This document shows positions 1 to 64,000 of a stretch of 64,000 nt of DNA, piece by piece. The stretch covers positions 6,473,439 through 6,537,438 of the forward strand of contig NZ_CP036271.1 of assembly GCF_007745175.1 (NCBI RefSeq), read 5' to 3'. The position numbers and the translations under genes are program-made. Origin of the DNA: Caulifigura coniformis. Lineage in GTDB: Bacteria; Planctomycetota; Planctomycetia; Planctomycetales; Planctomycetaceae. How positions within the stretch are numbered: position 1 is the stretch's first letter; the number at the start of each line of letters is the position of its first letter. The notes beneath the pieces are model-generated. The model had not been told where the DNA came from and did not search any database. It was given only the letters and a program-made list of their open reading frames with translations.

Positions 1-722
1 ATTGGCTTCCCTTCCGCGTCGCAAAGGGACGCTTGGATAAGCATGTCCCCTTGTTCCAAGTGAACATCACGCCACCAGAGCGCGCGCAGCTCTCCCTGTC
101 TGGCCCCGGTCTGGATGGCGAGGTCATAGAAGTTGCGAAACTGCCGACTATCCACATTCGCCAAGAGCTGATGAACCTCTGACCGCGTCAGGGGTGAGTG
201 ATCGGCAAGAGGCACCCGTGGCCTGGGGACAGCATTGCATGGATTGTCACTACGTAATCCGACACGAACAGCGAATTCAAATGAATGGCGGGTGACTTGA
301 TAGATTGCTTGTAATGTCCGCGGCCTTACTCCTGAAAGCGCCGCGACTGAGAGCAGACGCTCGATCTGGAGTGGCCCAACTTCAGTGACCAGCATTCGTC
401 CGATGGCTGGACGAACCCAAGTAATTAGCCGTCGCCGATCAGAATGCCAACTGGACGCGGCGAGTTCTCGTTTCCTTGAGCCGAGATAGAGGTCCAGCAT
501 GGCGCCGACGGTCTGCCGCGTTCGTGACTCCCTACCCAACTGTGGCAGGTTCTCCGTCAGTCGACGTTCGGCTGCTTCGTAGGAAGACTCGTAGAAGCAC
601 TTCGACCGTCTCCTGCCGTTGACCTTTGGCAATGCGATCACGGCAATGAACCTTCCTCGGGACGTTACCACGCTCCCTGAGCCTCGCTTCCGAATTGGGT
701 GGACGCTCGACTTGCTTTTCAT
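1..722 (-). CDS. Tyrosine recombinase/integrase, truncated by the window edge
   Basis: I translated the minus strand by hand from an ATG at 722; the frame stays open to base 1, giving about 240 residues with the C-terminus missing. The first ~60 residues are basic (MKSKSSVHPIRKRGSGS), residues ~60-170 look like a SAM-like core-binding domain, and near the left edge the catalytic domain begins with a T-G-A-R-Q-G-E-L segment followed by ALWWRDV, the classic box I containing the first catalytic Arg. The second Arg, His pair and Tyr lie outside the window. It would cut and rejoin DNA for an integrative element to the left. A TTATCCACA dyad lies about 170 bases upstream. Seen: box I and open frame. 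Inferred: mobile-element integrase. Confidence 0.82.
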   Translation of the reverse strand, partial: MKSKSSVHPIRKRGSGSVVTSRGRFIAVIALPKVNGRRRSKCFYESSYEAAERRLTENLPQLGRESRTRQTVGAMLDLYLGSRKRELAASSWHSDRRRLITWVRPAIGRMLVTEVGPLQIERLLSVAALSGVRPRTLQAIYQVTRHSFEFAVRVGLRSDNPCNAVPRPRVPLADHSPLTRSEVHQLLANVDSRQFRNFYDLAIQTGARQGELRALWWRDVHLEQGDMLIQASLCDAEGKP

Positions 723-890
723 GACATCTCAAAGTGCACGGTGAAGATCAAACGGGCACTCGTTCTGTTCTGATGCTGGACTTAGGTCAATCGCCCATTG
801 ACGATGAGGCATCGAATCTCGCGTTTTCTAGGTGCATTTGGTCCGCTTGGACGTCGGCTCACGACGACCCGCCCGCAAGGCAACTCTGAA

Positions 891-911
891 TTATCCACAG
901 ATTGTGGATAT
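891..911. promoter_or_regulatory. TTATCCACA inverted dyad (DnaA-box-like)
   Basis: TTATCCACA at 891-899 faces TTGTGGATA at 902-910, an almost perfect dyad in the 497-base gap between divergent genes (integrase start 722, plus-strand gene start 1220). A further TATCCACA lies at 1127-1134. The half-site equals the DnaA-box consensus, but similar copies occur upstream of other genes in the window (8963-8986, 11321-11329, 14617-14636), so a shared regulator or promoter element is as likely as a replication role. Nothing else recognisable is seen in 723-1219. Confidence 0.45.
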
Positions 912-1219
912 GTCGCGCTTTGCTGGAACTGAGGTGCGTCGGCGCAAAGTACGCCAGGTGTGATACACCTCAACCGACGGACCGGGCGTCGTCAGTATCC
1001 GATCAAGAATGCCAACGATCTGCTTCTGGAGCTTGCTCAAGCTTCCGCGCACGAGAAACGGATGGAATTGTCAGTGCTCGCATTGTTGATTCGAGAGGAG
1101 CTGATTCTCTGAGGGGTAGTATTGAGTATCCACATTTTGTGAACATGGTAGAATCGCGTCTCCGAATTAGGGCAGATCGCGCTCCTCGCCCCAAGTCGCA
1201 ACTGTGAGGAGATTGCGTC

Positions 1220-3142
1220 ATGGCGAGTCCTTATCTTCAGTTCGATCCGCGGCTTCCCCGAGCCCAAGCCCCGCGAGGTCTTGCTCCGCAGAACGCCATC
1301 AAGCAAGCAGCGGCCGGCAGCGGTGGAAATTCGAGCCTGCCCCCTTGGCTTCAGAAGGTCCAGCCGTCGCAGAACGTCATCAAACAGACGGGGCCCGGCA
1401 GCATCAAGACTCCGTTCCAGGCCAGCCAGTACATCGGGTCCCTCCCGCAGACCCGGCCGCAGCCGATCGATTTCGGATCCGTGCAGCCGTCGAACGTGGC
1501 CCGGGGGATCACCGATCGCCACGGCCCCCTGGCCGCCAGGCAGGTCGGGCACATCTGGGCCAACGTCATCAACGACCACCCCCTCGGCACGGATTACATG
1601 CCGGACGGCACTCCGTTCCTGAAGATGCCGAATCGCGGTCCGTTCGAGCAGGGGGTCGACGAGAACGGGCAGTCCTACAAGAAGTTCTACGCCTCGGCCC
1701 CGGCCGGTGGGATGCCGCCCTTTCTGACGAAATCATTGACTCCCAGCATGCCGGCTGGAGCATCAGCGCCGATTTCGCCACCTGTGTTACGAAGCCCTGC
1801 CGCGCGGCCACTCCCCCCGATCAATGGCGCCGCCGCTCCGGGACCGTACAGCACGTTCGGAATGACTGGCAACGAATTCGGATTCGGACCTGCCAGCACC
1901 GTCCATGTGCCGCAATCGGAGCTTTCGTTTGATCGCGTTCCGGGAACAATGGCTGCGCCAAGGATTGGATCGCCAGTTCAGCATCCTTACACGTCAGAGT
2001 CGTACCCGGGTCTTCAGTCACCATCGCTTCCGGGCAATGAAGTTCCGAGCATTCCGTCACTGCGAGGAGGAGCCACTCCCCCAGCAATGCCGAACCGTTC
2101 GGACTATTACCCGACTGCGCCGGCTCCTACCGTCCCCTTTCCAGGCAGTCCGATTGCTCGGCAAGGCTCGGCCTATTTCCCGTCAACCGTCCTCGGCCAG
2201 ATGGATCCCTACGAAGCCCGGGCCCAAGTCCCCAGTCTTTACGGCACTGGCGATGCGAACGGCTACACGTCCCGTTCGATGGGAGCGATGCCGACGTTCC
2301 GCGCTGAGATTGCCCGACGAGTGCAGCGGGAGAACATGGCGCCGTCAGCGATCGGCCCCTACGGCTCGCTCGGTGGATCATCCGGCCGGCTGGGAGCAAT
2401 GCAGCAGGCAGTCGCCGCTCAGCCCCAACAGGGGGCCCCGCAGCACCACGCCTGGAATCCGGCCCTCATGGCTCAGATTCAGCAGGAGTCGCGGGAAGGA
2501 ACCAGCCCGCGAATAATTGAACAGCGGAACCTTCAGGAACGGACTCTCGATCCCGTGTACATGCAGCGGTGGCGGGAAACACAGGCCCGGCGGCAAGAGA
2601 CCGCGCAAGGCCTCGCCAGCAACCGCCGTGACGCCGCCCTGGCCCGCGGAATCGCACAGTCGCGGTCCCTGGGGGTGCCCCTGACCCCGATGCAGAATGA
2701 TTTCATCGCTCGTACTCGCCAGTCACAGGCCGGGGAACACGCAGGGCCAGGCGATACTGCGAATCGATCGGGGACGGGTCTCAACGCCCCACCGAGACCG
2801 TTCGCTGAACTGCAGCCGACCGCGAAGGTGAACTCGCTGACACCTGAGCGCGAGCAGGAGCTGCTATCGTTGCTCGACAGTGTGAATGACGGAACTCCAA
2901 CTCACGAACTCCATCGACTTCGCGGCATGGTCGAACCTGGTGAGCTCGAGTATCTCTCGACCAGAAACATGCCATGGCAACCTATCCCCAATCCCTGGAC
3001 GCGAAGCTGGGGTGAATTCAATCGTCTCAGCGAGAAAATCCGGCGTTTGCGAGGGACGTATCGCACGCCTGAACAACGGCAGCAGGACCTGCAGCAATCT
3101 ATCTACGATGCGGCCCGCTCGAACTCCATGGTCCAGTTCTGA
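1220..3142 (+). CDS. Unrecognised 640-aa Pro/Gln/Ser-rich protein
   Basis: Start ATG at 1220 follows AGGAGA at 1207-1212. No signal peptide or membrane segment is visible. The first ~540 residues are low-complexity, rich in Pro, Gln, Ser, Gly and Ala; near the N-terminus a short motif (QNAIKQ, then QNVIKQ) occurs twice. The last ~110 residues look folded and helical (LTPEREQELLSLLDSV onward). It precedes, in the same direction, other unrecognised genes up to a terminator at 6607. This composition is compatible with a scaffold or phage-like structural protein, but I do not recognise the family. Coding support comes from the ribosome-binding site, length and the ordered C-terminus. Confidence 0.7.
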   Translation: MASPYLQFDPRLPRAQAPRGLAPQNAIKQAAAGSGGNSSLPPWLQKVQPSQNVIKQTGPGSIKTPFQASQYIGSLPQTRPQPIDFGSVQPSNVARGITDRHGPLAARQVGHIWANVINDHPLGTDYMPDGTPFLKMPNRGPFEQGVDENGQSYKKFYASAPAGGMPPFLTKSLTPSMPAGASAPISPPVLRSPAARPLPPINGAAAPGPYSTFGMTGNEFGFGPASTVHVPQSELSFDRVPGTMAAPRIGSPVQHPYTSESYPGLQSPSLPGNEVPSIPSLRGGATPPAMPNRSDYYPTAPAPTVPFPGSPIARQGSAYFPSTVLGQMDPYEARAQVPSLYGTGDANGYTSRSMGAMPTFRAEIARRVQRENMAPSAIGPYGSLGGSSGRLGAMQQAVAAQPQQGAPQHHAWNPALMAQIQQESREGTSPRIIEQRNLQERTLDPVYMQRWRETQARRQETAQGLASNRRDAALARGIAQSRSLGVPLTPMQNDFIARTRQSQAGEHAGPGDTANRSGTGLNAPPRPFAELQPTAKVNSLTPEREQELLSLLDSVNDGTPTHELHRLRGMVEPGELEYLSTRNMPWQPIPNPWTRSWGEFNRLSEKIRRLRGTYRTPEQRQQDLQQSIYDAARSNSMVQF

Positions 3143-3240
3143 GGAGTCAGTTGAGGTCCCTAAAGCCACCGTGCGGTGAACTTGGGGCTTGGCAGAATGC
3201 GTGATCCGCCCCTAGCAGTTGTCGCAGACAAGGAGGTCGA

Positions 3241-3705
3241 ATGGCAAAGGAGATGCGCCAAACTGGTGCCGAACAGGCAGACGATGTCCATCGCCGACTG
3301 ATTCGCGCGATTCGGAATTCAGGGTTGAGGCTCCAGTGTTCCCAGTGCGAATATGACCCCGAGCTCTGGGAATGGATCATTCATGCGGCCGCGTCTGTCC
3401 CAAGCAACAGTCTCGAACAGGTGCATATTGACGTTGATGGCAGCCTCCCTGAGGAGGGGGAGTTTCCGCTCTGGGCTGAAGTGCACGTGACAATTCTGCT
3501 ACCCGGTGCGACTCGCCCTTTCGTCCGCTCCCCTTCCAGAGTGAGGCTCAGCGAACTGGAAGCAGAGCTCTCCGATGTTAATGAGGAAGTCGAGACAGTT
3601 CTCTGCCTTATTCTTACCAGCGAAAATGACTCTCCACGTCGTGTCGGCGCTACCGATTGGGAGTGGGAGGAGCCGGAAGAAGAACTCGATGTCGAACTCG
3701 AGTGA
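3241..3705 (+). CDS. Unrecognised 154-aa acidic-tailed protein
   Basis: ATG at 3241 follows a strong AAGGAGGT just upstream. The protein is soluble, starts with a basic helical stretch, contains a CSQC pair near residue 36, and ends in a strongly acidic tail (EEPEEELDVELE). It lies 98 bases after the preceding gene on the same strand and may be co-transcribed with it. No family recognised. The strong ribosome-binding site and biased acidic C-terminus support it being translated. Confidence 0.6.
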   Translation: MAKEMRQTGAEQADDVHRRLIRAIRNSGLRLQCSQCEYDPELWEWIIHAAASVPSNSLEQVHIDVDGSLPEEGEFPLWAEVHVTILLPGATRPFVRSPSRVRLSELEAELSDVNEEVETVLCLILTSENDSPRRVGATDWEWEEPEEELDVELE

Positions 3706-4225
3706 CGCGGCACCTCGGCACGCAGTCTTGAAGGTGTGGCGAACAGACAAGCGATCTCTGCGATGCCAAGACGATCAATGACGCGGGCCGGTCGAAATAC
3801 GCGAGACAATCGGATGTTCTTGCGTGCAACCCCAAACGGGTCAGTCGCCCGGCCGAGTTCCAGTTCTTTGCTTCGTGCGCGCCTCCTCCCACTGACGTCG
3901 TGGAAAAACATTCAATTTTGTTGCGAGCGATCAGCCGCTTCGCCTACTTCAGTTGCATGTTGCTTCGGTACGGGGAGTGGAAAATCAATAGAAGTTGATG
4001 TTTCTCGCGGCTTGCGAACGGGGTGATCAACTTTTTGGGTGACGATTCTACCATGTTCGGACGTCAGCCGGCCATATGGCATGGCTTGGCAGTACATGGC
4101 AATCTTGCAGGGTCTGTTTCATCCGCTACGTTCGGGCATTGGTTTCCCACATATCACTTTCGATGTTCGGTGCGGTGAACACGCCGCTGACGCTCGCCCA
4201 CCAGACAGGAGGTCCGTGTTCATCA
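3706..4225. other. Gap without a supported gene
   Basis: A 520-base stretch between two plus-strand genes. The frame of the next gene stays open upstream to an ATG at 4076, but that 50-residue extension is Cys/Ser/His-rich and lacks a ribosome-binding site, so I start the gene at 4226. No repeat, tRNA or hairpin terminator stands out; a promoter for the 4226-6485 group probably lies here. Confidence 0.4.
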
Positions 4226-5611
4226 ATGTCTGTCGAAACATCGTTCTACAACGATTCCGGCGAGATCATCCCTGCGTATGCAGTGATGATGATTACCGGG
4301 ACGCACATGATCGGGACTCGGTATCTGCAGAAGGTTGAAAAGCCGGACGTGGATGCACCGAACGCCGGGTTCATCCTGAATGGCCCGACGAAGATCCCGA
4401 TCGGGAAGACTGGAACTGGAAAAATTCCTGCGAACTCGGGCTGGGCGAAGTACGACACGGGCGGAGCGCCTGCGGCCGGCGATGAATGGGGGCCGGTGAC
4501 TGGCTCGTGGGAACTGGGGGAAGACGGAACGGGGTTCAAGGTCGTGGGGACGGGGCCCACGGGGATGGTCCTGGTTCGGTTTTCCGGGACATCTTCGTCG
4601 AATGGTGGCGGCGATGGCACGGGTGCCTGCGGCTGCACGAACAATCCCTGTCTCGACGCCGAAGATCTCGATGTCACAATTGAAGGTGGCTGCGACGCTC
4701 CGGGCGTCTTCAGCGTCGTGTTCGATGGCGAGAAGAGGTACCTGGAATGGGACGGCACTCCGGAGGAAGGCCAGCCAGATGTCTGGTCGAGCGACGAGTT
4801 TGAATACGCACCCGGCGACGGCTGTTCTGAGACGGTCCATCTTGAACTGTCGGTCACGAACGGCGGCGACAAAGATGGCGTGACGCTCACCGTCGTCGGC
4901 TTGGGGACTGTGTTTGCGAACACGATGCAGGCGATGCGACTGAAGTGTGGCGGGAAGCTCTACCCGACGACATGGGGCGATTGCAGCTGCATCGACTACA
5001 TCCCCTGCGAACTGTGTCTTGTTCCGGAGATTGGCCCACTTGCTGCTTGCTGTGCCGGCACTCCTCTGCCCAAGAAATTCTCGTTCACGCTCGAGGGCTA
5101 CAACGGAGAATACGCATGCTTCGTTGGGCTGTTCTGTTCCCCCTCCTATGAATTTCCGGACCTGTCGGTGTTGGATGGGACGTACACGCTTGATGTTGTT
5201 CCGCCCGTCCTTCCGGCGACGGCTTTGGAATCGCCAACTCCAGGGTATGGGGTCGTCATCAAGGAAGTGTCCTATGGCAGTTGTGGCGGCAACGCCAAGA
5301 CTCTACGGCTGACCGCGCGCTGCAGGATCTGTGTGACCAAGAATGGTGACGATCCGGTGACCGTGAGCGCGGCGCTCGACCTTTGGTGTGACTGGATCGT
5401 CGGTAGCACGGTACGGGCGTTGTTCAGTTCGGGAAGCCCCGGCTACGAATACTCGGGCACAATGCCAGCCGGCACCACCTGCCGAACTCCAATCGTGCTG
5501 ACCAGACAGGCTGTTGGAAACATCGGCAACTCGGTCGTCGAAAGCGGCCCCGGCACCCCGATCCCCAAAGAGGCCGCCCCGGCCACCATCACCATTCAGG
5601 CGATCGACTGA
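4226..5611 (+). CDS. Unrecognised 461-aa Cys-rich beta-structured protein
   Basis: I start it at the ATG at 4226 (MSVETSFYNDSGEIIPAYAV) because AGGAGGT lies at 4207-4213. Residues ~1-140 resemble a small beta-rich domain of the kind found on phage or surface appendage proteins. A Gly/Ser linker (SSSNGGGDGTG) leads to a Cys-rich part with CGCTNNPC, CSCIDYIPCELC and several more spaced Cys, suggesting disulfides or metal binding. No signal peptide or membrane segment. The next gene begins two bases after its stop, so the two are probably translationally coupled. Family and function unknown; a virion- or cell-surface structural role is a guess from composition. Confidence 0.65.
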   Translation: MSVETSFYNDSGEIIPAYAVMMITGTHMIGTRYLQKVEKPDVDAPNAGFILNGPTKIPIGKTGTGKIPANSGWAKYDTGGAPAAGDEWGPVTGSWELGEDGTGFKVVGTGPTGMVLVRFSGTSSSNGGGDGTGACGCTNNPCLDAEDLDVTIEGGCDAPGVFSVVFDGEKRYLEWDGTPEEGQPDVWSSDEFEYAPGDGCSETVHLELSVTNGGDKDGVTLTVVGLGTVFANTMQAMRLKCGGKLYPTTWGDCSCIDYIPCELCLVPEIGPLAACCAGTPLPKKFSFTLEGYNGEYACFVGLFCSPSYEFPDLSVLDGTYTLDVVPPVLPATALESPTPGYGVVIKEVSYGSCGGNAKTLRLTARCRICVTKNGDDPVTVSAALDLWCDWIVGSTVRALFSSGSPGYEYSGTMPAGTTCRTPIVLTRQAVGNIGNSVVESGPGTPIPKEAAPATITIQAID

Positions 5612-5613
5612 CC

Positions 5614-6015
5614 ATGCGTGAGTGCGTGAGCAGAGGCCGGATCGTCGAGAAGCTGGGCAGGTGTTACTGCCGGCATCCGAGTGTTGCCGGAAGTGCTCGC
5701 TCGGTTCGCGTCAATCTGTCGCGATGCGAATCCTGCTCCCTGGTGCCAGTTCCAGCCACCCCGAAGCGTGGGTGCTGCGCGGATCGCTCCGAAAAGCCCG
5801 TTCGATCAACGCCCTGTGCGTGCGGTGGTGCATCGCAGATAGCGGTCTACGCCTGCAGTTCCGAACAACGGGGTCCGGGCGAATGCGTCCTCACAGTCAC
5901 AGATCGCGGCAACTTGCGACCGAGCATTGAGGAGGCGCTTGGCAAGCACAAGAGCTGTGACATGTGTCAGGGGTTTCGCGACCTGCCACTCGTTCAGATC
6001 ACTGCGCCGACGTGA
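5614..6015 (+). CDS. Small Cys-rich zinc-ribbon-like protein
   Basis: ATG at 5614 lies two bases after the upstream stop, indicating translational coupling. The 133-residue protein has an N-terminal CYCRHP motif, a C-x2-C pair (CESC), a CACGG stretch followed by an IAVYAC strand and ECVLTV, and a final CDMCQGF motif. This pattern of paired Cys fits one or two zinc-binding ribbons. It sits in a three-gene plus-strand group (4226-6485). I recall comparable small Cys-ribbon domains from planctomycete and phage-like contigs, but cannot name a family. A second frame opposite its 3' end (5999 onward) is a gene remnant. Confidence 0.6.
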   Translation: MRECVSRGRIVEKLGRCYCRHPSVAGSARSVRVNLSRCESCSLVPVPATPKRGCCADRSEKPVRSTPCACGGASQIAVYACSSEQRGPGECVLTVTDRGNLRPSIEEALGKHKSCDMCQGFRDLPLVQITAPT

Positions 6016-6253
6016 GATTGTCGGCAGCCTCTTCCAGGGTCAGGACAAGTCCATGCCGGCCGGGACCGCTCGCGTTCGGCTCTTCCATTCCGAGGGCTTC
6101 GTCCGCCCCGGCGGACACGATCAGCGGCACAAAGTAGGTGTCCGGTGTGTGGTAATCCTCTTCAAAGGCCGCTCCGTAGAAGTGACGGTCTCCCGGACCG
6201 GGGTTCGACGGGAAAGAAATCGCCGAACTCATTACGGCAGACGGGCACAAAGT
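5999..6253 (-). pseudogene. C-terminal fragment of a planctomycete pseudopilin-like protein
   Basis: A minus-strand frame ending at 5999 carries YFVPLIVSAGADEALGM and then EEAADNLTSAQ before its stop. That pair of motifs (PxIVSAGxDxxxG, then a DN-L/I-T ending) is typical of the C-terminus of planctomycete prepilin-type proteins. The preceding part lacks the N-terminal cleavage/methylation helix and is instead the reverse of a plus-strand gene. I read this as a leftover 3' end of a pseudopilin gene, not a working gene. The assignment rests on motif memory and is moderate. Confidence 0.35.
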
Positions 6254-6275
6254 CACGCCGACATATGTCTCGATC

Positions 6276-6485
6276 GTGAAATACAACCTGTCCAAGTCGT
6301 CCGGGGCGGCGGGACAGAAGGTCGTTCGACGGAAGGTTGGACGTATGTCCGGCGCCCGTGTCTCGAGCAACTCGAGAGGCTTCGGCGGCATGGAAGCGGC
6401 GATCGCATTCGTGCAGGCGGCCGGCGGACTCGAGCAGGCCAAGCAGACGCTGGCAGTGCTGGAATCGATCAAAGCGGCGATTTGA
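6276..6485 (+). CDS. Small unrecognised helical protein
   Basis: GTG at 6276 (alternative ATG at 6345) gives up to 69 residues. The N-terminus is basic (KVVRRKVGRM); the C-terminal ~35 residues form a natural amphipathic helix pair (GGMEAAIAFVQAAGG, LEQAKQTLAVLESI). It is the last gene before the terminator at 6607-6633 and follows the Cys-rich genes. The family is not recognised. The start is uncertain because no strong ribosome-binding site precedes either candidate. Confidence 0.5.
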   Translation: MKYNLSKSSGAAGQKVVRRKVGRMSGARVSSNSRGFGGMEAAIAFVQAAGGLEQAKQTLAVLESIKAAI

Positions 6486-6606
6486 TTTCGCAATGAGTCA
6501 GGTGCTCATCGGTTGTTCATCAACAAATGACCTTGACTGCGGGAATGATCGGTCTAATCTGAGAGCAGATGTTCCTGCGGTTTTAGCCCGCTGCGGTCGA
6601 GCATCC

Positions 6607-6633
6607 AAACCCTGTCCAAGCGGCAGGGTTTTT
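6607..6633 (+). terminator. Rho-independent terminator
   Basis: AAACCCTG at 6607-6614 pairs with CAGGGTTT at 6624-6631, followed by more T. It closes the plus-strand group 4226-6485 and sits before the convergent integrase that ends at 6731. Confidence 0.75.
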
Positions 6634-6730
6634 AATGCGCCTGACAAGTGTAGTGCGTTCGAATGCTCTCGTGCTCTTCTCGTCAGCGCATTCCCAATGG
6701 ACATAGACCAGCTATCGCTGCTTGGCCGAA

Positions 6731-7810
6731 CTACAACGTATCCGGCATCTTGAGTACCGCCGCCCAATCGTTCCCCGGATACATGTGCCCGTAAGTGTCG
6801 AGAGTCAGTGTGATCGTGCCGTGCCGCATGATCTTCTGGACGGTCTTGATGTCCGTGTTGAGATGAACCAGCCACGCGCCGCACGTGTACCGCAGGGCGT
6901 GAAAGTCGACGACGCGACCCTCGCTGTCGACAGCTGTCAGAAAGTCAGGGTCAAATGGTTGCCCCTCTTTGGCTCTTTGTTCGCGATAAGCCACGCGGGC
7001 TGCAGAAAGATCCTGGCGGAGAACGGCCGCAATGTTCTGCCAGGTGCGGAGTCCAGCTGGGAAGATCTTCGAGTCCCTTCGCCGCAGCCACGGCATCACA
7101 TCATCCCATCGCCGCCGGATCATCCCGTCGATGCAGTCCGCAAGATCTGGCTTTATGTACTGGCGGGCGGGTTTCCCGTTCTTTGTCCGCTGAGCACCTT
7201 TCCCTGAAAGCTCAAGTGACGTCTTGCCACCTTCGACGTGCAGGTCCATGACTCGCAGTCTGGAGCATTCCACCGCCCGGTAGCCAGTCTGCAGGGCGAC
7301 GGTGTAGAGCAGGATCCTCATTTCCGCAGTCAGGCGCCGACGAGTTGCGTTCTGCTCGAACATGTGTCGGCGTAGGTACTCCCACTCGTCAAGGAGAAGC
7401 ATTCGGCGCTCGACTGATTTTCCCCGCCGGCCGACTTCCGGAAGGCGACGGAGATCGAATCTCGCGAACGGATCTTCGACGTCGAGGTCCTCCGCGACTG
7501 ATCGCACGAACGCCTGGATCGACTTGATCTGTCCACGCAGGTAGGACCGAGAATAAGTGCCCTTCGCCTCACGAGCTTTCAGATACGCCCGGAGCTGTCT
7601 CGGGTGGAGATCAGAGAACGTCCTGGCTTTGCTGACGCGGAGAAACTCCTTCATCGTGCTGCGAAGTGTCGCGATGTAGGAACGGTCTCTTTTCGCTTTT
7701 GCCTTGGTCTCGATCCAGGTCGTCCAGGCGACTTCGAGTTCCGAGCGTGCAGGCGCATCCAAGCTGGCGGTTGCGGCACTACAGAGGTCTTGCAGATCGA
7801 TGGCTTCCAT
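6731..7810 (-). CDS. Tyrosine recombinase/integrase
   Basis: The frame opens at a TTG at 7840, but I prefer the ATG at 7810 (MEAIDLQDL), preceded by GGAG. About 359 residues. Residues ~30-140 form the SAM-like core-binding domain; the catalytic domain follows with TGYRAVE (first Arg), HALRYTCGAWL (His and second Arg), MRHGTITLTL (third conserved His) and DTYGHMYP (nucleophile Tyr). HALRY in place of the usual HxLRH is a small deviation; all five core residues are present. It is convergent with the 4226-6485 group and could belong to an element covering either side. Likely an active integrase; target unknown. Confidence 0.9.
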   Translation of the reverse strand: MEAIDLQDLCSAATASLDAPARSELEVAWTTWIETKAKAKRDRSYIATLRSTMKEFLRVSKARTFSDLHPRQLRAYLKAREAKGTYSRSYLRGQIKSIQAFVRSVAEDLDVEDPFARFDLRRLPEVGRRGKSVERRMLLLDEWEYLRRHMFEQNATRRRLTAEMRILLYTVALQTGYRAVECSRLRVMDLHVEGGKTSLELSGKGAQRTKNGKPARQYIKPDLADCIDGMIRRRWDDVMPWLRRRDSKIFPAGLRTWQNIAAVLRQDLSAARVAYREQRAKEGQPFDPDFLTAVDSEGRVVDFHALRYTCGAWLVHLNTDIKTVQKIMRHGTITLTLDTYGHMYPGNDWAAVLKMPDTL

Positions 7811-7955
7811 GGGCGCTCCAACGAAATCAGGATATCGCAAGTCGAAATGAGGCGGTCAAAGATGATCGCGCAGATATGGATGTACTCCAGCGATTGAAAT
7901 CCGCAAGGTCGATTTCTGATTCCCACGTGCGTGGTGGAGTGCGCCGCGTAGCCCT

Positions 7956-8810
7956 TCAGCCAGCCTTCGCCGCCGGCTGCCAGTTCTTTCGGGACTGCTC
8001 CAGCCACGGATGGCTCGCCAACGTCGCCTGCTGAAGCTCAGCCGCTTCGCGTGCCGTGACGGTGTCTGGGTACGTGTCCATCACCTTCTGCCGCCACTCC
8101 ATGGCGGGAATCTCTTTGCCAGGCTGTTCGAGAATCTCCTTGGCGATCCGCAGGAGCCCCTGCGCCTTCTCCTCTTCGGTGTAGTCGGCCTTGGGCCACG
8201 TCACGGCTGGGGCGTTGGTCTCGAATGCATGAAACTCATCGTCGAGGTAATAGCGATCGATCTTGCCATACCGGGTGTACCCAAAGCCAACGCGGGTGAC
8301 ATCAACGCCCTGAGACGCCAGACGCGTCGTCAGTTGCTGCTCGTGGAGTCGACTGCGACGGAAGGTCGGAAGTACGGAGTCACTCGACTCTCGAAAACCA
8401 CCTCCTGAACTCCCAAACCTTTTCGACGCCGACAGATAGTTGGACTCGATCCCGTCAGGGTACGTCCGGAAATGAGCATCAACCCAGGTCCCATCACTCC
8501 GGCGGTAACCCTGCACGTGCACGAGCCCCTGCATGCGCTCGGCGCGACGAGCCTCCGTATCGATCGGCTTTGGGACGTAGACCGGAACGCCGTAGTTGTT
8601 CCATGGTCCCAGGGCCGGCCCAGAGTTGAATCCTCCAGCAGAGAAGCCTCCGCCAGAGAAGGCACTGCCATTGCCTGGCGCGGACCGCGTGTGCGACCCG
8701 ACGAACGTGCCGTCCTTGCGGATGTAACTTCGCACGTTCACCCGTCCCTGCGCGGTCGAAACGGCGCAGATCAGGACGAACGCGACTGTGGTGCAGATTC
8801 TTTCCAGCAT
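7956..8810 (-). CDS. Exported protein with two GYxRxDGTxV repeats
   Basis: The frame is open from a TTG at 8861, but the ATG at 8810 begins a convincing signal peptide (MLERICTTVAFVLICAVSTAQG). The mature protein has two copies of a short repeat: VRSYIRKDGTFVGSHTRS and GYRRSDGTWVDAHFRTYPDG, separated by a Gly/Ser-rich stretch. Such V-x-G-Y-x-R-x-DGT-x-V motifs are known from small exported bacterial proteins of unknown role. The C-terminal ~100 residues are helical (AREAAELQQATLASHPWLEQ). A TTGTGGATAA site lies ~165 bases upstream. Function unknown. Confidence 0.7.
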   Translation of the reverse strand: MLERICTTVAFVLICAVSTAQGRVNVRSYIRKDGTFVGSHTRSAPGNGSAFSGGGFSAGGFNSGPALGPWNNYGVPVYVPKPIDTEARRAERMQGLVHVQGYRRSDGTWVDAHFRTYPDGIESNYLSASKRFGSSGGGFRESSDSVLPTFRRSRLHEQQLTTRLASQGVDVTRVGFGYTRYGKIDRYYLDDEFHAFETNAPAVTWPKADYTEEEKAQGLLRIAKEILEQPGKEIPAMEWRQKVMDTYPDTVTAREAAELQQATLASHPWLEQSRKNWQPAAKAG

Positions 8811-8962
8811 GCCCTTTGCGCTCGTGTCCGGCAGGATATCTAGGAAGTGGCTCTGGGCCAATTCCTGAGGGTACGAGAACGGCGAGCTCTCCTGGCCGGA
8901 TCATTCCATTTGACGGGAGTGCATGAAGAAACCTGCCCTTTGGATCATTCGCAGGTGTCGGA

Positions 8963-8986
8963 TTAAACCACGATTTGTGGATAATT
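8963..8986. promoter_or_regulatory. TGTGGATAA site with partial dyad
   Basis: TGTGGATAA at 8976-8984, preceded by a partly matching arm (TTAAACCAC, 8963-8971), is a third copy of the TTATCCACA-type element seen at 891 and 14617. It sits in the 333-base gap between divergent genes starting at 8810 and 9144. No other feature is evident in that gap. Confidence 0.35.
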
Positions 8987-9143
8987 CGTTCCACGGCGGA
9001 GTTCGGTACTCGGCCCAAATTCCGGCTGGCCCTAGACGTTAAACCGCACGTGACACACTTTTGAAGGTTGCCCAGTAAACGCCAGCTGCTCCCCGCCCTT
9101 CCGCGAGTGACCGGGAATCACACTACGATTGACGCAGCTCTCG

Positions 9144-9531
9144 ATGGCCCCAATCATCAACGTCTTGGGTCAAACGGAGGGCTACGCCGTGCTGATGACT
9201 TCTGTGCTTTCTCTCGCAATGGTGTTGATTGGCGGAAGCCTCGGGTTTCTGACTTCAACAGTCATTTCGGACGGGCGTCGGCGGAAAGCTGCCACCAGCC
9301 GCTCATCGCTCTCCGGACTTGGGAAACTGCTTTTCAGTGAGTTGAAAGCGAACAGAATCAAGGCGTTCCGCCTCGACGACTTTCTGCAAAAGCACTCCCC
9401 AGACCCTGAAGAACTACAACTTGCGGGAAGACGCCGTCGTTGGAAACCGGCTGGAGTACGCGGCAACACTGCTCAACATCGCGAACGATATTGAAGCTCT
9501 GCCGACGCGGAAGTGCCGGTGCCGACGCTGA
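9144..9531 (+). pseudogene. Frameshifted small membrane protein gene
   Basis: ATG at 9144 opens a frame with a membrane helix (YAVLMTSVLSLAMVLIGGSL), then a helical part (FSELKANRIKAFRLDDFLQKHSPD). Around 9400 the coherent protein moves to the next frame, which continues naturally as TLKNYNLREDAVVGNRLEYA and ends IANDIEALPTRKCRCRR at 9531. Read in the original frame the tail becomes basic and unlike the rest. I therefore see a single-base indel, either real or a sequence error. No family recognised. Confidence 0.45.
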
Positions 9532-9727
9532 TCGCTGGTTGCGTGGACCGGCGCGGCCGTTCCCTCAGCCCGGGGAGCGTCCAGCCGATTCATCAGCCGG
9601 TCCGAGGTCCTTCAGCCTTTGGCATCGCTCGATGCCTAAAATGTTATGAGGTGACCGTCCGCCACCGGGCGCGGGCGGCACGAAGCGAGGGGCTTCTGCG
9701 ATGAACTCGGCAATCGAAGGATCAATC

Positions 9728-10642
9728 TCACGAAGAAAGCGGAACGTCTGATCTCGCCTTTGTCTTCGGCTCCGGCTTAGGCTTCTTGTTCTTGATGGCA
9801 TCCTTTGCCACGCCTGATTGACTCGCGGGCACATCTTCTGGCTTCGGGAGCTTTGCCAGTCTCTCTAGCTCGTCTGCCTCCCGCGTTGCGGTCATCTCCG
9901 AGCAAACACTCCGGAGCGCAGCGCACAGGGAATCCTGGCAGGCCGTTGTTACCAGCTGTGTCGCTTCACGCACAGCAGCCGCGATCTCAATCTGGCGACG
10001 AGACTGTACGAGCCGAAGGTGATTGAGAATGAGCCCCAGCAAACCTGACCCGACGAGGCCACCGCCAAGCATGTACACCGAGCGCCCAAAACGTTCTCTA
10101 AAGAGAGGCGGCCTATCGGAGGAAACGTCTACAGGATCGTTTCCTGCAGGATGCAACTGAATCTTGACGCGAGAGAGAGAGGCCTCATCATTCGCCGTTA
10201 ACTTCAGGCCAATTCTACTCCCAGGTTCCAAGCGGGTGAGCTTGGTGCCGCTCATCGGAGTGACCGAGATGATGGTTTCGCTTCCGCGTCGCTGAGAGAT
10301 GAGTTCTGTGTTTACGGGTTCGATGCGAAGCCCGGACGGGAATACGCCCTTCACTGAGTGCTGATCGGCGGCCAGCTCGGGCTCAGGCACGACCGCTTCT
10401 AACTGAATTCCCTCATCCAACGAGACCAGCCCCGCGTTGAAAAGATTGAATTCTTTCGCAAAGAATTTCTCTGAGCGATGTTCAAAAACTTGGCCCGCGA
10501 CTGGCTGCCCGTAGCGCTCAAATTCGTACTGGACTGCACTCGCAGCCAAGCCTGCAATGATCGTTACGACGTATGTCACACTGCTGGTGACAATCCGCTC
10601 GATAACCGATTGAGGAGAGGTCTTTGTTGTGGTGTCGTTCAT
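9728..10642 (-). CDS. Two-helix membrane protein, second gene of a possible two-gene module
   Basis: 304 residues from the ATG at 10642. A membrane helix lies near residues 20-38 (SSVTYVVTIIAGLAASAVQY) and a second near 190-210 (SVYMLGGGLVGSGLLGLILN), so ~150 residues between them form an extracytoplasmic beta-rich domain, followed by a helical cytoplasmic tail ending in a Lys/Pro-rich stretch (KNKKPKPEPKTKA). Its start lies 21 bases after the upstream gene's stop on the same strand, so the two form an operon. No family recognised. The pairing with a soluble putative effector and the island setting suggest, but do not show, a defence or toxin-like module. Confidence 0.7.
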   Translation of the reverse strand: MNDTTTKTSPQSVIERIVTSSVTYVVTIIAGLAASAVQYEFERYGQPVAGQVFEHRSEKFFAKEFNLFNAGLVSLDEGIQLEAVVPEPELAADQHSVKGVFPSGLRIEPVNTELISQRRGSETIISVTPMSGTKLTRLEPGSRIGLKLTANDEASLSRVKIQLHPAGNDPVDVSSDRPPLFRERFGRSVYMLGGGLVGSGLLGLILNHLRLVQSRRQIEIAAAVREATQLVTTACQDSLCAALRSVCSEMTATREADELERLAKLPKPEDVPASQSGVAKDAIKNKKPKPEPKTKARSDVPLSS

Positions 10643-10663
10643 GGCCCGAAGTGCTTCGACTGG

Positions 10664-11317
10664 TTATGTCGTTGCCTCTTCGAGCCGAGAACGGACTTCG
10701 CACAAACGCCACAGATCGTCGAAATACTTGGCCAGAATGGCGGCACCTTTCGAGTCACTGAAGCAGATACGGGAGAGTATCTCCGGTTCGCTATCAGTGA
10801 CCTTCAGCTCGCGGTACGCGGGGTGAGGAGACTCCAATCGGTAGGCATCCTTTCCGACAACGAAAAGGTGACTGAGCTTCTCTCCATTCTCAGTCGTACC
10901 AGAAATGCGGCACTCGAGCTTTCCTTGCCTCTCGAGTGAACGGATGAGCCACTCGCTCTTGGCGTAGCTGTCGTTCCAAACGATTATCCGAACGTCTCCA
11001 CCGGCTGCGAGAAATTGCTCGAACTTCTCAGCGACTGGCGGACCGTAAACCTCTGAACAGAAGGATCCAGTCAAAACGCGGACGACTACGCCTCGCGATC
11101 GCTTTTGAGTGTCGATCGCAAGCTGAAGAAGTTCTTGAAACGCCACCTTCGTTTGCCAAGGAAATCGGCAGATGACGGAGTCGGAGTCTCCAGATTCACG
11201 CAGTGATCGGAGGGCACGGTGGTAACGCTCGGCGGCACTGTCGAAAACGGACTTGCCGACACCATGTCTAATTTCAGTCATGACGTCTGACTCGGAAGTG
11301 ACAAGGCTGGCTAACAC
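10664..11317 (-). CDS. Soluble PLD-superfamily-like protein, first gene of a possible two-gene module
   Basis: The frame begins with GTG at 11317; an ATG at 11281 (MTEIRHGVGKSVF) is an alternative start. The core has RVLTGSFCSEVYG, a GGDVRIIVWND strand, HLFVVGKDAYRLESPH, and a C-terminal ICFSDSKGAAILAKYFDDLW. The order of an H-L-x-V-G-x-D-AYRLE motif followed by an F-D-D-LW ending recalls degenerate phospholipase-D-like domains; a canonical HxKx4D motif is not present, so catalysis is doubtful. It lies immediately upstream of the membrane gene 9728-10642. A TTATCCACT site is at 11321-11329. Function unknown; a sensor or effector role is inference. Confidence 0.65.
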   Translation of the reverse strand: MLASLVTSESDVMTEIRHGVGKSVFDSAAERYHRALRSLRESGDSDSVICRFPWQTKVAFQELLQLAIDTQKRSRGVVVRVLTGSFCSEVYGPPVAEKFEQFLAAGGDVRIIVWNDSYAKSEWLIRSLERQGKLECRISGTTENGEKLSHLFVVGKDAYRLESPHPAYRELKVTDSEPEILSRICFSDSKGAAILAKYFDDLWRLCEVRSRLEEATT

Positions 11318-11892
11318 TGGTTATCCACTTTCCCCCGAATCGGACCAAAGCATTCGTCCGACACCCGTGAACCCGATAGAAATAGCTTCGGCGAGGCATA
11401 ATCAACAATGGCAGTGTCGTTCGCAAGTGTCCCCTCCGTCGGGACCGGCATCAATTGCCACTTTCTTTTTCGGTGGATTCTAGGCAATGTTCGCAAAGAA
11501 AAGCGGCTTTCTGCCGGAATCCGGTGAATTTCGGGCGGGCCGCCTAGGAGCCCCGCCCATGCACCGCCGCCGCATTGCCGTGCTCTGGCCGTGTTCTCTG
11601 CCGTCGCGTCTGTCGCGTTCCTCGGGGCTCAGGAGAAACGGCGAGCCGTCGCCGTGGTGCTGGCCTTCGATCAGACGCCGCGCCAGCTGCCTCCGCTAAC
11701 CGAGACGGACTTCCTCGGTTCCAGAAGAGAAGATGGCGGAGTTGCTTCAGGAATATGTTCCGACGATCCAGCGACTTTTCGGCCCAGCAGGAGTGGCCGC
11801 GGTCATCGACTCGAATCTGTCGGCTCGAGATGTACCTCGCTCCCCGATGCAAGATCAATCGGGCTCGGGCAGCTTACCCCGGACGCGGAAAT

Positions 11893-11982
11893 GGACGGTC
11901 GGTCCGACTAATGCCGTGTCCGTCGGGGCGCTGGCGCCTGCGCCGCCGGCTCCCACTTGAGCGAGCAGTACTCCGACCGTCC
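11893..11982. repeat. 10-bp inverted repeat in a long gap
   Basis: GGACGGTCGG at 11893-11902 pairs with CCGACCGTCC at 11973-11982, with a GC-rich loop of 70 bases. It lies in the 771-base stretch 11318-12088, in which no frame looks like a protein: the open frames are Arg- and Pro-rich shadows. The inverted repeat may be a folded RNA, a protein site or a decayed element end. Confidence 0.35.
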
Positions 11983-12088
11983 GGGGGCTGCTGAATTCTT
12001 CGTCATCGCTGTCCGGACAGGCGTAAAACATGGTCGCCGCATTGAGCGGCTTGCGGGCGGTTGGCCAGAGTGATTCCAGTCGTCGACT

Positions 12089-14269
12089 CTACGCCAGCTG
12101 TCGACTTCGATCGGCCTTGATCGTGAACGTTCGTTCGAACCAGTTGCCGGCGGAGTCTGTCACTCGGACCCTGATCGTGAGGCTCGACCTGCCGCCTGGG
12201 GGCAACGTCGTGGCGGTCTGCAAAGTGTCCCCGACGATCCGGAAGGATGCGTTGTCACGATCTCCTCGCCCACTGACCAACGAGTAGGTCAGGACTTCAC
12301 CGGCATCGACGTCCGTTGCGCTCAGCTGGCCGACAACGGCATGGGCCGGCTGCCCGACTTCTGCTCGAGTCGATGAGAGCTTGAGGGAGGTGGGAGACTC
12401 ATTCACGTCAGTGACGTGGATCGTGAACACCTTGATCTGCTCGTAGCCGTCCGATCCCCGCACCCGCACGCGAATCGAGTAGCTGCTCACTCCCTCAAAA
12501 TTGAATCGGGACTTGGTTCGCAGTTCGTTGCCGACGATCGAAAAGTACCGATTGCCCGAGCCACCTTCGCCGTTCACCAGCGTGTAGCGGATCTTCGCAT
12601 CGATGACATCATTCACGGCGAACGAGCCAACGACCGTGCCTCGAGGCCGGTTCTCCGCCACGGTCTGGTTGCTCAGCGTCGTCTCAGGAGCGACTCCGTC
12701 ACTCACCTGGATCGTGAAGATCTTGTCGAAGGACTCTCCGAAACTGTCGGTCACGCGAACGCGGACGGAATAGCTCGCCTGCGTTTCGAAGTCGAAGACG
12801 GCCGCGGTTCGAAGTTCGTTGCCAACGATCTCGAAGTTCGCGTTTCCAGTGCTGCCGGCCCCCGGCACCAGACTGTAGGTGAACGTCTCCGATGCATCAG
12901 CATCGGTCCCGCTCAAGGTTCCCACGACCGTACCGGCGGGCAAGCCTTCCAGGACAGAATCCCCTGTCAGTGTGATATCGGTAGGTGCCTCGTTATTCCG
13001 ACGATACCGCTGTCCAAGGACGGCGGGCTGGCCGTTGGCAACGCCCGACCAGTTGACAACGGTCGCACCGTCGGACGCCATGGCCACAGCGGAAAACCAC
13101 TGGATGCCCTCGGTCGTCGAGTTGACCCTGACTTCTTCGTCGAGCGGTGCTCCTGTTGAGTCGTACCACTGCGCGAAGATCTCTCGATCGAAGCCATCCG
13201 CGCCGATGCCTGTCCACGAGACGACGAAGCCGGCTTCGCCTGCCGTCGCGACGGCAGGTTGATTCTGCGACTGGGCCGTCGTGGTATTCACTCGAAACTC
13301 CGGGCCAGCGGGATCGCCGTCCGCTTCATACCGCCGAGCGTAAATGCCGTCTCCATCTCCGTCCTGTGCGGTGCTTGTCCAGACCACGATGAACGATCCG
13401 TCCGGATTCATCACCACGGACGAGTCCCGCTGATCGTTGGCCGTCTCGCCATTGATTCGAAACACTGAACCAACCGCAGAGCCGGCAGCGTTGTATCGCT
13501 GTCCGAAGATTCCGTCGCCGCCGCCATCCGGAGCCGTCCAGGTCACAACGAAGTCACCGGCTGCGCTCATCGCCACTGAGGAGTCCCCGGTCGAGCTCGT
13601 GCCGATCTCGAATTCGTTGCCAAGAGCCTGGCCTTGCGGATCATAGATGCGAGCCATCACCGGCCCGGTCTGATAGCCGTAGACCCAGGAGACCACGAAG
13701 CTCCCGTCGTCGCTGATCGCGACTGTCGCGCTGCTGACGTCTGTATGGATCTGACTGACGACGATGTCCCCACCCAGCGGGGCACCAGTGGCATCAAATC
13801 GCCGCGCAGCGATGAAGTCTTCCGAGGGATTCCACCAGGCTACCACGAAGGAGCCATCGCCCTTCATCGCAATCGTGCCAACGTTGTTCGCTCCAAACGG
13901 ATATCCGTTGACGATCGTCGCCTGCCCCAGCGGTGCGCCCTCGGCGTCGAACCGCTGCAGATACGTGACATCGGAACCGTACTCCTCATGCCAGGCCGTC
14001 CAGATGGACGCGAACGAGCCGTCGTCCGCGAAGGCAATTGTTTGCCCTGTGAGGCCCGTGGTGGCACTCGGCTGCGTCGACGGACTGACCTGGAATTCGC
14101 CTCCAGCAGGCGTGCTCGACAGCAGCACTCGGGCTTCTAGCGACGAGACGGTCGTGAGCGATCCGTGGCGCACTTGCCGAATGCGCGGGAACTCCCATCC
14201 GCGTCCCATCAGTCCCAGGAGCTTTCCTGTACCGAACCGCAGCCGATTGGAGCCAGACATTGAGCGCAT
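12089..14269 (-). CDS. Surface protein with DGSFVV repeats and three cadherin-like domains
   Basis: The frame is open from 14524, but I place the start at the ATG at 14269 (MRSMSGSNRLRFG), preceded by GGTGG. Near the N-terminus is LEARVLLSS, a motif found at the start of many planctomycete surface proteins. Next come about seven ~50-residue repeats of the form DGSFVVxW...RFDAxGxPLG, a beta-propeller-like pattern. The last ~300 residues contain three cadherin-like domains with GTVVGTLSGTDAD, FEIVGNELRTAAVFDFE and SYSVRVRVTD-type motifs that bind calcium in the family. It would act outside the cell in adhesion or as a surface layer component. A TTATCCACA dyad lies upstream at 14617-14636. Confidence 0.85.
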   Translation of the reverse strand: MRSMSGSNRLRFGTGKLLGLMGRGWEFPRIRQVRHGSLTTVSSLEARVLLSSTPAGGEFQVSPSTQPSATTGLTGQTIAFADDGSFASIWTAWHEEYGSDVTYLQRFDAEGAPLGQATIVNGYPFGANNVGTIAMKGDGSFVVAWWNPSEDFIAARRFDATGAPLGGDIVVSQIHTDVSSATVAISDDGSFVVSWVYGYQTGPVMARIYDPQGQALGNEFEIGTSSTGDSSVAMSAAGDFVVTWTAPDGGGDGIFGQRYNAAGSAVGSVFRINGETANDQRDSSVVMNPDGSFIVVWTSTAQDGDGDGIYARRYEADGDPAGPEFRVNTTTAQSQNQPAVATAGEAGFVVSWTGIGADGFDREIFAQWYDSTGAPLDEEVRVNSTTEGIQWFSAVAMASDGATVVNWSGVANGQPAVLGQRYRRNNEAPTDITLTGDSVLEGLPAGTVVGTLSGTDADASETFTYSLVPGAGSTGNANFEIVGNELRTAAVFDFETQASYSVRVRVTDSFGESFDKIFTIQVSDGVAPETTLSNQTVAENRPRGTVVGSFAVNDVIDAKIRYTLVNGEGGSGNRYFSIVGNELRTKSRFNFEGVSSYSIRVRVRGSDGYEQIKVFTIHVTDVNESPTSLKLSSTRAEVGQPAHAVVGQLSATDVDAGEVLTYSLVSGRGDRDNASFRIVGDTLQTATTLPPGGRSSLTIRVRVTDSAGNWFERTFTIKADRSRQLA

Positions 14270-14616
14270 ACTTTCCACCAGAGAGTCGATGTCGAACGGT
14301 AGCCCATCGATCCCAATCGAACAGGATCTCACCCTTCCACTCATTCGGCCCGATGATCGTCGCGATGCACCTTTGATCGCCCGTATCTGCCGATTGCTGG
14401 GCCGGAGTCTCGCTCTAATCGTCGGATCCATTTCCATGGGACTCTGTGTCGAGTCGCAGCGATAGTTGCGCATGGATCGGAAAGTCCGGTGCGACTGCTC
14501 GGGACACGCACGAGAGCCGGACACTGCAGTCGCTCAACGCGGTACTCGAACGATCGACGTCCAAGCGAATGAATTCCCCCAACGCCGTAGAAGCCTCTCG
14601 CGAGAACGTCGCGAAT

Positions 14617-14636
14617 AATCCACAGACTGTGGATAA
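14617..14636. promoter_or_regulatory. AATCCACA-GAC-TGTGGATAA dyad
   Basis: AATCCACA (14617-14624) faces TGTGGATAA (14628-14636). It matches the 891-911 dyad in centre and arms. It sits in the 912-base gap 14270-15181, upstream of the cadherin-repeat gene; the rest of that gap is C-rich and holds no believable frame. Confidence 0.4.
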
Positions 14637-15181
14637 CTGAGCACCCCCTCAGTCGTCGTGACACGCACAGCGGAATTCTCCCGTCACGCTCGCGGCCCCC
14701 GCCCCCTCCCCCGAAGTAGACCAACGCCTCGATATGTCGCTGCATCGCTCGCGAATCAGCCGGCCGCGACTGGGTGATTCTTCCAACGCATCGTCGGGGC
14801 ATGACGCGGGCGCAAACCACCACAGTTCAATGGTCAGTAAGTTTCATCACCCCGTCCGGTGAGGGTCGCGCATTTCGTGCCCCTCGGCCTCTCCATTGCG
14901 ACGGGTCCGCCAATGCTCCAACCGACCCCGACGCCCGCCTGATCACGGCGGTCACTGGACCTACCCACGGGCACTGGTAGGGCCATTTCACAGGGCACTC
15001 TTAACACAAGACGATCTTGCAGAATCACTCTGAAACATTGGAATTTCGGAGAATCCGAACGCCGCTTGCGACGTTTCATTCTGTCAGACGCGACAACGAT
15101 CGCAGTCGCTCGACACGCTTCGCGGCAACGTTTCCGCCGCCGGCCTCTCTCTCTCTCTCCTTCACTGCCTGGAGCATCCCC

Positions 15182-15589
15182 ATGTCTGTCACTCTGCAGC
15201 ATTCCGTCACTCGCAACATCGTCCCCGCCCCCGATCATTCATCACCGGAACCCGTCGACTGGAATCGTCTCCGCAACGCGATCCGCAAACGCCTTCGCCA
15301 TCACTTCCGCACAAACGATCGCAACTGGACCGACTTCGACGACGCGACCCAGGACGCATGCGGATTCGCGGTCGCCGCCATCACTCGCGGCATCGCGCCT
15401 GGTCTCGCCGTGTTCCGCGCAGTCGGTCGGGTGAAGCGCGGCCAAACCCTCAACTGGGAACCGACCAAACGCAGCGAACGACCATGGGAAGAACGTGCCG
15501 ATTTCTCCCGATCGTTGAACGGTGTCTCACAAGCCACCCGCCGCGCATCCGCCGGCCTGCCGCTCTCCGGCTCTACGTCGCTCAACTGA
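15182..15589 (+). CDS. Small protein with a sigma-region-2-like N-terminus
   Basis: ATG at 15182 follows GGAG with a seven-base spacer (an in-frame earlier ATG at 15017 lacks one). 135 residues. Residues ~25-65 (NRLRNAIRKRLRHHF, then WTDFDDATQDACGFAVAAI) follow the pattern of region 2 of extracytoplasmic-function sigma factors, where R-K-R-L-R-x-R-F and DxxDAxQD are common. No region 4 follows; the C-terminus is basic and disordered. It could be a truncated sigma-like regulator or a phage-type factor. The next gene follows 117 bases later on the same strand. Confidence 0.5.
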   Translation: MSVTLQHSVTRNIVPAPDHSSPEPVDWNRLRNAIRKRLRHHFRTNDRNWTDFDDATQDACGFAVAAITRGIAPGLAVFRAVGRVKRGQTLNWEPTKRSERPWEERADFSRSLNGVSQATRRASAGLPLSGSTSLN

Positions 15590-15706
15590 CGCTCCAGACA
15601 CTCCGCCCACGTCCGCCGCGTACTTCTCGGCTGACGTTCAAGCACCAATCGCTCACCCAACTCATCTACCGCGCCATCACCCCCTACCAACTTTAGGAGT
15701 CCGTTC

Positions 15707-16150
15707 ATGTCCACCACCACCGCCGCCCGTTCATCCCGCCGCACCCAGGCCAGCTCTAACCCGGCGGGACCCTCCGCACCCCAATCCCGATCTTCCGCCA
15801 AGTCCAACGCCGCCGCAGGTGACCGTTGGTACATCAACGATCCCGCCACCAAGAGGCTCGACACGTCCGGCAATCCCGAACTCGCCTCCCAGATCCGTGA
15901 ACTCGAGTCATCAGCCCTCCCGGCTTCCGTGAGACAATCCGCCGTCGCCGGCCTCCGTCAGCAACAGGCATCAGCCAAGCCCCTCACGCTCACGATCGCC
16001 CGGGCCCAGAAAGCCGGCGCCCGCGACCTGATCGAAGTCGCCGGGGACTTCAAGTCGAAGCTCTTGAGCCCCTCCCTGGTCGCTGCCATCGCGGCCAAGC
16101 CCGAGTTCGTCCGCCAGTTCCTTGGGGAGTTCATGGCCAGCGACGAATAG
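15707..16150 (+). CDS. Unrecognised 147-aa protein
   Basis: ATG at 15707 follows TAGGAG. The first ~40 residues are Ser/Thr/Ala/Arg-rich and disordered; residues ~60-147 are helical (LASQIRELESSALPASVRQ, ARAQKAGARDLIEVAGDFK, KPEFVRQFLGEFM). It is followed by a terminator at 16215-16249 and preceded on the same strand by the sigma-like gene, which suggests one transcript. No family recognised. Confidence 0.55.
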   Translation: MSTTTAARSSRRTQASSNPAGPSAPQSRSSAKSNAAAGDRWYINDPATKRLDTSGNPELASQIRELESSALPASVRQSAVAGLRQQQASAKPLTLTIARAQKAGARDLIEVAGDFKSKLLSPSLVAAIAAKPEFVRQFLGEFMASDE

Positions 16151-16214
16151 GCCAGCCGATGCGCTCACCGGGTCTCACTCCCTCGAGCCGGCCGACAATC
16201 CAATCTCTCGCCCA

Positions 16215-16249
16215 CGCCCGCAGCCTTCACCGGCCAGCGGGCGTTTTTT
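16215..16249 (+). terminator. Rho-independent terminator
   Basis: CGCCCGC (16215-16221) pairs with GCGGGCG (16237-16243), followed by TTTTTT at 16244-16249. It ends the 15182-16150 gene pair. Confidence 0.8.
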
Positions 16250-17026
16250 CGTACCCTCCCCCGATCTCAGCTCCAGCCCGTTTCCAGGTCCGTTTCGTCC
16301 CGCCCAGCTCCCGCGGCACCCGACCATCTCCCTCAACCCCCACTCCTCGACCCTGCCCTCCACCGCCGCCGGCGACTCTTCCCCCTACCGAACGCTCAGC
16401 GACTCCGCGCCAGTTCCGCAGCCGCACCGATTCGCCATCTCGCCCGCGAAGTACCTGGCCTAGATCTCCGCCCTCCGGTTCACTCGCGCCACCTCCGAGC
16501 CTGGCCCAGCCCAGGAACCCGACTGAAACCAACGAGCCACCGCCCACAGGGAATGTACGGGGATTGTGATAAAGGCAAAGCCAAGGCAGCATCGAAGATG
16601 CCGGACGAGTGGAAACGGGTAGCGGCCTGCTCAGTCGTTCATCAAAACAGGGCCGCAGTCGACTCAAAGCGCCCCAAATGTCCCATTGCTCCCATTTTGC
16701 CCCAGTCGACGACTGCTGTTGAATTGAGTTATTCAACAGCAGCATCGGTGTATGTGAATAATTAGTAATAGCTTACGTTGAATGTAGTTGCTCGCGGTTC
16801 AGCTCGCCTGGGAGGCCTGCCAAGCCGCTGCATCCGACGCAGATTTACGCAAGCAATTACAAGTCATTACGTTGCGGCAATTTTCTCTCGATTTCCCACC
16901 TGAACTTCCGCGGGCGGGGGACCAGGGGGGGGGGTCACCCATTTCGCGCTGGACATAGACCTAGGTTCCTCGAGGGGGATTTTTCACGATTTTTCACTTG
17001 GGCCACCAAATATGCCAAGTGGCTAG

Positions 17027-17164
17027 TTTCGGGCACTTCGGGCGGTTCGGGCACTTCTTCTCTCTTCTGCGCAATAGAGAGAGTCAGGTACTGACTGAGC
17101 GTAGATACACGGCAATAGGGACCTAGAGGCCACAATAGGAAATAGGTGCCCGAAGTGCCCGAAA
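17027..17164. repeat. Perfect 17-bp inverted repeat with iteron-like internal copies
   Basis: TTTCGGGCACTTCGGGC at 17027-17043 is perfectly inverted at 17148-17164. The core TTCGGGCACTTC occurs again in direct orientation at 17046-17057, an 18-base step. The stretch lies in a 1.3-kb gene-free region (16151-17456) that also holds a poly-G run near 16924. No believable gene is seen here. The arrangement resembles iterons or a multimeric regulator site. Confidence 0.55.
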
Positions 17165-17456
17165 CGCCCGTACTGAGTAGATGCGAACGATCCCGGATGC
17201 TCACTGGTTCTGCGGGATGCCGCTGAGATGTCCGGCGAGCGACTTTGCAGGGACGGCCTACCGGTGAAGTGCTGCGGGCCGGCCCCGTCGGTCCGACGAC
17301 ACATCGTGCAGAGTCGCCAGCGGTACGCCTGGGAGTGACGCGTCAGTGATCCCTGTAGGGCGTGTGAGTTGTGCGATGAGGACTCGCGGAACCGAGCCGA
17401 TCGAGAATTTGTTTGGGTAGGCGGCGGCGATCATGGAGAATTTTCCCCTGCCCTAG

Positions 17457-18326
17457 GTAGCCCGGACATTCAGAACACCTCCGACACGAATGCGGCGAGC
17501 CAGACGAATCCGGTGAAGTTGATGGCTTTTTTCTCGTAGCGCGTCGCCACTCTGCGGAAACGCTTGATCCGGCCGAAGAACCGCTCGATCACGTTCCGGT
17601 GCCGGTACCGCTCCTTGTCGTAACGCTTTTTTACTCGCCGCGTCGGGTTCGGACGGATGCAGACCTTGGACCGCATCCGTCTGGCCCGCTCCCGGATCGC
17701 ATCGCTGTCATAGGCCGCATCCGCCAGCACATGGCCGACTGTCCCATTCTGGAAACCGTCCAAAAGTCCTTCCGCCTGGGGAGCGTCTCCGCATTGACCG
17801 GCCGTGATCAGCAGCCGGACCAGCCGACCACGCCGATCCACGGCCGCGTGGAGCTTGGTTGTCAGTCCGCCCCGGCTGCGCCCGAGACATCGCCGGGCGT
17901 CGGCCTCGTCTTTTTTTCCTTCGGCGTTCGCCGGCCCGTTGAGGCGACAGGGTGGGCCTTGATTGTCGTGGAATCGAGCTGGACCTCCTCCAGCTCGGGA
18001 TCGCCCAGGGCTTTGGCCAGTCGCTCCCACACTCCAGCAGCGCACCAGCGGTCAAACCGCTTCCAGACAGTGTTTGGCTTTCCGTAACGGGCAGGAAGGT
18101 CTTCCCACGGAACGCCGGTCTTCAAGACATAGAGCACCGCGTTGACGAACAGGCGGTTGTCGACGGCTGTTCGTCCGGGATCCGTCTGTTTCCCCGGGAG
18201 CAGATCGTTGATCTTCTCCCACTGCGCATCCGTGAGTTCATGGCGACGTCGCATCGGCTCTCCTCCTTGAGCGACGTCATCCTCAAGAAACACCCGCCGA
18301 TTCGCTAGGCTGAATGTCCGGGCTGC
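17457..18326 (-). mobile_element. IS5-family insertion sequence (IS427-like)
   Basis: The ends are 17-bp near-perfect inverted repeats: GTAGCCCGGACATTCAG at the left (17457-17473) and the inverse of GCAGCCCGGACATTCAG at the right (18310-18326), one mismatch. CTAG flanks the element at 17453-17456 and 18327-18330, as expected for a four-base target duplication. The ~870-bp length and two-frame transposase fit the IS427 group of IS5. Confidence 0.88.
17470..18254 (-). CDS. IS5-family transposase, two frames joined by frameshifting
   Basis: ATG at 18254 ([15 protein letters not shown]) follows AGGAGGAG. The first frame carries the N-terminal DUF4096-type domain ([21 protein letters not shown]) and the first Asp ([11 protein letters not shown]). 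The second frame, entered at a run of seven A on the coding strand (17911-17917), supplies DAAYDSD and the Glu in [17 protein letters not shown], completing the DDE triad. Programmed frameshifting at such an A7 run is normal for this group, so the element is probably intact. Confidence 0.88.
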
Positions 18327-18329
18327 CTA

Positions 18330-19356
18330 GAGCACTTCCACAGTTGCTTTTCAGAGGGATGATAGGGGAAAGGATTTCTCAAGTGGTTGGCTCCATCAAG
18401 GAAGAGTCATGCCCACCCCCTACTCAATGGATTTGAGGCGACGTGTCGTGGCCGAAGTCGACCGCGGCTCTCCGCCGGCCGAAGTCGCCCGGCGATTTCA
18501 GGTCACTGAACGAACCATCTGGAACTGGCTCGCGCTTCGCAAAGAGACTGGCCAGATCACTCCCCGGCAGGGAGATGTCGGCCCGGAGTGCGTTCTGGAA
18601 CCGCATCGGGAGCGGATTGTCAAAAGCGTCCAGGACGACCCCGGCCTGACGCTCGCCCAAAGGCAACGCCAACTCGGTCTGCCGGGCTGCGCGACCACTC
18701 TGTGGAATGCGCTTCGGCGCTGGGGAATCACTCTCAAAAAAAGTGCTCAAAGCTGCTGAACAACAGCGGCCGGATGTGGCTCAGAAGCGCCGCTGGTGGA
18801 ACATCCTGGTGCAGTCGAAAGCCTGTCGCCGTCTGGTGTTCTTCGACGAAACCGGGGCCGACACGAAGATGACGCGACGCTATGGCTGGGGACCAAAATC
18901 ACGCCGGGTCGTGGACCATGTCCCTCAAGGGCATTGGAAAACGACGACGTTCGCAGCGGCGCTCAGGGCCAGCGGAGTGATTGCTCCCCTGGTGCTGGAT
19001 GGCCCGATGGATGGGGAATGCTTTCTGGCTTACGTCCGTCAGTTCCTGATCCCGGCGCTGGAGCCGGGAGACTTGGTGGTCATGGACAACCTCAGCAGCC
19101 ACAAGCAGAGCGCGGTGGGTGACGCGATTCGACAGGCCGGGGCTGAGGTGTACTACCTGCCGCCGTACTCACCCGATCTCAACCCGATCGAGAAGTTGTT
19201 CTCGAAGTTCAAGACGCTTTTGCGGACGAGCGCTGAACGGACGACAGAAGGACTCTGGAACCGGATCGGAGTGCTGGTGGACGAGTTCACTCCGAGCGAA
19301 TGCCTGAACTACATCCGTTCCTGCGGATACACTGCACACGAATCATGAAGTTGCTC
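18330..19356 (+). mobile_element. IS630-family insertion sequence
   Basis: The left end GAGCACTTCCACAG and the inverted right end GAGCAACTTCATGA form imperfect terminal repeats. TA flanks both sides (18328-18329 and 19357-19358), the standard IS630 target duplication. It abuts the IS5-family element on the same CTAG. Confidence 0.85.
18409..19348 (+). CDS. IS630-family transposase, two frames joined by frameshifting
   Basis: The first frame (18409-18759) is the helix-turn-helix part (DLRRRVVAEVDRGSPPAEVARR, shortened here to its core AEVARRFQVTERTIWNW). The second frame ends at 19348 and holds the catalytic part: VFFDETGAD, VMDNLSSHK and PDLNPIEKLFSKFK supply the D-D-E residues. The switch is at seven A at 18736-18742, a typical slippery run. 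The family normally makes a fused product by frameshifting, so it may be functional. Confidence 0.87.
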
Positions 19357-19473
19357 TAGGAGCGGAGCCAGAAACGCCTGGATCGAGCCCTTCGAGAGAA
19401 TGGCTCAGTCAAATTCTCATGTCTGATTCATTGCTTTAGCGAGGAACTTTTTTTCCCGCGGCCATTCTGAGGT

Positions 19474-19965
19474 GTGCCTCGGCGAGCGTTCATGCGTCGG
19501 CCGGGCGCCCAACAACGACGAGGGATTGATTATCGCATCCGGGTTTCCCAGCCGGTCCGGGCTGCAGGGCTTCCCGAGTCAAGGGACACCGGGTCGGGAA
19601 ACGGGACGGGCCATCGCGATTCCCTCGGCTTTAGAGTGGAGGGACGAGCATCGCGGCATTCCGGGCATTCCAACTGGCCCAGGCTGGTCGTGGCCTTCCA
19701 GCAGCAGGCGACCGAGGTCCGGGAAGCGAAGGCGGCCGTCGAGGACGACGCCACGCGGAAGGAGCGACAGGTGCGTGTCGAACAGCTCGAGTTGCTATAC
19801 GGCCCGAAGCTCGACGCGATGACGCCGGCGGAACTGCAGGGGCTGATGAACGGGATGTCGACCTGGACGCGAAAGTGGATCGGCCGAGAGGGCCGGCAGG
19901 GGAAAGGGCGGGGACCACTGCTGGAACATCTGGCCGACCGCGCAGCGGGAAGTGATGGCGCATAA
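19474..19965 (+). CDS. Uncertain protein; only the C-terminal half looks genuine
   Basis: A GTG at 19474 opens a 163-residue frame. The first ~70 residues are basic and unstructured, while the last ~95 read naturally as helices (LVVAFQQQATEVREAKAAVE, RQVRVEQLELLYGPKLDAM, TPAELQGLMNGM). It may be the 3' end of a gene cut by the insertion sequences, or a gene with a start I cannot place. No family recognised. Confidence 0.35.
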   Translation: MPRRAFMRRPGAQQRRGIDYRIRVSQPVRAAGLPESRDTGSGNGTGHRDSLGFRVEGRASRHSGHSNWPRLVVAFQQQATEVREAKAAVEDDATRKERQVRVEQLELLYGPKLDAMTPAELQGLMNGMSTWTRKWIGREGRQGKGRGPLLEHLADRAAGSDGA

Positions 19966-19993
19966 AAAAAGGCCCGGCCGATTGGGCCGGGCT
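19964..19993 (-). terminator. Rho-independent terminator for the 20-28 kb block
   Basis: GCCCGGCC (19972-19979) pairs with GGCCGGGC (19985-19992). On the minus strand the stem is followed by seven T (A run at 19964-19970). It ends the minus-strand gene block whose last gene stops at 20006. Confidence 0.75.
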
Positions 19994-20005
19994 TGATCTC
20001 AAGCA

Positions 20006-20539
20006 TCAGCTTGCGATCTCGTCGATGTCGCCAAAGCCATGCTGAGACCCGCGTTGCACACGTCCGGCCTTCACCAAGTTTCCTCGTTTTCGGATCGCCA
20101 TCAAAGCGGCGTAGATGATCGTTCCGTTGACGATTCGACCCGTCGCAATTGCGAACTCGGAAGACAACATGTCGGCCATCTTCTGGTCATAGCCGATGTT
20201 GTCCGATCCGATGCCGGCTGACGCGAAGAGACGATTGTAAATCTCTTCCGCGGCCTTCAGCTCTTCATCACTGAATTGAACGCTTCCGGCCGAGTACCGC
20301 TGGTGGTCCGCTCCAAGCTTTTCCCAGTTCCCGCCCTTCCGCTTCGTTTTCATGTAGTGCATCAGGTCGCCCTCCGAGTCGTCCCGGCTCGAGCGAAGAT
20401 TCCAGGCCCGGACGAACCGCGCCTTGTCTTCAGGACGCTTGTCGAATTGGTCGGTCGGAATGCGCCACAGCTTGTACAACCTCCTCAGCAATTGGTCATC
20501 GTGAGGAGGAAGGCGTATTGATCTACGTTTGGTCTTCAT
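20006..20539 (-). CDS. Unrecognised 177-aa element protein
   Basis: ATG at 20539 begins MKTKRRSIRLPPHDDQLLRRL. The protein is soluble and charged; the middle (SVQFSDEELKAAEEIYNRLF) and the C-terminal part (GRIVNGTIIYAALMAIRKRG) look helical and DNA-binding-like. It is the last gene of the minus-strand block and is followed by the terminator at 19964-19993. No family recognised. Confidence 0.6.
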   Translation of the reverse strand: MKTKRRSIRLPPHDDQLLRRLYKLWRIPTDQFDKRPEDKARFVRAWNLRSSRDDSEGDLMHYMKTKRKGGNWEKLGADHQRYSAGSVQFSDEELKAAEEIYNRLFASAGIGSDNIGYDQKMADMLSSEFAIATGRIVNGTIIYAALMAIRKRGNLVKAGRVQRGSQHGFGDIDEIAS

Positions 20540-20654
20540 CTAGAGTTATTCCCCGTGGAGCGGATGAGACATTTGGTCGCCAAACCTCGTTTGTCTCTCC
20601 GCAGCTGACGTTGTCGAGTAAACGGGGAAGCCTCACGGCTTCCCCGTACGAGCT

Positions 20655-21797
20655 TCATCGCATCGACAAAATTCTTGGCGCGTCACCTCCTTCTGTGTCG
20701 TCTGCATCGTCCACCTCCGCCCCGATGGCGTCGGCCAATCGCTGCTTAAGTTCCTCGGACGGAACCGATGTCACGGCCTCGATCTCTCGCCATGTCAAAC
20801 GGTTCTCCCCGTGGGCCGCGCTGTCCAGCAGGAGTTCAAATCGAATCGCGCGATCACGCCAAACGTATCCGGGTTCCTTTGTCCTCCAGCCACGCTTGGC
20901 AAACTGTATCCACAACCATTTCGCTGCATTCTTGTCCAGAATGCCCTCTTTCTCAGCGCGATAGATCATCGCCGACATCGCGATTCCGAACTGCTCCTTG
21001 AACTTCAAAAGTCGAAGGATGGACCGCCCCTGAAACGCAAGTTCGAGCTGTGGGCGAGGCAACAGAAGGAATGAGCCGAATTCGAAAACCCGCTGCTCCA
21101 TCTCCTTCTCGGACAGGCCTGAGATCGACTGGCAATCACCGAAGAGAACATGGCCCAGCTCATGGCCAGCATTGAGCCGGCAGCGATCGTTCGAGGTCTC
21201 CGGGTTGAGTACCACTACATGCTCGTCTCCAAGGCACGCGGCGAGACCATCTATTCGGAGTTCGGAGCGCAACTCGATCGTTCGAATTGCAAACATCTCC
21301 AAGATCTCAACGACGCTCTGAATCGGCTGATCGTCTCGAAGGTTGAGCTTCGCCCTCAGCCGTTCCGCGACCTGACGGCCTGATTCACCAGACTTAACCT
21401 CGAAACCTTTGACATCGAGATGGCGACCCAACGGGACTCGCAGTCGCCGCTCGAGCCGGGTGTAACCCTCCAAGAGCTTCTTTGCCGCCCCTTCAAATCG
21501 GTGACGATCCTGAACCCGAACCTTCGAAGGGAGATTGCGGTAATGAATGCCGGTGAGCGAGTTGCCAGGCTCTATGAACCAGTTGAGGGGGCGCTCGTAG
21601 ACGCTCGCCAGCACAGCGATGACGTCCAATGGGGGCGACGACTTCCCACTTTCGTAATTCGCGAGAGTTGTATGGGAAACAGCGTATTTGGACGACAACA
21701 TTGCGGCGACGGCCCGTGTCGATAATCCAGTGGCGAGCCTCGCCTCCTTGAGCTTCACGGCAAGCGTCCTTGCGATTTGTCGTGACAACACAGACAT
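20655..21797 (-). CDS. XRE regulator fused to ImmA/IrrE-type metalloprotease (M78)
   Basis: ATG at 21797 follows GGAG with a six-base spacer. Residues ~12-75 form an XRE helix-turn-helix (LATGLSTRAVAAMLSSKYAV, SHTTLANYESGKSSP). Residues ~170-260 contain the M78 motif HELGHVLFGDC, the zinc-binding HExxH with its catalytic Glu, after CRLNAGHEL. In integrative elements such as ICEBs1, ImmA cleaves the repressor to switch on excision; in fused forms both activities are in one protein. Here it probably controls the 20-28 kb block, and sits next to a 548-base non-coding stretch where its operator should lie. Confidence 0.88.
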   Translation of the reverse strand: MSVLSRQIARTLAVKLKEARLATGLSTRAVAAMLSSKYAVSHTTLANYESGKSSPPLDVIAVLASVYERPLNWFIEPGNSLTGIHYRNLPSKVRVQDRHRFEGAAKKLLEGYTRLERRLRVPLGRHLDVKGFEVKSGESGRQVAERLRAKLNLRDDQPIQSVVEILEMFAIRTIELRSELRIDGLAACLGDEHVVVLNPETSNDRCRLNAGHELGHVLFGDCQSISGLSEKEMEQRVFEFGSFLLLPRPQLELAFQGRSILRLLKFKEQFGIAMSAMIYRAEKEGILDKNAAKWLWIQFAKRGWRTKEPGYVWRDRAIRFELLLDSAAHGENRLTWREIEAVTSVPSEELKQRLADAIGAEVDDADDTEGGDAPRILSMR

Positions 21798-22345
21798 GGG
21801 TACTCCGGCGGGGGTGTAACGCTCAGTTTACATTCTGGAAATTCTGTACTCAAGTGGTTTCCATGCGGAAATGGAGGCCCTGCCCTCCCCTCCGCGCGAA
21901 CGAAACTCCTGAGCTGGCGGCCGCTCGCGACGCTCACCGGGCGCAGCAGGGTATACAGCAAAGCCATTAGGGCGCCGCGCCATATGAGCCAGACCCCCGG
22001 GGGAGGGAGTGAAATTCTGGCGTGCCACGGCCTCGGAAACCGCCCGGCCACTCCACGTTTCGCGGCAGCATTTGGTTGCAGCCGGGGAGACTCGGACGCC
22101 CCTCCTTGAGCATCCTTCCTCCAGTGCGACGCGGTGAGATTCGAGGCGGCCCATCGGCCGAGCGTTTGTCTTCAGTCCTGAACTTCTTCCATGGCCTCCG
22201 CTACGGATCGCTTCATTCAGTTCCGATGGAGCGGCCCTCGCTGGAAATGCGCCATCGGTCACGGAGTAATCCGATCGGCGAGAGTGGAATACGGCGAGAC
22301 GTCGGCCCAAAGATCTCGCATTGGAGGCCTTCGAGAAACGCAGAG
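21798..22345. other. Gap without a supported gene
   Basis: 548 bases between the XRE-M78 gene and the primase-helicase stop. The first ~50 bases before the XRE-M78 start are AT-richer (TTTCCAGAATGTAAACTGAG on the minus strand) and are the likely promoter-operator. The remainder is GC-rich; its open frames look like shadows. Confidence 0.4.
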
Positions 22346-25021
22346 CTAGATCCCCGACTGCTGTCGCGCACTAATCCGCGATTCGAGATCTCCGTACGTT
22401 TTGGCACCTTGCTCGGCGAGCCACCCGGTCCAAACGAATCCGCGTCCCCAGTCTTTTCGTACAATCACAGACAGTGTGACGACGGATCTTTCGCAGATCA
22501 TTTGCTTGAGCTTCTGCGTTGATGCAGTCGTAGTGAACTTGTCTCTCATGGCCTCGGACAGCCACTGGGCAGCGATCGTTGACAGGATGAACACCCGATC
22601 CTTCTCGGGATCGTAGCCGTACTCGCGCAACTTACCGGCGAAATAGTCTTGAAGAACCGAACACTCCTCCTGGTCGGCATCGACCAGTTCCTGTCGCTCC
22701 AGGATTGTACGCTGCGCGTCAGCTGGTTCAGCGGAACGTGTGAGCACGTCGTGCTCCCAACTGCTCCAACGACTGTATTTCGCGAGTGGAGTGCGAGCTG
22801 CGCGGAGAAAGCCAATGCAGTCGGCAATAATGGCCCCCCGATTGACGTCGATGAACGTTCGCATCTCTTCTTTCCAGGTACCGCTGTATCGCGGGCGGTC
22901 AAGCTTGATGATCACGCACCGCTGAGCAAGGTCCTTGGACAGACTGGCGCCGTTCAGAGTGATGATCCATGTGTACGTGTTCGGCCTGGAACCTTCACCG
23001 ACGTAGAGCTTCTTGCCTGAGATGACGGGGGCCGTGATCATGGACTCGATCTCTGCGCAGGAGAACTTCAGCGACTTCACGTTGTCGAGCGCGATAACGC
23101 GTTTCGAGCTCCCTTCTTTGGAGAGAATCCTCTGCTTGACGATGTTGACGTCGTCTCTCGCCTGGATGTCGAGTGCTCCGCCGGCCAGATGTGACAAGAG
23201 CTCAAGTGCGGTCGACTTGCCCACACCGCGACCTGCGTCGGAGGTAAGAAGAAATGCTGGTCGACAACCACCGCTTCCGCCCCAGAAGAGGGTGACGACT
23301 AGGGATGTCAGCAGATCGCGGTCGATGTCCGATGATGGGCAGAACTGCTGAACCAACCTCTGCAGAGTGGCGCCATCGCCGGGTAGAGGCACGTTACAGG
23401 CGTAGAAATGCCCAGAGATTGGAGGTTCGTGTGGAAAGACTTCAACCGCCAAGTAGCTCGGAGCGAGGCGGCGCAATTCTTCGAACACGTGACCAGGGGT
23501 ATGCGATCCCTCTTTGTTCTTGAAGATCGGGGGATAGCCCAGTCGTGTTCCCAGCCAACCGAACAGCGAGTTGATTGAGTCTATCCATGTCACCCCAGAG
23601 TTGGGGTCTGGGACGAATAGTGATGTCTCGACCCGGCGCGGCCATCGCCCGGCCAACCTGGAGAGGTCCGAAAGCATTTGCTCCATGGAGCGTGGCTGCT
23701 CGATCCATTTATTCTCGATCAGGTCTCTCTTGATATTCGAGAATCTGGCATGGGGCGGGACAGGCTGTACTTCACTTCCATCCGTTGCCAGTTCCTCGCC
23801 TGAGATTTCCGCACACGGCGCGGTACGCGAACCGGTCTCCACGCCAGCCGAGGCAGATGTATCTTCCGGCCACATCCAAGACGTGTCGATCGTGAATTCC
23901 GGTACAGCATCGCTGCTCGAAATGCGTTGTCCGCCATTGATCAAGTACCCACGATTCCCCTCCAGCTTGTCCGCTTCGAACAGCTTTCGTTCGAGTTCTC
24001 GCTCGTCCCATGGCGGCTGGCAGGTTTGATTCCATTCGACGAAATACTTGATGGCCTGCTCGGGCGTCAGATTGAATCCGAGCACCAAAACACACGCGGT
24101 CGCGTAGGTGCGGGAGTGACCACCCTGACCACTGACAGCCGGCGGCATCGCGGAAAGGTACGTTCGAATCTGCTCATCCGAGGCTTCTCGCTTCTCAGTG
24201 CCCGGCGCCGGAACGATATAGACGGACGACTGACCGCGCCTCTTCGGTTCGGCTGGAGATTCAGCAGCCAAGGCCTCGAGCAGTTCTCGCCCGACTGGAA
24301 TGTCCCACCCCTCGCGGGCCGCACCACCATCCAGCAATTGCGAACGGCGATGCGGCCGTTCAGGAGTGTGGTCTCCCTTTCTTGCAATCGAACCGTAGGC
24401 CTTCGTGATCCGACTCGGATTGAAATTCACCGTGTCGATCTTGACCTTCTTCGAATCAAACTTCGCAGCGATCGCTCGGAGACAGTTCTTCACCAGCACG
24501 TTGTCGCTGACGGGCAGGTCGATTTTGACGAGTAAGTGAATGCCGTTTCCTGAGTCGGCAGGAAGGGCCTGCGGAAACCCGCGATCCTGGAGGAACTTGT
24601 TGACCTGCTTGGCGATGTCAACGGCGTGCTGCTTCTCCTCGACCGTTGCGGATACTCCACTCGGGCGGACTGGATCGACGTCGATGTACAGCCACGCCAG
24701 TCGAGCCACGTCCCCATCTGCAGCGAACGGGAACTTTCGATCTGCGTACTCGATGCGGTTCACTCGCCGCGCAAGAACGTCTTTCTTCAGCGGGTTTAGC
24801 GTGAGGTAAACGCCCTCGGCATTGTTGTCCGAGCATTGAAGAATCGCCTTTGCTGCGGCCTCGGCGTTGTCGAAGTAGCCGCCCCACTCCGCTCTGCGGC
24901 CACGGTTGGGAACGCCGAGAGCGCGAACCTCCAGGCAGTGGCCGTCAACCAATAAATAGTTGACGGCTCGAGTCACGTCGCCGAGAAGTCGTCCTCTTGC
25001 GTCATCCACCTGCGGCCTCAT
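22346..25021 (-). CDS. Primase-helicase replication protein (AEP-like primase plus SF3/D5-like ATPase)
   Basis: I start at the ATG at 25021 (MRPQVDDARG); an ATG at 25120 adds 33 basic residues but overlaps the upstream gene. About 891 residues. The N-terminal ~250 carry archaeo-eukaryotic primase motifs: WLYIDVDP (metal-binding D-x-D), DSGNGIHLLVKI (G-x-H motif) and VNFNPSRITKAYGS. A PriCT-like linker follows (RTYATACVLVLGFNLTPEQA). The C-terminal ~350 residues hold an ATPase with Walker A GRGVGKSTALELL and Walker B RVIALDN. This is the organisation of P4-alpha-like and plasmid replicases that prime and unwind an autonomous origin. The block has no other replication gene. Confidence 0.85.
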   Translation of the reverse strand: MRPQVDDARGRLLGDVTRAVNYLLVDGHCLEVRALGVPNRGRRAEWGGYFDNAEAAAKAILQCSDNNAEGVYLTLNPLKKDVLARRVNRIEYADRKFPFAADGDVARLAWLYIDVDPVRPSGVSATVEEKQHAVDIAKQVNKFLQDRGFPQALPADSGNGIHLLVKIDLPVSDNVLVKNCLRAIAAKFDSKKVKIDTVNFNPSRITKAYGSIARKGDHTPERPHRRSQLLDGGAAREGWDIPVGRELLEALAAESPAEPKRRGQSSVYIVPAPGTEKREASDEQIRTYLSAMPPAVSGQGGHSRTYATACVLVLGFNLTPEQAIKYFVEWNQTCQPPWDERELERKLFEADKLEGNRGYLINGGQRISSSDAVPEFTIDTSWMWPEDTSASAGVETGSRTAPCAEISGEELATDGSEVQPVPPHARFSNIKRDLIENKWIEQPRSMEQMLSDLSRLAGRWPRRVETSLFVPDPNSGVTWIDSINSLFGWLGTRLGYPPIFKNKEGSHTPGHVFEELRRLAPSYLAVEVFPHEPPISGHFYACNVPLPGDGATLQRLVQQFCPSSDIDRDLLTSLVVTLFWGGSGGCRPAFLLTSDAGRGVGKSTALELLSHLAGGALDIQARDDVNIVKQRILSKEGSSKRVIALDNVKSLKFSCAEIESMITAPVISGKKLYVGEGSRPNTYTWIITLNGASLSKDLAQRCVIIKLDRPRYSGTWKEEMRTFIDVNRGAIIADCIGFLRAARTPLAKYSRWSSWEHDVLTRSAEPADAQRTILERQELVDADQEECSVLQDYFAGKLREYGYDPEKDRVFILSTIAAQWLSEAMRDKFTTTASTQKLKQMICERSVVTLSVIVRKDWGRGFVWTGWLAEQGAKTYGDLESRISARQQSGI

Positions 25022-25062
25022 GCCCAAACGTGCGAGTATCCGAGAAACCTGCCGTCTACGAT

Positions 25063-25683
25063 CTAGACGCCTGCACCGCGGTCGCCGAATGCGAGAGCAT
25101 CGGCTGCTTTTGCTCGACATTGCTGCAAGTGAAGAAAGAACGGCGTGTCCGAGGAACCTAGGTGGCTAAGCCCGCAAACGGACGAATCGTGGCGTTTCAG
25201 CAGCCAACTCTGCGCAGCGGCCGCCGTACGGATCTCTCCGCTGCACCCGAAAACGGCCCTCATCTCCCGAGTGACTTGCGGATTGTCGCACGCCCAAACG
25301 ACACGAGGCAGGTTGAATCGTAGCCTCCCAGGATCAGGTCCCGTATATCGCAGGCGACTTGCAGCTCGTAGCTTCACGATTGTCTGCACGATCCTTTGGC
25401 GAACAGGATCATTGATGAACGACGTGTCGGCAGGAATCCGGCCGAACATCGGATCCACTGCAAACTGCTCAACGGCCGAAAGTGGTACGAGGTCATATTT
25501 CAACCAGGCAGCAATGAGCTGCCGTTCGGCTTTCGCGACATCTGCTTGAAGTAATCGATCACACTCTTGTGATGCGCGCAGTCTCCTGAGCGGCCTGTCG
25601 TTAGTGGTCCGGCTCCCGGGCTTGCTTGACGTATTGCGAAGAAGTGGCAGCCTTATTGACATACTGTGAAGTTGTGATACCAT
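25063..25683 (-). CDS. Unrecognised 206-aa element protein
   Basis: ATG at 25683 (or the ATG at 25662, MSIRLPLLRN). It ends 41 bases before the chosen primase-helicase start, so the two are probably co-expressed. The middle (LIAAWLKYDLVPLSAVEQF, VRQRIVQTIVKLRAASRL) is helical; there are scattered Cys near the C-terminus (ACDNPQ, FGCSGE, VCGLSH). Two near-identical 16-base repeats overlap its 5' end. No family recognised. Confidence 0.55.
   Translation of the reverse strand: MVSQLHSMSIRLPLLRNTSSKPGSRTTNDRPLRRLRASQECDRLLQADVAKAERQLIAAWLKYDLVPLSAVEQFAVDPMFGRIPADTSFINDPVRQRIVQTIVKLRAASRLRYTGPDPGRLRFNLPRVVWACDNPQVTREMRAVFGCSGEIRTAAAAQSWLLKRHDSSVCGLSHLGSSDTPFFLHLQQCRAKAADALAFGDRGAGV
25626..25671. 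promoter_or_regulatory. Two 16-bp direct repeats at a gene start
   Basis: TTGACGTATTGCGAAG (25626-25641) and TTGACATACTGTGAAG (25656-25671) differ at three positions and start 30 bases apart, about three DNA turns. They overlap the start of the 25063-25683 gene, fitting an operator bound on one helix face. Confidence 0.45.
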
Positions 25684-25712
25684 CGTATTGCCTTGTCGTA
25701 AGGGGCTCTGCG

Positions 25713-25745
25713 CCGCCGGCCAGCTGCAAACTGACGGCGGTTTTT
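25713..25745 (+). terminator. Plus-strand terminator-like hairpin
   Basis: CCGCCG (25713-25718) pairs with CGGCGG (25735-25740) around a short inner stem, then TTTTT. No plus-strand gene ends here, so it may end a short RNA or be incidental. Confidence 0.45.
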
Positions 25746-25774
25746 CATGCGCGTAAGCGTTTTCCGCGCATGAA
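25744..25774. repeat. Perfect 10-bp inverted repeat
   Basis: TTCATGCGCG (25744-25753) is perfectly inverted at 25765-25774, directly after the stop of the small gene 25780-25998 on the minus strand. It probably forms an RNA hairpin at the end of that transcript, though it lacks a following T run. Confidence 0.5.
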
Positions 25775-25779
25775 GGAAA

Positions 25780-25998
25780 TCAGAAGGCATTCTTCTTAGT
25801 AACCTTGGCCCCACCAGCCGATGGCTCATCCTCGGCTAATGCTGTCTCAAGGGCGGAGACTACAAACTCCCCAGGCGTTTGGCCTGCTTTAGCGGCGGCT
25901 GTCACAATTCGTTGCTCGAGAATCAAGCCGATTTTGACCGCGACTCGATCGAGCGTGTGGGCGCCACTAGAGGGCAAACCGTTGTTTGCTGTAGTCAT
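25780..25998 (-). CDS. Small ribbon-helix-helix-like protein
   Basis: 72 residues from the ATG at 25998. The central part has a short strand then two helices (RVAVKIGLILEQRIVTAAAK, AGQTPGEFVVSALETAL), the order of a ribbon-helix-helix DNA-binding fold, with an acidic then basic tail. It lies between the excisionase-like gene and the 206-aa gene in the same direction. It may be a regulator or plasmid-type copy control or partition helper; none of these is shown. Confidence 0.6.
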   Translation of the reverse strand: MTTANNGLPSSGAHTLDRVAVKIGLILEQRIVTAAAKAGQTPGEFVVSALETALAEDEPSAGGAKVTKKNAF

Positions 25999-26036
25999 CT
26001 CAGTCCAATTCCGAACGGGGAACGCACGCCAGTCGT

Positions 26037-26255
26037 TTAGCCTTCAAGCTGCGCAGCGAAACTCACGCACCTCGACTCGAGCCAACGATCGAGGTCGGCT
26101 TTCCGGTAGGCGACTTTTCGGCCGAGCTTTAGGAACTTCGGGCCGAAACCGCGGCACCGCCAGGGGGCGAGCGTCGCTTCCGCCACTCCGAGATACTCGG
26201 CAGCCTGGGCGGACGAGAGTTTTGGATCTGATTGGACGATTTCAGTTGCTGTCAT
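26037..26255 (-). CDS. AlpA/excisionase-like helix-turn-helix protein
   Basis: ATG at 26255 follows GGAG; an upstream 32-residue extension has no support. 72 residues with the HTH_17 pattern: LSSAQAAEYLGVAEATLAPW, then RGFGPKFLKLGRKVAYRKADLDRWLE. This is the winged-helix found in AlpA regulators and excisionases, which bind next to the integrase gene and steer excision. Its position in the integrase-led block supports that role. Confidence 0.85.
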   Translation of the reverse strand: MTATEIVQSDPKLSSAQAAEYLGVAEATLAPWRCRGFGPKFLKLGRKVAYRKADLDRWLESRCVSFAAQLEG

Positions 26256-26435
26256 GAGATTCTCCAGTCGATGCCAGCGTGATGCAGATTGCTGGTCTCT
26301 ACTGGAGGTTCGGTTGTGAACAGTTTTGACCCGAAGCCTGCTTGAATTCACAGCTTTTCACAGCAGCGAAGGAAGGCAGCTCTCTATAACTTGCGATCTG
26401 CACGGTGTTTGCAGAGAGGTGTGAAAAACGCGATT

Positions 26436-27449
26436 TCACGATCGACGTGAAGTACTGCTCGTGAAATCCGTCAAATGAGCGTTTTCACGAAGCCGGTTCG
26501 ACCTCCTACTCTTCTCTAGCTTGTTTACCGCCTGCTTCGCTTTCCATACGGGGTCAGCTCTAACTGCGTCAGCAGTTCTCACGATGGTTGAAGCGACCCG
26601 AATCGCTACGTCTGAGGAGCTCAGAAAGATGTTCTCCGGGGCATCGCAATAGAGCCTCAGGATTGCTTTGCTGAGAGGGGTGAGGCAATCCAAAGTGCCG
26701 AGTTGCTCCTGCAATAGATCGGTGATGGGCGTGATCTCATGGGGGATACGAGGCGGAACGGGGCGCGCTGGTGGCGATAGCGCGAAAGATGCGGACTCAC
26801 TGAGACTTTGACCAGTGCTCTCGTGAGGCCGGCGAGCATGTCCCGTTGGGGAGTGAGCAGTCTTACTTAATCGAGATTTCGCATCAGGGCCTGGTTCTTC
26901 CGCTGCGGACAACACATCCACCTCGGCGGAGTTCTCCCAAAAGTAAGAAGTCGACCTCGTTTCGCAAACATCCAGAAGCTGTGTCCCTAAGACGCACCAA
27001 TCCGCTGCTCCAATGAGTCTATGACGCTCCACGATTTCTTCGCCAATAGCGGTCAATCGGAGCTCGCAATCCCTCCACGTCCAGTGAATGCGGTCACTTG
27101 GCACGCCAAAGCGGTCAGCGCTGATCAGGAGTGTGTTCTTAACGAACTCCGTGACCGGCTCGCCCGAAGCTATGAAGGAGATTGATCGCGGCCCGCCTTT
27201 CTCGGGCGGGTTCAGAAGGTGGAATGACAGCCTCGCCTGCGCCAAGCCACCCTTAATTAATGAGTGTAGGGCGAGCTCCTCCATTTCTGACCAATCCAGA
27301 GTCGGAAGCCATGACCCATTTAATCCGAAAAGAACGCGAACCGCTGCTTCCGCCTTCCTCTGAAACGATACCACGGAGGCGATATCGTGACGCTCATGGC
27401 CTATTGCGCGAGGCCGCTCGGCAGCCAGTTCCTGCTTTGGACAATTCAC
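26436..27449 (-). CDS. Unrecognised 337-aa element protein
   Basis: ATG at 27449 overlaps the integrase stop by four bases (ATGA), so it is translationally coupled to the integrase. Residues ~35-130 look folded; residues ~185-235 are Pro/Ser-rich linker; the last ~90 residues are helical and basic (VWKAKQAVNKLEKSRRSNRL). No known domain recognised. Coupling to an integrase suggests a role in excision, replication control or superinfection behaviour, but this is inference. Confidence 0.65.
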   Translation of the reverse strand: MNCPKQELAAERPRAIGHERHDIASVVSFQRKAEAAVRVLFGLNGSWLPTLDWSEMEELALHSLIKGGLAQARLSFHLLNPPEKGGPRSISFIASGEPVTEFVKNTLLISADRFGVPSDRIHWTWRDCELRLTAIGEEIVERHRLIGAADWCVLGTQLLDVCETRSTSYFWENSAEVDVLSAAEEPGPDAKSRLSKTAHSPTGHARRPHESTGQSLSESASFALSPPARPVPPRIPHEITPITDLLQEQLGTLDCLTPLSKAILRLYCDAPENIFLSSSDVAIRVASTIVRTADAVRADPVWKAKQAVNKLEKSRRSNRLRENAHLTDFTSSTSRRS

Positions 27450-28627
27450 GAGAAGTTTCCTTTCCGTCTCGCCGCTTTCAGCGTTACCCGCAGCGCGTCA
27501 TCGACAGCCCGTCGCACCTGCTCGGCCTCCATCGGGCTGTAGAACCTCGCCGTTACTTCGACTGTCGCATGCCCGAGCGTCTGCTGGATTGTCCGCAGGG
27601 ACTCGCCATTCGCTTGTTGCCACGCACCGAGTGATCGCCGCAGATCGTGGATCCTCAAATCCGGCAGTTTTGCCGCCGCCTTAACGCGAACCCACGCATA
27701 CTTGGGGTCGCTGTAGAAGCCGTCTTTGCCTCTGCCGGGAAACACCCACTTCACATTCGGTTGCCAGCTCTTCCTGCGTCTCTGGAGAATCCTCAACGCC
27801 ATCATTGAAAGGGGAACGACGTGCGGACGCTTGGACTTGTACTTCCCTGCGGGGATCGTCCAGAGACGCGTGGAGAAATCCAGCTCGACCCACTCCATCG
27901 CCGCGACGTTGGACCGCCTGGCGCCGGTGAACAGCAGGAGATGAAAGAAGTCCTTGGCATCCTGGCTTCTGAGGCCGTCGACAGCGGTCATGAACGCGGC
28001 GACCTCTTCCGTCTTCAGATACCTCTGTCGCGGATCAAAGTCTGGACGGTACGTGCCGCGGACCGGGTTGACGTCGCACCATCTGCCCGCGATTCCAACT
28101 TCGAACATTTTTCCAAGAAGTGCTCGAGCTTTCCGTGCAGGCCCCCTTCCGTATTCTCGTTCGGTGCTGGCAACAAACTTTTCGATGTCGGTTCGATCTA
28201 CTTTCGCCAGCAACTCGCTGCCGAACTCAGGCTTGATCAGCCGCGAGTACTCTTTCTCATCACGGCGCCATGTCCGTTTGCGCGGCCTTGAATGCGTCTC
28301 GAAGTAATGTGTCCAGAGGTCGTCGACGGTAGCCCTGCCAGTCTTTCGACGCTGGCTGATGTCTCGCCCAGCAGCAACATCGCCGAGATACTGCGTGCAG
28401 ACCTTGCGAGCCTCGTCGACCGAAATGCTTGGAAAAGTTCCAAGCTTCAGCCGAGTGGGACGGCCCTTCACACGGCCGACGTAGTAGAAAACCTTCTTGC
28501 CTCTGGGAGAGACCGTAACCGCAAACCCCGGAGTACGATCGTCGAATATCCAGGTGGCCCGGTCCGACGCATTCTTGAGCGTCGAAACGCGACTGTTCGT
28601 GAGCCTCTCCTGTCTGCTTGTCCCCAC
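27446..28627 (-). CDS. P4-type tyrosine integrase
   Basis: I start at GTG 28627, seven bases after GGAGG (28635-28639); a TTG at 28675 is the longest frame. About 393 residues. The N-terminal ~90 residues are a DUF4102-type arm-binding domain (GFAVTVSPRGKKVFYYVGRV, LKLGTFPSISVDEAR). Residues ~100-190 form the core-binding domain. The catalytic domain has TGARRSNVAAMEW (first Arg), IHDLRRSLGAW (His, second Arg), LGHATVEVTARFY (His and nucleophile Tyr). It heads the minus-strand block 20.0-28.6 kb and has arm-site-like direct repeats immediately upstream. Confidence 0.92.
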   Translation of the reverse strand: MGTSRQERLTNSRVSTLKNASDRATWIFDDRTPGFAVTVSPRGKKVFYYVGRVKGRPTRLKLGTFPSISVDEARKVCTQYLGDVAAGRDISQRRKTGRATVDDLWTHYFETHSRPRKRTWRRDEKEYSRLIKPEFGSELLAKVDRTDIEKFVASTEREYGRGPARKARALLGKMFEVGIAGRWCDVNPVRGTYRPDFDPRQRYLKTEEVAAFMTAVDGLRSQDAKDFFHLLLFTGARRSNVAAMEWVELDFSTRLWTIPAGKYKSKRPHVVPLSMMALRILQRRRKSWQPNVKWVFPGRGKDGFYSDPKYAWVRVKAAAKLPDLRIHDLRRSLGAWQQANGESLRTIQQTLGHATVEVTARFYSPMEAEQVRRAVDDALRVTLKAARRKGNFS

Positions 28628-28643
28628 CCGGAAACCTCCGAGA

Positions 28644-28782
28644 TTTTGCAACAATTTTGCAACGCCACAGAGCAATCACGGCCCCTTTGCAACAACTTAG
28701 GGCAATCCTCTGTTTCCGGGACAGTAGTGATCTGGCGAGGTAAAACAATGACAAACAATGACACGCAACGTCATTTTGCAAC
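28644..28782. repeat. Four TTTTGCAAC-type direct repeats upstream of the integrase
   Basis: TTTTGCAAC occurs at 28644-28652, 28655-28663 and 28774-28782, and CTTTGCAAC at 28685-28693, all on the plus strand. An 11-base CTGTTTCCGGG also occurs twice, near 28703 and 28798. Short direct repeats next to an arm-domain integrase are typical of its arm-type binding sites, so the attachment site probably lies in 28640-28820. Nothing else is coding between 28628 and 28956. Confidence 0.6.
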
Positions 28783-28819
28783 GGATTCTTGACCCTCGCT
28801 GTTTCCGGGTTTTTTATTG

Positions 28820-28862
28820 ATCCCCTGCAGTTCAGTGATGATCTGCAGGGGATTTTTCTTTT
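28820..28862 (+). terminator. Strong plus-strand terminator hairpin beside the presumed attachment site
   Basis: ATCCCCTGCAG (28820-28830) pairs perfectly with CTGCAGGGGAT (28843-28853), then TTTTCTTTT. No plus-strand gene lies just upstream. It may be the retained 3' end of a gene or RNA that the element integrated next to. Confidence 0.65.
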
Positions 28863-28956
28863 GCGCTACACCGCGACGAATCGGCGCACGAAAAAGCCCC
28901 GAGCCAACTTTCACCAGCCCTGGGCAGGAACCTGCTGTTCTGCAAATTTGCAGAAG

Positions 28957-29220
28957 TCACTTCGCGGCCGGCTTCTGATCGAGCATCTTGAGCTTCTGCC
29001 GGACGGCTTCGTTGAACACCCAATCCCAATCGACGCCGCGACACTGCCGCACCGCTTCTGCCATCTTGCGGTCGAGATGGATGATGGTGCGGGCGCGGTC
29101 TCCTGAACCCGGTAAAGAGCAAAAGCCAGGCACGGGGTCGCAGTCCCGTACTGGCTTGAGAATCCAGAACCCGAAGGTGCTGGGGATTTCTGATTGTGAC
29201 CGCCTGCGACAACGGTACAA
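28957..29220 (-). CDS. Ribbon-helix-helix-like small protein, start uncertain
   Basis: The C-terminal ~42 residues (RTIIHLDRKMAEAVRQ, then VDWDWVFNEAVRQKLKML) fit a ribbon-helix-helix or a small conserved repressor. The N-terminal half of the frame runs through a stem-loop (AAGCCAG at 29123 with CTGGCTT at 29151) that would end transcription on this strand, so the longest frame is probably not the real protein. No good ATG follows the hairpin before residue 54. Possibly partly degraded. Confidence 0.4.
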   Translation of the reverse strand: MYRCRRRSQSEIPSTFGFWILKPVRDCDPVPGFCSLPGSGDRARTIIHLDRKMAEAVRQCRGVDWDWVFNEAVRQKLKMLDQKPAAK

Positions 29221-29303
29221 ACGGGAAGGCCCATTTGTGGCTACAAATGTACCCGTACCGGGCGAGTATTGTCAAGGCCCGCTTGTAGCGTCAAATTGCC
29301 CAC

Positions 29304-29477
29304 ATGCCGGACAATAAGGAAGACACGTTCCGAGGGCGATGCACGGCAGAGCAAAAGGCCGTATGGGAGAAGGCTGCTGCCCGCGACGGGCGATCGCTCG
29401 CGAACTGGATTAGGAAGATTTGTGACGAGGCCGCCGAGAAGGTGCTGGTGGAAGAGGGCAAGGGCAAGAAACGCTGA
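29304..29477 (+). CDS. 57-aa small protein, antitoxin/MobC-like helix pair
   Basis: Read by hand: ATG at 29304, stop at 29475-29477. It begins MPDNKEDTFRGRCTAEQ and contains AVWEKAAARDGRSLANWIRK followed by ICDEAAEKVLVEEGKGKKR. The W-x-x-A-A-x-x-x-G-R-S-L-x-x-W-I-R pattern is common in small ribbon-helix-helix-type regulators and mobilisation accessory proteins. The next gene follows 29 bases later on the same strand. Natural composition and context support it; function unknown. Confidence 0.6.
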   Translation: MPDNKEDTFRGRCTAEQKAVWEKAAARDGRSLANWIRKICDEAAEKVLVEEGKGKKR

Positions 29478-29506
29478 GGGCAGCCTACTCCAAAGGAGAC
29501 TCTCTG

Positions 29507-29893
29507 ATGGCAGTTGCACGGGGCCTGACAATTGCGGGAATGGAGGGCTACTTCGTCCTCCGCTTCCGGACCGAAAGAATTGCGAACGTTGACGAAATGT
29601 TTCGCTGCCTTTGTGGCGAAAGAATTGAGGTTCTCCGCTATCGTGACGGACGAACCTACCGGATAAGCAGCAGTTCGGATCATTTCCGTGTGTGGATTCG
29701 TCTCCAAACACCTGATCGACTCGAATCCATTGTTGTTGAAGACTCCTCATCTGCCTACGGCTGGTGGCAGATCGACGGCCTGAGTCGCGTCGAGTTCTCA
29801 GAAAGCCTTAATCCCTCGCTGCAGTCTGCCAGCATCGAAGAACTAGCGAGCCTCGACAGCTTGGGCATAGAAAAGACTGCGGAGCCCTACTGA
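29507..29893 (+). CDS. Unrecognised 128-aa protein
   Basis: ATG at 29507 follows AAAGGAGA. Soluble, beta-rich (YFVLRFRTERIANVDEMFRC; RTYRISSSSDHFRVWIRLQ), with no motif I recognise. It lies between the small 57-aa gene and the 402-aa gene, all on the plus strand with short spacing, so the three may be one operon. Confidence 0.6.
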   Translation: MAVARGLTIAGMEGYFVLRFRTERIANVDEMFRCLCGERIEVLRYRDGRTYRISSSSDHFRVWIRLQTPDRLESIVVEDSSSAYGWWQIDGLSRVEFSESLNPSLQSASIEELASLDSLGIEKTAEPY

Positions 29894-29933
29894 CGCATTG
29901 AGCTGGCCTAACACGTCAGAGGAGCTTGGGCAA

Positions 29934-31142
29934 ATGGGCGAGCAGGACAGCGGCCTGACGACACTGGCCAATCTTACGACAGTTTCGAACGCTGCTTGGG
30001 CAGTCGCGAAGGGTGCGATTCCGCGATCCCTCGAATGGATGCTGGGCACCGAGAAGAAAGCCGACGCAAGGCTCCGGGAATCAGTGGCGGCCGCCTACGT
30101 CGACAACCTCAGACAGATTCATGATGAACAACACGAGACTCGTGAGCAGCTGCGAGCCAATTCCCGGAATCTGTCCGCTCAGCGCCATCTGCAATGGCTG
30201 CAGGAGCAGGAGCAGCTCGCGATAAAGAAAGTCGCTGCAATCCATTACGCCGCAACCCTGCCGGATTACAAAGAATCAGATCGGGAGATCGAACAGCATT
30301 GGGTAGATACTTTCGAAGTCCATGCCCGCCGGCGAACTGAACCATGGAGGAGCCAATTACTCTCTCGCGCCCTAGCCCACGAGGCGATAAATCCTGGGAC
30401 CATATCTCTTAAGGCGCTTTGGCTGATTGGAACCATGGAACGCGAGGTGTTCGATTACCTCTCGGCCTTCCTGAACACCGGCTACGTGTCCAGGAATCTC
30501 ACGTACGGCGGGAGTACGTTTGTTGTCAGAAGCTACGGGGGCACCGAGGAAACGAAATACTTGGATTTGCCGGTCCCGATCGGAGAAGGCGGCGACACCC
30601 GACAGTTGTGGCAGGTCTATACACGTCATTCTCAAGAAGCCCTGGCAACCGAGTTATCGACACAAGGGCAGTACGATGTTGGCTGTTGCGTGGCCACCTA
30701 TGGCGTTCGCAGCTTTTATGAGGCAATGCATCACAGTCCGGGCGACGTGACCTCCGACGGCTACACACTCACTTCGGTGGCCGCGGAGCTGAGCCTACTT
30801 CACGAGCACCAATCCAACGACCTCGGCGAGCGGATCTTCAGTGACGAGATGAAGTACGGCACTGAGGGACTTCCTGCGGACGCATTGCGAGCCTTACTGA
30901 GAGACAGGGTAGAAGCAGCTGAACAACACTTCGAAAAGCGGCCGACTCGCCCCACCTACGCCTTCCCACAGATCGAGGTGATCGTTGCGGCTTTTGCAAG
31001 AGAATTCGGTGAATCGCGATACCTTGAAGAAATCGGAGCGGACCTTGGTAACCGAGTGGGAGCGATTATTGAGAAGCACGAGGCGAGAGAGAAAGAAAGA
31101 TCTGCGGCGAGAGCGGCGAAGACGCCGCGACCTTCGCCTTGA
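29934..31142 (+). CDS. DUF2806/TIGR03899-like soluble protein
   Basis: The frame opens at TTG 29898, but the ATG at 29934 (MGEQDSGLTTLANLT) has GAGGAG upstream. 402 residues. The centre (RTEPWRSQLLSRALAHEAIN, PGTISLKALWLIGTMEREVF) matches the W-x-x-L-L-x-x-x-L-x-x-E-x-x-x-P-G-x-x-S-x-x-x-L pattern of the DUF2806 group, which is frequent in mobile and defence islands. The second half is soluble; the C-terminus is basic (EREKERSAARAAKTPRPSP-like). Molecular role unknown. It ends the plus-strand trio. Confidence 0.65.
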   Translation: MGEQDSGLTTLANLTTVSNAAWAVAKGAIPRSLEWMLGTEKKADARLRESVAAAYVDNLRQIHDEQHETREQLRANSRNLSAQRHLQWLQEQEQLAIKKVAAIHYAATLPDYKESDREIEQHWVDTFEVHARRRTEPWRSQLLSRALAHEAINPGTISLKALWLIGTMEREVFDYLSAFLNTGYVSRNLTYGGSTFVVRSYGGTEETKYLDLPVPIGEGGDTRQLWQVYTRHSQEALATELSTQGQYDVGCCVATYGVRSFYEAMHHSPGDVTSDGYTLTSVAAELSLLHEHQSNDLGERIFSDEMKYGTEGLPADALRALLRDRVEAAEQHFEKRPTRPTYAFPQIEVIVAAFAREFGESRYLEEIGADLGNRVGAIIEKHEAREKERSAARAAKTPRPSP

Positions 31143-31249
31143 GCCTCTACTTCGGTTGTAGGATAGCCCCGGCTACAACTCCGGGCATCGGCGTCATCCG
31201 TGGTCCGTCTTTTCCAACCCGCGGCTTGTCGGCAGATTTAGCGGCTGCT

Positions 31250-31272
31250 GAACTGCAAACGGATTGCAGTTC
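31250..31272 (+). terminator. Hairpin after the plus-strand trio
   Basis: GAACTGCAA (31250-31258) pairs perfectly with TTGCAGTTC (31264-31272) around a five-base loop, about 110 bases after the stop at 31142. The following T run is weak, so its terminator role is uncertain. Confidence 0.4.
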
Positions 31273-31311
31273 CTTTCGCCGCCCCGCGTGACCTCTCGCC
31301 CGCTCCAGGCG

Positions 31312-31790
31312 TCACGAAACGCGATATACACGGGCCAATCTCACTGCGGTGGGCCCCACACGAGCGGATCGGGCTTCGGCTGAGGGGCGGGAACAGCGGG
31401 CGCGTTTTGCTAGCTCCTTGTCGATACCGGCTTGCTCAAGAGTGACCGAAGAATGCGGGGTTTCTTGCGCCCCGCATTCTTTGCCACGCCGACCGACGCC
31501 CTTTTCGGCCCCACCTTTCGCCATCAGCCCCGCATCCTTCCGCGCCTTCATCAGTTCCCCGATGCGGCGTTCAGCACGAAACCGCCCCTCTCGCCTTCAT
31601 CTCATCCCTCGCCAGGTCCGCGGGCGACTTCACCCGCTCCGCACCGGGCGGGAGCCATTTCTTGGGCTTGTAGCACCACCGCCGGCGTCCATTCCTTCTG
31701 GATCTCCAGGCACTCCGCTGCAATCTCCTCGGGCGTGGGAACCCACGCGATGCCCCCCGTGGCGGCCGGCAATTCGACTTCGACAGACAT
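31312..31790 (-). pseudogene. Multiply frameshifted remnant of phage/plasmid-type genes
   Basis: From an ATG at 31790 with GGAG, the frame begins MSVEVELPAATGGIAWVPTP, EEIAAECLEIQKEW; after about residue 37 the coherent reading moves to another frame (KPKKWLPPGAERVKSPADLA), then to a third with AERRIGELMKARKDAG, continuing to SVTLEQAGIDKELAKRAR. The last two motifs (ERxxGELLxx, then TLEQxGIxKxxxxRxR) are typical of a protein family common in phages and plasmids. Three frames in 480 bases show that it is broken. A strong hairpin (GAATGCGGGG/CCCCGCATTC near 31450-31481) lies within it. Confidence 0.5.
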
Positions 31791-31853
31791 TGACTCACTC
31801 CGTGATGGCTGGACAATTCATCCAGCCCACGGGGTAGCTCCCGACCTGCTTGA

Positions 31854-31890
31854 GCCCGTCGCGAACGTCCACTCGCGAGCGGGCTTTCTT
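31854..31890 (+). terminator. Terminator-like hairpin
   Basis: GCCCG-TCGCGA (31854-31864) pairs with TCGCGA-G-CGGGC (31873-31884), followed by TTTCTT. No plus-strand gene precedes it closely. The rest of 31791-32055 shows nothing supportable. Confidence 0.4.
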
Positions 31891-32055
31891 CATTCGCCAC
31901 CAGCAAGCAGACGCTCAGGGATGACCGTCTGGATGTTCACCAACACGAACAGTTCGTAGTCGGTCCGGACGGGAGCCGGCTTCGCACGATCCTCGGTCAT
32001 CGCTCGAACATTGGGCGGCGATTGGACCCCGAAACGCTGGCCAGCCGTCTTTGAT

Positions 32056-33312
32056 TTACCTGGCGTAAAAGGGCTTCGAGTCGACCGTCAGGTATTGCCG
32101 CGACGCTGCGTCCGTCGTGGAGGGAAAGTCAAAGCCGCCGCGCGGATTCATGCAGTCCACGATGAAGCGCTGCCCATCCTCCAGGACGAGCTCGTTCCAT
32201 GCATGCCCGATCCCGCCCGCGAGGTTCCCTCGAACAAGTGCGACCGACAGGCCGGCTTCGTCTGCGAGCACCTTGAAGAGAAGGGCGCGATGCCGACAGA
32301 CTCCTGAGGCGACGGATCTGCCCAGCAGCATTTCCAGGTTCGAGTATTCGCCTTCCAGCAAGGCGACGGACGACAAGGCGTGCTCGCGGCGCCCCACTGC
32401 AGGGGAGCACTGGATGTCGACATACAGCGCCAGGTAACGGGCTCGCTGCATCGGTGGCAGGCCCGCAAGGTGATCGGAACGGGCGAAATCAAGATGCTTT
32501 CGCATCACGGGATCACGTGTCCGGTCGACCACGATGACTTCACGATCCGACCGCACATTGCCTCGGTCGTCAACCGCCATCCGACGACCGCCATCGGAAT
32601 AGCCGTCGGGGATCGTTGTGGCCGGAGCGACGTAATGATTGGCGTGGTAGGCCTGCGTGACGTCGCGTGCGGCATCGGGGACAACGGCCGGTTTTGGTTG
32701 CTCGTTCTCGGCATAGCCCTTCAGCATCAGGTCGAGGAACAGGTCACTGCTGCTGGCATCGATCTGATGAACTTCAACGGCCAGTTCGTTCACCCCTGGC
32801 GACAGGGTGTGAGCGGGGACCAGAAAACGCTGGTAGACGCCCTCTTGAGGCCCATCGATACGCCGCTGCGCCGTCGTTCGCCCGGTCATGGGACCGGGCG
32901 CAAGGTTCTGGCGGATCAGTTCCTGACCGTTGAGATAGACGACCGCGCCGTCATCCACGCACATCACGCACAGCAAGGTTTGAAGTGGAGCCGACTTTGG
33001 GATTTCGAACTGTCGCCGAAAGTAGGTCGTGATCGGCTTGTTGGCCGTGAACTCCAGTCGAGTTGCGAGTGACGGCTCACCATAGCCGATGGGAGCCGGC
33101 CCCGATTTCCAGCCTGAATCGTCAAAAGCCTCGCGGGTCCAGTTCGCCCCCGGTTCGGAGCCATCGCCCAGAAACTTCCAGACGGTTCCGGCTCCGGCTT
33201 CGATCAGGGTGACTTCCGCTGTCGCGAGAGGGGACAGCAATGCGAGCATCGACGTCGCGACCACCGCGCGGACCAACACCGCGCGACAACAGAGGAATCG
33301 ATGTTTGCTCAT
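32056..33312 (-). CDS. Exported protein with galactose-binding-like and transglutaminase-like domains
   Basis: 418 residues from the ATG at 33312. A signal peptide (VRAVVATSMLALLSPLATA) is followed by a jelly-roll domain of the type with WKFLGDGSEPGANWT and TTYFRRQFEIP, then DDGAVVYLNGQEL, ending near residue 205. Residues ~300-418 form a transglutaminase/EDR1-like domain: GVCRHRALLFKVLAD (Cys), GGIGHAWNELVLEDG (His) and FIVDCMNPRGG (Asp) give the papain-like triad. It could cross-link or cleave proteins or peptidoglycan-linked material outside the cytoplasm. The domain combination is less common than either alone. Confidence 0.8.
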   Translation of the reverse strand: MSKHRFLCCRAVLVRAVVATSMLALLSPLATAEVTLIEAGAGTVWKFLGDGSEPGANWTREAFDDSGWKSGPAPIGYGEPSLATRLEFTANKPITTYFRRQFEIPKSAPLQTLLCVMCVDDGAVVYLNGQELIRQNLAPGPMTGRTTAQRRIDGPQEGVYQRFLVPAHTLSPGVNELAVEVHQIDASSSDLFLDLMLKGYAENEQPKPAVVPDAARDVTQAYHANHYVAPATTIPDGYSDGGRRMAVDDRGNVRSDREVIVVDRTRDPVMRKHLDFARSDHLAGLPPMQRARYLALYVDIQCSPAVGRREHALSSVALLEGEYSNLEMLLGRSVASGVCRHRALLFKVLADEAGLSVALVRGNLAGGIGHAWNELVLEDGQRFIVDCMNPRGGFDFPSTTDAASRQYLTVDSKPFYAR

Positions 33313-33722
33313 GTTCAGATCGGCAATGCTTGTGCTGCGATCGTTCCGTCGGGAAAGTGAGACGGTTCTGTCACAGGCGGCCAGTCATTTCAGTCAACGG
33401 GAAACGAACTCACGAGGAATCACCCGCGGAGTGTAATCCCCGGAACAGCATTGCCGGGCATTTGCCGAACGGACGATCGCGGGGGTGATGGGGGCCGTCA
33501 CTGGAGCGACACTCGCACGAACGTTGATCGTATCTCCTGCAATGGGCCAGGGTGGAGAGATGGGATCTCTGACGATCCATACCGAACATGGCTTCCCGCA
33601 TGCTGGGGTCTACATCGAGTACACCCAGCCGGGACTGATGCCAAACTGGCCTGGAGATTTCCGCTGGAAGACGGCCGACGGCGAAGTGAAGTCGATGAGT
33701 CGCCACGGATAACGCCGCGCGA
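33313..33722. other. Gap with a doubtful short frame
   Basis: 410 bases between two genes. A plus-strand frame from ATG 33542 to 33712 (about 56 residues, containing HTEHGFPHAGVYIEYTQPG) reads fairly naturally but has no family, no clear ribosome-binding site and no neighbour on its strand. It could be a small gene or a remnant. Confidence 0.3.
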
Positions 33723-36700
33723 CTACTCCTCGCGGCGGTCGACTGGGGCGTTCTGCGATTTCGAGATCGTGTCGAAATAGCGGCGGATCAGCGGCGCATA
33801 GTCTCCGTCGGGACGCCGCCGCGTCGACTGCAGGATTTCCGTCTGCAGCTTGCCCGGCAGCTCGCCCCAGTTGCGCGTCGAGAGCTTCTGCAGGTGAGCA
33901 TCGACATCCACGATCCGCACCTGCTCGTTCGCCCCGCTCGCTGAACCCTTCTTCGTCTGACCCGAGGTCGGCTGCGATTCTCCCTGCTCGCCGCCCGGCT
34001 CTCCCTCCTCGTTCGACTGTCCCGGACGGAGCTTCAGCTGGCTCGCCGCCTGACGCAGCGAATGCGCCCCCTGCTTCAGCATCTCCGAGGCCTGCGGCGG
34101 ACTGTCCTGCTGACCTTCGGCCAGCCCCTCGTTGCCGCCATCCTCAGGGGCCATCTGGCCGGCCGGCTGCTGGCCTTGCTCGTTCGGTTTCGCCTGCGCC
34201 GCCTGATTGCCCGACTCCGGCCTCGACGGCTTCTCGCCCGACTGACCCGGCTGCGGTTCTCCGGCCGGCGGCGGACTGTTCTCCGCCAGCATTTCGCCCG
34301 CCTTCTGAAGCTCGCGGGCCGCCTCGGCGATCTGGCTGCCCGTTTCGTTCGGGACCGGGTTGTCGGGATTCTTCTCGGGTTCGAACCCGCGTTCTTCGGT
34401 CGCCATGCGGGCCGCCTTCCGGAGTTGCTCGGCCGCGGCCCGCGCCGCTTCAGAGGCTTCGGCCGAGTCTCCCTGGCCGGCCGTCTGCATTGCGCGCTGC
34501 ATTTCCTGCGACGCCCCCTCGCTCCGCGTGCGCCCGTCGCGCGCCTGTTCCGATTGACGCTTGCGGTCGACCGGCTGTGCCTTCAGCTGTTCGGAAAGCT
34601 CGGCGAAATCCTTCTCGAGCTTTCGCGTTTCCTCCTTGAGCTCCCGCTGACCCTGCTCCTGCGCGGCGTTGCGCGCGTCACGGTTCCCGGCCACCTGTGA
34701 CAGCTGTCCCGCAGCCTGCTCCTGCTGACCCGCCAGCTCACGCATCTGTCCCGCCAGTTCCGGCTGCGGACCTCCCTGGGCAACCGGATTCTCCTCCAGC
34801 CGCTTCGCGAGGTCTTGCGCCTGACGCGCCAGCTGCCGCCCTTCCTCCGCGGCCTGCGCCGTCGCGCCGACGGAAGCGTCTTCGGACGCCTGTGCGGCCG
34901 ACTTCGCCAGCTGCGCCGCCGCCTCCGCGAGCGGCGTCCCCTGGGCCTGGGAAGCGGCTTCCAGAGCGGCGCGGGCGATCTGCTGCGACACCTGCTGCTG
35001 CGCTGCGACCGCTTCTCTCGCCGCCTCGGCCGGGCTGACTGGCGGGCTCGCGGAGTTCGACTGCTCGCCTGCGGACCGGCCGCTCGGAGTTCCCGATTGA
35101 CGCGCGCCGGGCGTCTGCGGCCCGGTGTTCGACTGGCTGTCCGGCGACGGCACGCCGCCATTCTGCCCGCTCTGGGCGGGCTGGCCTTTCGAGGACGGCA
35201 TGCCCTCCGACGACGGCTGCCCCGGCATGGCCTGCTGATCGGCGGGACGGCGCGAGGCCTGCCCCTGCGGCGCGGGTTGACCGGACGACGTTGGTGGCCC
35301 CTCGGAAGGCTGAGGCGAAGAAGACTGCTCAGCCGATGACGACGGACTGCCCTGGGATGATGGTTGTCCCTCGGAAGGACGCTGCGCGCCGGAGGGCGTC
35401 TGACTCTGGCCGGTCGACGGGGACATGCCGGACGATTCGCCGCCGGCCGATTTCTGCCCGGAAGGCGAAGGTTCCTGGGACGGCGATGAACCCTGGGACG
35501 ATTGTCCCATCGGCCCGGCCGACGGCGACGAAGGCGCTTCTCCCTGCGACATCGGCTGGCTTGTCGAAGGACGCTGGCCACTCGAGGAGGGCTGCCCCTG
35601 GCCCGGTGACATGCCGGATGATTCGCCGCCCATCGGCGGCTGGCCGGTCGAACCCGGTTGTCCCTGCGACGGTTGTCCCTGCGACGGTTGGCCCTGCGAC
35701 GGTTGGCCCTGCGACGGTTGGCCCTGCGACGGTTGGCCCGATGTCTCACCTGGCTGCGATGACGGCGCTTCCCCTTGTGAAGAAGGCTGGCCCGGCTGCG
35801 GCTGCTGACCAGACGGAGTTTGTCCGGCAGTCTGCCCCTGCGACGGCTGCCCCTGTGATGACGGCTGCCCGGAGGTGGCCGGCTGGGACGATGGCTGTCC
35901 TGAAGGAGAGGCGACGGATCCGCCGGGAGACGGCGCGCCCGGCTCTGTTCCGCCAGGATTCGGTCCCGGAACTCCAGGTTGAGGCGGCCCACTCGACGGA
36001 CTCGAGCCGGGCATCGGCGAACCCTGTCCCATCTGTGCTCCCTGCCCCGACATGGGCTGACCCGACATGGGCTGACCCGACATGGGCTGACCCGACATGG
36101 GCTGTCCAGACATGGGCATCGGCTGGCTTCCCATAGGCTGCCCCGACATCGGTTCACTGGGCATCGGCTGCCCACTCATGGGCTGGCCCGACATGGGTTG
36201 CCCGTCCATCGGCATCGGCTGACCTTCCATCGGCTGCCCATTCATGGGCTGCGATCCCATCGGCGGGTTGTTCATCGGTTGCTCGCCCATCGGTTGCTCC
36301 GACATGGGGGGCGACGGATTCCCCATCGGCCGATCAGACTGCGGCTGTGCTCCCATCGGCTGCCCGGTCATCGGAGTCGACCGCGACGGTTCCGACATCG
36401 GTTGCCCATTCATTGGTTGGCCACCCTGCGGCTGCCCCGACATCGGTTCACCGGACATGGGCATCGGCTGGCCGCCCATCGGCTGCGACCCTGTCGGCTG
36501 CCCCGACATCGGCTGCCCACCCATCGGTTCCCCCGACATCGGCCCCATCGGGGTCTTCTGATCCTCCGATGCGTCCTTCGGTTTCGGGGCTTCATCCGGC
36601 TTGCTCTGCGACGAATCAGCCGGATTCGTCTTCGAGGCGTCGCCTCCCGGAGTCGAGGGACGTGCTTTGTTCGATGGCCCCTGGCCCTGCGTCGCATCCG

Positions 36701-39700
36701 CCCCCTTCGACTGCGGCGACGACTCACCTCCGCGACCGACGGCCGGGTCCGGACTCATTGGCGGCTGAGCCCTGTCATCGGCGCTGGGGGCGCTCGGGTT
36801 CGAACGCGATGGCGACGGTCGCATCTGTTCCGCGCGATCCCTCTCACCGGCGCTCGCCAGCTGGGGCGCGCCGGGCTGGGAATTCATCAGGTTGGCTGCG
36901 GCCTGACGCTGGGCCTCCGCCAGTTCGCGGGCCTGCTGGGCGAGCTTCTCGGAAGGAGTCGGCGTCGAAGACTGCGTCTCCGGCGCGGGCGACTGTTTCT
37001 TCGGATCAGTGTTCTTCGGAGCAGTGGATGCCTGCGCCCCGGCAGGCGAAGCCTGGGGTTTCGCCCCCGGCGGCTCGGCGTTTGACTCACCCGAAGGACG
37101 CGAGTCGCCAGCCGTGGCCGGCGACTGAGACTGCTGCAGCTGCGACTGGGCCGATTGCGCGAGCTGCTCGAGATTCTGCCGCGCCGCAGTCTGCTCGGAG
37201 GCCGCCGTCCGGGGATCACCCGAGGCAAGCGCCTTCTCGGCCGCGCGGGCGTGCATTTCCGCCTGCGCGCGGGTCAGAGGATCGACCCCCGGGTTCAGCG
37301 ATTCCGTCTGGTCGGCCAGTTTCTGCTGCGCCTGCCGGGCAGCATCCATCTGTGCCTTCTGCTGCCCCTTGTCGGGAAGTCCGTCGATGAGCGGTTTCGT
37401 TTTCTCGAGCAGCTTCTGCTGTTCCTCGGCCAGCTGACCGGCTGCCTTTGCAGTCGCCGCCAGCGACTCCTGGCCGGGATTCATCGCCGCCCTGGCCATC
37501 TGCGCCGCCTTCTGCTCGCCCTGTGCCAGCGCCTGCTGACTCTCCGGCTTTCCGAGTTGATCCGCCAGCTGTCCCAGCGACTCAGCGGCCGCCTGCTGCT
37601 TTGATGCATTCTCCTCGAGCGCAGCCTTGAGCTCCGGCGAGGGCTCGGTGGCCTCGGCCGGTGGAACGCGCTGAGCTTCGGTCAGTTTTTCCTGCGACTG
37701 CCTGGCCGCATCGAGTGCCTTGGCGGCCGCCTGTTTCTGTTGCGGCGCGCCTGGCGCCGGAATCTGTTCAACGGCCTGCTGGGCGGCCGCCAGTTGTGAC
37801 GCTTGCGACCCGGCCTCGTTCGCCCTGGAGGGATCGTTCGCCTGCTCCGCCGCCTGGCGCGCCCGTTGTTGCTGTTGATCGGCCTGCCGACGAGCCTGCT
37901 GCTCGGGTGAACCGCCCGGATTCATCGCCTCGGCCAGACGCTCGAGCGCCTCGCCCGCCTGCTGCACCCCCTTCTGCGCCTCGGGCCGTTGAGCTTCGTC
38001 CCCCCGCGCCGCCGCCATGGCCTTCGCCGCCTCGCTTGCCTTGTCGGCCGCGTCTTTCGCAAGCCCCTTCGCCTGCGGCAGGTCGAGGCGTTTCAGTTGA
38101 TCGGCCTGTTTCTGCTGACGTCCGCGCGCCTCCTCGATCCCCTTCGCGTTCCCCTCCTGCAGCGCCTTCCGGGCCGCTTCGACGAGGTCGCGCTGCTCCT
38201 TGACGAGCCGCTCGAGCTGTTCCTCGCTTGTCGGTTCGTTCTTCAGCGACTGCTGCAGATCCGCCAGCGCCTGCTGGGCTTTCCGCGCCGCGGGCGCCGC
38301 TTCTTCGGCGTTCCCGCTCTGCGTCTTCTGCAGCGCCTCCGCCGCGGCGCGAATCGCGTCGGCCTGCTGCCTTTCCGCCTTCGCCGGATCGGCAGCTGTC
38401 GCCACATCCATGGCCGCCGTCTTCCGGGCGACGTCTTCCTGCTTGCGCAACTGGTCGGCCAGCGCCGCGGGATCACTCGCCGGCGCGCGGCCGTTGGCCC
38501 GGTCTTCGTCCCGTTTCTTCTCCAGCTCGCTGGCGATCCCGTCCTGCTGTTTTTTCAGTTGCTCGGCGTCGCGGGCCAGGCGCTGGACCCGCTCATCGGG
38601 AGTCCCCACTTCCTTCGCCAGCTGTTCGAGTTTCGAGCGCGCTTTGTCGGCCTGTGGAACGGCCTGGTCCGGCTTCCCCGACAGCATCTCCTCCAGCGCC
38701 TTCGAACCTTCCTTCAATGCTTCGGACCTGCGCTGTTCATTCGAAATCGGAACTTCGAGCCGGGCCGTCGCGGCCTGGACCGCCGCCTGCTCCGCCGCCA
38801 GCCGTCTCAACTCCTCCGCCGGCGTCGCGGCCTTCTCTTCCTCACCCTTCCGGAGCGCCTGTTCAAGCTGTTCTTTGATCTCCTGCTGGCGCTGCGCCAA
38901 CGCCTCCGCCGCCTTTTGCGGGTCGTCCGGAAGCAGTTGATTCCGTTCAAGCGCCTCGGCCAGTTGTTCGAGTTGCTTTGCCGCCTCGAGCTGGGCCTCG
39001 GCTGCTGCCCGGGGATTTCCGTTCTGCAGCTGCCGGGCCGCTTCTTTCACGCCCGAAAGATCGGGTTGGGGAACGAGTCGCTGACGCTGTTCCTGAGCAA
39101 TCTGCGCCGCCATCTTCTGGACATCGTCCTGCAGCTTCTGCTGCCGGGCCGCATCTTCCTTGAGAAGCTGCACATTCTCATCTCCGGCCCGCTTCATCGC
39201 CTCGGACAGGCGATCTTCTTTGGCGGCCAGTTGCTCGGCCCGCTGGCCAAGTTTCTTCAGCCGCTCCATCAGGTCGGCGCGGGCGGCTTCCACCACTTCT
39301 GGCCGGCGGTTGAGCACGTCCTGCAGATTCTTCGAGAGCTCGCGCTGTTCCTGCTGCAGGTCTTTGCGCTGCGCTTCCAGGCTCTTTCTGGCCGCGGATG
39401 GTTCGCTGTTCTTCGCTTGCGGAGCCGACTTCTCCGACCGGGCGAGTTCCTTCCTCTGCTCTTCGAATTCCGCAACGTCGTTCGCCAGACGCTCCGTCTT
39501 GTCCGCAATGCGGTTCAGTTCGAGCAGGTCTTTTTCCAGCTTGGCCAGCTCCTCGAATCGCTGTTCCACCTGGCTCAGGCTCTGTGTCGCCTCCGCAAGT
39601 TGCTGTTCGGCGCTCTGGAGGGACGGTCCCCGCGCATCCGGCGCAGCGTCCCGTGCCTTCTCGGTCTCTACGACAGCCGGGACGACATTCCGGTCCGCGA

Positions 39701-41639
39701 TCTCGTCCAGCTTCGGGCTGAGCGTCGCCATCACACCTTCACGCTGGAATTCGGCCGCCGTCTGCTGCAGGCGTTCCTTCAGCTGCTCTTCCCGCACCGC
39801 GAGCTGGTCGGTCTCGCTCTTGAACGACTGCTCGTCCACCCCTTTCTGCTGCGCTTCACGCGCCTTCTGTTTGAGCGCCTCGGCCTCGGCTTCGCGGGCC
39901 GCCGCCTCCTGGCGCAAGGCCGCCAGCTGATCGCGAAGGCGCTGGTGTCGCTGGCTCAGCTCGCTCGATCCGAAGGCCGCGGCGTCGCGCGTAATCGAAA
40001 TCACGCGCTCGGTCGTCCACGCTTCGTTCGGCGCCGGAATCGGGCGTTCATCGGCCGCACGGGCTTTCACCGCCACAAGCGATCCCTCGGGCACATTCAG
40101 TTTGCGCAGGTCGATCGGGAATCGGTTCCCGAATTCCTGCCCGCCGAGCAGCGCGGCATCCGTCGTCATCACGCCCGCTTGCGTCCGATGCGGCAGCACC
40201 GCGTAGTGGAGTTCCAGCGCGCCCAGACCGATGTCATCGGTCGCCATCACTTCAAACGCAACCACGTCATCCGGCCGGGCCGTGGGATGGGTCTCGTTGT
40301 CCGCCCAGGCCACCGTCGGAGCAGCGTCCCGCAGCATACGGAACGACCGCCCCGGCTCGTTGCGATTCTGGATTCCCGCCGAGTCGAGCAGCACGATCTC
40401 GAACGCCCCCTCGCGGTCGGCCGTCAACTCCCAGCTGGCCGAGAGGCCGTCCGCGTCCACCGGCATCTTCTTCGCGTCGTCGCGGGCGAACACCAGGCCT
40501 GAGAGCGAAGCCGATTTCAGGCGATCGCGCCCCTTCGCTTCGAGAGGTTTCGCGTCGTACTTGTGGCGCACGTCGTCCAGCCACAGCCACCGGACTTCCG
40601 CCACCGGCTTGTTGAACGTCGCGGTGAACTTCAGCGTGCTGCGCTCGAAGACCGTCGTCTCGCCGACCAGTCCGTCGATCCGCTGCGCCGCCCGCCCGCA
40701 ATATGCCGGCGGCTGCACGTCGACCGTCAGCCCCGTGATCGTCGGCCGGTCGACCACTTCCACGCGATACTCGCGCGATGCTCCCTGGTCTGACTCCACG
40801 CGATAAGTCAGCCCGCGGGATACCTGGGGAATGACGGCCGCGTACGTCCCGGGTTCAGCGTCCGGTTTCAGGTCGCGGAACTCCCTCTCGCCGTCATCGT
40901 CCGTCCACGTGACGCGGGGAGTGCCCATCTGCCGCGACGTGCCGAACCGGAAATGCGCCACGGCCTTGACCGGCACATCTTCACCCCGGGGGACCACTGC
41001 GTCCCCCGGCGCGACCTCGATCGTCAATGTCGTCCCGTGGGCGTAGTTCCCCCACGGGTTGAAGAACCGGGCCCACAGGTTGCCATACCCGTCCGTGAGC
41101 ACCACGAACGGCGACAACACCAGGACGAACGTGATGCAGGCGATGACCGTCTGGCGGACGGCGGCCGAGGAGTCGACGACCTCTTCAAACTCCACGTCGC
41201 GGGTCTTCTTTGCCGTTTCGCGCAGCAGCAGCTCGCGCATCATGGGCGAGCCGTTCGCCGACTCCCCGTCTGCGGCCCGCGCCAGCTCGAGGCTCGACAG
41301 CAGCCGTTCTTCCATCTCGGGATGGGCCGATTCGACGAGCGCCGCCAGTTCGTCGTGCCCGATCCGCCGGAACAGCGGACGCACGATCCGGAAGAACGCG
41401 ACCGCACCGACCGCCGCCACCGTTGCCGCCAGCAGGCCGATCCGCACCAGGCGCGGCGCATCCCAGAAAATGTCGATCAGGAACGCCGCGGCCAGGCACA
41501 GGCATCCCAGGCGCATCGCGATCGCCAGCCCGCCGATCAGCGACGTCCGGCGAATCGTCTGTCGCAGCGAGTCGAGACGGCCTTCCAGGTCGCTGACGAC
41601 TGTGGAGTCCGTCGCGGGCCGCGATGCTTGGGTTTCCAT
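33723..41639 (-). CDS. Giant DUF4175-type membrane/coiled-coil protein (2638 aa)
   Basis: ATG at 41639 follows GGGAG. Residues ~35-90 hold two membrane helices (LAIAMRLGCLCLAAAFLIDI; LLAATVAAVGAVAFF), a third lies near 165-185. Residues ~195-480 are beta-sandwich-like (TLTIEVAPGDAVVPRGEDVP). Residues ~560-1500 are extremely Ala/Gln/Glu/Arg-rich coiled coil. About 1690-1870 is a Met/Pro/Gln/Gly tract (PMSGQPM type), and 1900-2200 a Ser/Gln/Gly/Pro tract (QGQPSQ type). More coiled coil follows, and the end is conserved in the family (WGELPGKLQTEILQ; APLIRRYFDTISK). Planctomycete relatives usually sit in gene clusters with MoxR/DUF58/VWA genes, which are absent here. Probably envelope-spanning; function unknown. 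Confidence 0.9.
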   Translation of the reverse strand: METQASRPATDSTVVSDLEGRLDSLRQTIRRTSLIGGLAIAMRLGCLCLAAAFLIDIFWDAPRLVRIGLLAATVAAVGAVAFFRIVRPLFRRIGHDELAALVESAHPEMEERLLSSLELARAADGESANGSPMMRELLLRETAKKTRDVEFEEVVDSSAAVRQTVIACITFVLVLSPFVVLTDGYGNLWARFFNPWGNYAHGTTLTIEVAPGDAVVPRGEDVPVKAVAHFRFGTSRQMGTPRVTWTDDDGEREFRDLKPDAEPGTYAAVIPQVSRGLTYRVESDQGASREYRVEVVDRPTITGLTVDVQPPAYCGRAAQRIDGLVGETTVFERSTLKFTATFNKPVAEVRWLWLDDVRHKYDAKPLEAKGRDRLKSASLSGLVFARDDAKKMPVDADGLSASWELTADREGAFEIVLLDSAGIQNRNEPGRSFRMLRDAAPTVAWADNETHPTARPDDVVAFEVMATDDIGLGALELHYAVLPHRTQAGVMTTDAALLGGQEFGNRFPIDLRKLNVPEGSLVAVKARAADERPIPAPNEAWTTERVISITRDAAAFGSSELSQRHQRLRDQLAALRQEAAAREAEAEALKQKAREAQQKGVDEQSFKSETDQLAVREEQLKERLQQTAAEFQREGVMATLSPKLDEIADRNVVPAVVETEKARDAAPDARGPSLQSAEQQLAEATQSLSQVEQRFEELAKLEKDLLELNRIADKTERLANDVAEFEEQRKELARSEKSAPQAKNSEPSAARKSLEAQRKDLQQEQRELSKNLQDVLNRRPEVVEAARADLMERLKKLGQRAEQLAAKEDRLSEAMKRAGDENVQLLKEDAARQQKLQDDVQKMAAQIAQEQRQRLVPQPDLSGVKEAARQLQNGNPRAAAEAQLEAAKQLEQLAEALERNQLLPDDPQKAAEALAQRQQEIKEQLEQALRKGEEEKAATPAEELRRLAAEQAAVQAATARLEVPISNEQRRSEALKEGSKALEEMLSGKPDQAVPQADKARSKLEQLAKEVGTPDERVQRLARDAEQLKKQQDGIASELEKKRDEDRANGRAPASDPAALADQLRKQEDVARKTAAMDVATAADPAKAERQQADAIRAAAEALQKTQSGNAEEAAPAARKAQQALADLQQSLKNEPTSEEQLERLVKEQRDLVEAARKALQEGNAKGIEEARGRQQKQADQLKRLDLPQAKGLAKDAADKASEAAKAMAAARGDEAQRPEAQKGVQQAGEALERLAEAMNPGGSPEQQARRQADQQQQRARQAAEQANDPSRANEAGSQASQLAAAQQAVEQIPAPGAPQQKQAAAKALDAARQSQEKLTEAQRVPPAEATEPSPELKAALEENASKQQAAAESLGQLADQLGKPESQQALAQGEQKAAQMARAAMNPGQESLAATAKAAGQLAEEQQKLLEKTKPLIDGLPDKGQQKAQMDAARQAQQKLADQTESLNPGVDPLTRAQAEMHARAAEKALASGDPRTAASEQTAARQNLEQLAQSAQSQLQQSQSPATAGDSRPSGESNAEPPGAKPQASPAGAQASTAPKNTDPKKQSPAPETQSSTPTPSEKLAQQARELAEAQRQAAANLMNSQPGAPQLASAGERDRAEQMRPSPSRSNPSAPSADDRAQPPMSPDPAVGRGGESSPQSKGADATQGQGPSNKARPSTPGGDASKTNPADSSQSKPDEAPKPKDASEDQKTPMGPMSGEPMGGQPMSGQPTGSQPMGGQPMPMSGEPMSGQPQGGQPMNGQPMSEPSRSTPMTGQPMGAQPQSDRPMGNPSPPMSEQPMGEQPMNNPPMGSQPMNGQPMEGQPMPMDGQPMSGQPMSGQPMPSEPMSGQPMGSQPMPMSGQPMSGQPMSGQPMSGQPMSGQGAQMGQGSPMPGSSPSSGPPQPGVPGPNPGGTEPGAPSPGGSVASPSGQPSSQPATSGQPSSQGQPSQGQTAGQTPSGQQPQPGQPSSQGEAPSSQPGETSGQPSQGQPSQGQPSQGQPSQGQPSQGQPGSTGQPPMGGESSGMSPGQGQPSSSGQRPSTSQPMSQGEAPSSPSAGPMGQSSQGSSPSQEPSPSGQKSAGGESSGMSPSTGQSQTPSGAQRPSEGQPSSQGSPSSSAEQSSSPQPSEGPPTSSGQPAPQGQASRRPADQQAMPGQPSSEGMPSSKGQPAQSGQNGGVPSPDSQSNTGPQTPGARQSGTPSGRSAGEQSNSASPPVSPAEAAREAVAAQQQVSQQIARAALEAASQAQGTPLAEAAAQLAKSAAQASEDASVGATAQAAEEGRQLARQAQDLAKRLEENPVAQGGPQPELAGQMRELAGQQEQAAGQLSQVAGNRDARNAAQEQGQRELKEETRKLEKDFAELSEQLKAQPVDRKRQSEQARDGRTRSEGASQEMQRAMQTAGQGDSAEASEAARAAAEQLRKAARMATEERGFEPEKNPDNPVPNETGSQIAEAARELQKAGEMLAENSPPPAGEPQPGQSGEKPSRPESGNQAAQAKPNEQGQQPAGQMAPEDGGNEGLAEGQQDSPPQASEMLKQGAHSLRQAASQLKLRPGQSNEEGEPGGEQGESQPTSGQTKKGSASGANEQVRIVDVDAHLQKLSTRNWGELPGKLQTEILQSTRRRPDGDYAPLIRRYFDTISKSQNAPVDRREE
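35656..35730 (-). repeat. 15-bp tandem repeat coding QGQPS, five copies
   Basis: GGTTG[T/G]CCCTGCGAC is repeated five times head to tail inside the giant protein gene and keeps the frame, encoding QGQPS on the minus strand. Confidence 0.85.
36046..36105 (-). repeat. 15-bp tandem repeat coding MSGQP, four copies
   Basis: CCCGACATGGGCTGA is repeated four times, nearly identical at DNA level, within a longer diverged tract (about 36040-36560) encoding PMSGQPM-like units of the giant protein. The identity suggests recent expansion. Confidence 0.85.
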
Positions 41640-41906
41640 CGTCAGAGGCTCCCGCCCGTCACCACTCGCGAGGGCCCGGGCAGGGCGGAACCGCCGTCAG
41701 GAGCACCGGGAGATGGTCGCGAGTGTTGACGACAGTTTACCGCCGCGTCACCTTGGCAGACAACACGCCAACCGCCATTTCGCGCCTCCCGACGGGAGCG
41801 ATCTGAGTCGCAGAACTCGTTTTGATTTCCTGCTGCTGGTGGCGAACAATGCTGAATGCAGCATTCCACCAATTGGCAGATGACAGCGAGGCGGGGAGAC
41901 AGCGGG

Positions 41907-42389
41907 ATGGAGTTTGAACAACGACTGAAACGGGCGATCCAGCGCGGCGAACAGACCCGCGTCGCCTCCGACCGCGCGGAACAGGCCCGGCAGCTCACCG
42001 CCGAAGAACTGAAAACCCGCTATTCCGCCGGCCGGATCGAGGTCTCCGAGCACATCGAAAACTGCCTCCGCAAGCTCGTCGACTATTTCCCCGGGTTCAA
42101 TTTCTCCTCGATCGTCGGCGACACGGGCTGGGGCGCCAAGATCGTCCGTGACGACATCTCCCTCCGCGCCGGACGAAACGAGTCGCAGTACAGCCGCCTC
42201 GAACTCCTCGTCACGCCCCGCGGAACGGCCGACATTCTCGAGGTCGTCGCCAAGGGAACCATCCGCAACCGCGAGGTCTTTCACCGCCGCCATTATCAGC
42301 GGCTCATCGAACTCGATATCCCGGTGTTCAACGAGCAGATCGACCTCTGGGTCGTCGAGTACGCCGAGCAGTTCGCCGCCCAGACCTGA
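41907..42389 (+). CDS. Small conserved soluble protein of unknown function
   Basis: ATG at 41907 follows GGGGAG; an upstream extension to 41856 lacks one. 160 residues, helical N-terminus (MEFEQRLKRAIQRGEQTR), then SSIVGDTGWGAKIVRDDISL and RYSRLELLVTPRGTADILEV-type strands. The sequence looks evenly conserved, as in planctomycete housekeeping-type hypothetical proteins. It is divergent from the giant DUF4175 gene, sharing a ~270-base region that must hold both promoters. Confidence 0.7.
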   Translation: MEFEQRLKRAIQRGEQTRVASDRAEQARQLTAEELKTRYSAGRIEVSEHIENCLRKLVDYFPGFNFSSIVGDTGWGAKIVRDDISLRAGRNESQYSRLELLVTPRGTADILEVVAKGTIRNREVFHRRHYQRLIELDIPVFNEQIDLWVVEYAEQFAAQT

Positions 42390-42614
42390 CCCCCGCACCC
42401 CGGCTGCTCCAAAGCAGCCGGGGTGCTTCGCGCTTGCAGGACTTCGCGTTTTCGGCCGTCACGCCGGAGAATGCCCCGGCGGGGCAAAGCACTACACTGG
42501 CCGCCGGTCCGCCTGTTGAAGCGTGAGAACGGTTCGCACCATTCGGGCCCGACAGCGCCCCGCACGGTCATCGCCAGTCACACTCCGAATTCAACTTTTG
42601 AAACGAAAGCCTCC

Positions 42615-43262
42615 ATGTCCCGCGACGCCCACATGAAGCGAGTCCTCGATTCCGGACTCGTCGCGATCATCCGCTCTCCGTCGAGTGACGTCCTCGTCGA
42701 TGTGGCCGAGGCGCTTGTCGCTGGTGGAATCGAAGTCATGGAAGTGACATTCACCGTTCCCAATGCACTCGAAGTCCTCGCGGCCGTCCGCAAAAAACTC
42801 GGCGACCGCATCCTGCTGGGCGCCGGAACGGTCCTCGACACCGAGACTTGCCGCGCCGCGCTGCTCGCCGGAGCTGAGTTCATCGTCACCCCGACCGTGA
42901 ACCCGGCCGTCATCGAAATGTGCCGCCGCTACGACAAGGTCATCATGCCCGGCGGATTCACCCCGACCGAGGTTCTCACGGCCTGGGAGGCCGGGGCCGA
43001 TGCAGTGAAGATCTTCCCGGCCGAGATCGGCGGCCCGTCGCTGCTTCGGGCACTCAAGGGCCCGTTCCCGCAGATTCGCATGCTCCCGACCGGCGGCGTG
43101 AATCTCGACACGCTCAACGACTTCGTGAAAGCGGGCGCCTGCGCCGTGGGCCTCGGCAGCGCTCTCGTCGAGAAGTCAGCCATCGAACAGAAGAACTTCT
43201 CGCGGATCACGGATCTGGCGAAGCAGTACGTCGCCGCGATGACGAAGGCCCGCGCAAAGTAA
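42615..43262 (+). CDS. eda: 2-keto-3-deoxy-6-phosphogluconate/4-hydroxy-2-oxoglutarate aldolase
   Basis: ATG at 42615 (MSRDAHMKRVLDSG); 215 residues, the usual length. The TIM-barrel motifs are clear: LVAIIRSPSSD, the base-supplying Glu in GIEVMEVTFTVP, LGAGTVLDTE, FIVTPTVNP, PGGFTPTEV, the Schiff-base Lys in GADAVKIFPAE, and the phosphate-binding LPTGGVNLDT. It cleaves KDPG to pyruvate and glyceraldehyde 3-phosphate (Entner-Doudoroff) and/or 4-hydroxy-2-oxoglutarate. No pathway partner is next to it. Cytoplasmic. Confidence 0.92.
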   Translation: MSRDAHMKRVLDSGLVAIIRSPSSDVLVDVAEALVAGGIEVMEVTFTVPNALEVLAAVRKKLGDRILLGAGTVLDTETCRAALLAGAEFIVTPTVNPAVIEMCRRYDKVIMPGGFTPTEVLTAWEAGADAVKIFPAEIGGPSLLRALKGPFPQIRMLPTGGVNLDTLNDFVKAGACAVGLGSALVEKSAIEQKNFSRITDLAKQYVAAMTKARAK

Positions 43263-43354
43263 CCCGCTTCGGGTGATCGCTGCGAGGCACCTCAGAAAAA
43301 GGAGAGCCACGAAAACGCACCCGGGACTACAGCGCGCTCCGTTCCCCGGCCGGG

Positions 43355-45721
43355 CTACGGCGTCGAATTCTCGAGTTCCGCCGTCGTCACGTCGTCCACC
43401 GTCTCCACCGGGGCCTTCTTCATGAAGTCGGCCGGCAACCACCTCAGCATCACTGGCAGCAGCACCAGGTTGCCCAGCAGGCCGCCGATCATCGCCACGC
43501 TGACCATCGCACCGAAGAACGCCAGCGGGATGAACTCCGACACCGTCAGCACCGCGAAGCCGGCGATCAGTGCGATCGAGGCCAGGACCAGCGCCAGGGC
43601 AGCGCCGCCGTGCGTCTCGTGAATCGCCATGTCATGCGTTCCCCCGGTCTTGCGGATCCGCAGGTACTCCGTGAGGTACATGATGCTCGCGTCGATCGTC
43701 AGCCCCAGTGAAACGCTGGCCACCATCGCCACGCCGATGTTCACCGGAATATCCATCCACCCGACGAATCCGCAGACGAACAGGATCGGCAGGACGTTCG
43801 GCACCAGCGAAAGCATCGCGATCCGGAAGCTGCGGAACGCCAGCCAGATGCAGGCCACCATCCCGACGCACGCCCAGAACGCGCTCGTCAACTGATCCCC
43901 CAGAACACTGCTGATGAGGTTCGCCAGCAGCACATAGAGCCCCGTCGTCCGCGCCTCCGGGAACGCGTTCCCCGCCGCCTGCTCGACCTTGGAAATCAAC
44001 TCCAGCTTCCGCTCGGCCGGCTGCTGCTCCTGGGCCCTGAGCACGATCCGCATCCGCTCATGCTCAGCGCTGTACAACGAAGGCTCGAACTCAGGCTGCA
44101 GGTCGTTCAGCCAACTCCGCTTCACGATCCAGTCGTCCGCGATGATCGGCGGAATCAGGTCCAGGCCGTCGGTGATCGAAATGACCTTCGTCAGCTTCGT
44201 CCCGTCGGCCGTGGCGACGTTCCGCAGGTCGTCCGTGAGTTGCCGCACCTTCCCGATGAACTCCGTCGTCAGCTCGCGAGGCGCCTTGAAGTTCACCTCC
44301 CAGCTGCCGACTCCGCCGAGCTTCGATTCGAAGAACCGGATCGACTGCACGATCTCGCTCCCCGGCCGGAAATTCTTGCTGAAGTCGGTCTCCACCCGTT
44401 GCTTCAGGCAGCCCAGTATCGCGACGACGCAGATCACCCCGGTGACGATCATCGTCGGCCACGGATGAGCGTTCGTGAACGTGGTCGTCCCGTCGAGGAG
44501 GCCCGCAATCCGCTGCTCGAACTTCGAGAACTGGGTCGGCGCTTCCTGTTTGCCCAGCAGCACGCCTCCCGGCAGCACCATCGGAAATGTCACCAGCAGC
44601 AGCGTCGTGCCGATGCTCATCATCCACGCGAAGCTGCGGATCGGCGTGATCTCGCTCGTCAGCAGCGCGGCGAATCCGACGACCGTCGTGATCGTGACCC
44701 AGAACACCGGCGACGCCGCCAGAAACCACGTCATGCAGAACGCCTTCTCGGGCTCGGCGTCACGCCGCCAGTCCCGAAACAGCACGATGACGTGGACCAC
44801 CGTCGCAACGCCGATGATCGTGAGCAGGCTCGTCAGCATCGAGCTGACCATGCTCAGCTGCATCCCCAGCAGGTACAGGATCGCCTTCGTCCAGATCAGC
44901 GTCATCTGCACGATCACGATCGGCAGGATCACCCAGCGGATCCTCCGGAACATGATCAGGATCGCCAGCACCATCAGCGTGGTCGACGCCAGCCCCAGCA
45001 CGCGGCCGTCCCGCTCCACGTAGCGGAACATCTCGTTCACCTGGATCGGCTCGCCCGCGACGAACGCCGGCGGATCATGGTCCGCCGCCAGTTTCCGGAT
45101 CTCCCGGTACGTCTGCTTGCGATCGACGGGCGAGTCCTTCTCGGGGATCAGGCGGAGGATGATCGCCGTGACGTTGTCGTCGCCGCCGATCAGCAGATGC
45201 TCGGAGAACTCGATCAGCCGCTCGCGGATCGCGCGTCGCGCGGAGGGCCGGATCAGTCGCGGAAGCACATTCAGCACCGAGGCCGTCGACGCCGTGAGCG
45301 TGCTCGCGAGATCCTGCGTGCTCTCCCTGCTGATCCCTTGAATCTCGCTCAGTTCTTTCGAGAACTCCGCAATCTCCTTCAACGAATTGGGGGACGAGAT
45401 GTCCTCCTTTTCGTACGCCACGAGGACGAATTCGTCACCGCCGAACGCGGCCCGGCTTTCCTGGTATCCCTGCAGAAGCGGATCTGTCGGCGCAAAAAAC
45501 GACTCGATCGACTGGTCGAGATCGACTTTCAGCGAGAGGGGCAGGGCGACCCCCGTGATCGCCACCGAAAGCAACAACAGCGGGATTCGCCAGCGCACCA
45601 GCCACTCGGCTGTTCGCAGCTGGAACGGGCGCGCTCGTTCCGGTGGAGAATCTGAAATCACGTCCGGCTCTGGCATCAATTCCTCGTCAGCAGGCCCGAA
45701 GCTGATCGCGATGCGGTGCAT
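43355..45721 (-). CDS. MMPL/RND-family permease
   Basis: 788 residues from the ATG at 45721 (another ATG at 45676). Two similar halves, each with one helix, a large periplasmic loop and five more helices: first half RIPLLLLSVAITGVALPLSL, then from VLGLASTTLMVLAILIMF onward; second half MIVTGVICVVAILGCL, then AFWACVGMVACIWLAFRSF onward. The sterol-sensing-like region contains SMVSSMLTSLLTIIGVATV and GLTIDASIMYLTEYLR. Such proteins export lipids or hydrophobic compounds, driven by protons; the substrate is unknown. It stands alone, without a membrane-fusion or outer-membrane partner nearby. Confidence 0.88.
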   Translation of the reverse strand: MHRIAISFGPADEELMPEPDVISDSPPERARPFQLRTAEWLVRWRIPLLLLSVAITGVALPLSLKVDLDQSIESFFAPTDPLLQGYQESRAAFGGDEFVLVAYEKEDISSPNSLKEIAEFSKELSEIQGISRESTQDLASTLTASTASVLNVLPRLIRPSARRAIRERLIEFSEHLLIGGDDNVTAIILRLIPEKDSPVDRKQTYREIRKLAADHDPPAFVAGEPIQVNEMFRYVERDGRVLGLASTTLMVLAILIMFRRIRWVILPIVIVQMTLIWTKAILYLLGMQLSMVSSMLTSLLTIIGVATVVHVIVLFRDWRRDAEPEKAFCMTWFLAASPVFWVTITTVVGFAALLTSEITPIRSFAWMMSIGTTLLLVTFPMVLPGGVLLGKQEAPTQFSKFEQRIAGLLDGTTTFTNAHPWPTMIVTGVICVVAILGCLKQRVETDFSKNFRPGSEIVQSIRFFESKLGGVGSWEVNFKAPRELTTEFIGKVRQLTDDLRNVATADGTKLTKVISITDGLDLIPPIIADDWIVKRSWLNDLQPEFEPSLYSAEHERMRIVLRAQEQQPAERKLELISKVEQAAGNAFPEARTTGLYVLLANLISSVLGDQLTSAFWACVGMVACIWLAFRSFRIAMLSLVPNVLPILFVCGFVGWMDIPVNIGVAMVASVSLGLTIDASIMYLTEYLRIRKTGGTHDMAIHETHGGAALALVLASIALIAGFAVLTVSEFIPLAFFGAMVSVAMIGGLLGNLVLLPVMLRWLPADFMKKAPVETVDDVTTAELENSTP

Positions 45722-45985
45722 CAGGGCCGGTTTGCCGGACGATCTTCGCAGCGGTGCGAACTCATTGACGTTGCCGCCTCATCTTAGGCGACCCGGGCAA
45801 CCTGCCAACGCCTCCCGACCGGTCTCGCGCTTCGGCAACCCGGAATGCAGCATGGGCGCAACCCCGGACGACCTGTCGGGACATCAAAGCGTTCCGTACG
45901 CGGACTCGCGGCCTGCGTGAAACCCAGCGTCGACCACGGTGAAATGGCCCCCGACGCCATGCCGCAGCGCGATTTCGACGGACCG

Positions 45986-47500
45986 CTACCCCGATCGCAG
46001 CCCCTCCGGACCTCGCGCAACCACCGTTCTCGCTCGCGAGACTGGCGCCGGAACCGGGCGAGAAATCTTCGGAGCCGCGGCCTCCTGTGGACGTCGCACG
46101 ACCGACGCCACGGTCCGGGTACTCCCCGCCTGGATCGGCGGGCTCCACGTCGCCAACGTCGACAGGAGAACGGCCAGCGAAGCCGTCACGCTCGCCACGA
46201 GACGCTGCCCCGACGTCTTCCGCCGCAGTTCTCGCGCTCTCCGGAAGTCCATCGCCTGGGGCGGCCGGCCTGTCCTGGGGCCAGAACGTCGCGGTCTCTC
46301 GTCCGACAGGTCCGACTTCAGCATCGCCACCGCCCGCTCCACCGACGTCACTTTCGCGATCGCCTCCCGCAACTCCGGGAAGGGTGACGGGTCGCTCGAC
46401 AGGCGGGTCGGCCGGGCAGCCGCGGCGACCGCCCTGGGCGCTTCCGGTTTCCGCACCCGGCCTTCACTGTCGAGCATCCGGTCCAGCGCATCGGCGATCT
46501 CCCCGGCCGTGCCGATCCGCTCCTTCGGCGACTTCGCCATCATGCGCCGCAGCAGCGAACAGAGGGCAGGGGGGACGTCCGAACGCAACGTCTCGATTCC
46601 CGCCGGGGTCGCGTTCTGATGGGCGAGCAGCCGCTGCGCCAGCGAGCCCTCGTGGAATGGCGGCCGCCCGGCGAGCAGGAAGTACAGTGTGCAGCCCAGG
46701 CTGTAGATGTCGGCCCGCGCGTCCGCCCGGTGGCTGTCGATCGCCTGCTCGGGAGCACAGTAGTTCGCCGTCCCCAGCACGCGCCCTTCCAGCTGGATCG
46801 TCAGCTGCGCTTCGTTCGATTCCACGAACCGCGCCAGCCCCAGATCCATCAGCCGCACGACTCCCCGGTCGTCGATGATGAGGTTCTCCGGCTTGATGTC
46901 GCGGTGGACCAGGCCGGCCGCGTGGACATGCTGCAGCCCTCGCGCTGCCTGCCGGATGACGTCGATCGCCTTGGCGACGGCGAGCGGTCCGGAGTGCCGC
47001 ACCACATCGAAGAGCGTCGGCCCCTCGATGTACTCCATCACCAGGTAATGCACCGTCGACGCCCCGTCGGCGATCTCGCCCCCATCGAGCATCCGCACCA
47101 CGTTCGGGTGGTCGAGCGTCGCCGCCGCCCGCGCCTCCCGATGGAACCGCGCCAGGAGCGCTGGATTCGCCGCCTTGGCGGCCGGAAGAACCTTGATCGC
47201 GCACCGGCGTTTGAGCAGCCGGTGCTCCGCCAGGTACACGAAGCTCATCCCCCCTTTGCCGATCAGTCCCTGCAGCGTGTACCCCCCCAGGAAATAGCCC
47301 CGGTGCTTGCCGGCGAGCAGGTTCTGAGCCTGCCACACGGACAGAAGTCGCTTGCGACACAGGGTTTCGGCGAAGTTCCTGGCGTCCTTCCGCCCTTGGG
47401 AATGCGCCCGGAACTGCGCCACCTCGGCTGCCAGCGCCTCCTCGCTGAGGAGCCGGCTGCGGCGGAGGGTGTTCAGAAACAGGTCCAGGGAGACGATCAT
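45986..47500 (-). CDS. Ser/Thr protein kinase with C-terminal membrane helix
   Basis: I start at the ATG at 47500 (MIVSLDLFLNTLRRSRLL), the usual beginning of this planctomycete kinase group, and reject a 36-residue upstream extension. 504 residues. Kinase motifs: GKGGMSFVYLAEH (P-loop), CAIKVLPAAK (Lys), VHRDIKPENLII (catalytic loop), LMDLGLARF (DLG for DFG, normal in this group), TANYCAPEQA. A Pro/Arg-rich linker leads to a membrane helix (VASVTASLAVLLSTLATW) and a short extracytoplasmic tail. Cytoplasmic kinase anchored to the membrane. Substrates not indicated by neighbours. Confidence 0.9.
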   Translation of the reverse strand: MIVSLDLFLNTLRRSRLLSEEALAAEVAQFRAHSQGRKDARNFAETLCRKRLLSVWQAQNLLAGKHRGYFLGGYTLQGLIGKGGMSFVYLAEHRLLKRRCAIKVLPAAKAANPALLARFHREARAAATLDHPNVVRMLDGGEIADGASTVHYLVMEYIEGPTLFDVVRHSGPLAVAKAIDVIRQAARGLQHVHAAGLVHRDIKPENLIIDDRGVVRLMDLGLARFVESNEAQLTIQLEGRVLGTANYCAPEQAIDSHRADARADIYSLGCTLYFLLAGRPPFHEGSLAQRLLAHQNATPAGIETLRSDVPPALCSLLRRMMAKSPKERIGTAGEIADALDRMLDSEGRVRKPEAPRAVAAAARPTRLSSDPSPFPELREAIAKVTSVERAVAMLKSDLSDERPRRSGPRTGRPPQAMDFRRARELRRKTSGQRLVASVTASLAVLLSTLATWSPPIQAGSTRTVASVVRRPQEAAAPKISRPVPAPVSRARTVVARGPEGLRSG

Positions 47501-48260
47501 CGCCGCCGAACGTCCAGGGGAGGGGGGGGCAGGCGGTGAGCCGTGACCAATTCCGGGGAGGAGACGTTGGAGAAAATCGGCCTGCACGCAGGCGAAATGC
47601 ATCGGCAAATTGCGTCAGCTGCGGGATTTGCGAAGCTGTCGGGGGCTTTTCCGGATGTGCTGCCTCTTCGGGGTTTTCTTGCGGATCTGGACTTTCCCTG
47701 ACTCCCGATTGTCCATAATATCCCTCGCTCAGCGGTGTTGCGCACCCGCTGAAGCTTCGGCTGGCTTGCGGCTGTCTGGTTCCCGTCGAGGCTTGTGCGC
47801 GAGTGGAGGTACCCTGCCAATGGTTTTCTCATCTCAGGCGTCGCGTTAAAGCGAATGTCCTGATCGGCATCGCCTCCACTTGTGCTGTGACGGTCTGAAC
47901 CATGTCGCGACGCGACGGGTTCCCGGTCCTCTCAAATCGCCGGAAAATCACTGAATCGCCCCTCCGGACGTTTCAGCTGGCGACTCAGAGAACCGAAAGG
48001 TCGCCTGATACGCGACGAATTCGTTGAGGTCGCTGACACGCGACTGATTCCCTGATCCGCTCGGCCGCGGATCGTCGAATCAAACCTTTCCGAGCCGACT
48101 GGCTGACGGATCTCATTCGGGTCCCCGCTGCCGGTGTTGTGATCGACTCCCCGCTGTGAGGATCTCCGCTGTGAGGATCTCCCGGCCGGCGTCCAGCTCC
48201 GAATGACCCCGTTGTTCTCAAACCACCGATCTCTGTTCCACAAAAGTAAGCACGCGTCCT
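47501..48260. other. Long intergenic region with a short tandem repeat
   Basis: 760 bases between divergent kinase and EF-G genes; both promoters must lie here. CCGCTGTGAGGATCT occurs twice in tandem at 48151-48180, about 80 bases before the EF-G start. No frame in this stretch looks like a protein. Confidence 0.5.
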
Positions 48261-50417
48261 ATGTCCTCGCCTCTCGCCTTCATCCGTAATCTTGGTATCT
48301 CCGCCCATATCGATTCGGGCAAGACGACGCTCAGCGAGCGCATCCTGTTCTACTCCGGTCGCATCCACAAGATGAACGAAGTGAAGGGTGACGGCGACGG
48401 CGCGACCATGGACTTCATGGACCTCGAAAAGGAACGCGGCATCACCATCACCTCCGCCGCCACGCAGGTGAAATGGAAGGAACGCGAAGGTCGCGGCGAC
48501 TTCACCATCAACCTGATCGATACGCCGGGGCACGTCGACTTCACCGTCGAAGTCGAACGCTCCCTCCGCGTTCTCGACGGCGCCGTCCTCGTCCTCTGTG
48601 CCGTCGGTGGCGTCCAGAGCCAGTCGCTCACCGTCGACCGCCAGATGAAGCGCTACGGCATCCCCCGCATCGCCTTCATCAACAAGATGGACCGCACCGG
48701 CGCCGACTCCGCCAAGGTCATCAAGCAGATCAAGGAAAAGCTCGGCATCGTGCCGCTTCCGATCCAGCTCCCCATGGGCTCCGGCGCGCAGTTCGAAGGC
48801 ATCATCGACCTCATCAAGATGCGGGCCCTCTACTTCGAGGGCAAGCAGGGTGAAACGGTCCGCTCCGAGCCGATTCCGGAAGACTACGCCGACGCCGCCC
48901 AGGCCGCGCGCACCGAGATGCTCGAAAACCTCTCGATGTTCGACGACAACCTGATGACCGCGCTCCTGGAAGAGGCCCAGATCGACGAACTCGAAATCCA
49001 CCGCCTGATTCGCGAAGCCACCCTGGCCCGCGAAATCGTCCCCGTCATGCTCGGCACGGCCTTCAAGAACAAGGGCGTGCAGGAACTCATCGACGCCGTC
49101 TGCCGTTACCTCCCCAGCCCCGAAGATCGTCAGATCAAGGCGACCGACCTGGTCGCCACCCGGAAGGCCAAGGACGCCGGCGAAAGCGGCGACGAAGCCA
49201 TCAAGAAGGTCGACCTGACCACCGAGACCGACAAGCCGCTCGTCGCCATGGCGTTCAAGACGGTCGTCGAAGCCTTCGGCCAGCTCACGTACACCCGCAT
49301 CTATCAGGGCACCCTGAAGAAGGGCGAAACGTACCTGAACTCCCGTATGGACAAGTCGACCCGTATCGGCCGCCTCTTGCGTATGCACGCTGACGACCGG
49401 GAAGACATCGACTCCGCCGGCCCTGGCGACATCATCGCCGTCGTGGGCGTCGACTGCGCTTCGGGTGATACCTTCTGCGGCGGCGACGTCTCGTACGCCC
49501 TGGAAAGCATCTACGTTCCCGAGCCGGTCATCCGCCTGTCGATCCAGCCGGCCCAGCGCGACGGCGCCGACAAGCTCGGCAAGGCTCTCGAACGGTTCCG
49601 CCGCGAAGATCCGACGTTCCGCGTGATGAGCGATCCCGAAACCAACGAGACGATCATCGCCGGCATGGGTCAGCTGCACCTCGAAATCTATGTCGAGCGC
49701 ATCAAGCGCGAGTACAAGTGCGACACCATCGTCGGCGAGCCGAAGGTGGCCTACCGCGAAACCCCGACCAAGCAGGTCGAGTTCAACTTCAAGCACAAGA
49801 AGCAGACCGGTGGTTCGGGTCAGTACGCCCACATCGTCGGCGTGCTCAGCCCGCTCGGAGAAGACGCGACCGAAACCTTCCTGTTCGAGAACGAAGTCAC
49901 CCAGGGCCGCATCCCGAAGGACTTCATCCCGCCGGTGGAATACGGCATGGGCCGCGCCCTGGTGAAGGGACCGCTCTCGGAGTGCGAAGTCGTCGGTGTC
50001 CGCGTCCAGCTGCAGGACGGCAGCTACCACGACGTCGACTCGTCGCAGATGTCGTTCGAAGTGGCTGGCTTCAACTGCATGCGTGAAACGCTCCAGAAGG
50101 CCGGCATGGCCCTCCTCGAGCCGATCATGAAGCTGGAAGTCGAAACGCCGGACGAATACACCGGCTCGCTGACGGGTCACCTGTCCAGCAAGCGCGGCGT
50201 CATCACCGGCACCGATACCCGCGGCAACGTCACGGTCATCAACGCCGAAGTGCCGCTGGCCAGCATGTTCGACTACGCCAACGAGCTCCGCTCGATGACG
50301 CAGGGCAAGGCCGGCTTCAGCATGGAATTCTCGCGGTACAAGCAGGTCCCGCGCAGCATCCAGGAAGAAGTCGTCGAACGCCGCGCCCGCGAGAAGAAGG
50401 AACGGGCCGCCAGCTAA
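48261..50417 (+). CDS. fusA: Elongation factor G, organellar/spdEFG1-like type
   Basis: 718 residues, complete. GTPase motifs: AHIDSGKTTLSERI (P-loop), ERGITITSAAT (switch I), DTPGHVDF (G3), NKMDR (G4). The HIDSGKTTLSERILFYSGRI wording, with Ser for the Ala of classical EF-G, resembles the spdEFG1/mitochondrial EFG1 lineage reported from planctomycetes. Domains II-V follow in order (ETNETIIAGMGQLHLEIYVE; VEYGMGRALVKGPLSEC). It moves tRNA and mRNA on the ribosome. It stands alone, not in a str operon, and is followed by a terminator. A second EF-G elsewhere is likely. Confidence 0.95.
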   Translation: MSSPLAFIRNLGISAHIDSGKTTLSERILFYSGRIHKMNEVKGDGDGATMDFMDLEKERGITITSAATQVKWKEREGRGDFTINLIDTPGHVDFTVEVERSLRVLDGAVLVLCAVGGVQSQSLTVDRQMKRYGIPRIAFINKMDRTGADSAKVIKQIKEKLGIVPLPIQLPMGSGAQFEGIIDLIKMRALYFEGKQGETVRSEPIPEDYADAAQAARTEMLENLSMFDDNLMTALLEEAQIDELEIHRLIREATLAREIVPVMLGTAFKNKGVQELIDAVCRYLPSPEDRQIKATDLVATRKAKDAGESGDEAIKKVDLTTETDKPLVAMAFKTVVEAFGQLTYTRIYQGTLKKGETYLNSRMDKSTRIGRLLRMHADDREDIDSAGPGDIIAVVGVDCASGDTFCGGDVSYALESIYVPEPVIRLSIQPAQRDGADKLGKALERFRREDPTFRVMSDPETNETIIAGMGQLHLEIYVERIKREYKCDTIVGEPKVAYRETPTKQVEFNFKHKKQTGGSGQYAHIVGVLSPLGEDATETFLFENEVTQGRIPKDFIPPVEYGMGRALVKGPLSECEVVGVRVQLQDGSYHDVDSSQMSFEVAGFNCMRETLQKAGMALLEPIMKLEVETPDEYTGSLTGHLSSKRGVITGTDTRGNVTVINAEVPLASMFDYANELRSMTQGKAGFSMEFSRYKQVPRSIQEEVVERRAREKKERAAS

Positions 50418-50445
50418 TGGCTGCCTGAGAGATCGAAACCAGAAA

Positions 50446-50474
50446 GCCCGTCGCGAAAGCGGCGGGCTTTTTTT
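50446..50474 (+). terminator. Rho-independent terminator after EF-G
   Basis: GCCCGTCGC pairs with GCGGCGGGC around a GAAA loop (50446-50467), one G-T pair or mismatch, followed by seven T. The remaining gap to 50821 shows nothing further. Confidence 0.85.
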
Positions 50475-50821
50475 GTGGCGACGTCCGTGGCGGAGATCTG
50501 GGGGCGGCGGTGACCGTCATCATCCGTGTCGACGCTTTTGCAGGCTTCAGTTCAAAGCGGCTGACGATGCAGTGACTCGCGCGCCGCTTCCGGGTGGCCG
50601 GACATCTTCGAGATGACAAGCGTGCCCAGGCAGGGAGGGGCGGCCTCAGGCCTCGTCCGACGTGGTACGTCGCTTCCAGGGGCGCGTATACTACGTCCGA
50701 GGGCTTTGTCGCTGGTGGAAGTGCTGCTGCTGATGGGTTGAAGGCTGTTCTGAGAGATTCTCTGACCTGAACGGAATGCGATCGCGTGACCTGCTGATTC
50801 ACCTGTCGAGAAGGGCGACTT

Positions 50822-51049
50822 ATGGAGCCTGCTTCCGGCCGTCAGTCCATTGCTGTCCCAGTTCTCGTCGCCGCCATCGCCGTGGCGCTACTCTCCTTCC
50901 TCACAGGCTCGCGACATCGCTCGTCGATGTCGGAATGTCCGCAGTGCCACCAGTGCACCGTGGAGGCGAGCCGGGAGTCTCCAGACGTGCAATTGATGTC
51001 CTGCACGGAATGCCGCTGCGTCTATCGCTGGTCCCCGCTGCGAAGGTAG
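50822..51049 (+). CDS. Small membrane-anchored zinc-ribbon protein
   Basis: 75 residues from the ATG at 50822. An N-terminal membrane helix (IAVPVLVAAIAVALLSFLTG) precedes a zinc-ribbon-like part: CPQCHQC, then CTECRCVYRW. The two C-x2-C pairs fit one zinc site. No strong ribosome-binding site is visible and no family is recognised, so it is tentative. Confidence 0.5.
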   Translation: MEPASGRQSIAVPVLVAAIAVALLSFLTGSRHRSSMSECPQCHQCTVEASRESPDVQLMSCTECRCVYRWSPLRR

Positions 51050-51242
51050 GCCCGGCGGTGAGGACGTTGTTCCATGCTTCCTCCGGCCCTTTCTCCGCGT
51101 CCTGGCGGTGGACCTTCCCGCCAATCCCACGCACGTCGCTCCGCCGGCCCAACATCCTGGTCTCGTCACCCGGCAAACCCATCGGTAATCTGATTCGCGG
51201 GGCGTTCTAAAATTCTCGTTGGCAACGAGGGCTACGGCGGTG

Positions 51243-52973
51243 ATGACGCACGGTCTGCGGCGACACGATCGCGCACAATGGTTCGTCCTGCTCCCCTTCC
51301 TGCTGTTCGCCCTGCTCGTCCCGCTTGGCCCGGAAACCCCTTATTCCGACGACTTCGACTACGCCGAGACCGCCTGGTATCTCGCCGACACCGGTCGGCT
51401 CATCCTCTCTGACTGGCCATCGATGACGCTCGCCGGGCACGCCGCCTGGGGCGCGCTGTTCTGCAAACTCGGCGGCAACAGCTATCTCATGCTCCGGCTG
51501 TCGATGTTCACTCTCGCCGCCCTGACCTCCCTCGCCCTGTTCCACTGGGCCCGAAGGTACGGCCATTCGCCCGCGTTCGCCGCCTGGTGCGCCATCACGT
51601 TCGCCCTCAGCCCTCTCACCGTGGTGCTGCAGTACACCTTCCTCACCGACCTCACTGGCGCGGCCCTCGCGACATTCCTCGTGCTTGCAGGCAACCGGAT
51701 CGCGGACGACTGGCGGCCGCTCCCCCTCCTGAAGTTCGGTCTCCTCGCCGGAGTCGCCTACCTCTCCCGCCAGACGGCCGCCATCCCGTTCCTCGTCGCG
51801 TTTCCGATGCTCCTGTGGAAAGTTCTCTACTGGGAAGGAACCTGGCGCAAGCTGCTCCTCATGGCGCTTCCGTTCATCGCGCTTGTCGGGGGATACCAGT
51901 TCTGGCTGATGGAAAGTCACGGCGTTCCCGCCAATCAGCAGTTCAGCTTCCTGCAGCTGGATCAGCCCGCCTGGCATGCCGACCGGCTCCTCGCTCTTGT
52001 CCTGGGTCTCGGTCTGCACCTGGCCCCGATGGCCGCCGTCCTGGCCGTGGCGACAGGGCGAGGGCGTCGGTGGAGAACATTCGCACTCGGCCTCGCTGGC
52101 ATCGGTTTCGTGGTTGTCTGCCTGTCGACGTCCGAACGTTGGCCCATACTGCTGCACGACGACCTCTTCGACCTGGGACTCCGCGCGCCGGAAACGTCTC
52201 CCGGTGGAACTCCGCAGCCCCTCCGGGGGCCTGTCTGGCGGCTGGAAGGACGATCCGTTTCCCTGGCCCATGCCATCGCGCTCGCCACGGCCACGTTCTC
52301 GACGCTCGTCCTGGGGATGTTCTGCCTCGCGCATCGCCGGCCTGCGTCTCTGCCGTCGCGGGGAGCACTCCCCGGGCTCGCCACCCTGTCGCTGCTCGCC
52401 ACGGCCGGACTGCTCCTCTTCACGCCATCTCTTTTTGATCGCTATCTCTTCTCGCTCGTTCCGCTCGCGTTCCTCGCCCTGCTGGAGCGCATCCCAACGC
52501 GTGTCACTTCGCACCCCGTTGGTCTGGGAGTCGGCTGGGGAGTGACAGCCGTCGTCGGCGGTCTGTCTCTGTTCGGCATTCAGGACGGAATGCAGCGCTC
52601 GGACACCTTCTGGAAGACCGCCCGCCACCTTCATTCACTCGGCGTTCAGCCGGCTGACGTCGATGCCGGAATGGCCTATGCCGGATTCTTCCGGTATTCG
52701 CCGACCTATCGCGGCCCTCAAAGGATCGGACCCTATCTGAAGCAACTCGCGCCGGCTCATTTTCAGTCCGCCACGGCGAGGTTCAGCCCCCTGTCGCTCT
52801 CCGCCAACCGTCCCGTCTGCATTGAGTTTGAACCGCTCAAGGACTGTCGGGTGGTCGCCCGTTTCCCCTTCCGGAGCTGGTTTCGAGCGGGAGAACTCGT
52901 CGTGCTCGTGAGGAACGGGGTGCACGATTCCAGCCTCCCCGCACCGTTCGTGCAGTGGATCAACAGCCGCTAA
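51243..52973 (+). CDS. Multispanning GT-C-like glycosyltransferase
   Basis: I start at the ATG at 51243 (MTHGLRRHDRAQW); the frame is open from a TTG at 51219. 576 residues with about ten membrane helices, beginning WFVLLPFLLFALLVPLG. After the first helix comes YSDDFDYAETAWYLADTG, an acidic pair in the first extracytoplasmic loop as in GT-C enzymes, which transfer sugars from lipid-linked donors. The C-terminal ~120 residues are soluble. Substrate unknown. It is followed by the ABC ATPase gene on the same strand, ~220 bases on. Confidence 0.7.
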   Translation: MTHGLRRHDRAQWFVLLPFLLFALLVPLGPETPYSDDFDYAETAWYLADTGRLILSDWPSMTLAGHAAWGALFCKLGGNSYLMLRLSMFTLAALTSLALFHWARRYGHSPAFAAWCAITFALSPLTVVLQYTFLTDLTGAALATFLVLAGNRIADDWRPLPLLKFGLLAGVAYLSRQTAAIPFLVAFPMLLWKVLYWEGTWRKLLLMALPFIALVGGYQFWLMESHGVPANQQFSFLQLDQPAWHADRLLALVLGLGLHLAPMAAVLAVATGRGRRWRTFALGLAGIGFVVVCLSTSERWPILLHDDLFDLGLRAPETSPGGTPQPLRGPVWRLEGRSVSLAHAIALATATFSTLVLGMFCLAHRRPASLPSRGALPGLATLSLLATAGLLLFTPSLFDRYLFSLVPLAFLALLERIPTRVTSHPVGLGVGWGVTAVVGGLSLFGIQDGMQRSDTFWKTARHLHSLGVQPADVDAGMAYAGFFRYSPTYRGPQRIGPYLKQLAPAHFQSATARFSPLSLSANRPVCIEFEPLKDCRVVARFPFRSWFRAGELVVLVRNGVHDSSLPAPFVQWINSR

Positions 52974-53191
52974 TCAGGCTGCACCGCGACACCGTCACGA
53001 AACTCACTCTCGAACCGGCCCGTCGCCGCCAAATCGCAAAGCCCCGCGGCCACGTCCTTTGCGCAGCCTCCTTCCCGCCTGGCGCGACTTCGCGTTGCCT
53101 CGTTTTGGCCGCCGCCGGTAAAGTTCCGCCCAACCTGCCGCCGGCGATGGAACGCCACAGGCAGCCCCCTTGTTCCGTGTCGTCCGCCCTT

Positions 53192-53965
53192 ATGTCGCTT
53201 CTCGAGTGCAGTGGACTCGCCAAGACGTATCCCGGCGGTAAACGGGCCGTCAACGGCGTGTCGTTCTACGTCGACCCCGGCGAGATCGTCGGACTTCTGG
53301 GACCTAACGGGGCAGGCAAAACGACCACGTTCCGCATGTCCTGCGGACTCATCGCCCCCACCGAAGGGCGGGTGATGCTCAACGGCAAGGACGTCACGCG
53401 CTGGCCCATGTATCAGCGGGCCCGCAATGGCATGGGCTACCTGCCACAGGATCAGAGCATCTTCGTGAAGCTCTCCGTCGAGCAGAACATCCAGGCCGTC
53501 CTCGAGTTCCTGCCCATCACCTACCGCGACCGCGTCAACACGATCAACCGGCTCCTCGGCGAGTTCGGCCTCACCAGCAAGCGCAAGCAGATTTCGTCCA
53601 CCCTCTCCGGCGGTGAGCGGCGTCGCCTGGAGATTGCCCGCTGCCTTGCCAGCAATCCCAAGATCATCCTCCTCGACGAGCCGTTCACCGGCATCGATCC
53701 GCGGACGATCAACGACATCCAGGACATCATCGCCCATCTGCGGACGGACGGCATCTCGATCCTGCTGACCGACCACCGCGAGCGTGAGACCCTCACCATC
53801 ACCGACCGCAGCTACGTCGTCTGCGACGGCCAGGTCCTCGTCAGCGGCGACGCCGCAACCGTCCTGAATGACCCTACTGCCCAGGACCGCTACTTCGGCA
53901 AACGCTTCGATGCGACCTCCATCATCGAGGAGAAGTCGCACTTCAAGCCCCGCAAGGCGTCCTGA
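53192..53965 (+). CDS. lptB: LptB-type ABC transporter ATPase
   Basis: I start at ATG 53192 (MSLLECSGLAKTYPGG); an upstream extension of 79 residues is Pro/Arg-rich and unsupported. 257 residues. Walker A LLGPNGAGKTTTF, Q-loop YLPQDQSIFVKLSV, signature LSGGERRRLEIAR, Walker B IILLDEPFTGIDP, switch ITDRSYVVCDG after LLTDHRERETL (switch His). The wording GMGYLPQDxSIFxKLxVEQN is diagnostic for LptB, which powers lipopolysaccharide export with LptF/G. Those partners are not in this window. Cytoplasmic side of the inner membrane. Confidence 0.88.
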   Translation: MSLLECSGLAKTYPGGKRAVNGVSFYVDPGEIVGLLGPNGAGKTTTFRMSCGLIAPTEGRVMLNGKDVTRWPMYQRARNGMGYLPQDQSIFVKLSVEQNIQAVLEFLPITYRDRVNTINRLLGEFGLTSKRKQISSTLSGGERRRLEIARCLASNPKIILLDEPFTGIDPRTINDIQDIIAHLRTDGISILLTDHRERETLTITDRSYVVCDGQVLVSGDAATVLNDPTAQDRYFGKRFDATSIIEEKSHFKPRKAS

Positions 53966-53994
53966 CCCGAGACTCCCCTCAGCCGGCCCGATGC

Positions 53995-54897
53995 TCAGGG
54001 GAGCAGCGTGACCTGTTCCCTGGGAGAGACACTCGTCACCAGCGCCTCCTCGCGGGTCGTCAGCCACTCCTTCCAGCGCGATTCAAACTGCGACGCCGTC
54101 ATACCCGGCAGCGTTTTGGTGATCGCCCGCTCCCAACCCTGCTCGCCGCACAGTCCGACGAACGCCAGCACGTCTTTCTCCGACAGTTTGTGGTGGCTGA
54201 CAAGGTATTCGATGACGGCGCCGCTCTGGCCGTAGAACAGTTCGCTCTCGCGCTCATTCTGCGGGCCGTCGCGCATGCTCGTCACCTGCTTCAGCGGCAG
54301 GAGCCGCTTCTGGGCCGCTTCGTCCTTCAGAAAGCCGAGCATCCGCTGCTGCCGCTCCGGTGGTTCGGAGAAGACCGCGATCCCTTCGTCGGCCCAGCGC
54401 GGAATCGGCTTCCGGCAGAAGTGTTCCGCCAGCACCACGTGCGTCATCTCATGCGTGAGCACGGGCTTCAGCTTGTCCTCGTTGTCGGCCCGCAGGTGCA
54501 GCCGCCGCTTCCAGACCCGCCCCTCGCCGATTTCCAGGTCCGCAACACCCCACATCTCCGCCGGCGCACGGGCCCCTCGCTCAAACGTCCGGGCCGTCGG
54601 GTACAGGTAGATGTCGCACTTGCACGACCACGTTTCCCGCCGGTCGTCGATCCATCGCGACCGCAGCGATTCGCACGTCTCCTCACAGAACGTCACCAGC
54701 GGAACCGCCCGCTCCTGCGGACCCGTGTAGTGAATGCGGAACCGGTTCGATTCCAGCGCCGCCCAGCCCTGGTGACGCACCGGCCGGTAACAGCAGCAGG
54801 TCTTGTTGCCGGCCGGGCAGACGTGGTCGGCCGCGCGGCCGGCGGACGCCGTGGCCAGAATCAGAAAACCTGCCAGGCAGCGAGCGAAGTGATTCAT
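53995..54897 (-). CDS. Exported gluzincin-like putative metallopeptidase
   Basis: I start at ATG 54897 (MNHFARCLAGFLILATASAG), which begins a signal peptide; GTG at 54906 is an alternative. 300 residues. The mature N-terminus has CPAGNKTCCCYRPV; residues ~45-130 resemble the pre-domain of peptidase-MA proteins (RFRIHYTGPQERA, CDIYLYPTARTFER). The zinc motif is HEMTHVVLAEHF (HExxH), with WADEGIAVF giving the downstream Glu region. Family members act outside the cytoplasm on unknown substrates. Convergent with the LptB-type gene; spacing 29 bases. Confidence 0.78.
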   Translation of the reverse strand: MNHFARCLAGFLILATASAGRAADHVCPAGNKTCCCYRPVRHQGWAALESNRFRIHYTGPQERAVPLVTFCEETCESLRSRWIDDRRETWSCKCDIYLYPTARTFERGARAPAEMWGVADLEIGEGRVWKRRLHLRADNEDKLKPVLTHEMTHVVLAEHFCRKPIPRWADEGIAVFSEPPERQQRMLGFLKDEAAQKRLLPLKQVTSMRDGPQNERESELFYGQSGAVIEYLVSHHKLSEKDVLAFVGLCGEQGWERAITKTLPGMTASQFESRWKEWLTTREEALVTSVSPREQVTLLP

Positions 54898-55180
54898 TCG
54901 GGGCACCCGTGAGCGATGGGGTTAAGGCCGACATGACAAGTTGCATGCCGAACACACCGGTGGGTGCAGAAACACCGGTTCTTCCTGATCGACCGCAGAG
55001 GAAAGCGTGAGGACGGCGTCCTACCGTGCTGAGGAGTGCGGCAATGTCGCTGAAATCAGGAGCAGCAGTCTGATTCCATCAAAATGTGGCTTTGATGGAC
55101 GCCACTTGACACCTTCCCTGTGCACAGAGCAATAATTGGTGTGCCGGCAAACCACAAGTGCAGACGTCCAGGAGCTTCTC

Positions 55181-55477
55181 ATGCTTCGGGCTGTTGTCGG
55201 TCTCTTTCTCGTCCTCGTGCTCGGCACGGCGCTCAGTAACGGCGTCCCCACCGGTGATCGCCACGCCTTCGGCTGTGATCAGGCCAGGCCCTCAGTTCTC
55301 ACGCACGCGCTCGCTCTGGAGTCTGAACTCGAAACCGGCCTCGACGATCTGGCGGATCCCCCCTTCTCGGACGCCATCCCCGAAATGTCGGCCATCGGCC
55401 GGCTCGTCACCGGGCGCAGGGACCTCAAGTCCACCCACCTGGAAGCCCTTCTCACCTGTGGCCGACTGCTGATCTAG
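55181..55477 (+). CDS. Small exported protein of unknown function
   Basis: ATG at 55181 follows AGGAG. 98 residues: signal peptide MLRAVVGLFLVLVLGTALSNG, then an acidic helical part (LALESELETGLDDLADPPF). No family recognised. The strong ribosome-binding site supports translation. The ~280 bases before it hold no other gene. Confidence 0.6.
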   Translation: MLRAVVGLFLVLVLGTALSNGVPTGDRHAFGCDQARPSVLTHALALESELETGLDDLADPPFSDAIPEMSAIGRLVTGRRDLKSTHLEALLTCGRLLI

Positions 55478-55624
55478 GCCACTGCTCCCTGCGGCGTGCT
55501 CGCTGCGCGCCACGATCCGGCGGTCTTGTCGCTTCGGCGCGCGCACTCGCCCGCGCCCTTTCTCAGGCCTTCCCGAGCGGCGGACGTCGTTCCGCCGCCT
55601 GTTTCCCTTTTTTGGAGACGCTCA

Positions 55625-55903
55625 ATGAAGACGCTCGCACGAATGATGTCCTTCTCCGTGGTCCTGGCGGCCGGCTCGGCCGCGATCGCCGCGGACTGCC
55701 GTGGCGGGTACGCCGACACGGCCGCCCCGCCGTCGACGGCCCCCGTCCGCACCGCCTACCGCAGCGCCTATACCTCGGTCGGAACTTCGTCGACATCTCT
55801 CACCCCGACATATCGAGCCCCAGGGGCGAACATTCATCACATCTACGGCCCCGAAGCCCGCTGGGAGTTCATGAGAAACCGCCAGCATCTTCGCGGCTGG
55901 TAA
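55625..55903 (+). CDS. Small exported Ser/Thr/Tyr-rich protein
   Basis: ATG at 55625 follows TGGAGA. 92 residues: signal peptide MKTLARMMSFSVVLAAGSAA, then a Thr/Ser/Ala/Tyr-rich stretch and a C-terminus with EARWEFMRNRQHLRGW. No family recognised. It lies between two other small exported proteins on the same strand, all of low complexity, suggesting envelope or matrix components. Confidence 0.55.
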   Translation: MKTLARMMSFSVVLAAGSAAIAADCRGGYADTAAPPSTAPVRTAYRSAYTSVGTSSTSLTPTYRAPGANIHHIYGPEARWEFMRNRQHLRGW

Positions 55904-56258
55904 GTGTTCGGGGGACCGGCCCCGCTTCCGTCTCTGGCGGAAGCCGGGGCCAACTTGAATCGAATCGCAGGCCGGCGCCCGATTCCGGGTCGCGAGGCTC
56001 GATGTGACGATTGCGGAAAAGGCGGGATCGGCACAGGCCGCGGCGGATTCCTCCTGACAGCCCTAGGATGGCGCTCATGCCTCCGCCCCTGCCGCCGCTT
56101 TGGCAAACGGCCGCGGACGGCCGGTTTGCGGACGACTGCGACCCGCACGGACTGCCGATGTTTCTGGTGCGAGCCCGACGGATTGGCAGCGTGCCTCTTC
56201 GGAAGCTCCCGCCCTGTGCGCTGCCTCGCGCACTTCTCCTCCACGGAAGGCATCCTGC
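55904..56258. other. Gap without a supported gene
   Basis: 355 bases between two small exported protein genes. Open frames here are Arg/Pro-rich and unlike either neighbour; no terminator or repeat stands out. Confidence 0.35.
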
Positions 56259-56597
56259 ATGTTTTCAGTCCAGAAGTCGCTGCGCCTCGCCCTCGTCGCC
56301 GCGCTCGGTGTTGTTGCGTCCGCCGCCGAAAGCCAGGCCGACAGCCGGTTTGTCTTCGGCAAGGAACCGGTCGCCCGCCACAACCGGGCCGTCCTCGCCC
56401 GTAAGGCCCAGGCCTCATACGGCTACCGCTCGGCCGCCCGGTACTCCAACTCCAACTCCACCTACGGCGGAACCGCCATGGTGCAGACCTACCCACGTCC
56501 TTCCGCCACGCCGTCCTATGCGACGCGCTCCTACGTGACCCCCGTCGCCGGCTACCGCGTGCAGACCGCCGCAAACGCCGGACACATCGTCCGCTGA
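56259..56597 (+). CDS. Small exported Tyr/Ser/Arg-rich protein
   Basis: ATG at 56259 follows GGAAGG. 112 residues: signal peptide MFSVQKSLRLALVAALGVVA, then a basic, Tyr/Ser/Asn-rich low-complexity region (SYGYRSAARYSNSNSTYGG). No family. It is followed by the terminator at 56638-56680. Confidence 0.6.
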   Translation: MFSVQKSLRLALVAALGVVASAAESQADSRFVFGKEPVARHNRAVLARKAQASYGYRSAARYSNSNSTYGGTAMVQTYPRPSATPSYATRSYVTPVAGYRVQTAANAGHIVR

Positions 56598-56637
56598 TCC
56601 AGCCGCCGTCCCTCCCGGCAGCTGAGCCTGACGCCCG

Positions 56638-56680
56638 CAAGACCCTGTGGCCCATCGACGATGGCCCGCAGGGTCTTGTT
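56638..56680 (+). terminator. Strong terminator-like hairpin
   Basis: CAAGACCCTG (56638-56647) pairs perfectly with CAGGGTCTTG (56669-56678), with further inner pairing (CCATCG/CGATGG), then TT. It ends the 56259 gene. Confidence 0.65.
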
Positions 56681-56814
56681 CGTTGGACCTCTCTCCCAGG
56701 GCAAGTCTTTATCGGATCGATTCCCGCCGATACGATCCTCAGGAACTCACCGCAATCAATTCCAGCCCGGTCTCGCCGCGCAACAGCGGAACTCGGCGGA
56801 TCAAAGGAGTCGCG

Positions 56815-58146
56815 ATGAACGCTTTGAAGCATTTCGGACAGGCGGTCGCTGCAATCACGGTGGCCAGTGTCGTCCACTCCGCGACCGCGGCCGCCCCTGA
56901 TACCTGGCCCACCTTCCGCGGGCCGGGACGCACCGCAGTCTCACCCGACACCAACCTCCTCGAAAAATGGCCCGAAGACGGGCCGCCGCTCGTCTGGCGC
57001 ACCACCGGAGTCGGCCGCGGCTTCTCGAGCCTCGCCATCGTCGACGGCAAGGTCTACACCTTCGGCGACACCCTCTCCGAAGGCGCCCCGGACGACAGCG
57101 AATACCTGCAGTGCTTCGATCAGAAGACGGGCAAGCGGCTGTGGCTGCACAAGACGACGCCGCTCTGGACGGGCCAGAAGAACATCGGCTGGCAAAGCCC
57201 CCGCAGCACGCCCACCGTGGACGGCGATCGGGTCTACGTGCTTTCTCCCGCTGGGGTTCTCGTCGCCTGCAAGTCCGCCGACGGAACTGAAATCTTCCGC
57301 GTCGATCTCGTCGGACAGTACGGCGGCAAGAAAGCCGACAGCTGGGGCTACAGCGAATCCCCGCTGATCGATGGCGAGAAGGTCATCGTCACGCCCGGAG
57401 GTGAGTCGACGACGATGGTCGCCTTCGACAAGAAAACCGGGAAGGAAATCTGGAAGAACGTCCGCGAGGGGGACATCGGGGCCGGCCACGCCTCGGTCGT
57501 CACGTCCGATATCGGCGGCACGAAGGTCTACGTCACCACCACCGGCAGCGGCGCCCTGGGCGTCCGCGCCGAGGATGGCAAGGTCCTCTGGAGCTATCCG
57601 ATCGAGAAGACCACCGCCGTTATCCCCACTCCCATCATCCGCGGCGACCTCGTCTTCTTCGCGATGGGTTACAACACCGGCGGCGGAGCGCTCCTGAAGC
57701 AGGTCCCGCAGGCCAACAAGGACGTCAAGATCGAGCCGGTCTACGACCTCAAGCCCGAACTCAAGAACAAGCACGGCGGCGTCGTCCTCGTCGGCGACTA
57801 CCTCTACGCCGACCGCGACGACAAGGGCCTCCCCTACTGCGCGGAATTCATGACCGGAAAGATCGTCTGGCCTGAAAAACGGGGGAGTGGAAAGAAGTCC
57901 GCCGCCATCGCCGCGGCCGACGGACATCTCTACATCCGCTACCAGGACGGCGTCATGGTCCTCGCCAAGGCCGATCCCTCCGGATATCAGGAAGTCGGCT
58001 CGTTCACTCCTCCCGGCTCCGGTGAACGTTCGAGCTGGGCCCATCCCGTCATCGTGGATGGCATGCTCTTCATCCGCGAAAACGACTCCATCATGTGCTA
58101 CGACGTCCGCGACAAGTCGTCCGGATCCAGCGCCGCCAGCCAGTAA
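56815..58146 (+). CDS. Exported PQQ-like beta-propeller protein (BamB/PQQ-repeat type)
   Basis: ATG at 56815 follows AAAGGAG. 443 residues: signal peptide MNALKHFGQAVAAITVASVV, then WPTFRGPGRTAVSP, the hallmark opening of planctomycete propeller proteins. Repeats have W-x-x-x-x-x-G-x-G-F-S-S-L-A-I-V-D-G-K-V-Y and F-D-x-K-T-G-K-x-x-W type blades (FDQKTGKRLWLH; FDKKTGKEIWKN). Proteins like this act in the periplasm or paryphoplasm, either as scaffold or with a bound quinone; no cofactor residues can be assigned here. It is followed by a terminator. Confidence 0.85.
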   Translation: MNALKHFGQAVAAITVASVVHSATAAAPDTWPTFRGPGRTAVSPDTNLLEKWPEDGPPLVWRTTGVGRGFSSLAIVDGKVYTFGDTLSEGAPDDSEYLQCFDQKTGKRLWLHKTTPLWTGQKNIGWQSPRSTPTVDGDRVYVLSPAGVLVACKSADGTEIFRVDLVGQYGGKKADSWGYSESPLIDGEKVIVTPGGESTTMVAFDKKTGKEIWKNVREGDIGAGHASVVTSDIGGTKVYVTTTGSGALGVRAEDGKVLWSYPIEKTTAVIPTPIIRGDLVFFAMGYNTGGGALLKQVPQANKDVKIEPVYDLKPELKNKHGGVVLVGDYLYADRDDKGLPYCAEFMTGKIVWPEKRGSGKKSAAIAAADGHLYIRYQDGVMVLAKADPSGYQEVGSFTPPGSGERSSWAHPVIVDGMLFIRENDSIMCYDVRDKSSGSSAASQ

Positions 58147-58170
58147 AGACCACCGCGAATGAAACAGGAA

Positions 58171-58198
58171 ACAGCCGGCCATCAGGGCCGGCTGTTTT
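58171..58198 (+). terminator. Rho-independent terminator
   Basis: ACAGCCGGCC (58171-58180) pairs perfectly with GGCCGGCTGT (58186-58195), then TTTT. It follows the propeller gene. Confidence 0.85.
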
Positions 58199-58272
58199 CG
58201 TTGCCGGCCACCGGAATCCTGAACACGATACAATCCGGGATGCCGCCGACCTCGCCGAGAAAGTGAAACCTG

Positions 58273-58854
58273 ATGACCCATCGTCGATTGCTGCTGCTCG
58301 CCGGAGATTTCGTGGAGGACTACGAGATCATGGTCCCGTTCCAGGCGCTCCAGATGGTCGGCTGCGAGGTCCACGCCGTCTGCCCCGGCAAGAAGGCCGG
58401 GGAAACCGTCCGCACCGCCATCCACGATTTCGAAGGCGACCAGACCTACTCGGAAAAGCCGGGCCACAACTTCCGGCTCAACGCCACGTTCGATGAAGTC
58501 CACCCGGGAACGTACGACGGACTGGTCATCCCCGGCGGCCGTGCGCCGGAATACCTTCGCCTCAATCCGCGCGTCCTCGAAATCGTCCGCGCGTTCATGA
58601 CCGCGAAGAAGCCCGTCGCCGCCATCTGCCACGGCCTCCAGATCCTCGCCGCCGCGGATGTGCTCAAAGGCCGTCGCGCCACCGCCTACCCCGCCTGCGG
58701 CCCCGAAGTCCGCCTCGCTGGTGGCGAATACGTCGCCTGCGACGTCGATGCGGCCGTCGTCGACCGTAACCTCGTCACTTCCCCGGCCTGGCCCGGACAC
58801 CCCGCCTGGCTCCGGGAGTTTCTGAAGGTGCTGGGAGTATCGATCAGCGGATGA
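58273..58854 (+). CDS. DJ-1/PfpI-family protein
   Basis: 193 residues from the ATG at 58273. The family motifs are present: [20 protein letters not shown] (active-site Glu region), [16 protein letters not shown], and the nucleophile elbow [16 protein letters not shown] with its Cys in C-H-G. Members include proteases, glyoxalase III/deglycase-type enzymes and chaperones; the A-I-C-H-G form is of the PfpI branch. Substrate unknown. It is upstream of the MnmE-like gene on the same strand, spaced by ~90 bases. Confidence 0.87.
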
Positions 58855-58945
58855 CCGCGCCCGTTGTCGACGCTGCCAGCGTCGCCCGAGTACCCGGTAC
58901 TGAGTCCGCAGCGGCGAGCACGCCGGCCAAGCCAGTTCATTCCTG

Positions 58946-60037
58946 ATGCCCGAGTCGCCGCCACAGATCGATGTCCTGACTCCCCCCGGTCGCGGGGCCG
59001 TCGCGGTGATCTCCTGCACCGGCGACGTCGCCATTCTCGACAGTTCCGCATCATCGTCCCCGCTCTGCGTCGCCCGCGACGGATATCCCTTCGCCAATCA
59101 CGCGATCAATCGAATCACCTTCGCGCGCTGGGGAGCAGAGCACCCCGAAGACGTCGTCGTCTGTCGCACCTCGGAGCACGCGTTCGAAATCCACTGCCAC
59201 GGCGGCCGCGCGGCCGTCGAACGGATTCGCGCGGATCTCGCGGGAGTCATTGAAGACGCTTCGACGCGCAAGGGGTCTCCGATCGACGAACGCCAACGCC
59301 TGCTGGCTGCGGCCTGGGACGCCGTGTCGCGGGCAACAACCTTGCGAACGGCGGACCTGCTCCTGCATCAGGCGGAAGTCGCCTGGCCCAGGGCACTCCA
59401 GGCGAGCGGCCGGTGTGAACCGGCTGAGGGCGCGACGTTCTCCGCCGATCATCCGCAGGCCGACGCCCCCCCCTCGCCGGAATGGAGAGCCCAAACGCTC
59501 GAATGGGTGGAGTTCGGCCGGCATCTCACGGAGCCCTGGACAGTCGCCCTCGTCGGCAAACCCAACGCCGGCAAGTCGAGCCTGATGAATGCCCTCGCCG
59601 GCTTTCAGCGTTCGATTGTGAATCCCACCCCCGGAACCACGCGCGACGCCGTCACGCTCGATGTCGCCTTCGACGGCTGGCCGGTCCGGCTCGTCGACAC
59701 CGCGGGTCTCCGCGACTCGACCGATGAACTCGAGGCCGCGGGAATCGAACGCGCCCGGGGGGTCATCGCCTCAGCCGACCTGGTCCTGCACGTCTTCGAC
59801 GCGACCGAGCCCCAACCGGAATTCGTCGAACACGCCATTCCGGTTGCCAACAAGATCGATCTGCTCCCGGAATTCACCTGGTCTGCTCGAACGGCGACAG
59901 TCTCCGCACTGACGGGAGCCGGTATCGACCAGCTGATCGAAGCGATCGTTGCCCACCTCATCCCGCACGAGCCGCCACGGGGTCTGGCAATCCCGATCGC
60001 TCCCGAACACCTTACCCACCTGAATCCTGAAACCTGA
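58946..60037 (+). CDS. MnmE-derived GTPase lacking the C-terminal Cys motif
   Basis: 363 residues from the ATG at 58946. The N-terminal ~100 residues resemble the MnmE tetrahydrofolate-binding domain (IDVLTPPGRGAVAVISCTG; FEIHCHGGRAAVERI), followed by a shortened helical domain. The Ras-like GTPase domain has GKPNAGKSSLMNALAG, NPTPGTTRDAV, DTAGLRDS and NKIDLL. Standard MnmE is ~450 residues and ends in a C-x-G-K motif needed for tRNA wobble-uridine modification; here the protein ends at HLTHLNPET with no such motif, and the middle is reduced. It is thus a paralog, probably not a tRNA-modifying enzyme. The role is unknown. Confidence 0.82.
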   Translation: MPESPPQIDVLTPPGRGAVAVISCTGDVAILDSSASSSPLCVARDGYPFANHAINRITFARWGAEHPEDVVVCRTSEHAFEIHCHGGRAAVERIRADLAGVIEDASTRKGSPIDERQRLLAAAWDAVSRATTLRTADLLLHQAEVAWPRALQASGRCEPAEGATFSADHPQADAPPSPEWRAQTLEWVEFGRHLTEPWTVALVGKPNAGKSSLMNALAGFQRSIVNPTPGTTRDAVTLDVAFDGWPVRLVDTAGLRDSTDELEAAGIERARGVIASADLVLHVFDATEPQPEFVEHAIPVANKIDLLPEFTWSARTATVSALTGAGIDQLIEAIVAHLIPHEPPRGLAIPIAPEHLTHLNPET

Positions 60038-60053
60038 ATCCTCCAAAAACACA

Positions 60054-60087
60054 ACAGGCCTTGCGAGGAAATCCCCGCAAGGCCTGT
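60054..60087. terminator. Bidirectional terminator
   Basis: ACAGGCCTTGCG (60054-60065) pairs perfectly with CGCAAGGCCTGT (60076-60087). It sits between convergent genes ending at 60037 (+) and 60116 (-). Confidence 0.8.
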
Positions 60088-60115
60088 CGTCATTCGATCG
60101 ATTCCGATTGTCAGA

Positions 60116-61243
60116 TCACTCCGACCAGTTGTGGGGGTTCATGAACCACCACCAGCGATCGGTCCGGCTGCTGAACTTCAGGTTCCAGCTGCCGTCTTTC
60201 CATTCCAGCGTCGACTTCCGCCAGCCGAGCGGAACCTGCGGGTACGGGTAGTACGGTCCGATGTAGGGGAACGCACTCGCATCGTACTGGCTGGGGTAAG
60301 CGATCGCGGCCGTGTTGTCGTACGCCGCATAGCTCGGCCATGCGTATTCCGGAACGTTCGGCTGGTTGTACACCATGTGTCCGCCAGCCGGGATCACGCC
60401 AGGTCCGCCCTGGGCAGCCATCGGAACCGGAGCGGCTCCGGTGGTCGCCTGACGCAGGCCCATCTGCTGGATCTGCTGCGGGGTCATGGCCATTCCGACT
60501 CCCGGGGGCATCCCCATCCGCGGATCCATGCCCGGAGGCATTCCCTGCGGAGCCATTGCCATCTGCTGCGGATAGCCGGCCGGCATCACCGGGGCCTGCG
60601 GACGGGACTGGGCCACCGGGCGACCCTGGAAGGTCATCCGGTTCACCACGTTCTGGACGCCCGGCACCGAGCGGGCGGCCTGTTCGGCCTGCGCCGCGGC
60701 TTCCGGAGCTCCAACGCTTCCGCCCAGCGTGCACGTGCCGGCCGAGAAGCGGACTTCAATGTCATACTTCGACAGCCCGCTCGCCGAGAGGGCCTTCGCA
60801 ATTTCCTGCGCCGTTTCCTGGTTGCCGGCAGCCGGAGCAGCGGCCGCTTCGCCGTTCACCTGGCGAACCTGCTGGTGCGGTGCACCTTCGAATCCGGCCT
60901 GGGTCACCCCGGGCATCGGACGGGCTGAAGCCGCCACCGAAAGCTGGTTGTTCACCGAAGAAACGCCCGGCACGCTCGAGATCACCTGCGTGGCAAGGGC
61001 CTTCTGCTGCGGATCCGCGGCTTCGCCGGTGATCGTGCAGACACCCTTGTCAAACTGCAGCTGAACGCCCTTGCCCCGCAGCGGGGCGGCTTTCAAAGCG
61101 GCGGCAATCTTGTTCGCCATCGCCTGGTTCGACGTGGCAGAGGCGGCGGGGGCCCCCGTGGAATCGGCCGGTCCGGCGATCACGAAGCCCGGGGCTGTCG
61201 CCAGAAGGGCCATACTCAGGACCCATTTCCGAGGCAGACGCAT
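60116..61243 (-). CDS. Exported protein with two BON domains
   Basis: 375 residues from the ATG at 61243. Signal peptide (VLSMALLATAPGFVIAG). First BON domain at ~residues 40-100 (GVQLQFDKGVCTITGEA; LATQVISSVPGVSSVNNQL), second at ~145-205 (YDIEVRFSAGTCTLGGSV; ARSVPGVQNVVNRMTF). Then a Pro/Met/Gln/Gly-rich stretch and a C-terminal Tyr/Pro/Trp-rich region (YIGPYYPYPQVPLGWRKST). BON domains bind phospholipid or other envelope surfaces, so an outer-membrane or matrix role is likely. It is alone on its strand. Confidence 0.82.
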   Translation of the reverse strand: MRLPRKWVLSMALLATAPGFVIAGPADSTGAPAASATSNQAMANKIAAALKAAPLRGKGVQLQFDKGVCTITGEAADPQQKALATQVISSVPGVSSVNNQLSVAASARPMPGVTQAGFEGAPHQQVRQVNGEAAAAPAAGNQETAQEIAKALSASGLSKYDIEVRFSAGTCTLGGSVGAPEAAAQAEQAARSVPGVQNVVNRMTFQGRPVAQSRPQAPVMPAGYPQQMAMAPQGMPPGMDPRMGMPPGVGMAMTPQQIQQMGLRQATTGAAPVPMAAQGGPGVIPAGGHMVYNQPNVPEYAWPSYAAYDNTAAIAYPSQYDASAFPYIGPYYPYPQVPLGWRKSTLEWKDGSWNLKFSSRTDRWWWFMNPHNWSE

Positions 61244-62393
61244 GAACTGACTCCTTCAGTTTCAGGTTGGCAAGAGCCGCACAAGCGGTTCGCCCCGCGC
61301 GGACTCGATCGAATGAGATCAATCTTCGTATCGGCACGGTCGTGACGGTGAGTTCAAGAATTCCGGTTATCTCGGGTGAATCGATTGTGAGAATCCCGCC
61401 CTCACTCCCCCACGGCCGGACTCGATGCGGCGCAACTCCTGAATCCGGAACCATTTCGAACACTTTTACTCACTGCGGCTCGCAACCACGCTTGAACGGT
61501 GGAGGAACCATGAACTTCGAATCTGCGAATCCGCACCGCTCAATCCCGCCGGCCGACTCCGCAACGAACCGCCCAAAGGAGAGCGCCAACCCACCTCACG
61601 GAACTCGCCTGAGGAGGAACGGCATGGACAACGCACCCCACCCCCACTCCGTTCATCTTGCTCTCAATGCCCCGCTGCCGTCCCCGGGGCCGCCCGGACA
61701 AGCAACCTGCCTTCCGCGCTGGCGAAAACGTCCCGGCTCGGTGTCAGAATCTCGCTGCGACATGCGACGCAACCACCTTTATTCACTAAAGGTTCCGGCC
61801 CCAAGTCCCTTCAGGCAGACGAAGACTCTTCCCGATGCGCAACCCCTCCCATCAGGGAAGGGAGTTCGTTCTTTGGCAACGCAAACAGGGGGATCAGCCC
61901 CGCGAGAGGGGGTGAAAAAAGCACTCCAAAGCTCGTCACACATGTCACAGGTCCAGAACTCCAATGCTTCAGACGGTTTCTCGCTGTCACAGGTCGTCAC
62001 AGGTCTCCCTCCGGGGGGGCGAGCCTCCGCGACGACGAATGTCCACGCGCCCTGGACCGTCCATCGTGCGGGCGGTCAACACCGACCCGCCTACGAAACG
62101 CGGCCAATCGCTGTCAGAATGGATGTCGGACCCCGCGCAGAATCGGCAATCCATGGGGACATGAGGATCCCTTCACTATTTTCGCTCCCACTTGGAGGTT
62201 CAGATGAGGAGCGGATAAGAAACAATTCACGTTCGGACTCATGGTCTTGACCGTTCTGGGTTTCCGCCGAAAACAAGGGGGTAGCCAGACGGGGAATGCC
62301 ATGATCCAAGGCAACGACGACCACGTTTTCAGCCCTCTGTGGCGAGTCGATCAAGCGCATCCCAACGGCCTACGAAGAAGAGGAACGAATTCC
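61244..62393. other. Long gap, mostly without supported genes
   Basis: About 1.15 kb. A plus-strand frame from ATG 61510, which has GGAGG before it, runs to 62250 (246 residues), but its composition (Pro/Arg/Ser/His with no ordered segments) makes it unlikely to be a protein. GTCACAGGT-type motifs recur near 61943-62000. The promoters of the BON gene and of the carbonic anhydrase must lie at the two ends. Confidence 0.4.
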
Positions 62394-63062
62394 GTGCAGA
62401 AACTGATTCAGGGCATCCACCAGTTCCAGGAAGAGACCTTCCGGCCACTGCAGGGGCTGTTCGAGTCTCTCGCCCGCGGCCAGAGCCCGGAGACCCTTTT
62501 CATCACCTGCTCGGATTCGCGCATCGACCCCAACCTGCTGACCAAGTCGCAGCCGGGCGATCTGTTCATTCTGCGCAATGCGGGCAACATCATCCCGCCG
62601 CATACCGGCCAGGCGGGCGGCGAGGCCGCGACCATCGAGTTCGCGGTGACCGGCCTTGGCGTCAAGGACATCATCATCTGCGGCCACTCCCACTGCGGAG
62701 CGGTCAAGGGCCTTCTCGACCCTTCGAAGCTCGAGGGCCTTCCGGCCGTCGCCCAGTGGCTTTCCCACGCTGAGGCCACCAAACGCATCATTGAGGAAAA
62801 CTACGCCGATCTGTCGCCCGAAGATCAGGTGCGGGCGGCCATCGAAGAAAACGTCCTCGTCCAGCTCGAAAACCTGCGCACGCTTCCGTGCGTGAAATCG
62901 CGGCTGGTGAAAGGCGACCTCAGGCTTCACGGCTGGGTCTACAAGATCGAGACCGCGGAAGTTTTTGCCTATGACCGGATCGACGGCCAGTTCGTGCCGC
63001 TTGAGCAGTACCGATTCCCCGCCAGCGATCCCATTCGCCGCCGGGTCGCCGCGACCATTTGA
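62394..63062 (+). CDS. Beta-class carbonic anhydrase
   Basis: I start at GTG 62394, preceded by AGGAAC; the frame is open from 62241. 222 residues. Zinc ligands and catalytic pair: TCSDSRIDP (Cys, Asp-Arg dyad) and GHSHCGAVK (His, Cys). Also RNAGNIIPP and [10 protein letters not shown], as in plant-type/bacterial beta enzymes. It interconverts CO2 and bicarbonate. The directly following gene encodes a SulP transporter, and such pairs are known in bicarbonate uptake. Cytoplasmic. Confidence 0.92.
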
Positions 63063-63146
63063 ACGCAGCGCATCGAGCGCGGCGTGTGTTGGAAGCTGAT
63101 TCAGACGGCATGCTGATTCAGATCCTCAAGATGTAAGGCTCTACCA

Positions 63147-64000
<854 letters not shown>

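Follow-up and report, generated by a model that had tools for sequence, protein, structure and literature searches.

P4-like satellites are compact elements of about 10–15 kb in which a TOPRIM/Zn-type primase is fused to an SF3 helicase. Cryptic integrated elements bearing an AEP form another described class, class iii of a survey whose AEPs come from 12 bacterial phyla (Kazlauskas et al. 2018, PMC5862659, as far as its text is available). The window analyzed here is a stretch of 64,000 nucleotides from Caulifigura coniformis, in which an earlier note had described a block of minus-strand genes at 19964–28862 as a P4-like satellite or mobilizable element. Our analysis indicates that this block is probably the module for integration and replication at the attR side of a cryptic integrative element of 64.8 kb. 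According to the available text of PMC5862659, the class iii elements (all3500-type fusions) share with it the flanking direct repeats, here putative attachment sites, the tyrosine integrase, a helicase fused to an AEP, here a probable AEP, and the lack of recognized conjugation or phage genes. The window element differs in its site, a terminator-like hairpin at which no tRNA was found, whereas 14 of the 25 elements mapped in that text occupy tRNA genes. The arm-domain integrase, the AlpA-like regulator and the primase–helicase are also found in phage P4 and its relatives, but the window element is 64.8 kb long, has an AEP-type primase and contains no recognized packaging genes. The name of a cryptic integrated element suits it best, not that of a P4-like satellite. 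The suggestion that such an element would be new to this phylum is weak: the available main text of PMC5862659 has no word starting with 'Planctomyc', but AEP-bearing cryptic elements are an already described class. Our literature searches found no paper on integrative elements of this kind in Planctomycetota.

The proposed extent of the element is defined by the following features (window coordinates unless stated).

Genome 6437457–6437479 (window coordinate −35981): putative attL core, an exact copy of the attR core in the same orientation (BLAST and exact-repeat search)
28644–28782, plus strand: four TTTGCAAC copies (starts 28645, 28656, 28686 and 28775), candidate integrase arm-type sites (motif search)
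28795–28817, no strand: putative attR core, 23 bp, CTCGCTGTTTCCGGGTTTTTTAT (BLAST and exact-repeat search)

Whole-genome BLAST (E 6.2e-4) placed the exact partner of the 23-bp sequence 64,776 bp leftward, 36 kb beyond the window edge. In the 107 kb searched, this pair is the sole exact direct repeat longer than 16 bp with copies at least 1 kb apart. The same 107 kb contains six TTTGCAAC copies, against about 1.6 expected from composition, and all of them lie on one strand at the element ends, two inside the left repeat (44–62 bp inward of attL) and four inside the right one; within the window the motif is confined to these four. We infer that the 23-bp repeats are attL and attR, and the TTTGCAAC copies may serve as arm sites for the integrase. 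Since the repeats resemble attachment sites with arm sites, the gene block appears to lie at the right end of an integrative element of 64.8 kb, which is supported by the combination of the repeats, the TTTGCAAC copies inside each of them and the integrase beside the right one. The earlier note had taken 19964–28862 as the whole element, to be framed by paired attachment repeats. An exact pair does exist and the right limit was nearly correct, but the repeats enclose 64,776 bp. Within the window, no convincing att pair was found to connect the integrase end with the left side: no exact match longer than 11 bp joins 28600–29300 to 10000–20100, and even when up to 4 mismatches are allowed, no 20-mer links 28600–29000 to 14500–20100, which argues against a compact satellite. 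The GC content is 0.599/0.592 inside the element versus 0.625 and 0.645 in the flanks.

Two observations concern the DNA right of attR. The GC content directly beside it (29–31 kb) is 0.57, still island-like, and counts against this reading. Positions 28956–29101 have a better-scoring, 96% match at 3.40 Mb that is unrelated to the 23-bp repeat.

As part of the same reading, and with the same good confidence, the element is placed in an intrinsic terminator, where it would have inserted at the 3' arm and T-run. This site is about 370 bp downstream of a gene that we take, by eye, to be HAD-hydrolase-like; its divergent neighbor is presumably recO, also named by eye. The hairpin completed by the attL core has −29.9 kcal/mol and a z of −4.0. 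No tRNA gene was found in the window or in L252–L254, and no Rfam family matched the window at the gathering threshold; near attL, Rfam gave two matches only, far below the gathering score (E 0.74 and 0.79). On the opposing side, neither the HAD gene nor the right flank finds a match in the recO neighborhoods of two other genomes, 49 kb in G001 and 40 kb in G005, which gave no collinear empty site. The right-flank gene at 32056–33312 has weak, partial matches only in other genomes.

The right-end block is composed as follows.

19964–19996, no strand: intrinsic-terminator-like hairpin and T-run, closing the minus-strand block (sequence)
20006–20539, minus: 177-aa constant neighbor of the XRE-M78 gene, two predicted four-helix repeats (neighborhood comparison, model)
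20655–21797, minus: XRE-M78 (ImmA/IrrE) fusion, RmrA-like, 380 aa (PADLOC RmrA 6.1e-36; phrog_2439 5.3e-41; Pfam HTH_31 and Peptidase_M78)
21798–22345, no strand: 548 bp without a convincing gene, from primase–helicase to XRE-M78, candidate regulatory region or origin (ORF and sequence inspection)
22346–25120, minus: primase–helicase, 924 aa, with an AEP-type part (about 40–300), a helical linker (310–410) and an SF3 helicase (458–916) (motifs, model, PDB matches)
25063–25683, minus: 206-aa protein, no relatives found (genome and viral contig searches)
25780–25998, minus: small protein, 72 aa, perhaps ribbon-helix-helix (weak, phrog_5363, E 0.042)
26037–26351, minus: AlpA/excisionase-like HTH protein, 104 aa (HTH_17 4.2e-11; phrog_66 excisionase 1.1e-8)
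26436–27449, minus: 337-aa protein, no relatives found (no match in Pfam, PHROG, NCBIfam or PADLOC)
27446–28675, minus: tyrosine integrase, 409 aa as listed (Pfam Phage_integrase 1.6e-20, Arm-DNA-bind_3 6.7e-13; phrog_1 9.5e-56)

Most of the gene calls in the earlier note stand. The integrase, AlpA-like, primase–helicase and XRE-M78 genes are all real and all on the minus strand; the two integrase domains agree with a P4-type enzyme, HTH_17 with an AlpA-like protein, and HTH_31 plus Peptidase_M78 in a single protein (HELGH at residue 212) with a fused XRE-ImmA regulator, while the flanking terminator and the arm-site-like repeats near the integrase were also found. The ribbon-helix-helix assignment has its weak PHROG match, but no match in NCBIfam or PADLOC. 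The 177-, 206- and 337-aa proteins are indeed unrecognized, with no Pfam family at E 0.1, and the latter two have no relatives in 58 other genomes and none confirmed among viral contigs. The integrase probably starts close to 28627, with the arm sites upstream of its start, and the primase–helicase probably at Met34 (25021), past the stop of the 206-aa gene.

The AEP and Walker A motifs claimed for the 924-aa protein were located: DxD at 147/149, SGNGxH at 190–195 and D at 229 are AEP-like, and Walker A occupies residues 630–637. The AEP profile A1, unlike the TOPRIM profile, matches its N-terminus, and the LigD_Prim-Pol match (6e-4) is below the curated Pfam cut-off. The motifs, this sub-cut-off match and related viral loci suggest that the N-terminal domain is an AEP. 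The AEPs of class iii elements are of the PrimPol-PV1 supergroup, to which the window protein may belong: AEP motifs are present, and hhalign against a Prim-Pol set of two sequences found nothing. A sequence search of the PDB yielded no match to solved AEP structures. In its AEP half, the model is of low to medium confidence (pLDDT about 24–84 in 10-residue blocks, residues 40–310), and the PDB fold list hardly covers this part, so the lack of an AEP family in that list is uninformative. Walker A and the predicted core fold point to a C-terminal SF3 helicase of the SaPI5 Rep/NrS-1/D5 type. Foldseek ranked the NrS-1 C-terminal region first (6k9c, 7.3e-10), followed by SaPI5 (7ola) and PriRep1 (7pds), and VIA-align against 7pds gave a Z of 17.4 and an rmsd of 5.7 over 377 residues. 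The predicted helicase fold (about residues 457–917) is thus shared with the staphylococcal SF3 helicases SaPI5 Rep and PriRep1 and with the primase–polymerase of phage NrS-1, but the identity is 11–14%, and the primase domain and the host phylum differ. The 924-aa protein has matches in 3 of 50,697 phage records and in 2 of 72,556 plasmid records, all of them covering no more than 80% of its length, and a genome contig scan with this protein alone as the query found nothing.

The helicase family is present in 36 of the 397 genomes of the class, the own genome included. At the 43 other helicase loci, many of which end at contig ends, an integrase lies within 6.2 kb in 21, a same-strand AlpA gene no farther than 1 kb away in 11, and one or both in 27. 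The integrase, AlpA and primase–helicase core therefore recurs elsewhere, and with the repeat pair it bears out the proposal of an integrating, probably self-replicating element. When the ORFs of at least 70 aa from 39 loci were clustered, only the primase and the integrase reached at least 10 loci among the 45 of 100 clusters listed, antisense frames aside. The primases joined to related helicases are TOPRIM-like, Prim-Pol or NrS-1-type, next to the AEP of the window. So far, this helicase lineage is found in Planctomycetota and one viral contig only.

The element was surveyed with Pfam in 64 ORF pieces of at least 110 aa, picked mechanically (8 + 9 + 10 + 37); PHROG was applied to the 8 proteins of the right-end block. 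A type II secretion cluster, Abi-alpha, RHS, further integrases and insertion sequences were recognized, with these features in or at the window.

−414 to 728: second integrase, crossing the window edge (Pfam of ORFs)
1–18325, no strand: interior of the 64.8-kb element, also with unrecognized genes (Pfam of ORFs)
6731–7840: third integrase (Pfam of ORFs)
12089–14524: cadherin-domain protein (Pfam of ORFs)
18326–19359, plus: IS630-family insertion (identical 1034-bp copy at 4.21 Mb, same genome)

One more ORF piece has a Phage_integrase match and others match rve and DDE_3. The secretion gene GspL is accessory: of 58 other genomes, 2 have a match, at 27–28% identity. As claimed earlier, no phage-structural or conjugation family appeared: capsid, terminase, portal, relaxase and coupling-protein Pfam families are missing from the 64 pieces. 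The relaxase or coupling protein expected of an integrative conjugative or mobilizable element was therefore not recognized, although a divergent relaxase may be present. The extra integrase genes and the further Phage_integrase piece suggest that the 64.8 kb may be composite, a smaller element enlarged by integrase- and IS-borne inserts (the secretion cluster, RHS and cadherin genes), in which one functional unit would comprise no more than the two ends and the right block. The at least two further integrases, the duplicated IS630 and the rve and DDE_3 matches agree with this refinement, which is compatible with our best explanation; however, no second repeat pair longer than 16 bp marks a nested element and both ends fit a single integrase, and we regard it as conceivable but somewhat doubtful.

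The XRE-M78 gene was proposed to be part of the core control, but with its 177-aa neighbor it behaves as a portable two-gene unit. XRE-M78 is directly upstream of the 177-aa gene in 9 of 9 genomes, the own included; in the 8 others, neither the window's helicase nor its AEP lies in the 12.5–19.9 kb around the pair, and neither gene has a match in the other 43 helicase loci, many of them ending at contig ends. The pair is most likely cargo, a RosmerTA-like toxin–antitoxin or defense pair. As in RosmerTA (RmrA/RmrT), an HTH-M78 gene, matching 14 RmrA models in PADLOC, is accompanied by a constant partner; the partner here differs in having two predicted helical repeats and no match in PADLOC, and it would take the place of RmrT, the toxin that RmrA neutralizes. 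Its model (pLDDT 78, pTM 0.45) has no PDB match at E ≤ 0.001, and the DNA-binding domains of Zeste and GT-1 reach a non-significant E of 2–3.5. The location of the pair on the same strand as the primase–helicase, with the 548-bp gap between, would also suit an excision/replication switch of the element itself in the ImmR–ImmA style, for which a Bacillus conjugative transposon offers a precedent: according to the available text of PMC10440598, integrase expression is allowed there once ImmA cleaves the repressor. Given the separate distributions described above, we consider such a switch unlikely.

A prophage that decayed and lost its structural genes is less probable again. The helicase family occurs in the viral contig L156, with a small-terminase match (1.4e-15) and short tail-fiber-like matches, and viral contigs often carry AEP relatives (207 stretches confirmed, of which the best 80 were retained), but the 64 pieces include no structural remnant. 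Around the helicase elsewhere (114 of 180 listed ORFs, L156 left out), two ORFs match the large terminase phrog_2 and capsids are absent from the 25 most-matched of 145 PHROG families. Least credible is a P4-like satellite that spans about 9 kb and is packaged by a helper phage, for, despite the three shared genes and a possible helper in the phage-like region near 4.83 Mb of the same genome (large terminase subunit, integrase/invertase-type recombinase, ParB-methyltransferase), the position of attL speaks strongly against it, the primase is not TOPRIM-type, and Pfam and PHROG recognized no packaging or capsid-remodeling gene in the block.

In the integrative element that we favor, the integrase would excise a circle, with AlpA as excision factor or activator, and the primase–helicase would melt an origin and prime replication of the circle, thus permitting survival and spread. 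Because no transfer genes were recognized, transfer would depend either on natural uptake or on a helper, be it conjugative or a phage, and the XRE-M78 and 177-aa genes would ride along as cargo.

To conclude, our work maps candidate ends for an integrative element of the phylum Planctomycetota and describes one replicative helicase lineage paired with several different primases, and a candidate defense pair together with a candidate carrier of a secretion system. More tentatively, Planctomycetota may harbor a widespread family of replicating integrative elements built on one SF3 helicase lineage that has exchanged its primase repeatedly. If this is true, the 65-kb element would move an entire type II secretion cluster together with a new RosmerTA-like pair, in which the second protein would have helical tandem repeats and perhaps bind DNA.

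All genes named in the earlier note were found, on the minus strand, in a genome assembled as a single 6.76-Mb contig. Most of them are backed as coding, since GC at codon positions fits: third-position GC (GC3) is 0.66–0.71 against second-position GC (GC2) of 0.42–0.48 in p177 (a 177-aa protein), XRE-M78 (an HTH fused to an ImmA-type Peptidase_M78), the primase-helicase and the integrase, and 0.62 against 0.51 in the AlpA gene. The 206-, 72- and 337-aa genes are flatter (GC3 0.56–0.58, GC2 0.50). An ORF of 160 aa at 21828–22310 was taken as spurious, because its GC2 (0.64) exceeds its GC3 (0.59) and Pfam gave no match.

The integrative element is real and larger than the earlier note supposed, and its general kind is already known. 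The paired end repeats envisaged there do exist, although a search inside the 64-kb window found no useful ones: the left copy lies outside, and was recovered when the whole genome was searched with window 28600–29300 (23-bp exact match, E 6.2e-4).

Proposed ends of the element
Genome 6437457–6437479, same strand as the right copy: left 23-bp core
Genome 6437523 and 6437534, one strand: TTTGCAAC copies just inward of the left repeat
Genome 6502083, 6502094, 6502124 and 6502213, one strand: TTTGCAAC copies just inward of the right repeat
Window 28795–28817: right 23-bp core (attR)

From 6430000 to the window end (107 kb), this pair is the sole exact direct repeat above 16 bp with copies at least 1 kb apart. 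The same 107 kb hold 6 copies of TTTGCAAC and none of its reverse complement, against about 1.6 expected by composition on both strands. A single tyrosine integrase is expected to leave ends laid out as core-P' ... P-core, and the repeats and TTTGCAAC copies have this arrangement. GC content is 0.625 in the left flank, 0.599 and 0.592 inside the element and 0.645 in the right flank, although the 2 kb adjoining attR on its right are still at 0.57. The insertion site is probably an intrinsic terminator, because a strong hairpin (-29.9 kcal/mol, z -4.0) has its 3' arm and T-run in the left core. An empty site was looked for in relatives, and none was found. With the repeats read as the element ends, the genes at window 28960–31142 fall outside it. 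These include a DUF2806 protein (29304–31142) beside small plus-strand genes, one of which (57 aa) has relatives in three other loci (L025, L030 and L048). Also right of attR, window 28956–29101 (146 bp) is 96% identical to genome 3404762–3404907, with more pieces nearby.

Other genes of the element
Left of the window, by Pfam: DUF1275, SRAP, rve transposase, Abi_alpha, T2SSE/F, secretin, GspL_C
Further genes left of the window, by Pfam: N_methyl pseudopilin-type, LRR, sigma-70 factor, second integrase
Left of the window, by Pfam: RHS protein with a phospholipase-A2-like end
Inside the window: third integrase, cadherin protein, IS630

A Pfam scan of 37 ORFs, window ORFs among them, gave one additional Phage_integrase match; it yields families and counts, with ORFs assigned for member 1 only. 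The type II secretion cluster, which lies with the RHS protein (phospholipase-A2-like C-terminus) at genome 6446000–6471000 (L252–L254), is accessory, because GspL is matched in 2/58 other genomes at 27–28% identity and has no match in the sole same-genus genome. The IS630-family copy at window 18326–19359 is probably a recent insertion, since an identical 1034-bp copy lies at genome 4205670–4206703. Window 17453–18331, with matches in many family genomes (mostly 64–80% identical), is perhaps a decayed insertion sequence.

At 1e-6, p177 was found in 9 of 397 class genomes, own included, and in all nine XRE-M78 lies directly upstream on the same strand. A weaker p177 relative fused to TPR repeats (L050, genome G023), outside this count, has no XRE-M78 match in the 14 kb around it. 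Near the pair in the eight other genomes, neither the helicase profile (A2) nor the AEP profile (A1) of the 924-aa protein matched in the surrounding 12.5–19.9 kb, and integrase matches occur in four (L048, L230, L231 and L232). Conversely, neither protein was found at any of 43 other helicase loci. XRE-M78, an HTH-M78 fusion as in RosmerTA, matches 14 PADLOC RmrA (RosmerTA antitoxin) models. In RosmerTA, according to PMC10440598, the antitoxin is an ImmA protease that often carries an HTH, its toxin partners vary, and such pairs can protect against phage. Given the constancy of the pair, its separation from helicase loci, the RmrA matches and the RosmerTA parallel, we take XRE-M78 and p177 to be cargo that probably serves in defence or as a toxin-antitoxin pair; that p177 is the toxin is a guess.

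The predicted model of the 924-aa protein (mean pLDDT 73.3) is confident in the helicase half and not in the AEP half. Its top Foldseek match is the NrS-1 C-terminal region; the SaPI5 primase-helicase and PriRep1 rank high (VIA-align to PriRep1: Z 17.4, rmsd 5.7, 377 residues), and poxviral D5/E5 and an asfarviral PrimPol are further structural relatives. Used as a query, the 924-aa protein matched 26/59 genomes, own included, mostly through the primase part or linker. Where the AEP part is shared, its fusion partner can be a different helicase (D5_N/DUF5906 by Pfam in L025, AAA_25 in L026). The helicase part is present at 1e-15 in 36/397 class genomes, own included, and in five contig loci, all titled Planctomycetota or Planctomycetaceae, by a pattern-based scan, which may overlook relatives. 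A single viral contig matches it, and this contig also has a small-terminase match. Elsewhere in the genome, a phage-like locus (L039, 4824000–4843500) carries a large terminase subunit, an integrase/invertase-type recombinase, a ParB-methyltransferase and a primase of 965 aa showing distant helicase similarity, and it has gene families in common with loci in several relatives.

A TOPRIM-like primase shares the ORF with the helicase at 16 of 44 helicase loci, window included, by a profile built from three of those 16. Pfam, run on six of them, gave a Toprim family above cut-off for L037 and L200, a sub-threshold one for L022 and none for L186, L187 and L190; the label is thus solid for some rows only. 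Other loci have Prim-Pol PF09250 (L195, L198), the NrS-1 HBD (L199) or DUF3854 (L205) by Pfam, or an N-terminus judged NrS-1-like by eye (L197). In L206 the window-type AEP recurs, there with an upstream gene of its own. A tree was built from 34 helicases, leaving out L215–L217 and rows below 300 aligned residues; in it, L191/L195 (99/97) and L073/L198 (96/82) are sisters, each pair combining a TOPRIM-like member (own profile) with a Prim-Pol one (Pfam); an earlier 37-row tree gave 90/88 and 88/87, under the starred support level. The window helicase groups with most TOPRIM-like rows (97/93 in the first tree, 93/93 in the second). Primase labels on the second tree were no more clustered than shuffled ones, with values as low in 200/200 shuffles.

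Literature searches, whose coverage lacks most subscription journals, listed no paper with a title on such elements in Planctomycetota. Helicases of this broad type with DnaG- and AEP-type primases lying upstream or fused to them are already described in PMC10061031, as is a single AEP family fused to several helicases in PMC5862659. The helicase lineage is a distinctive one, found with several primases, and the mixed sister pairs and unclustered labels make exchange of primases within it well suggested, if not proven.
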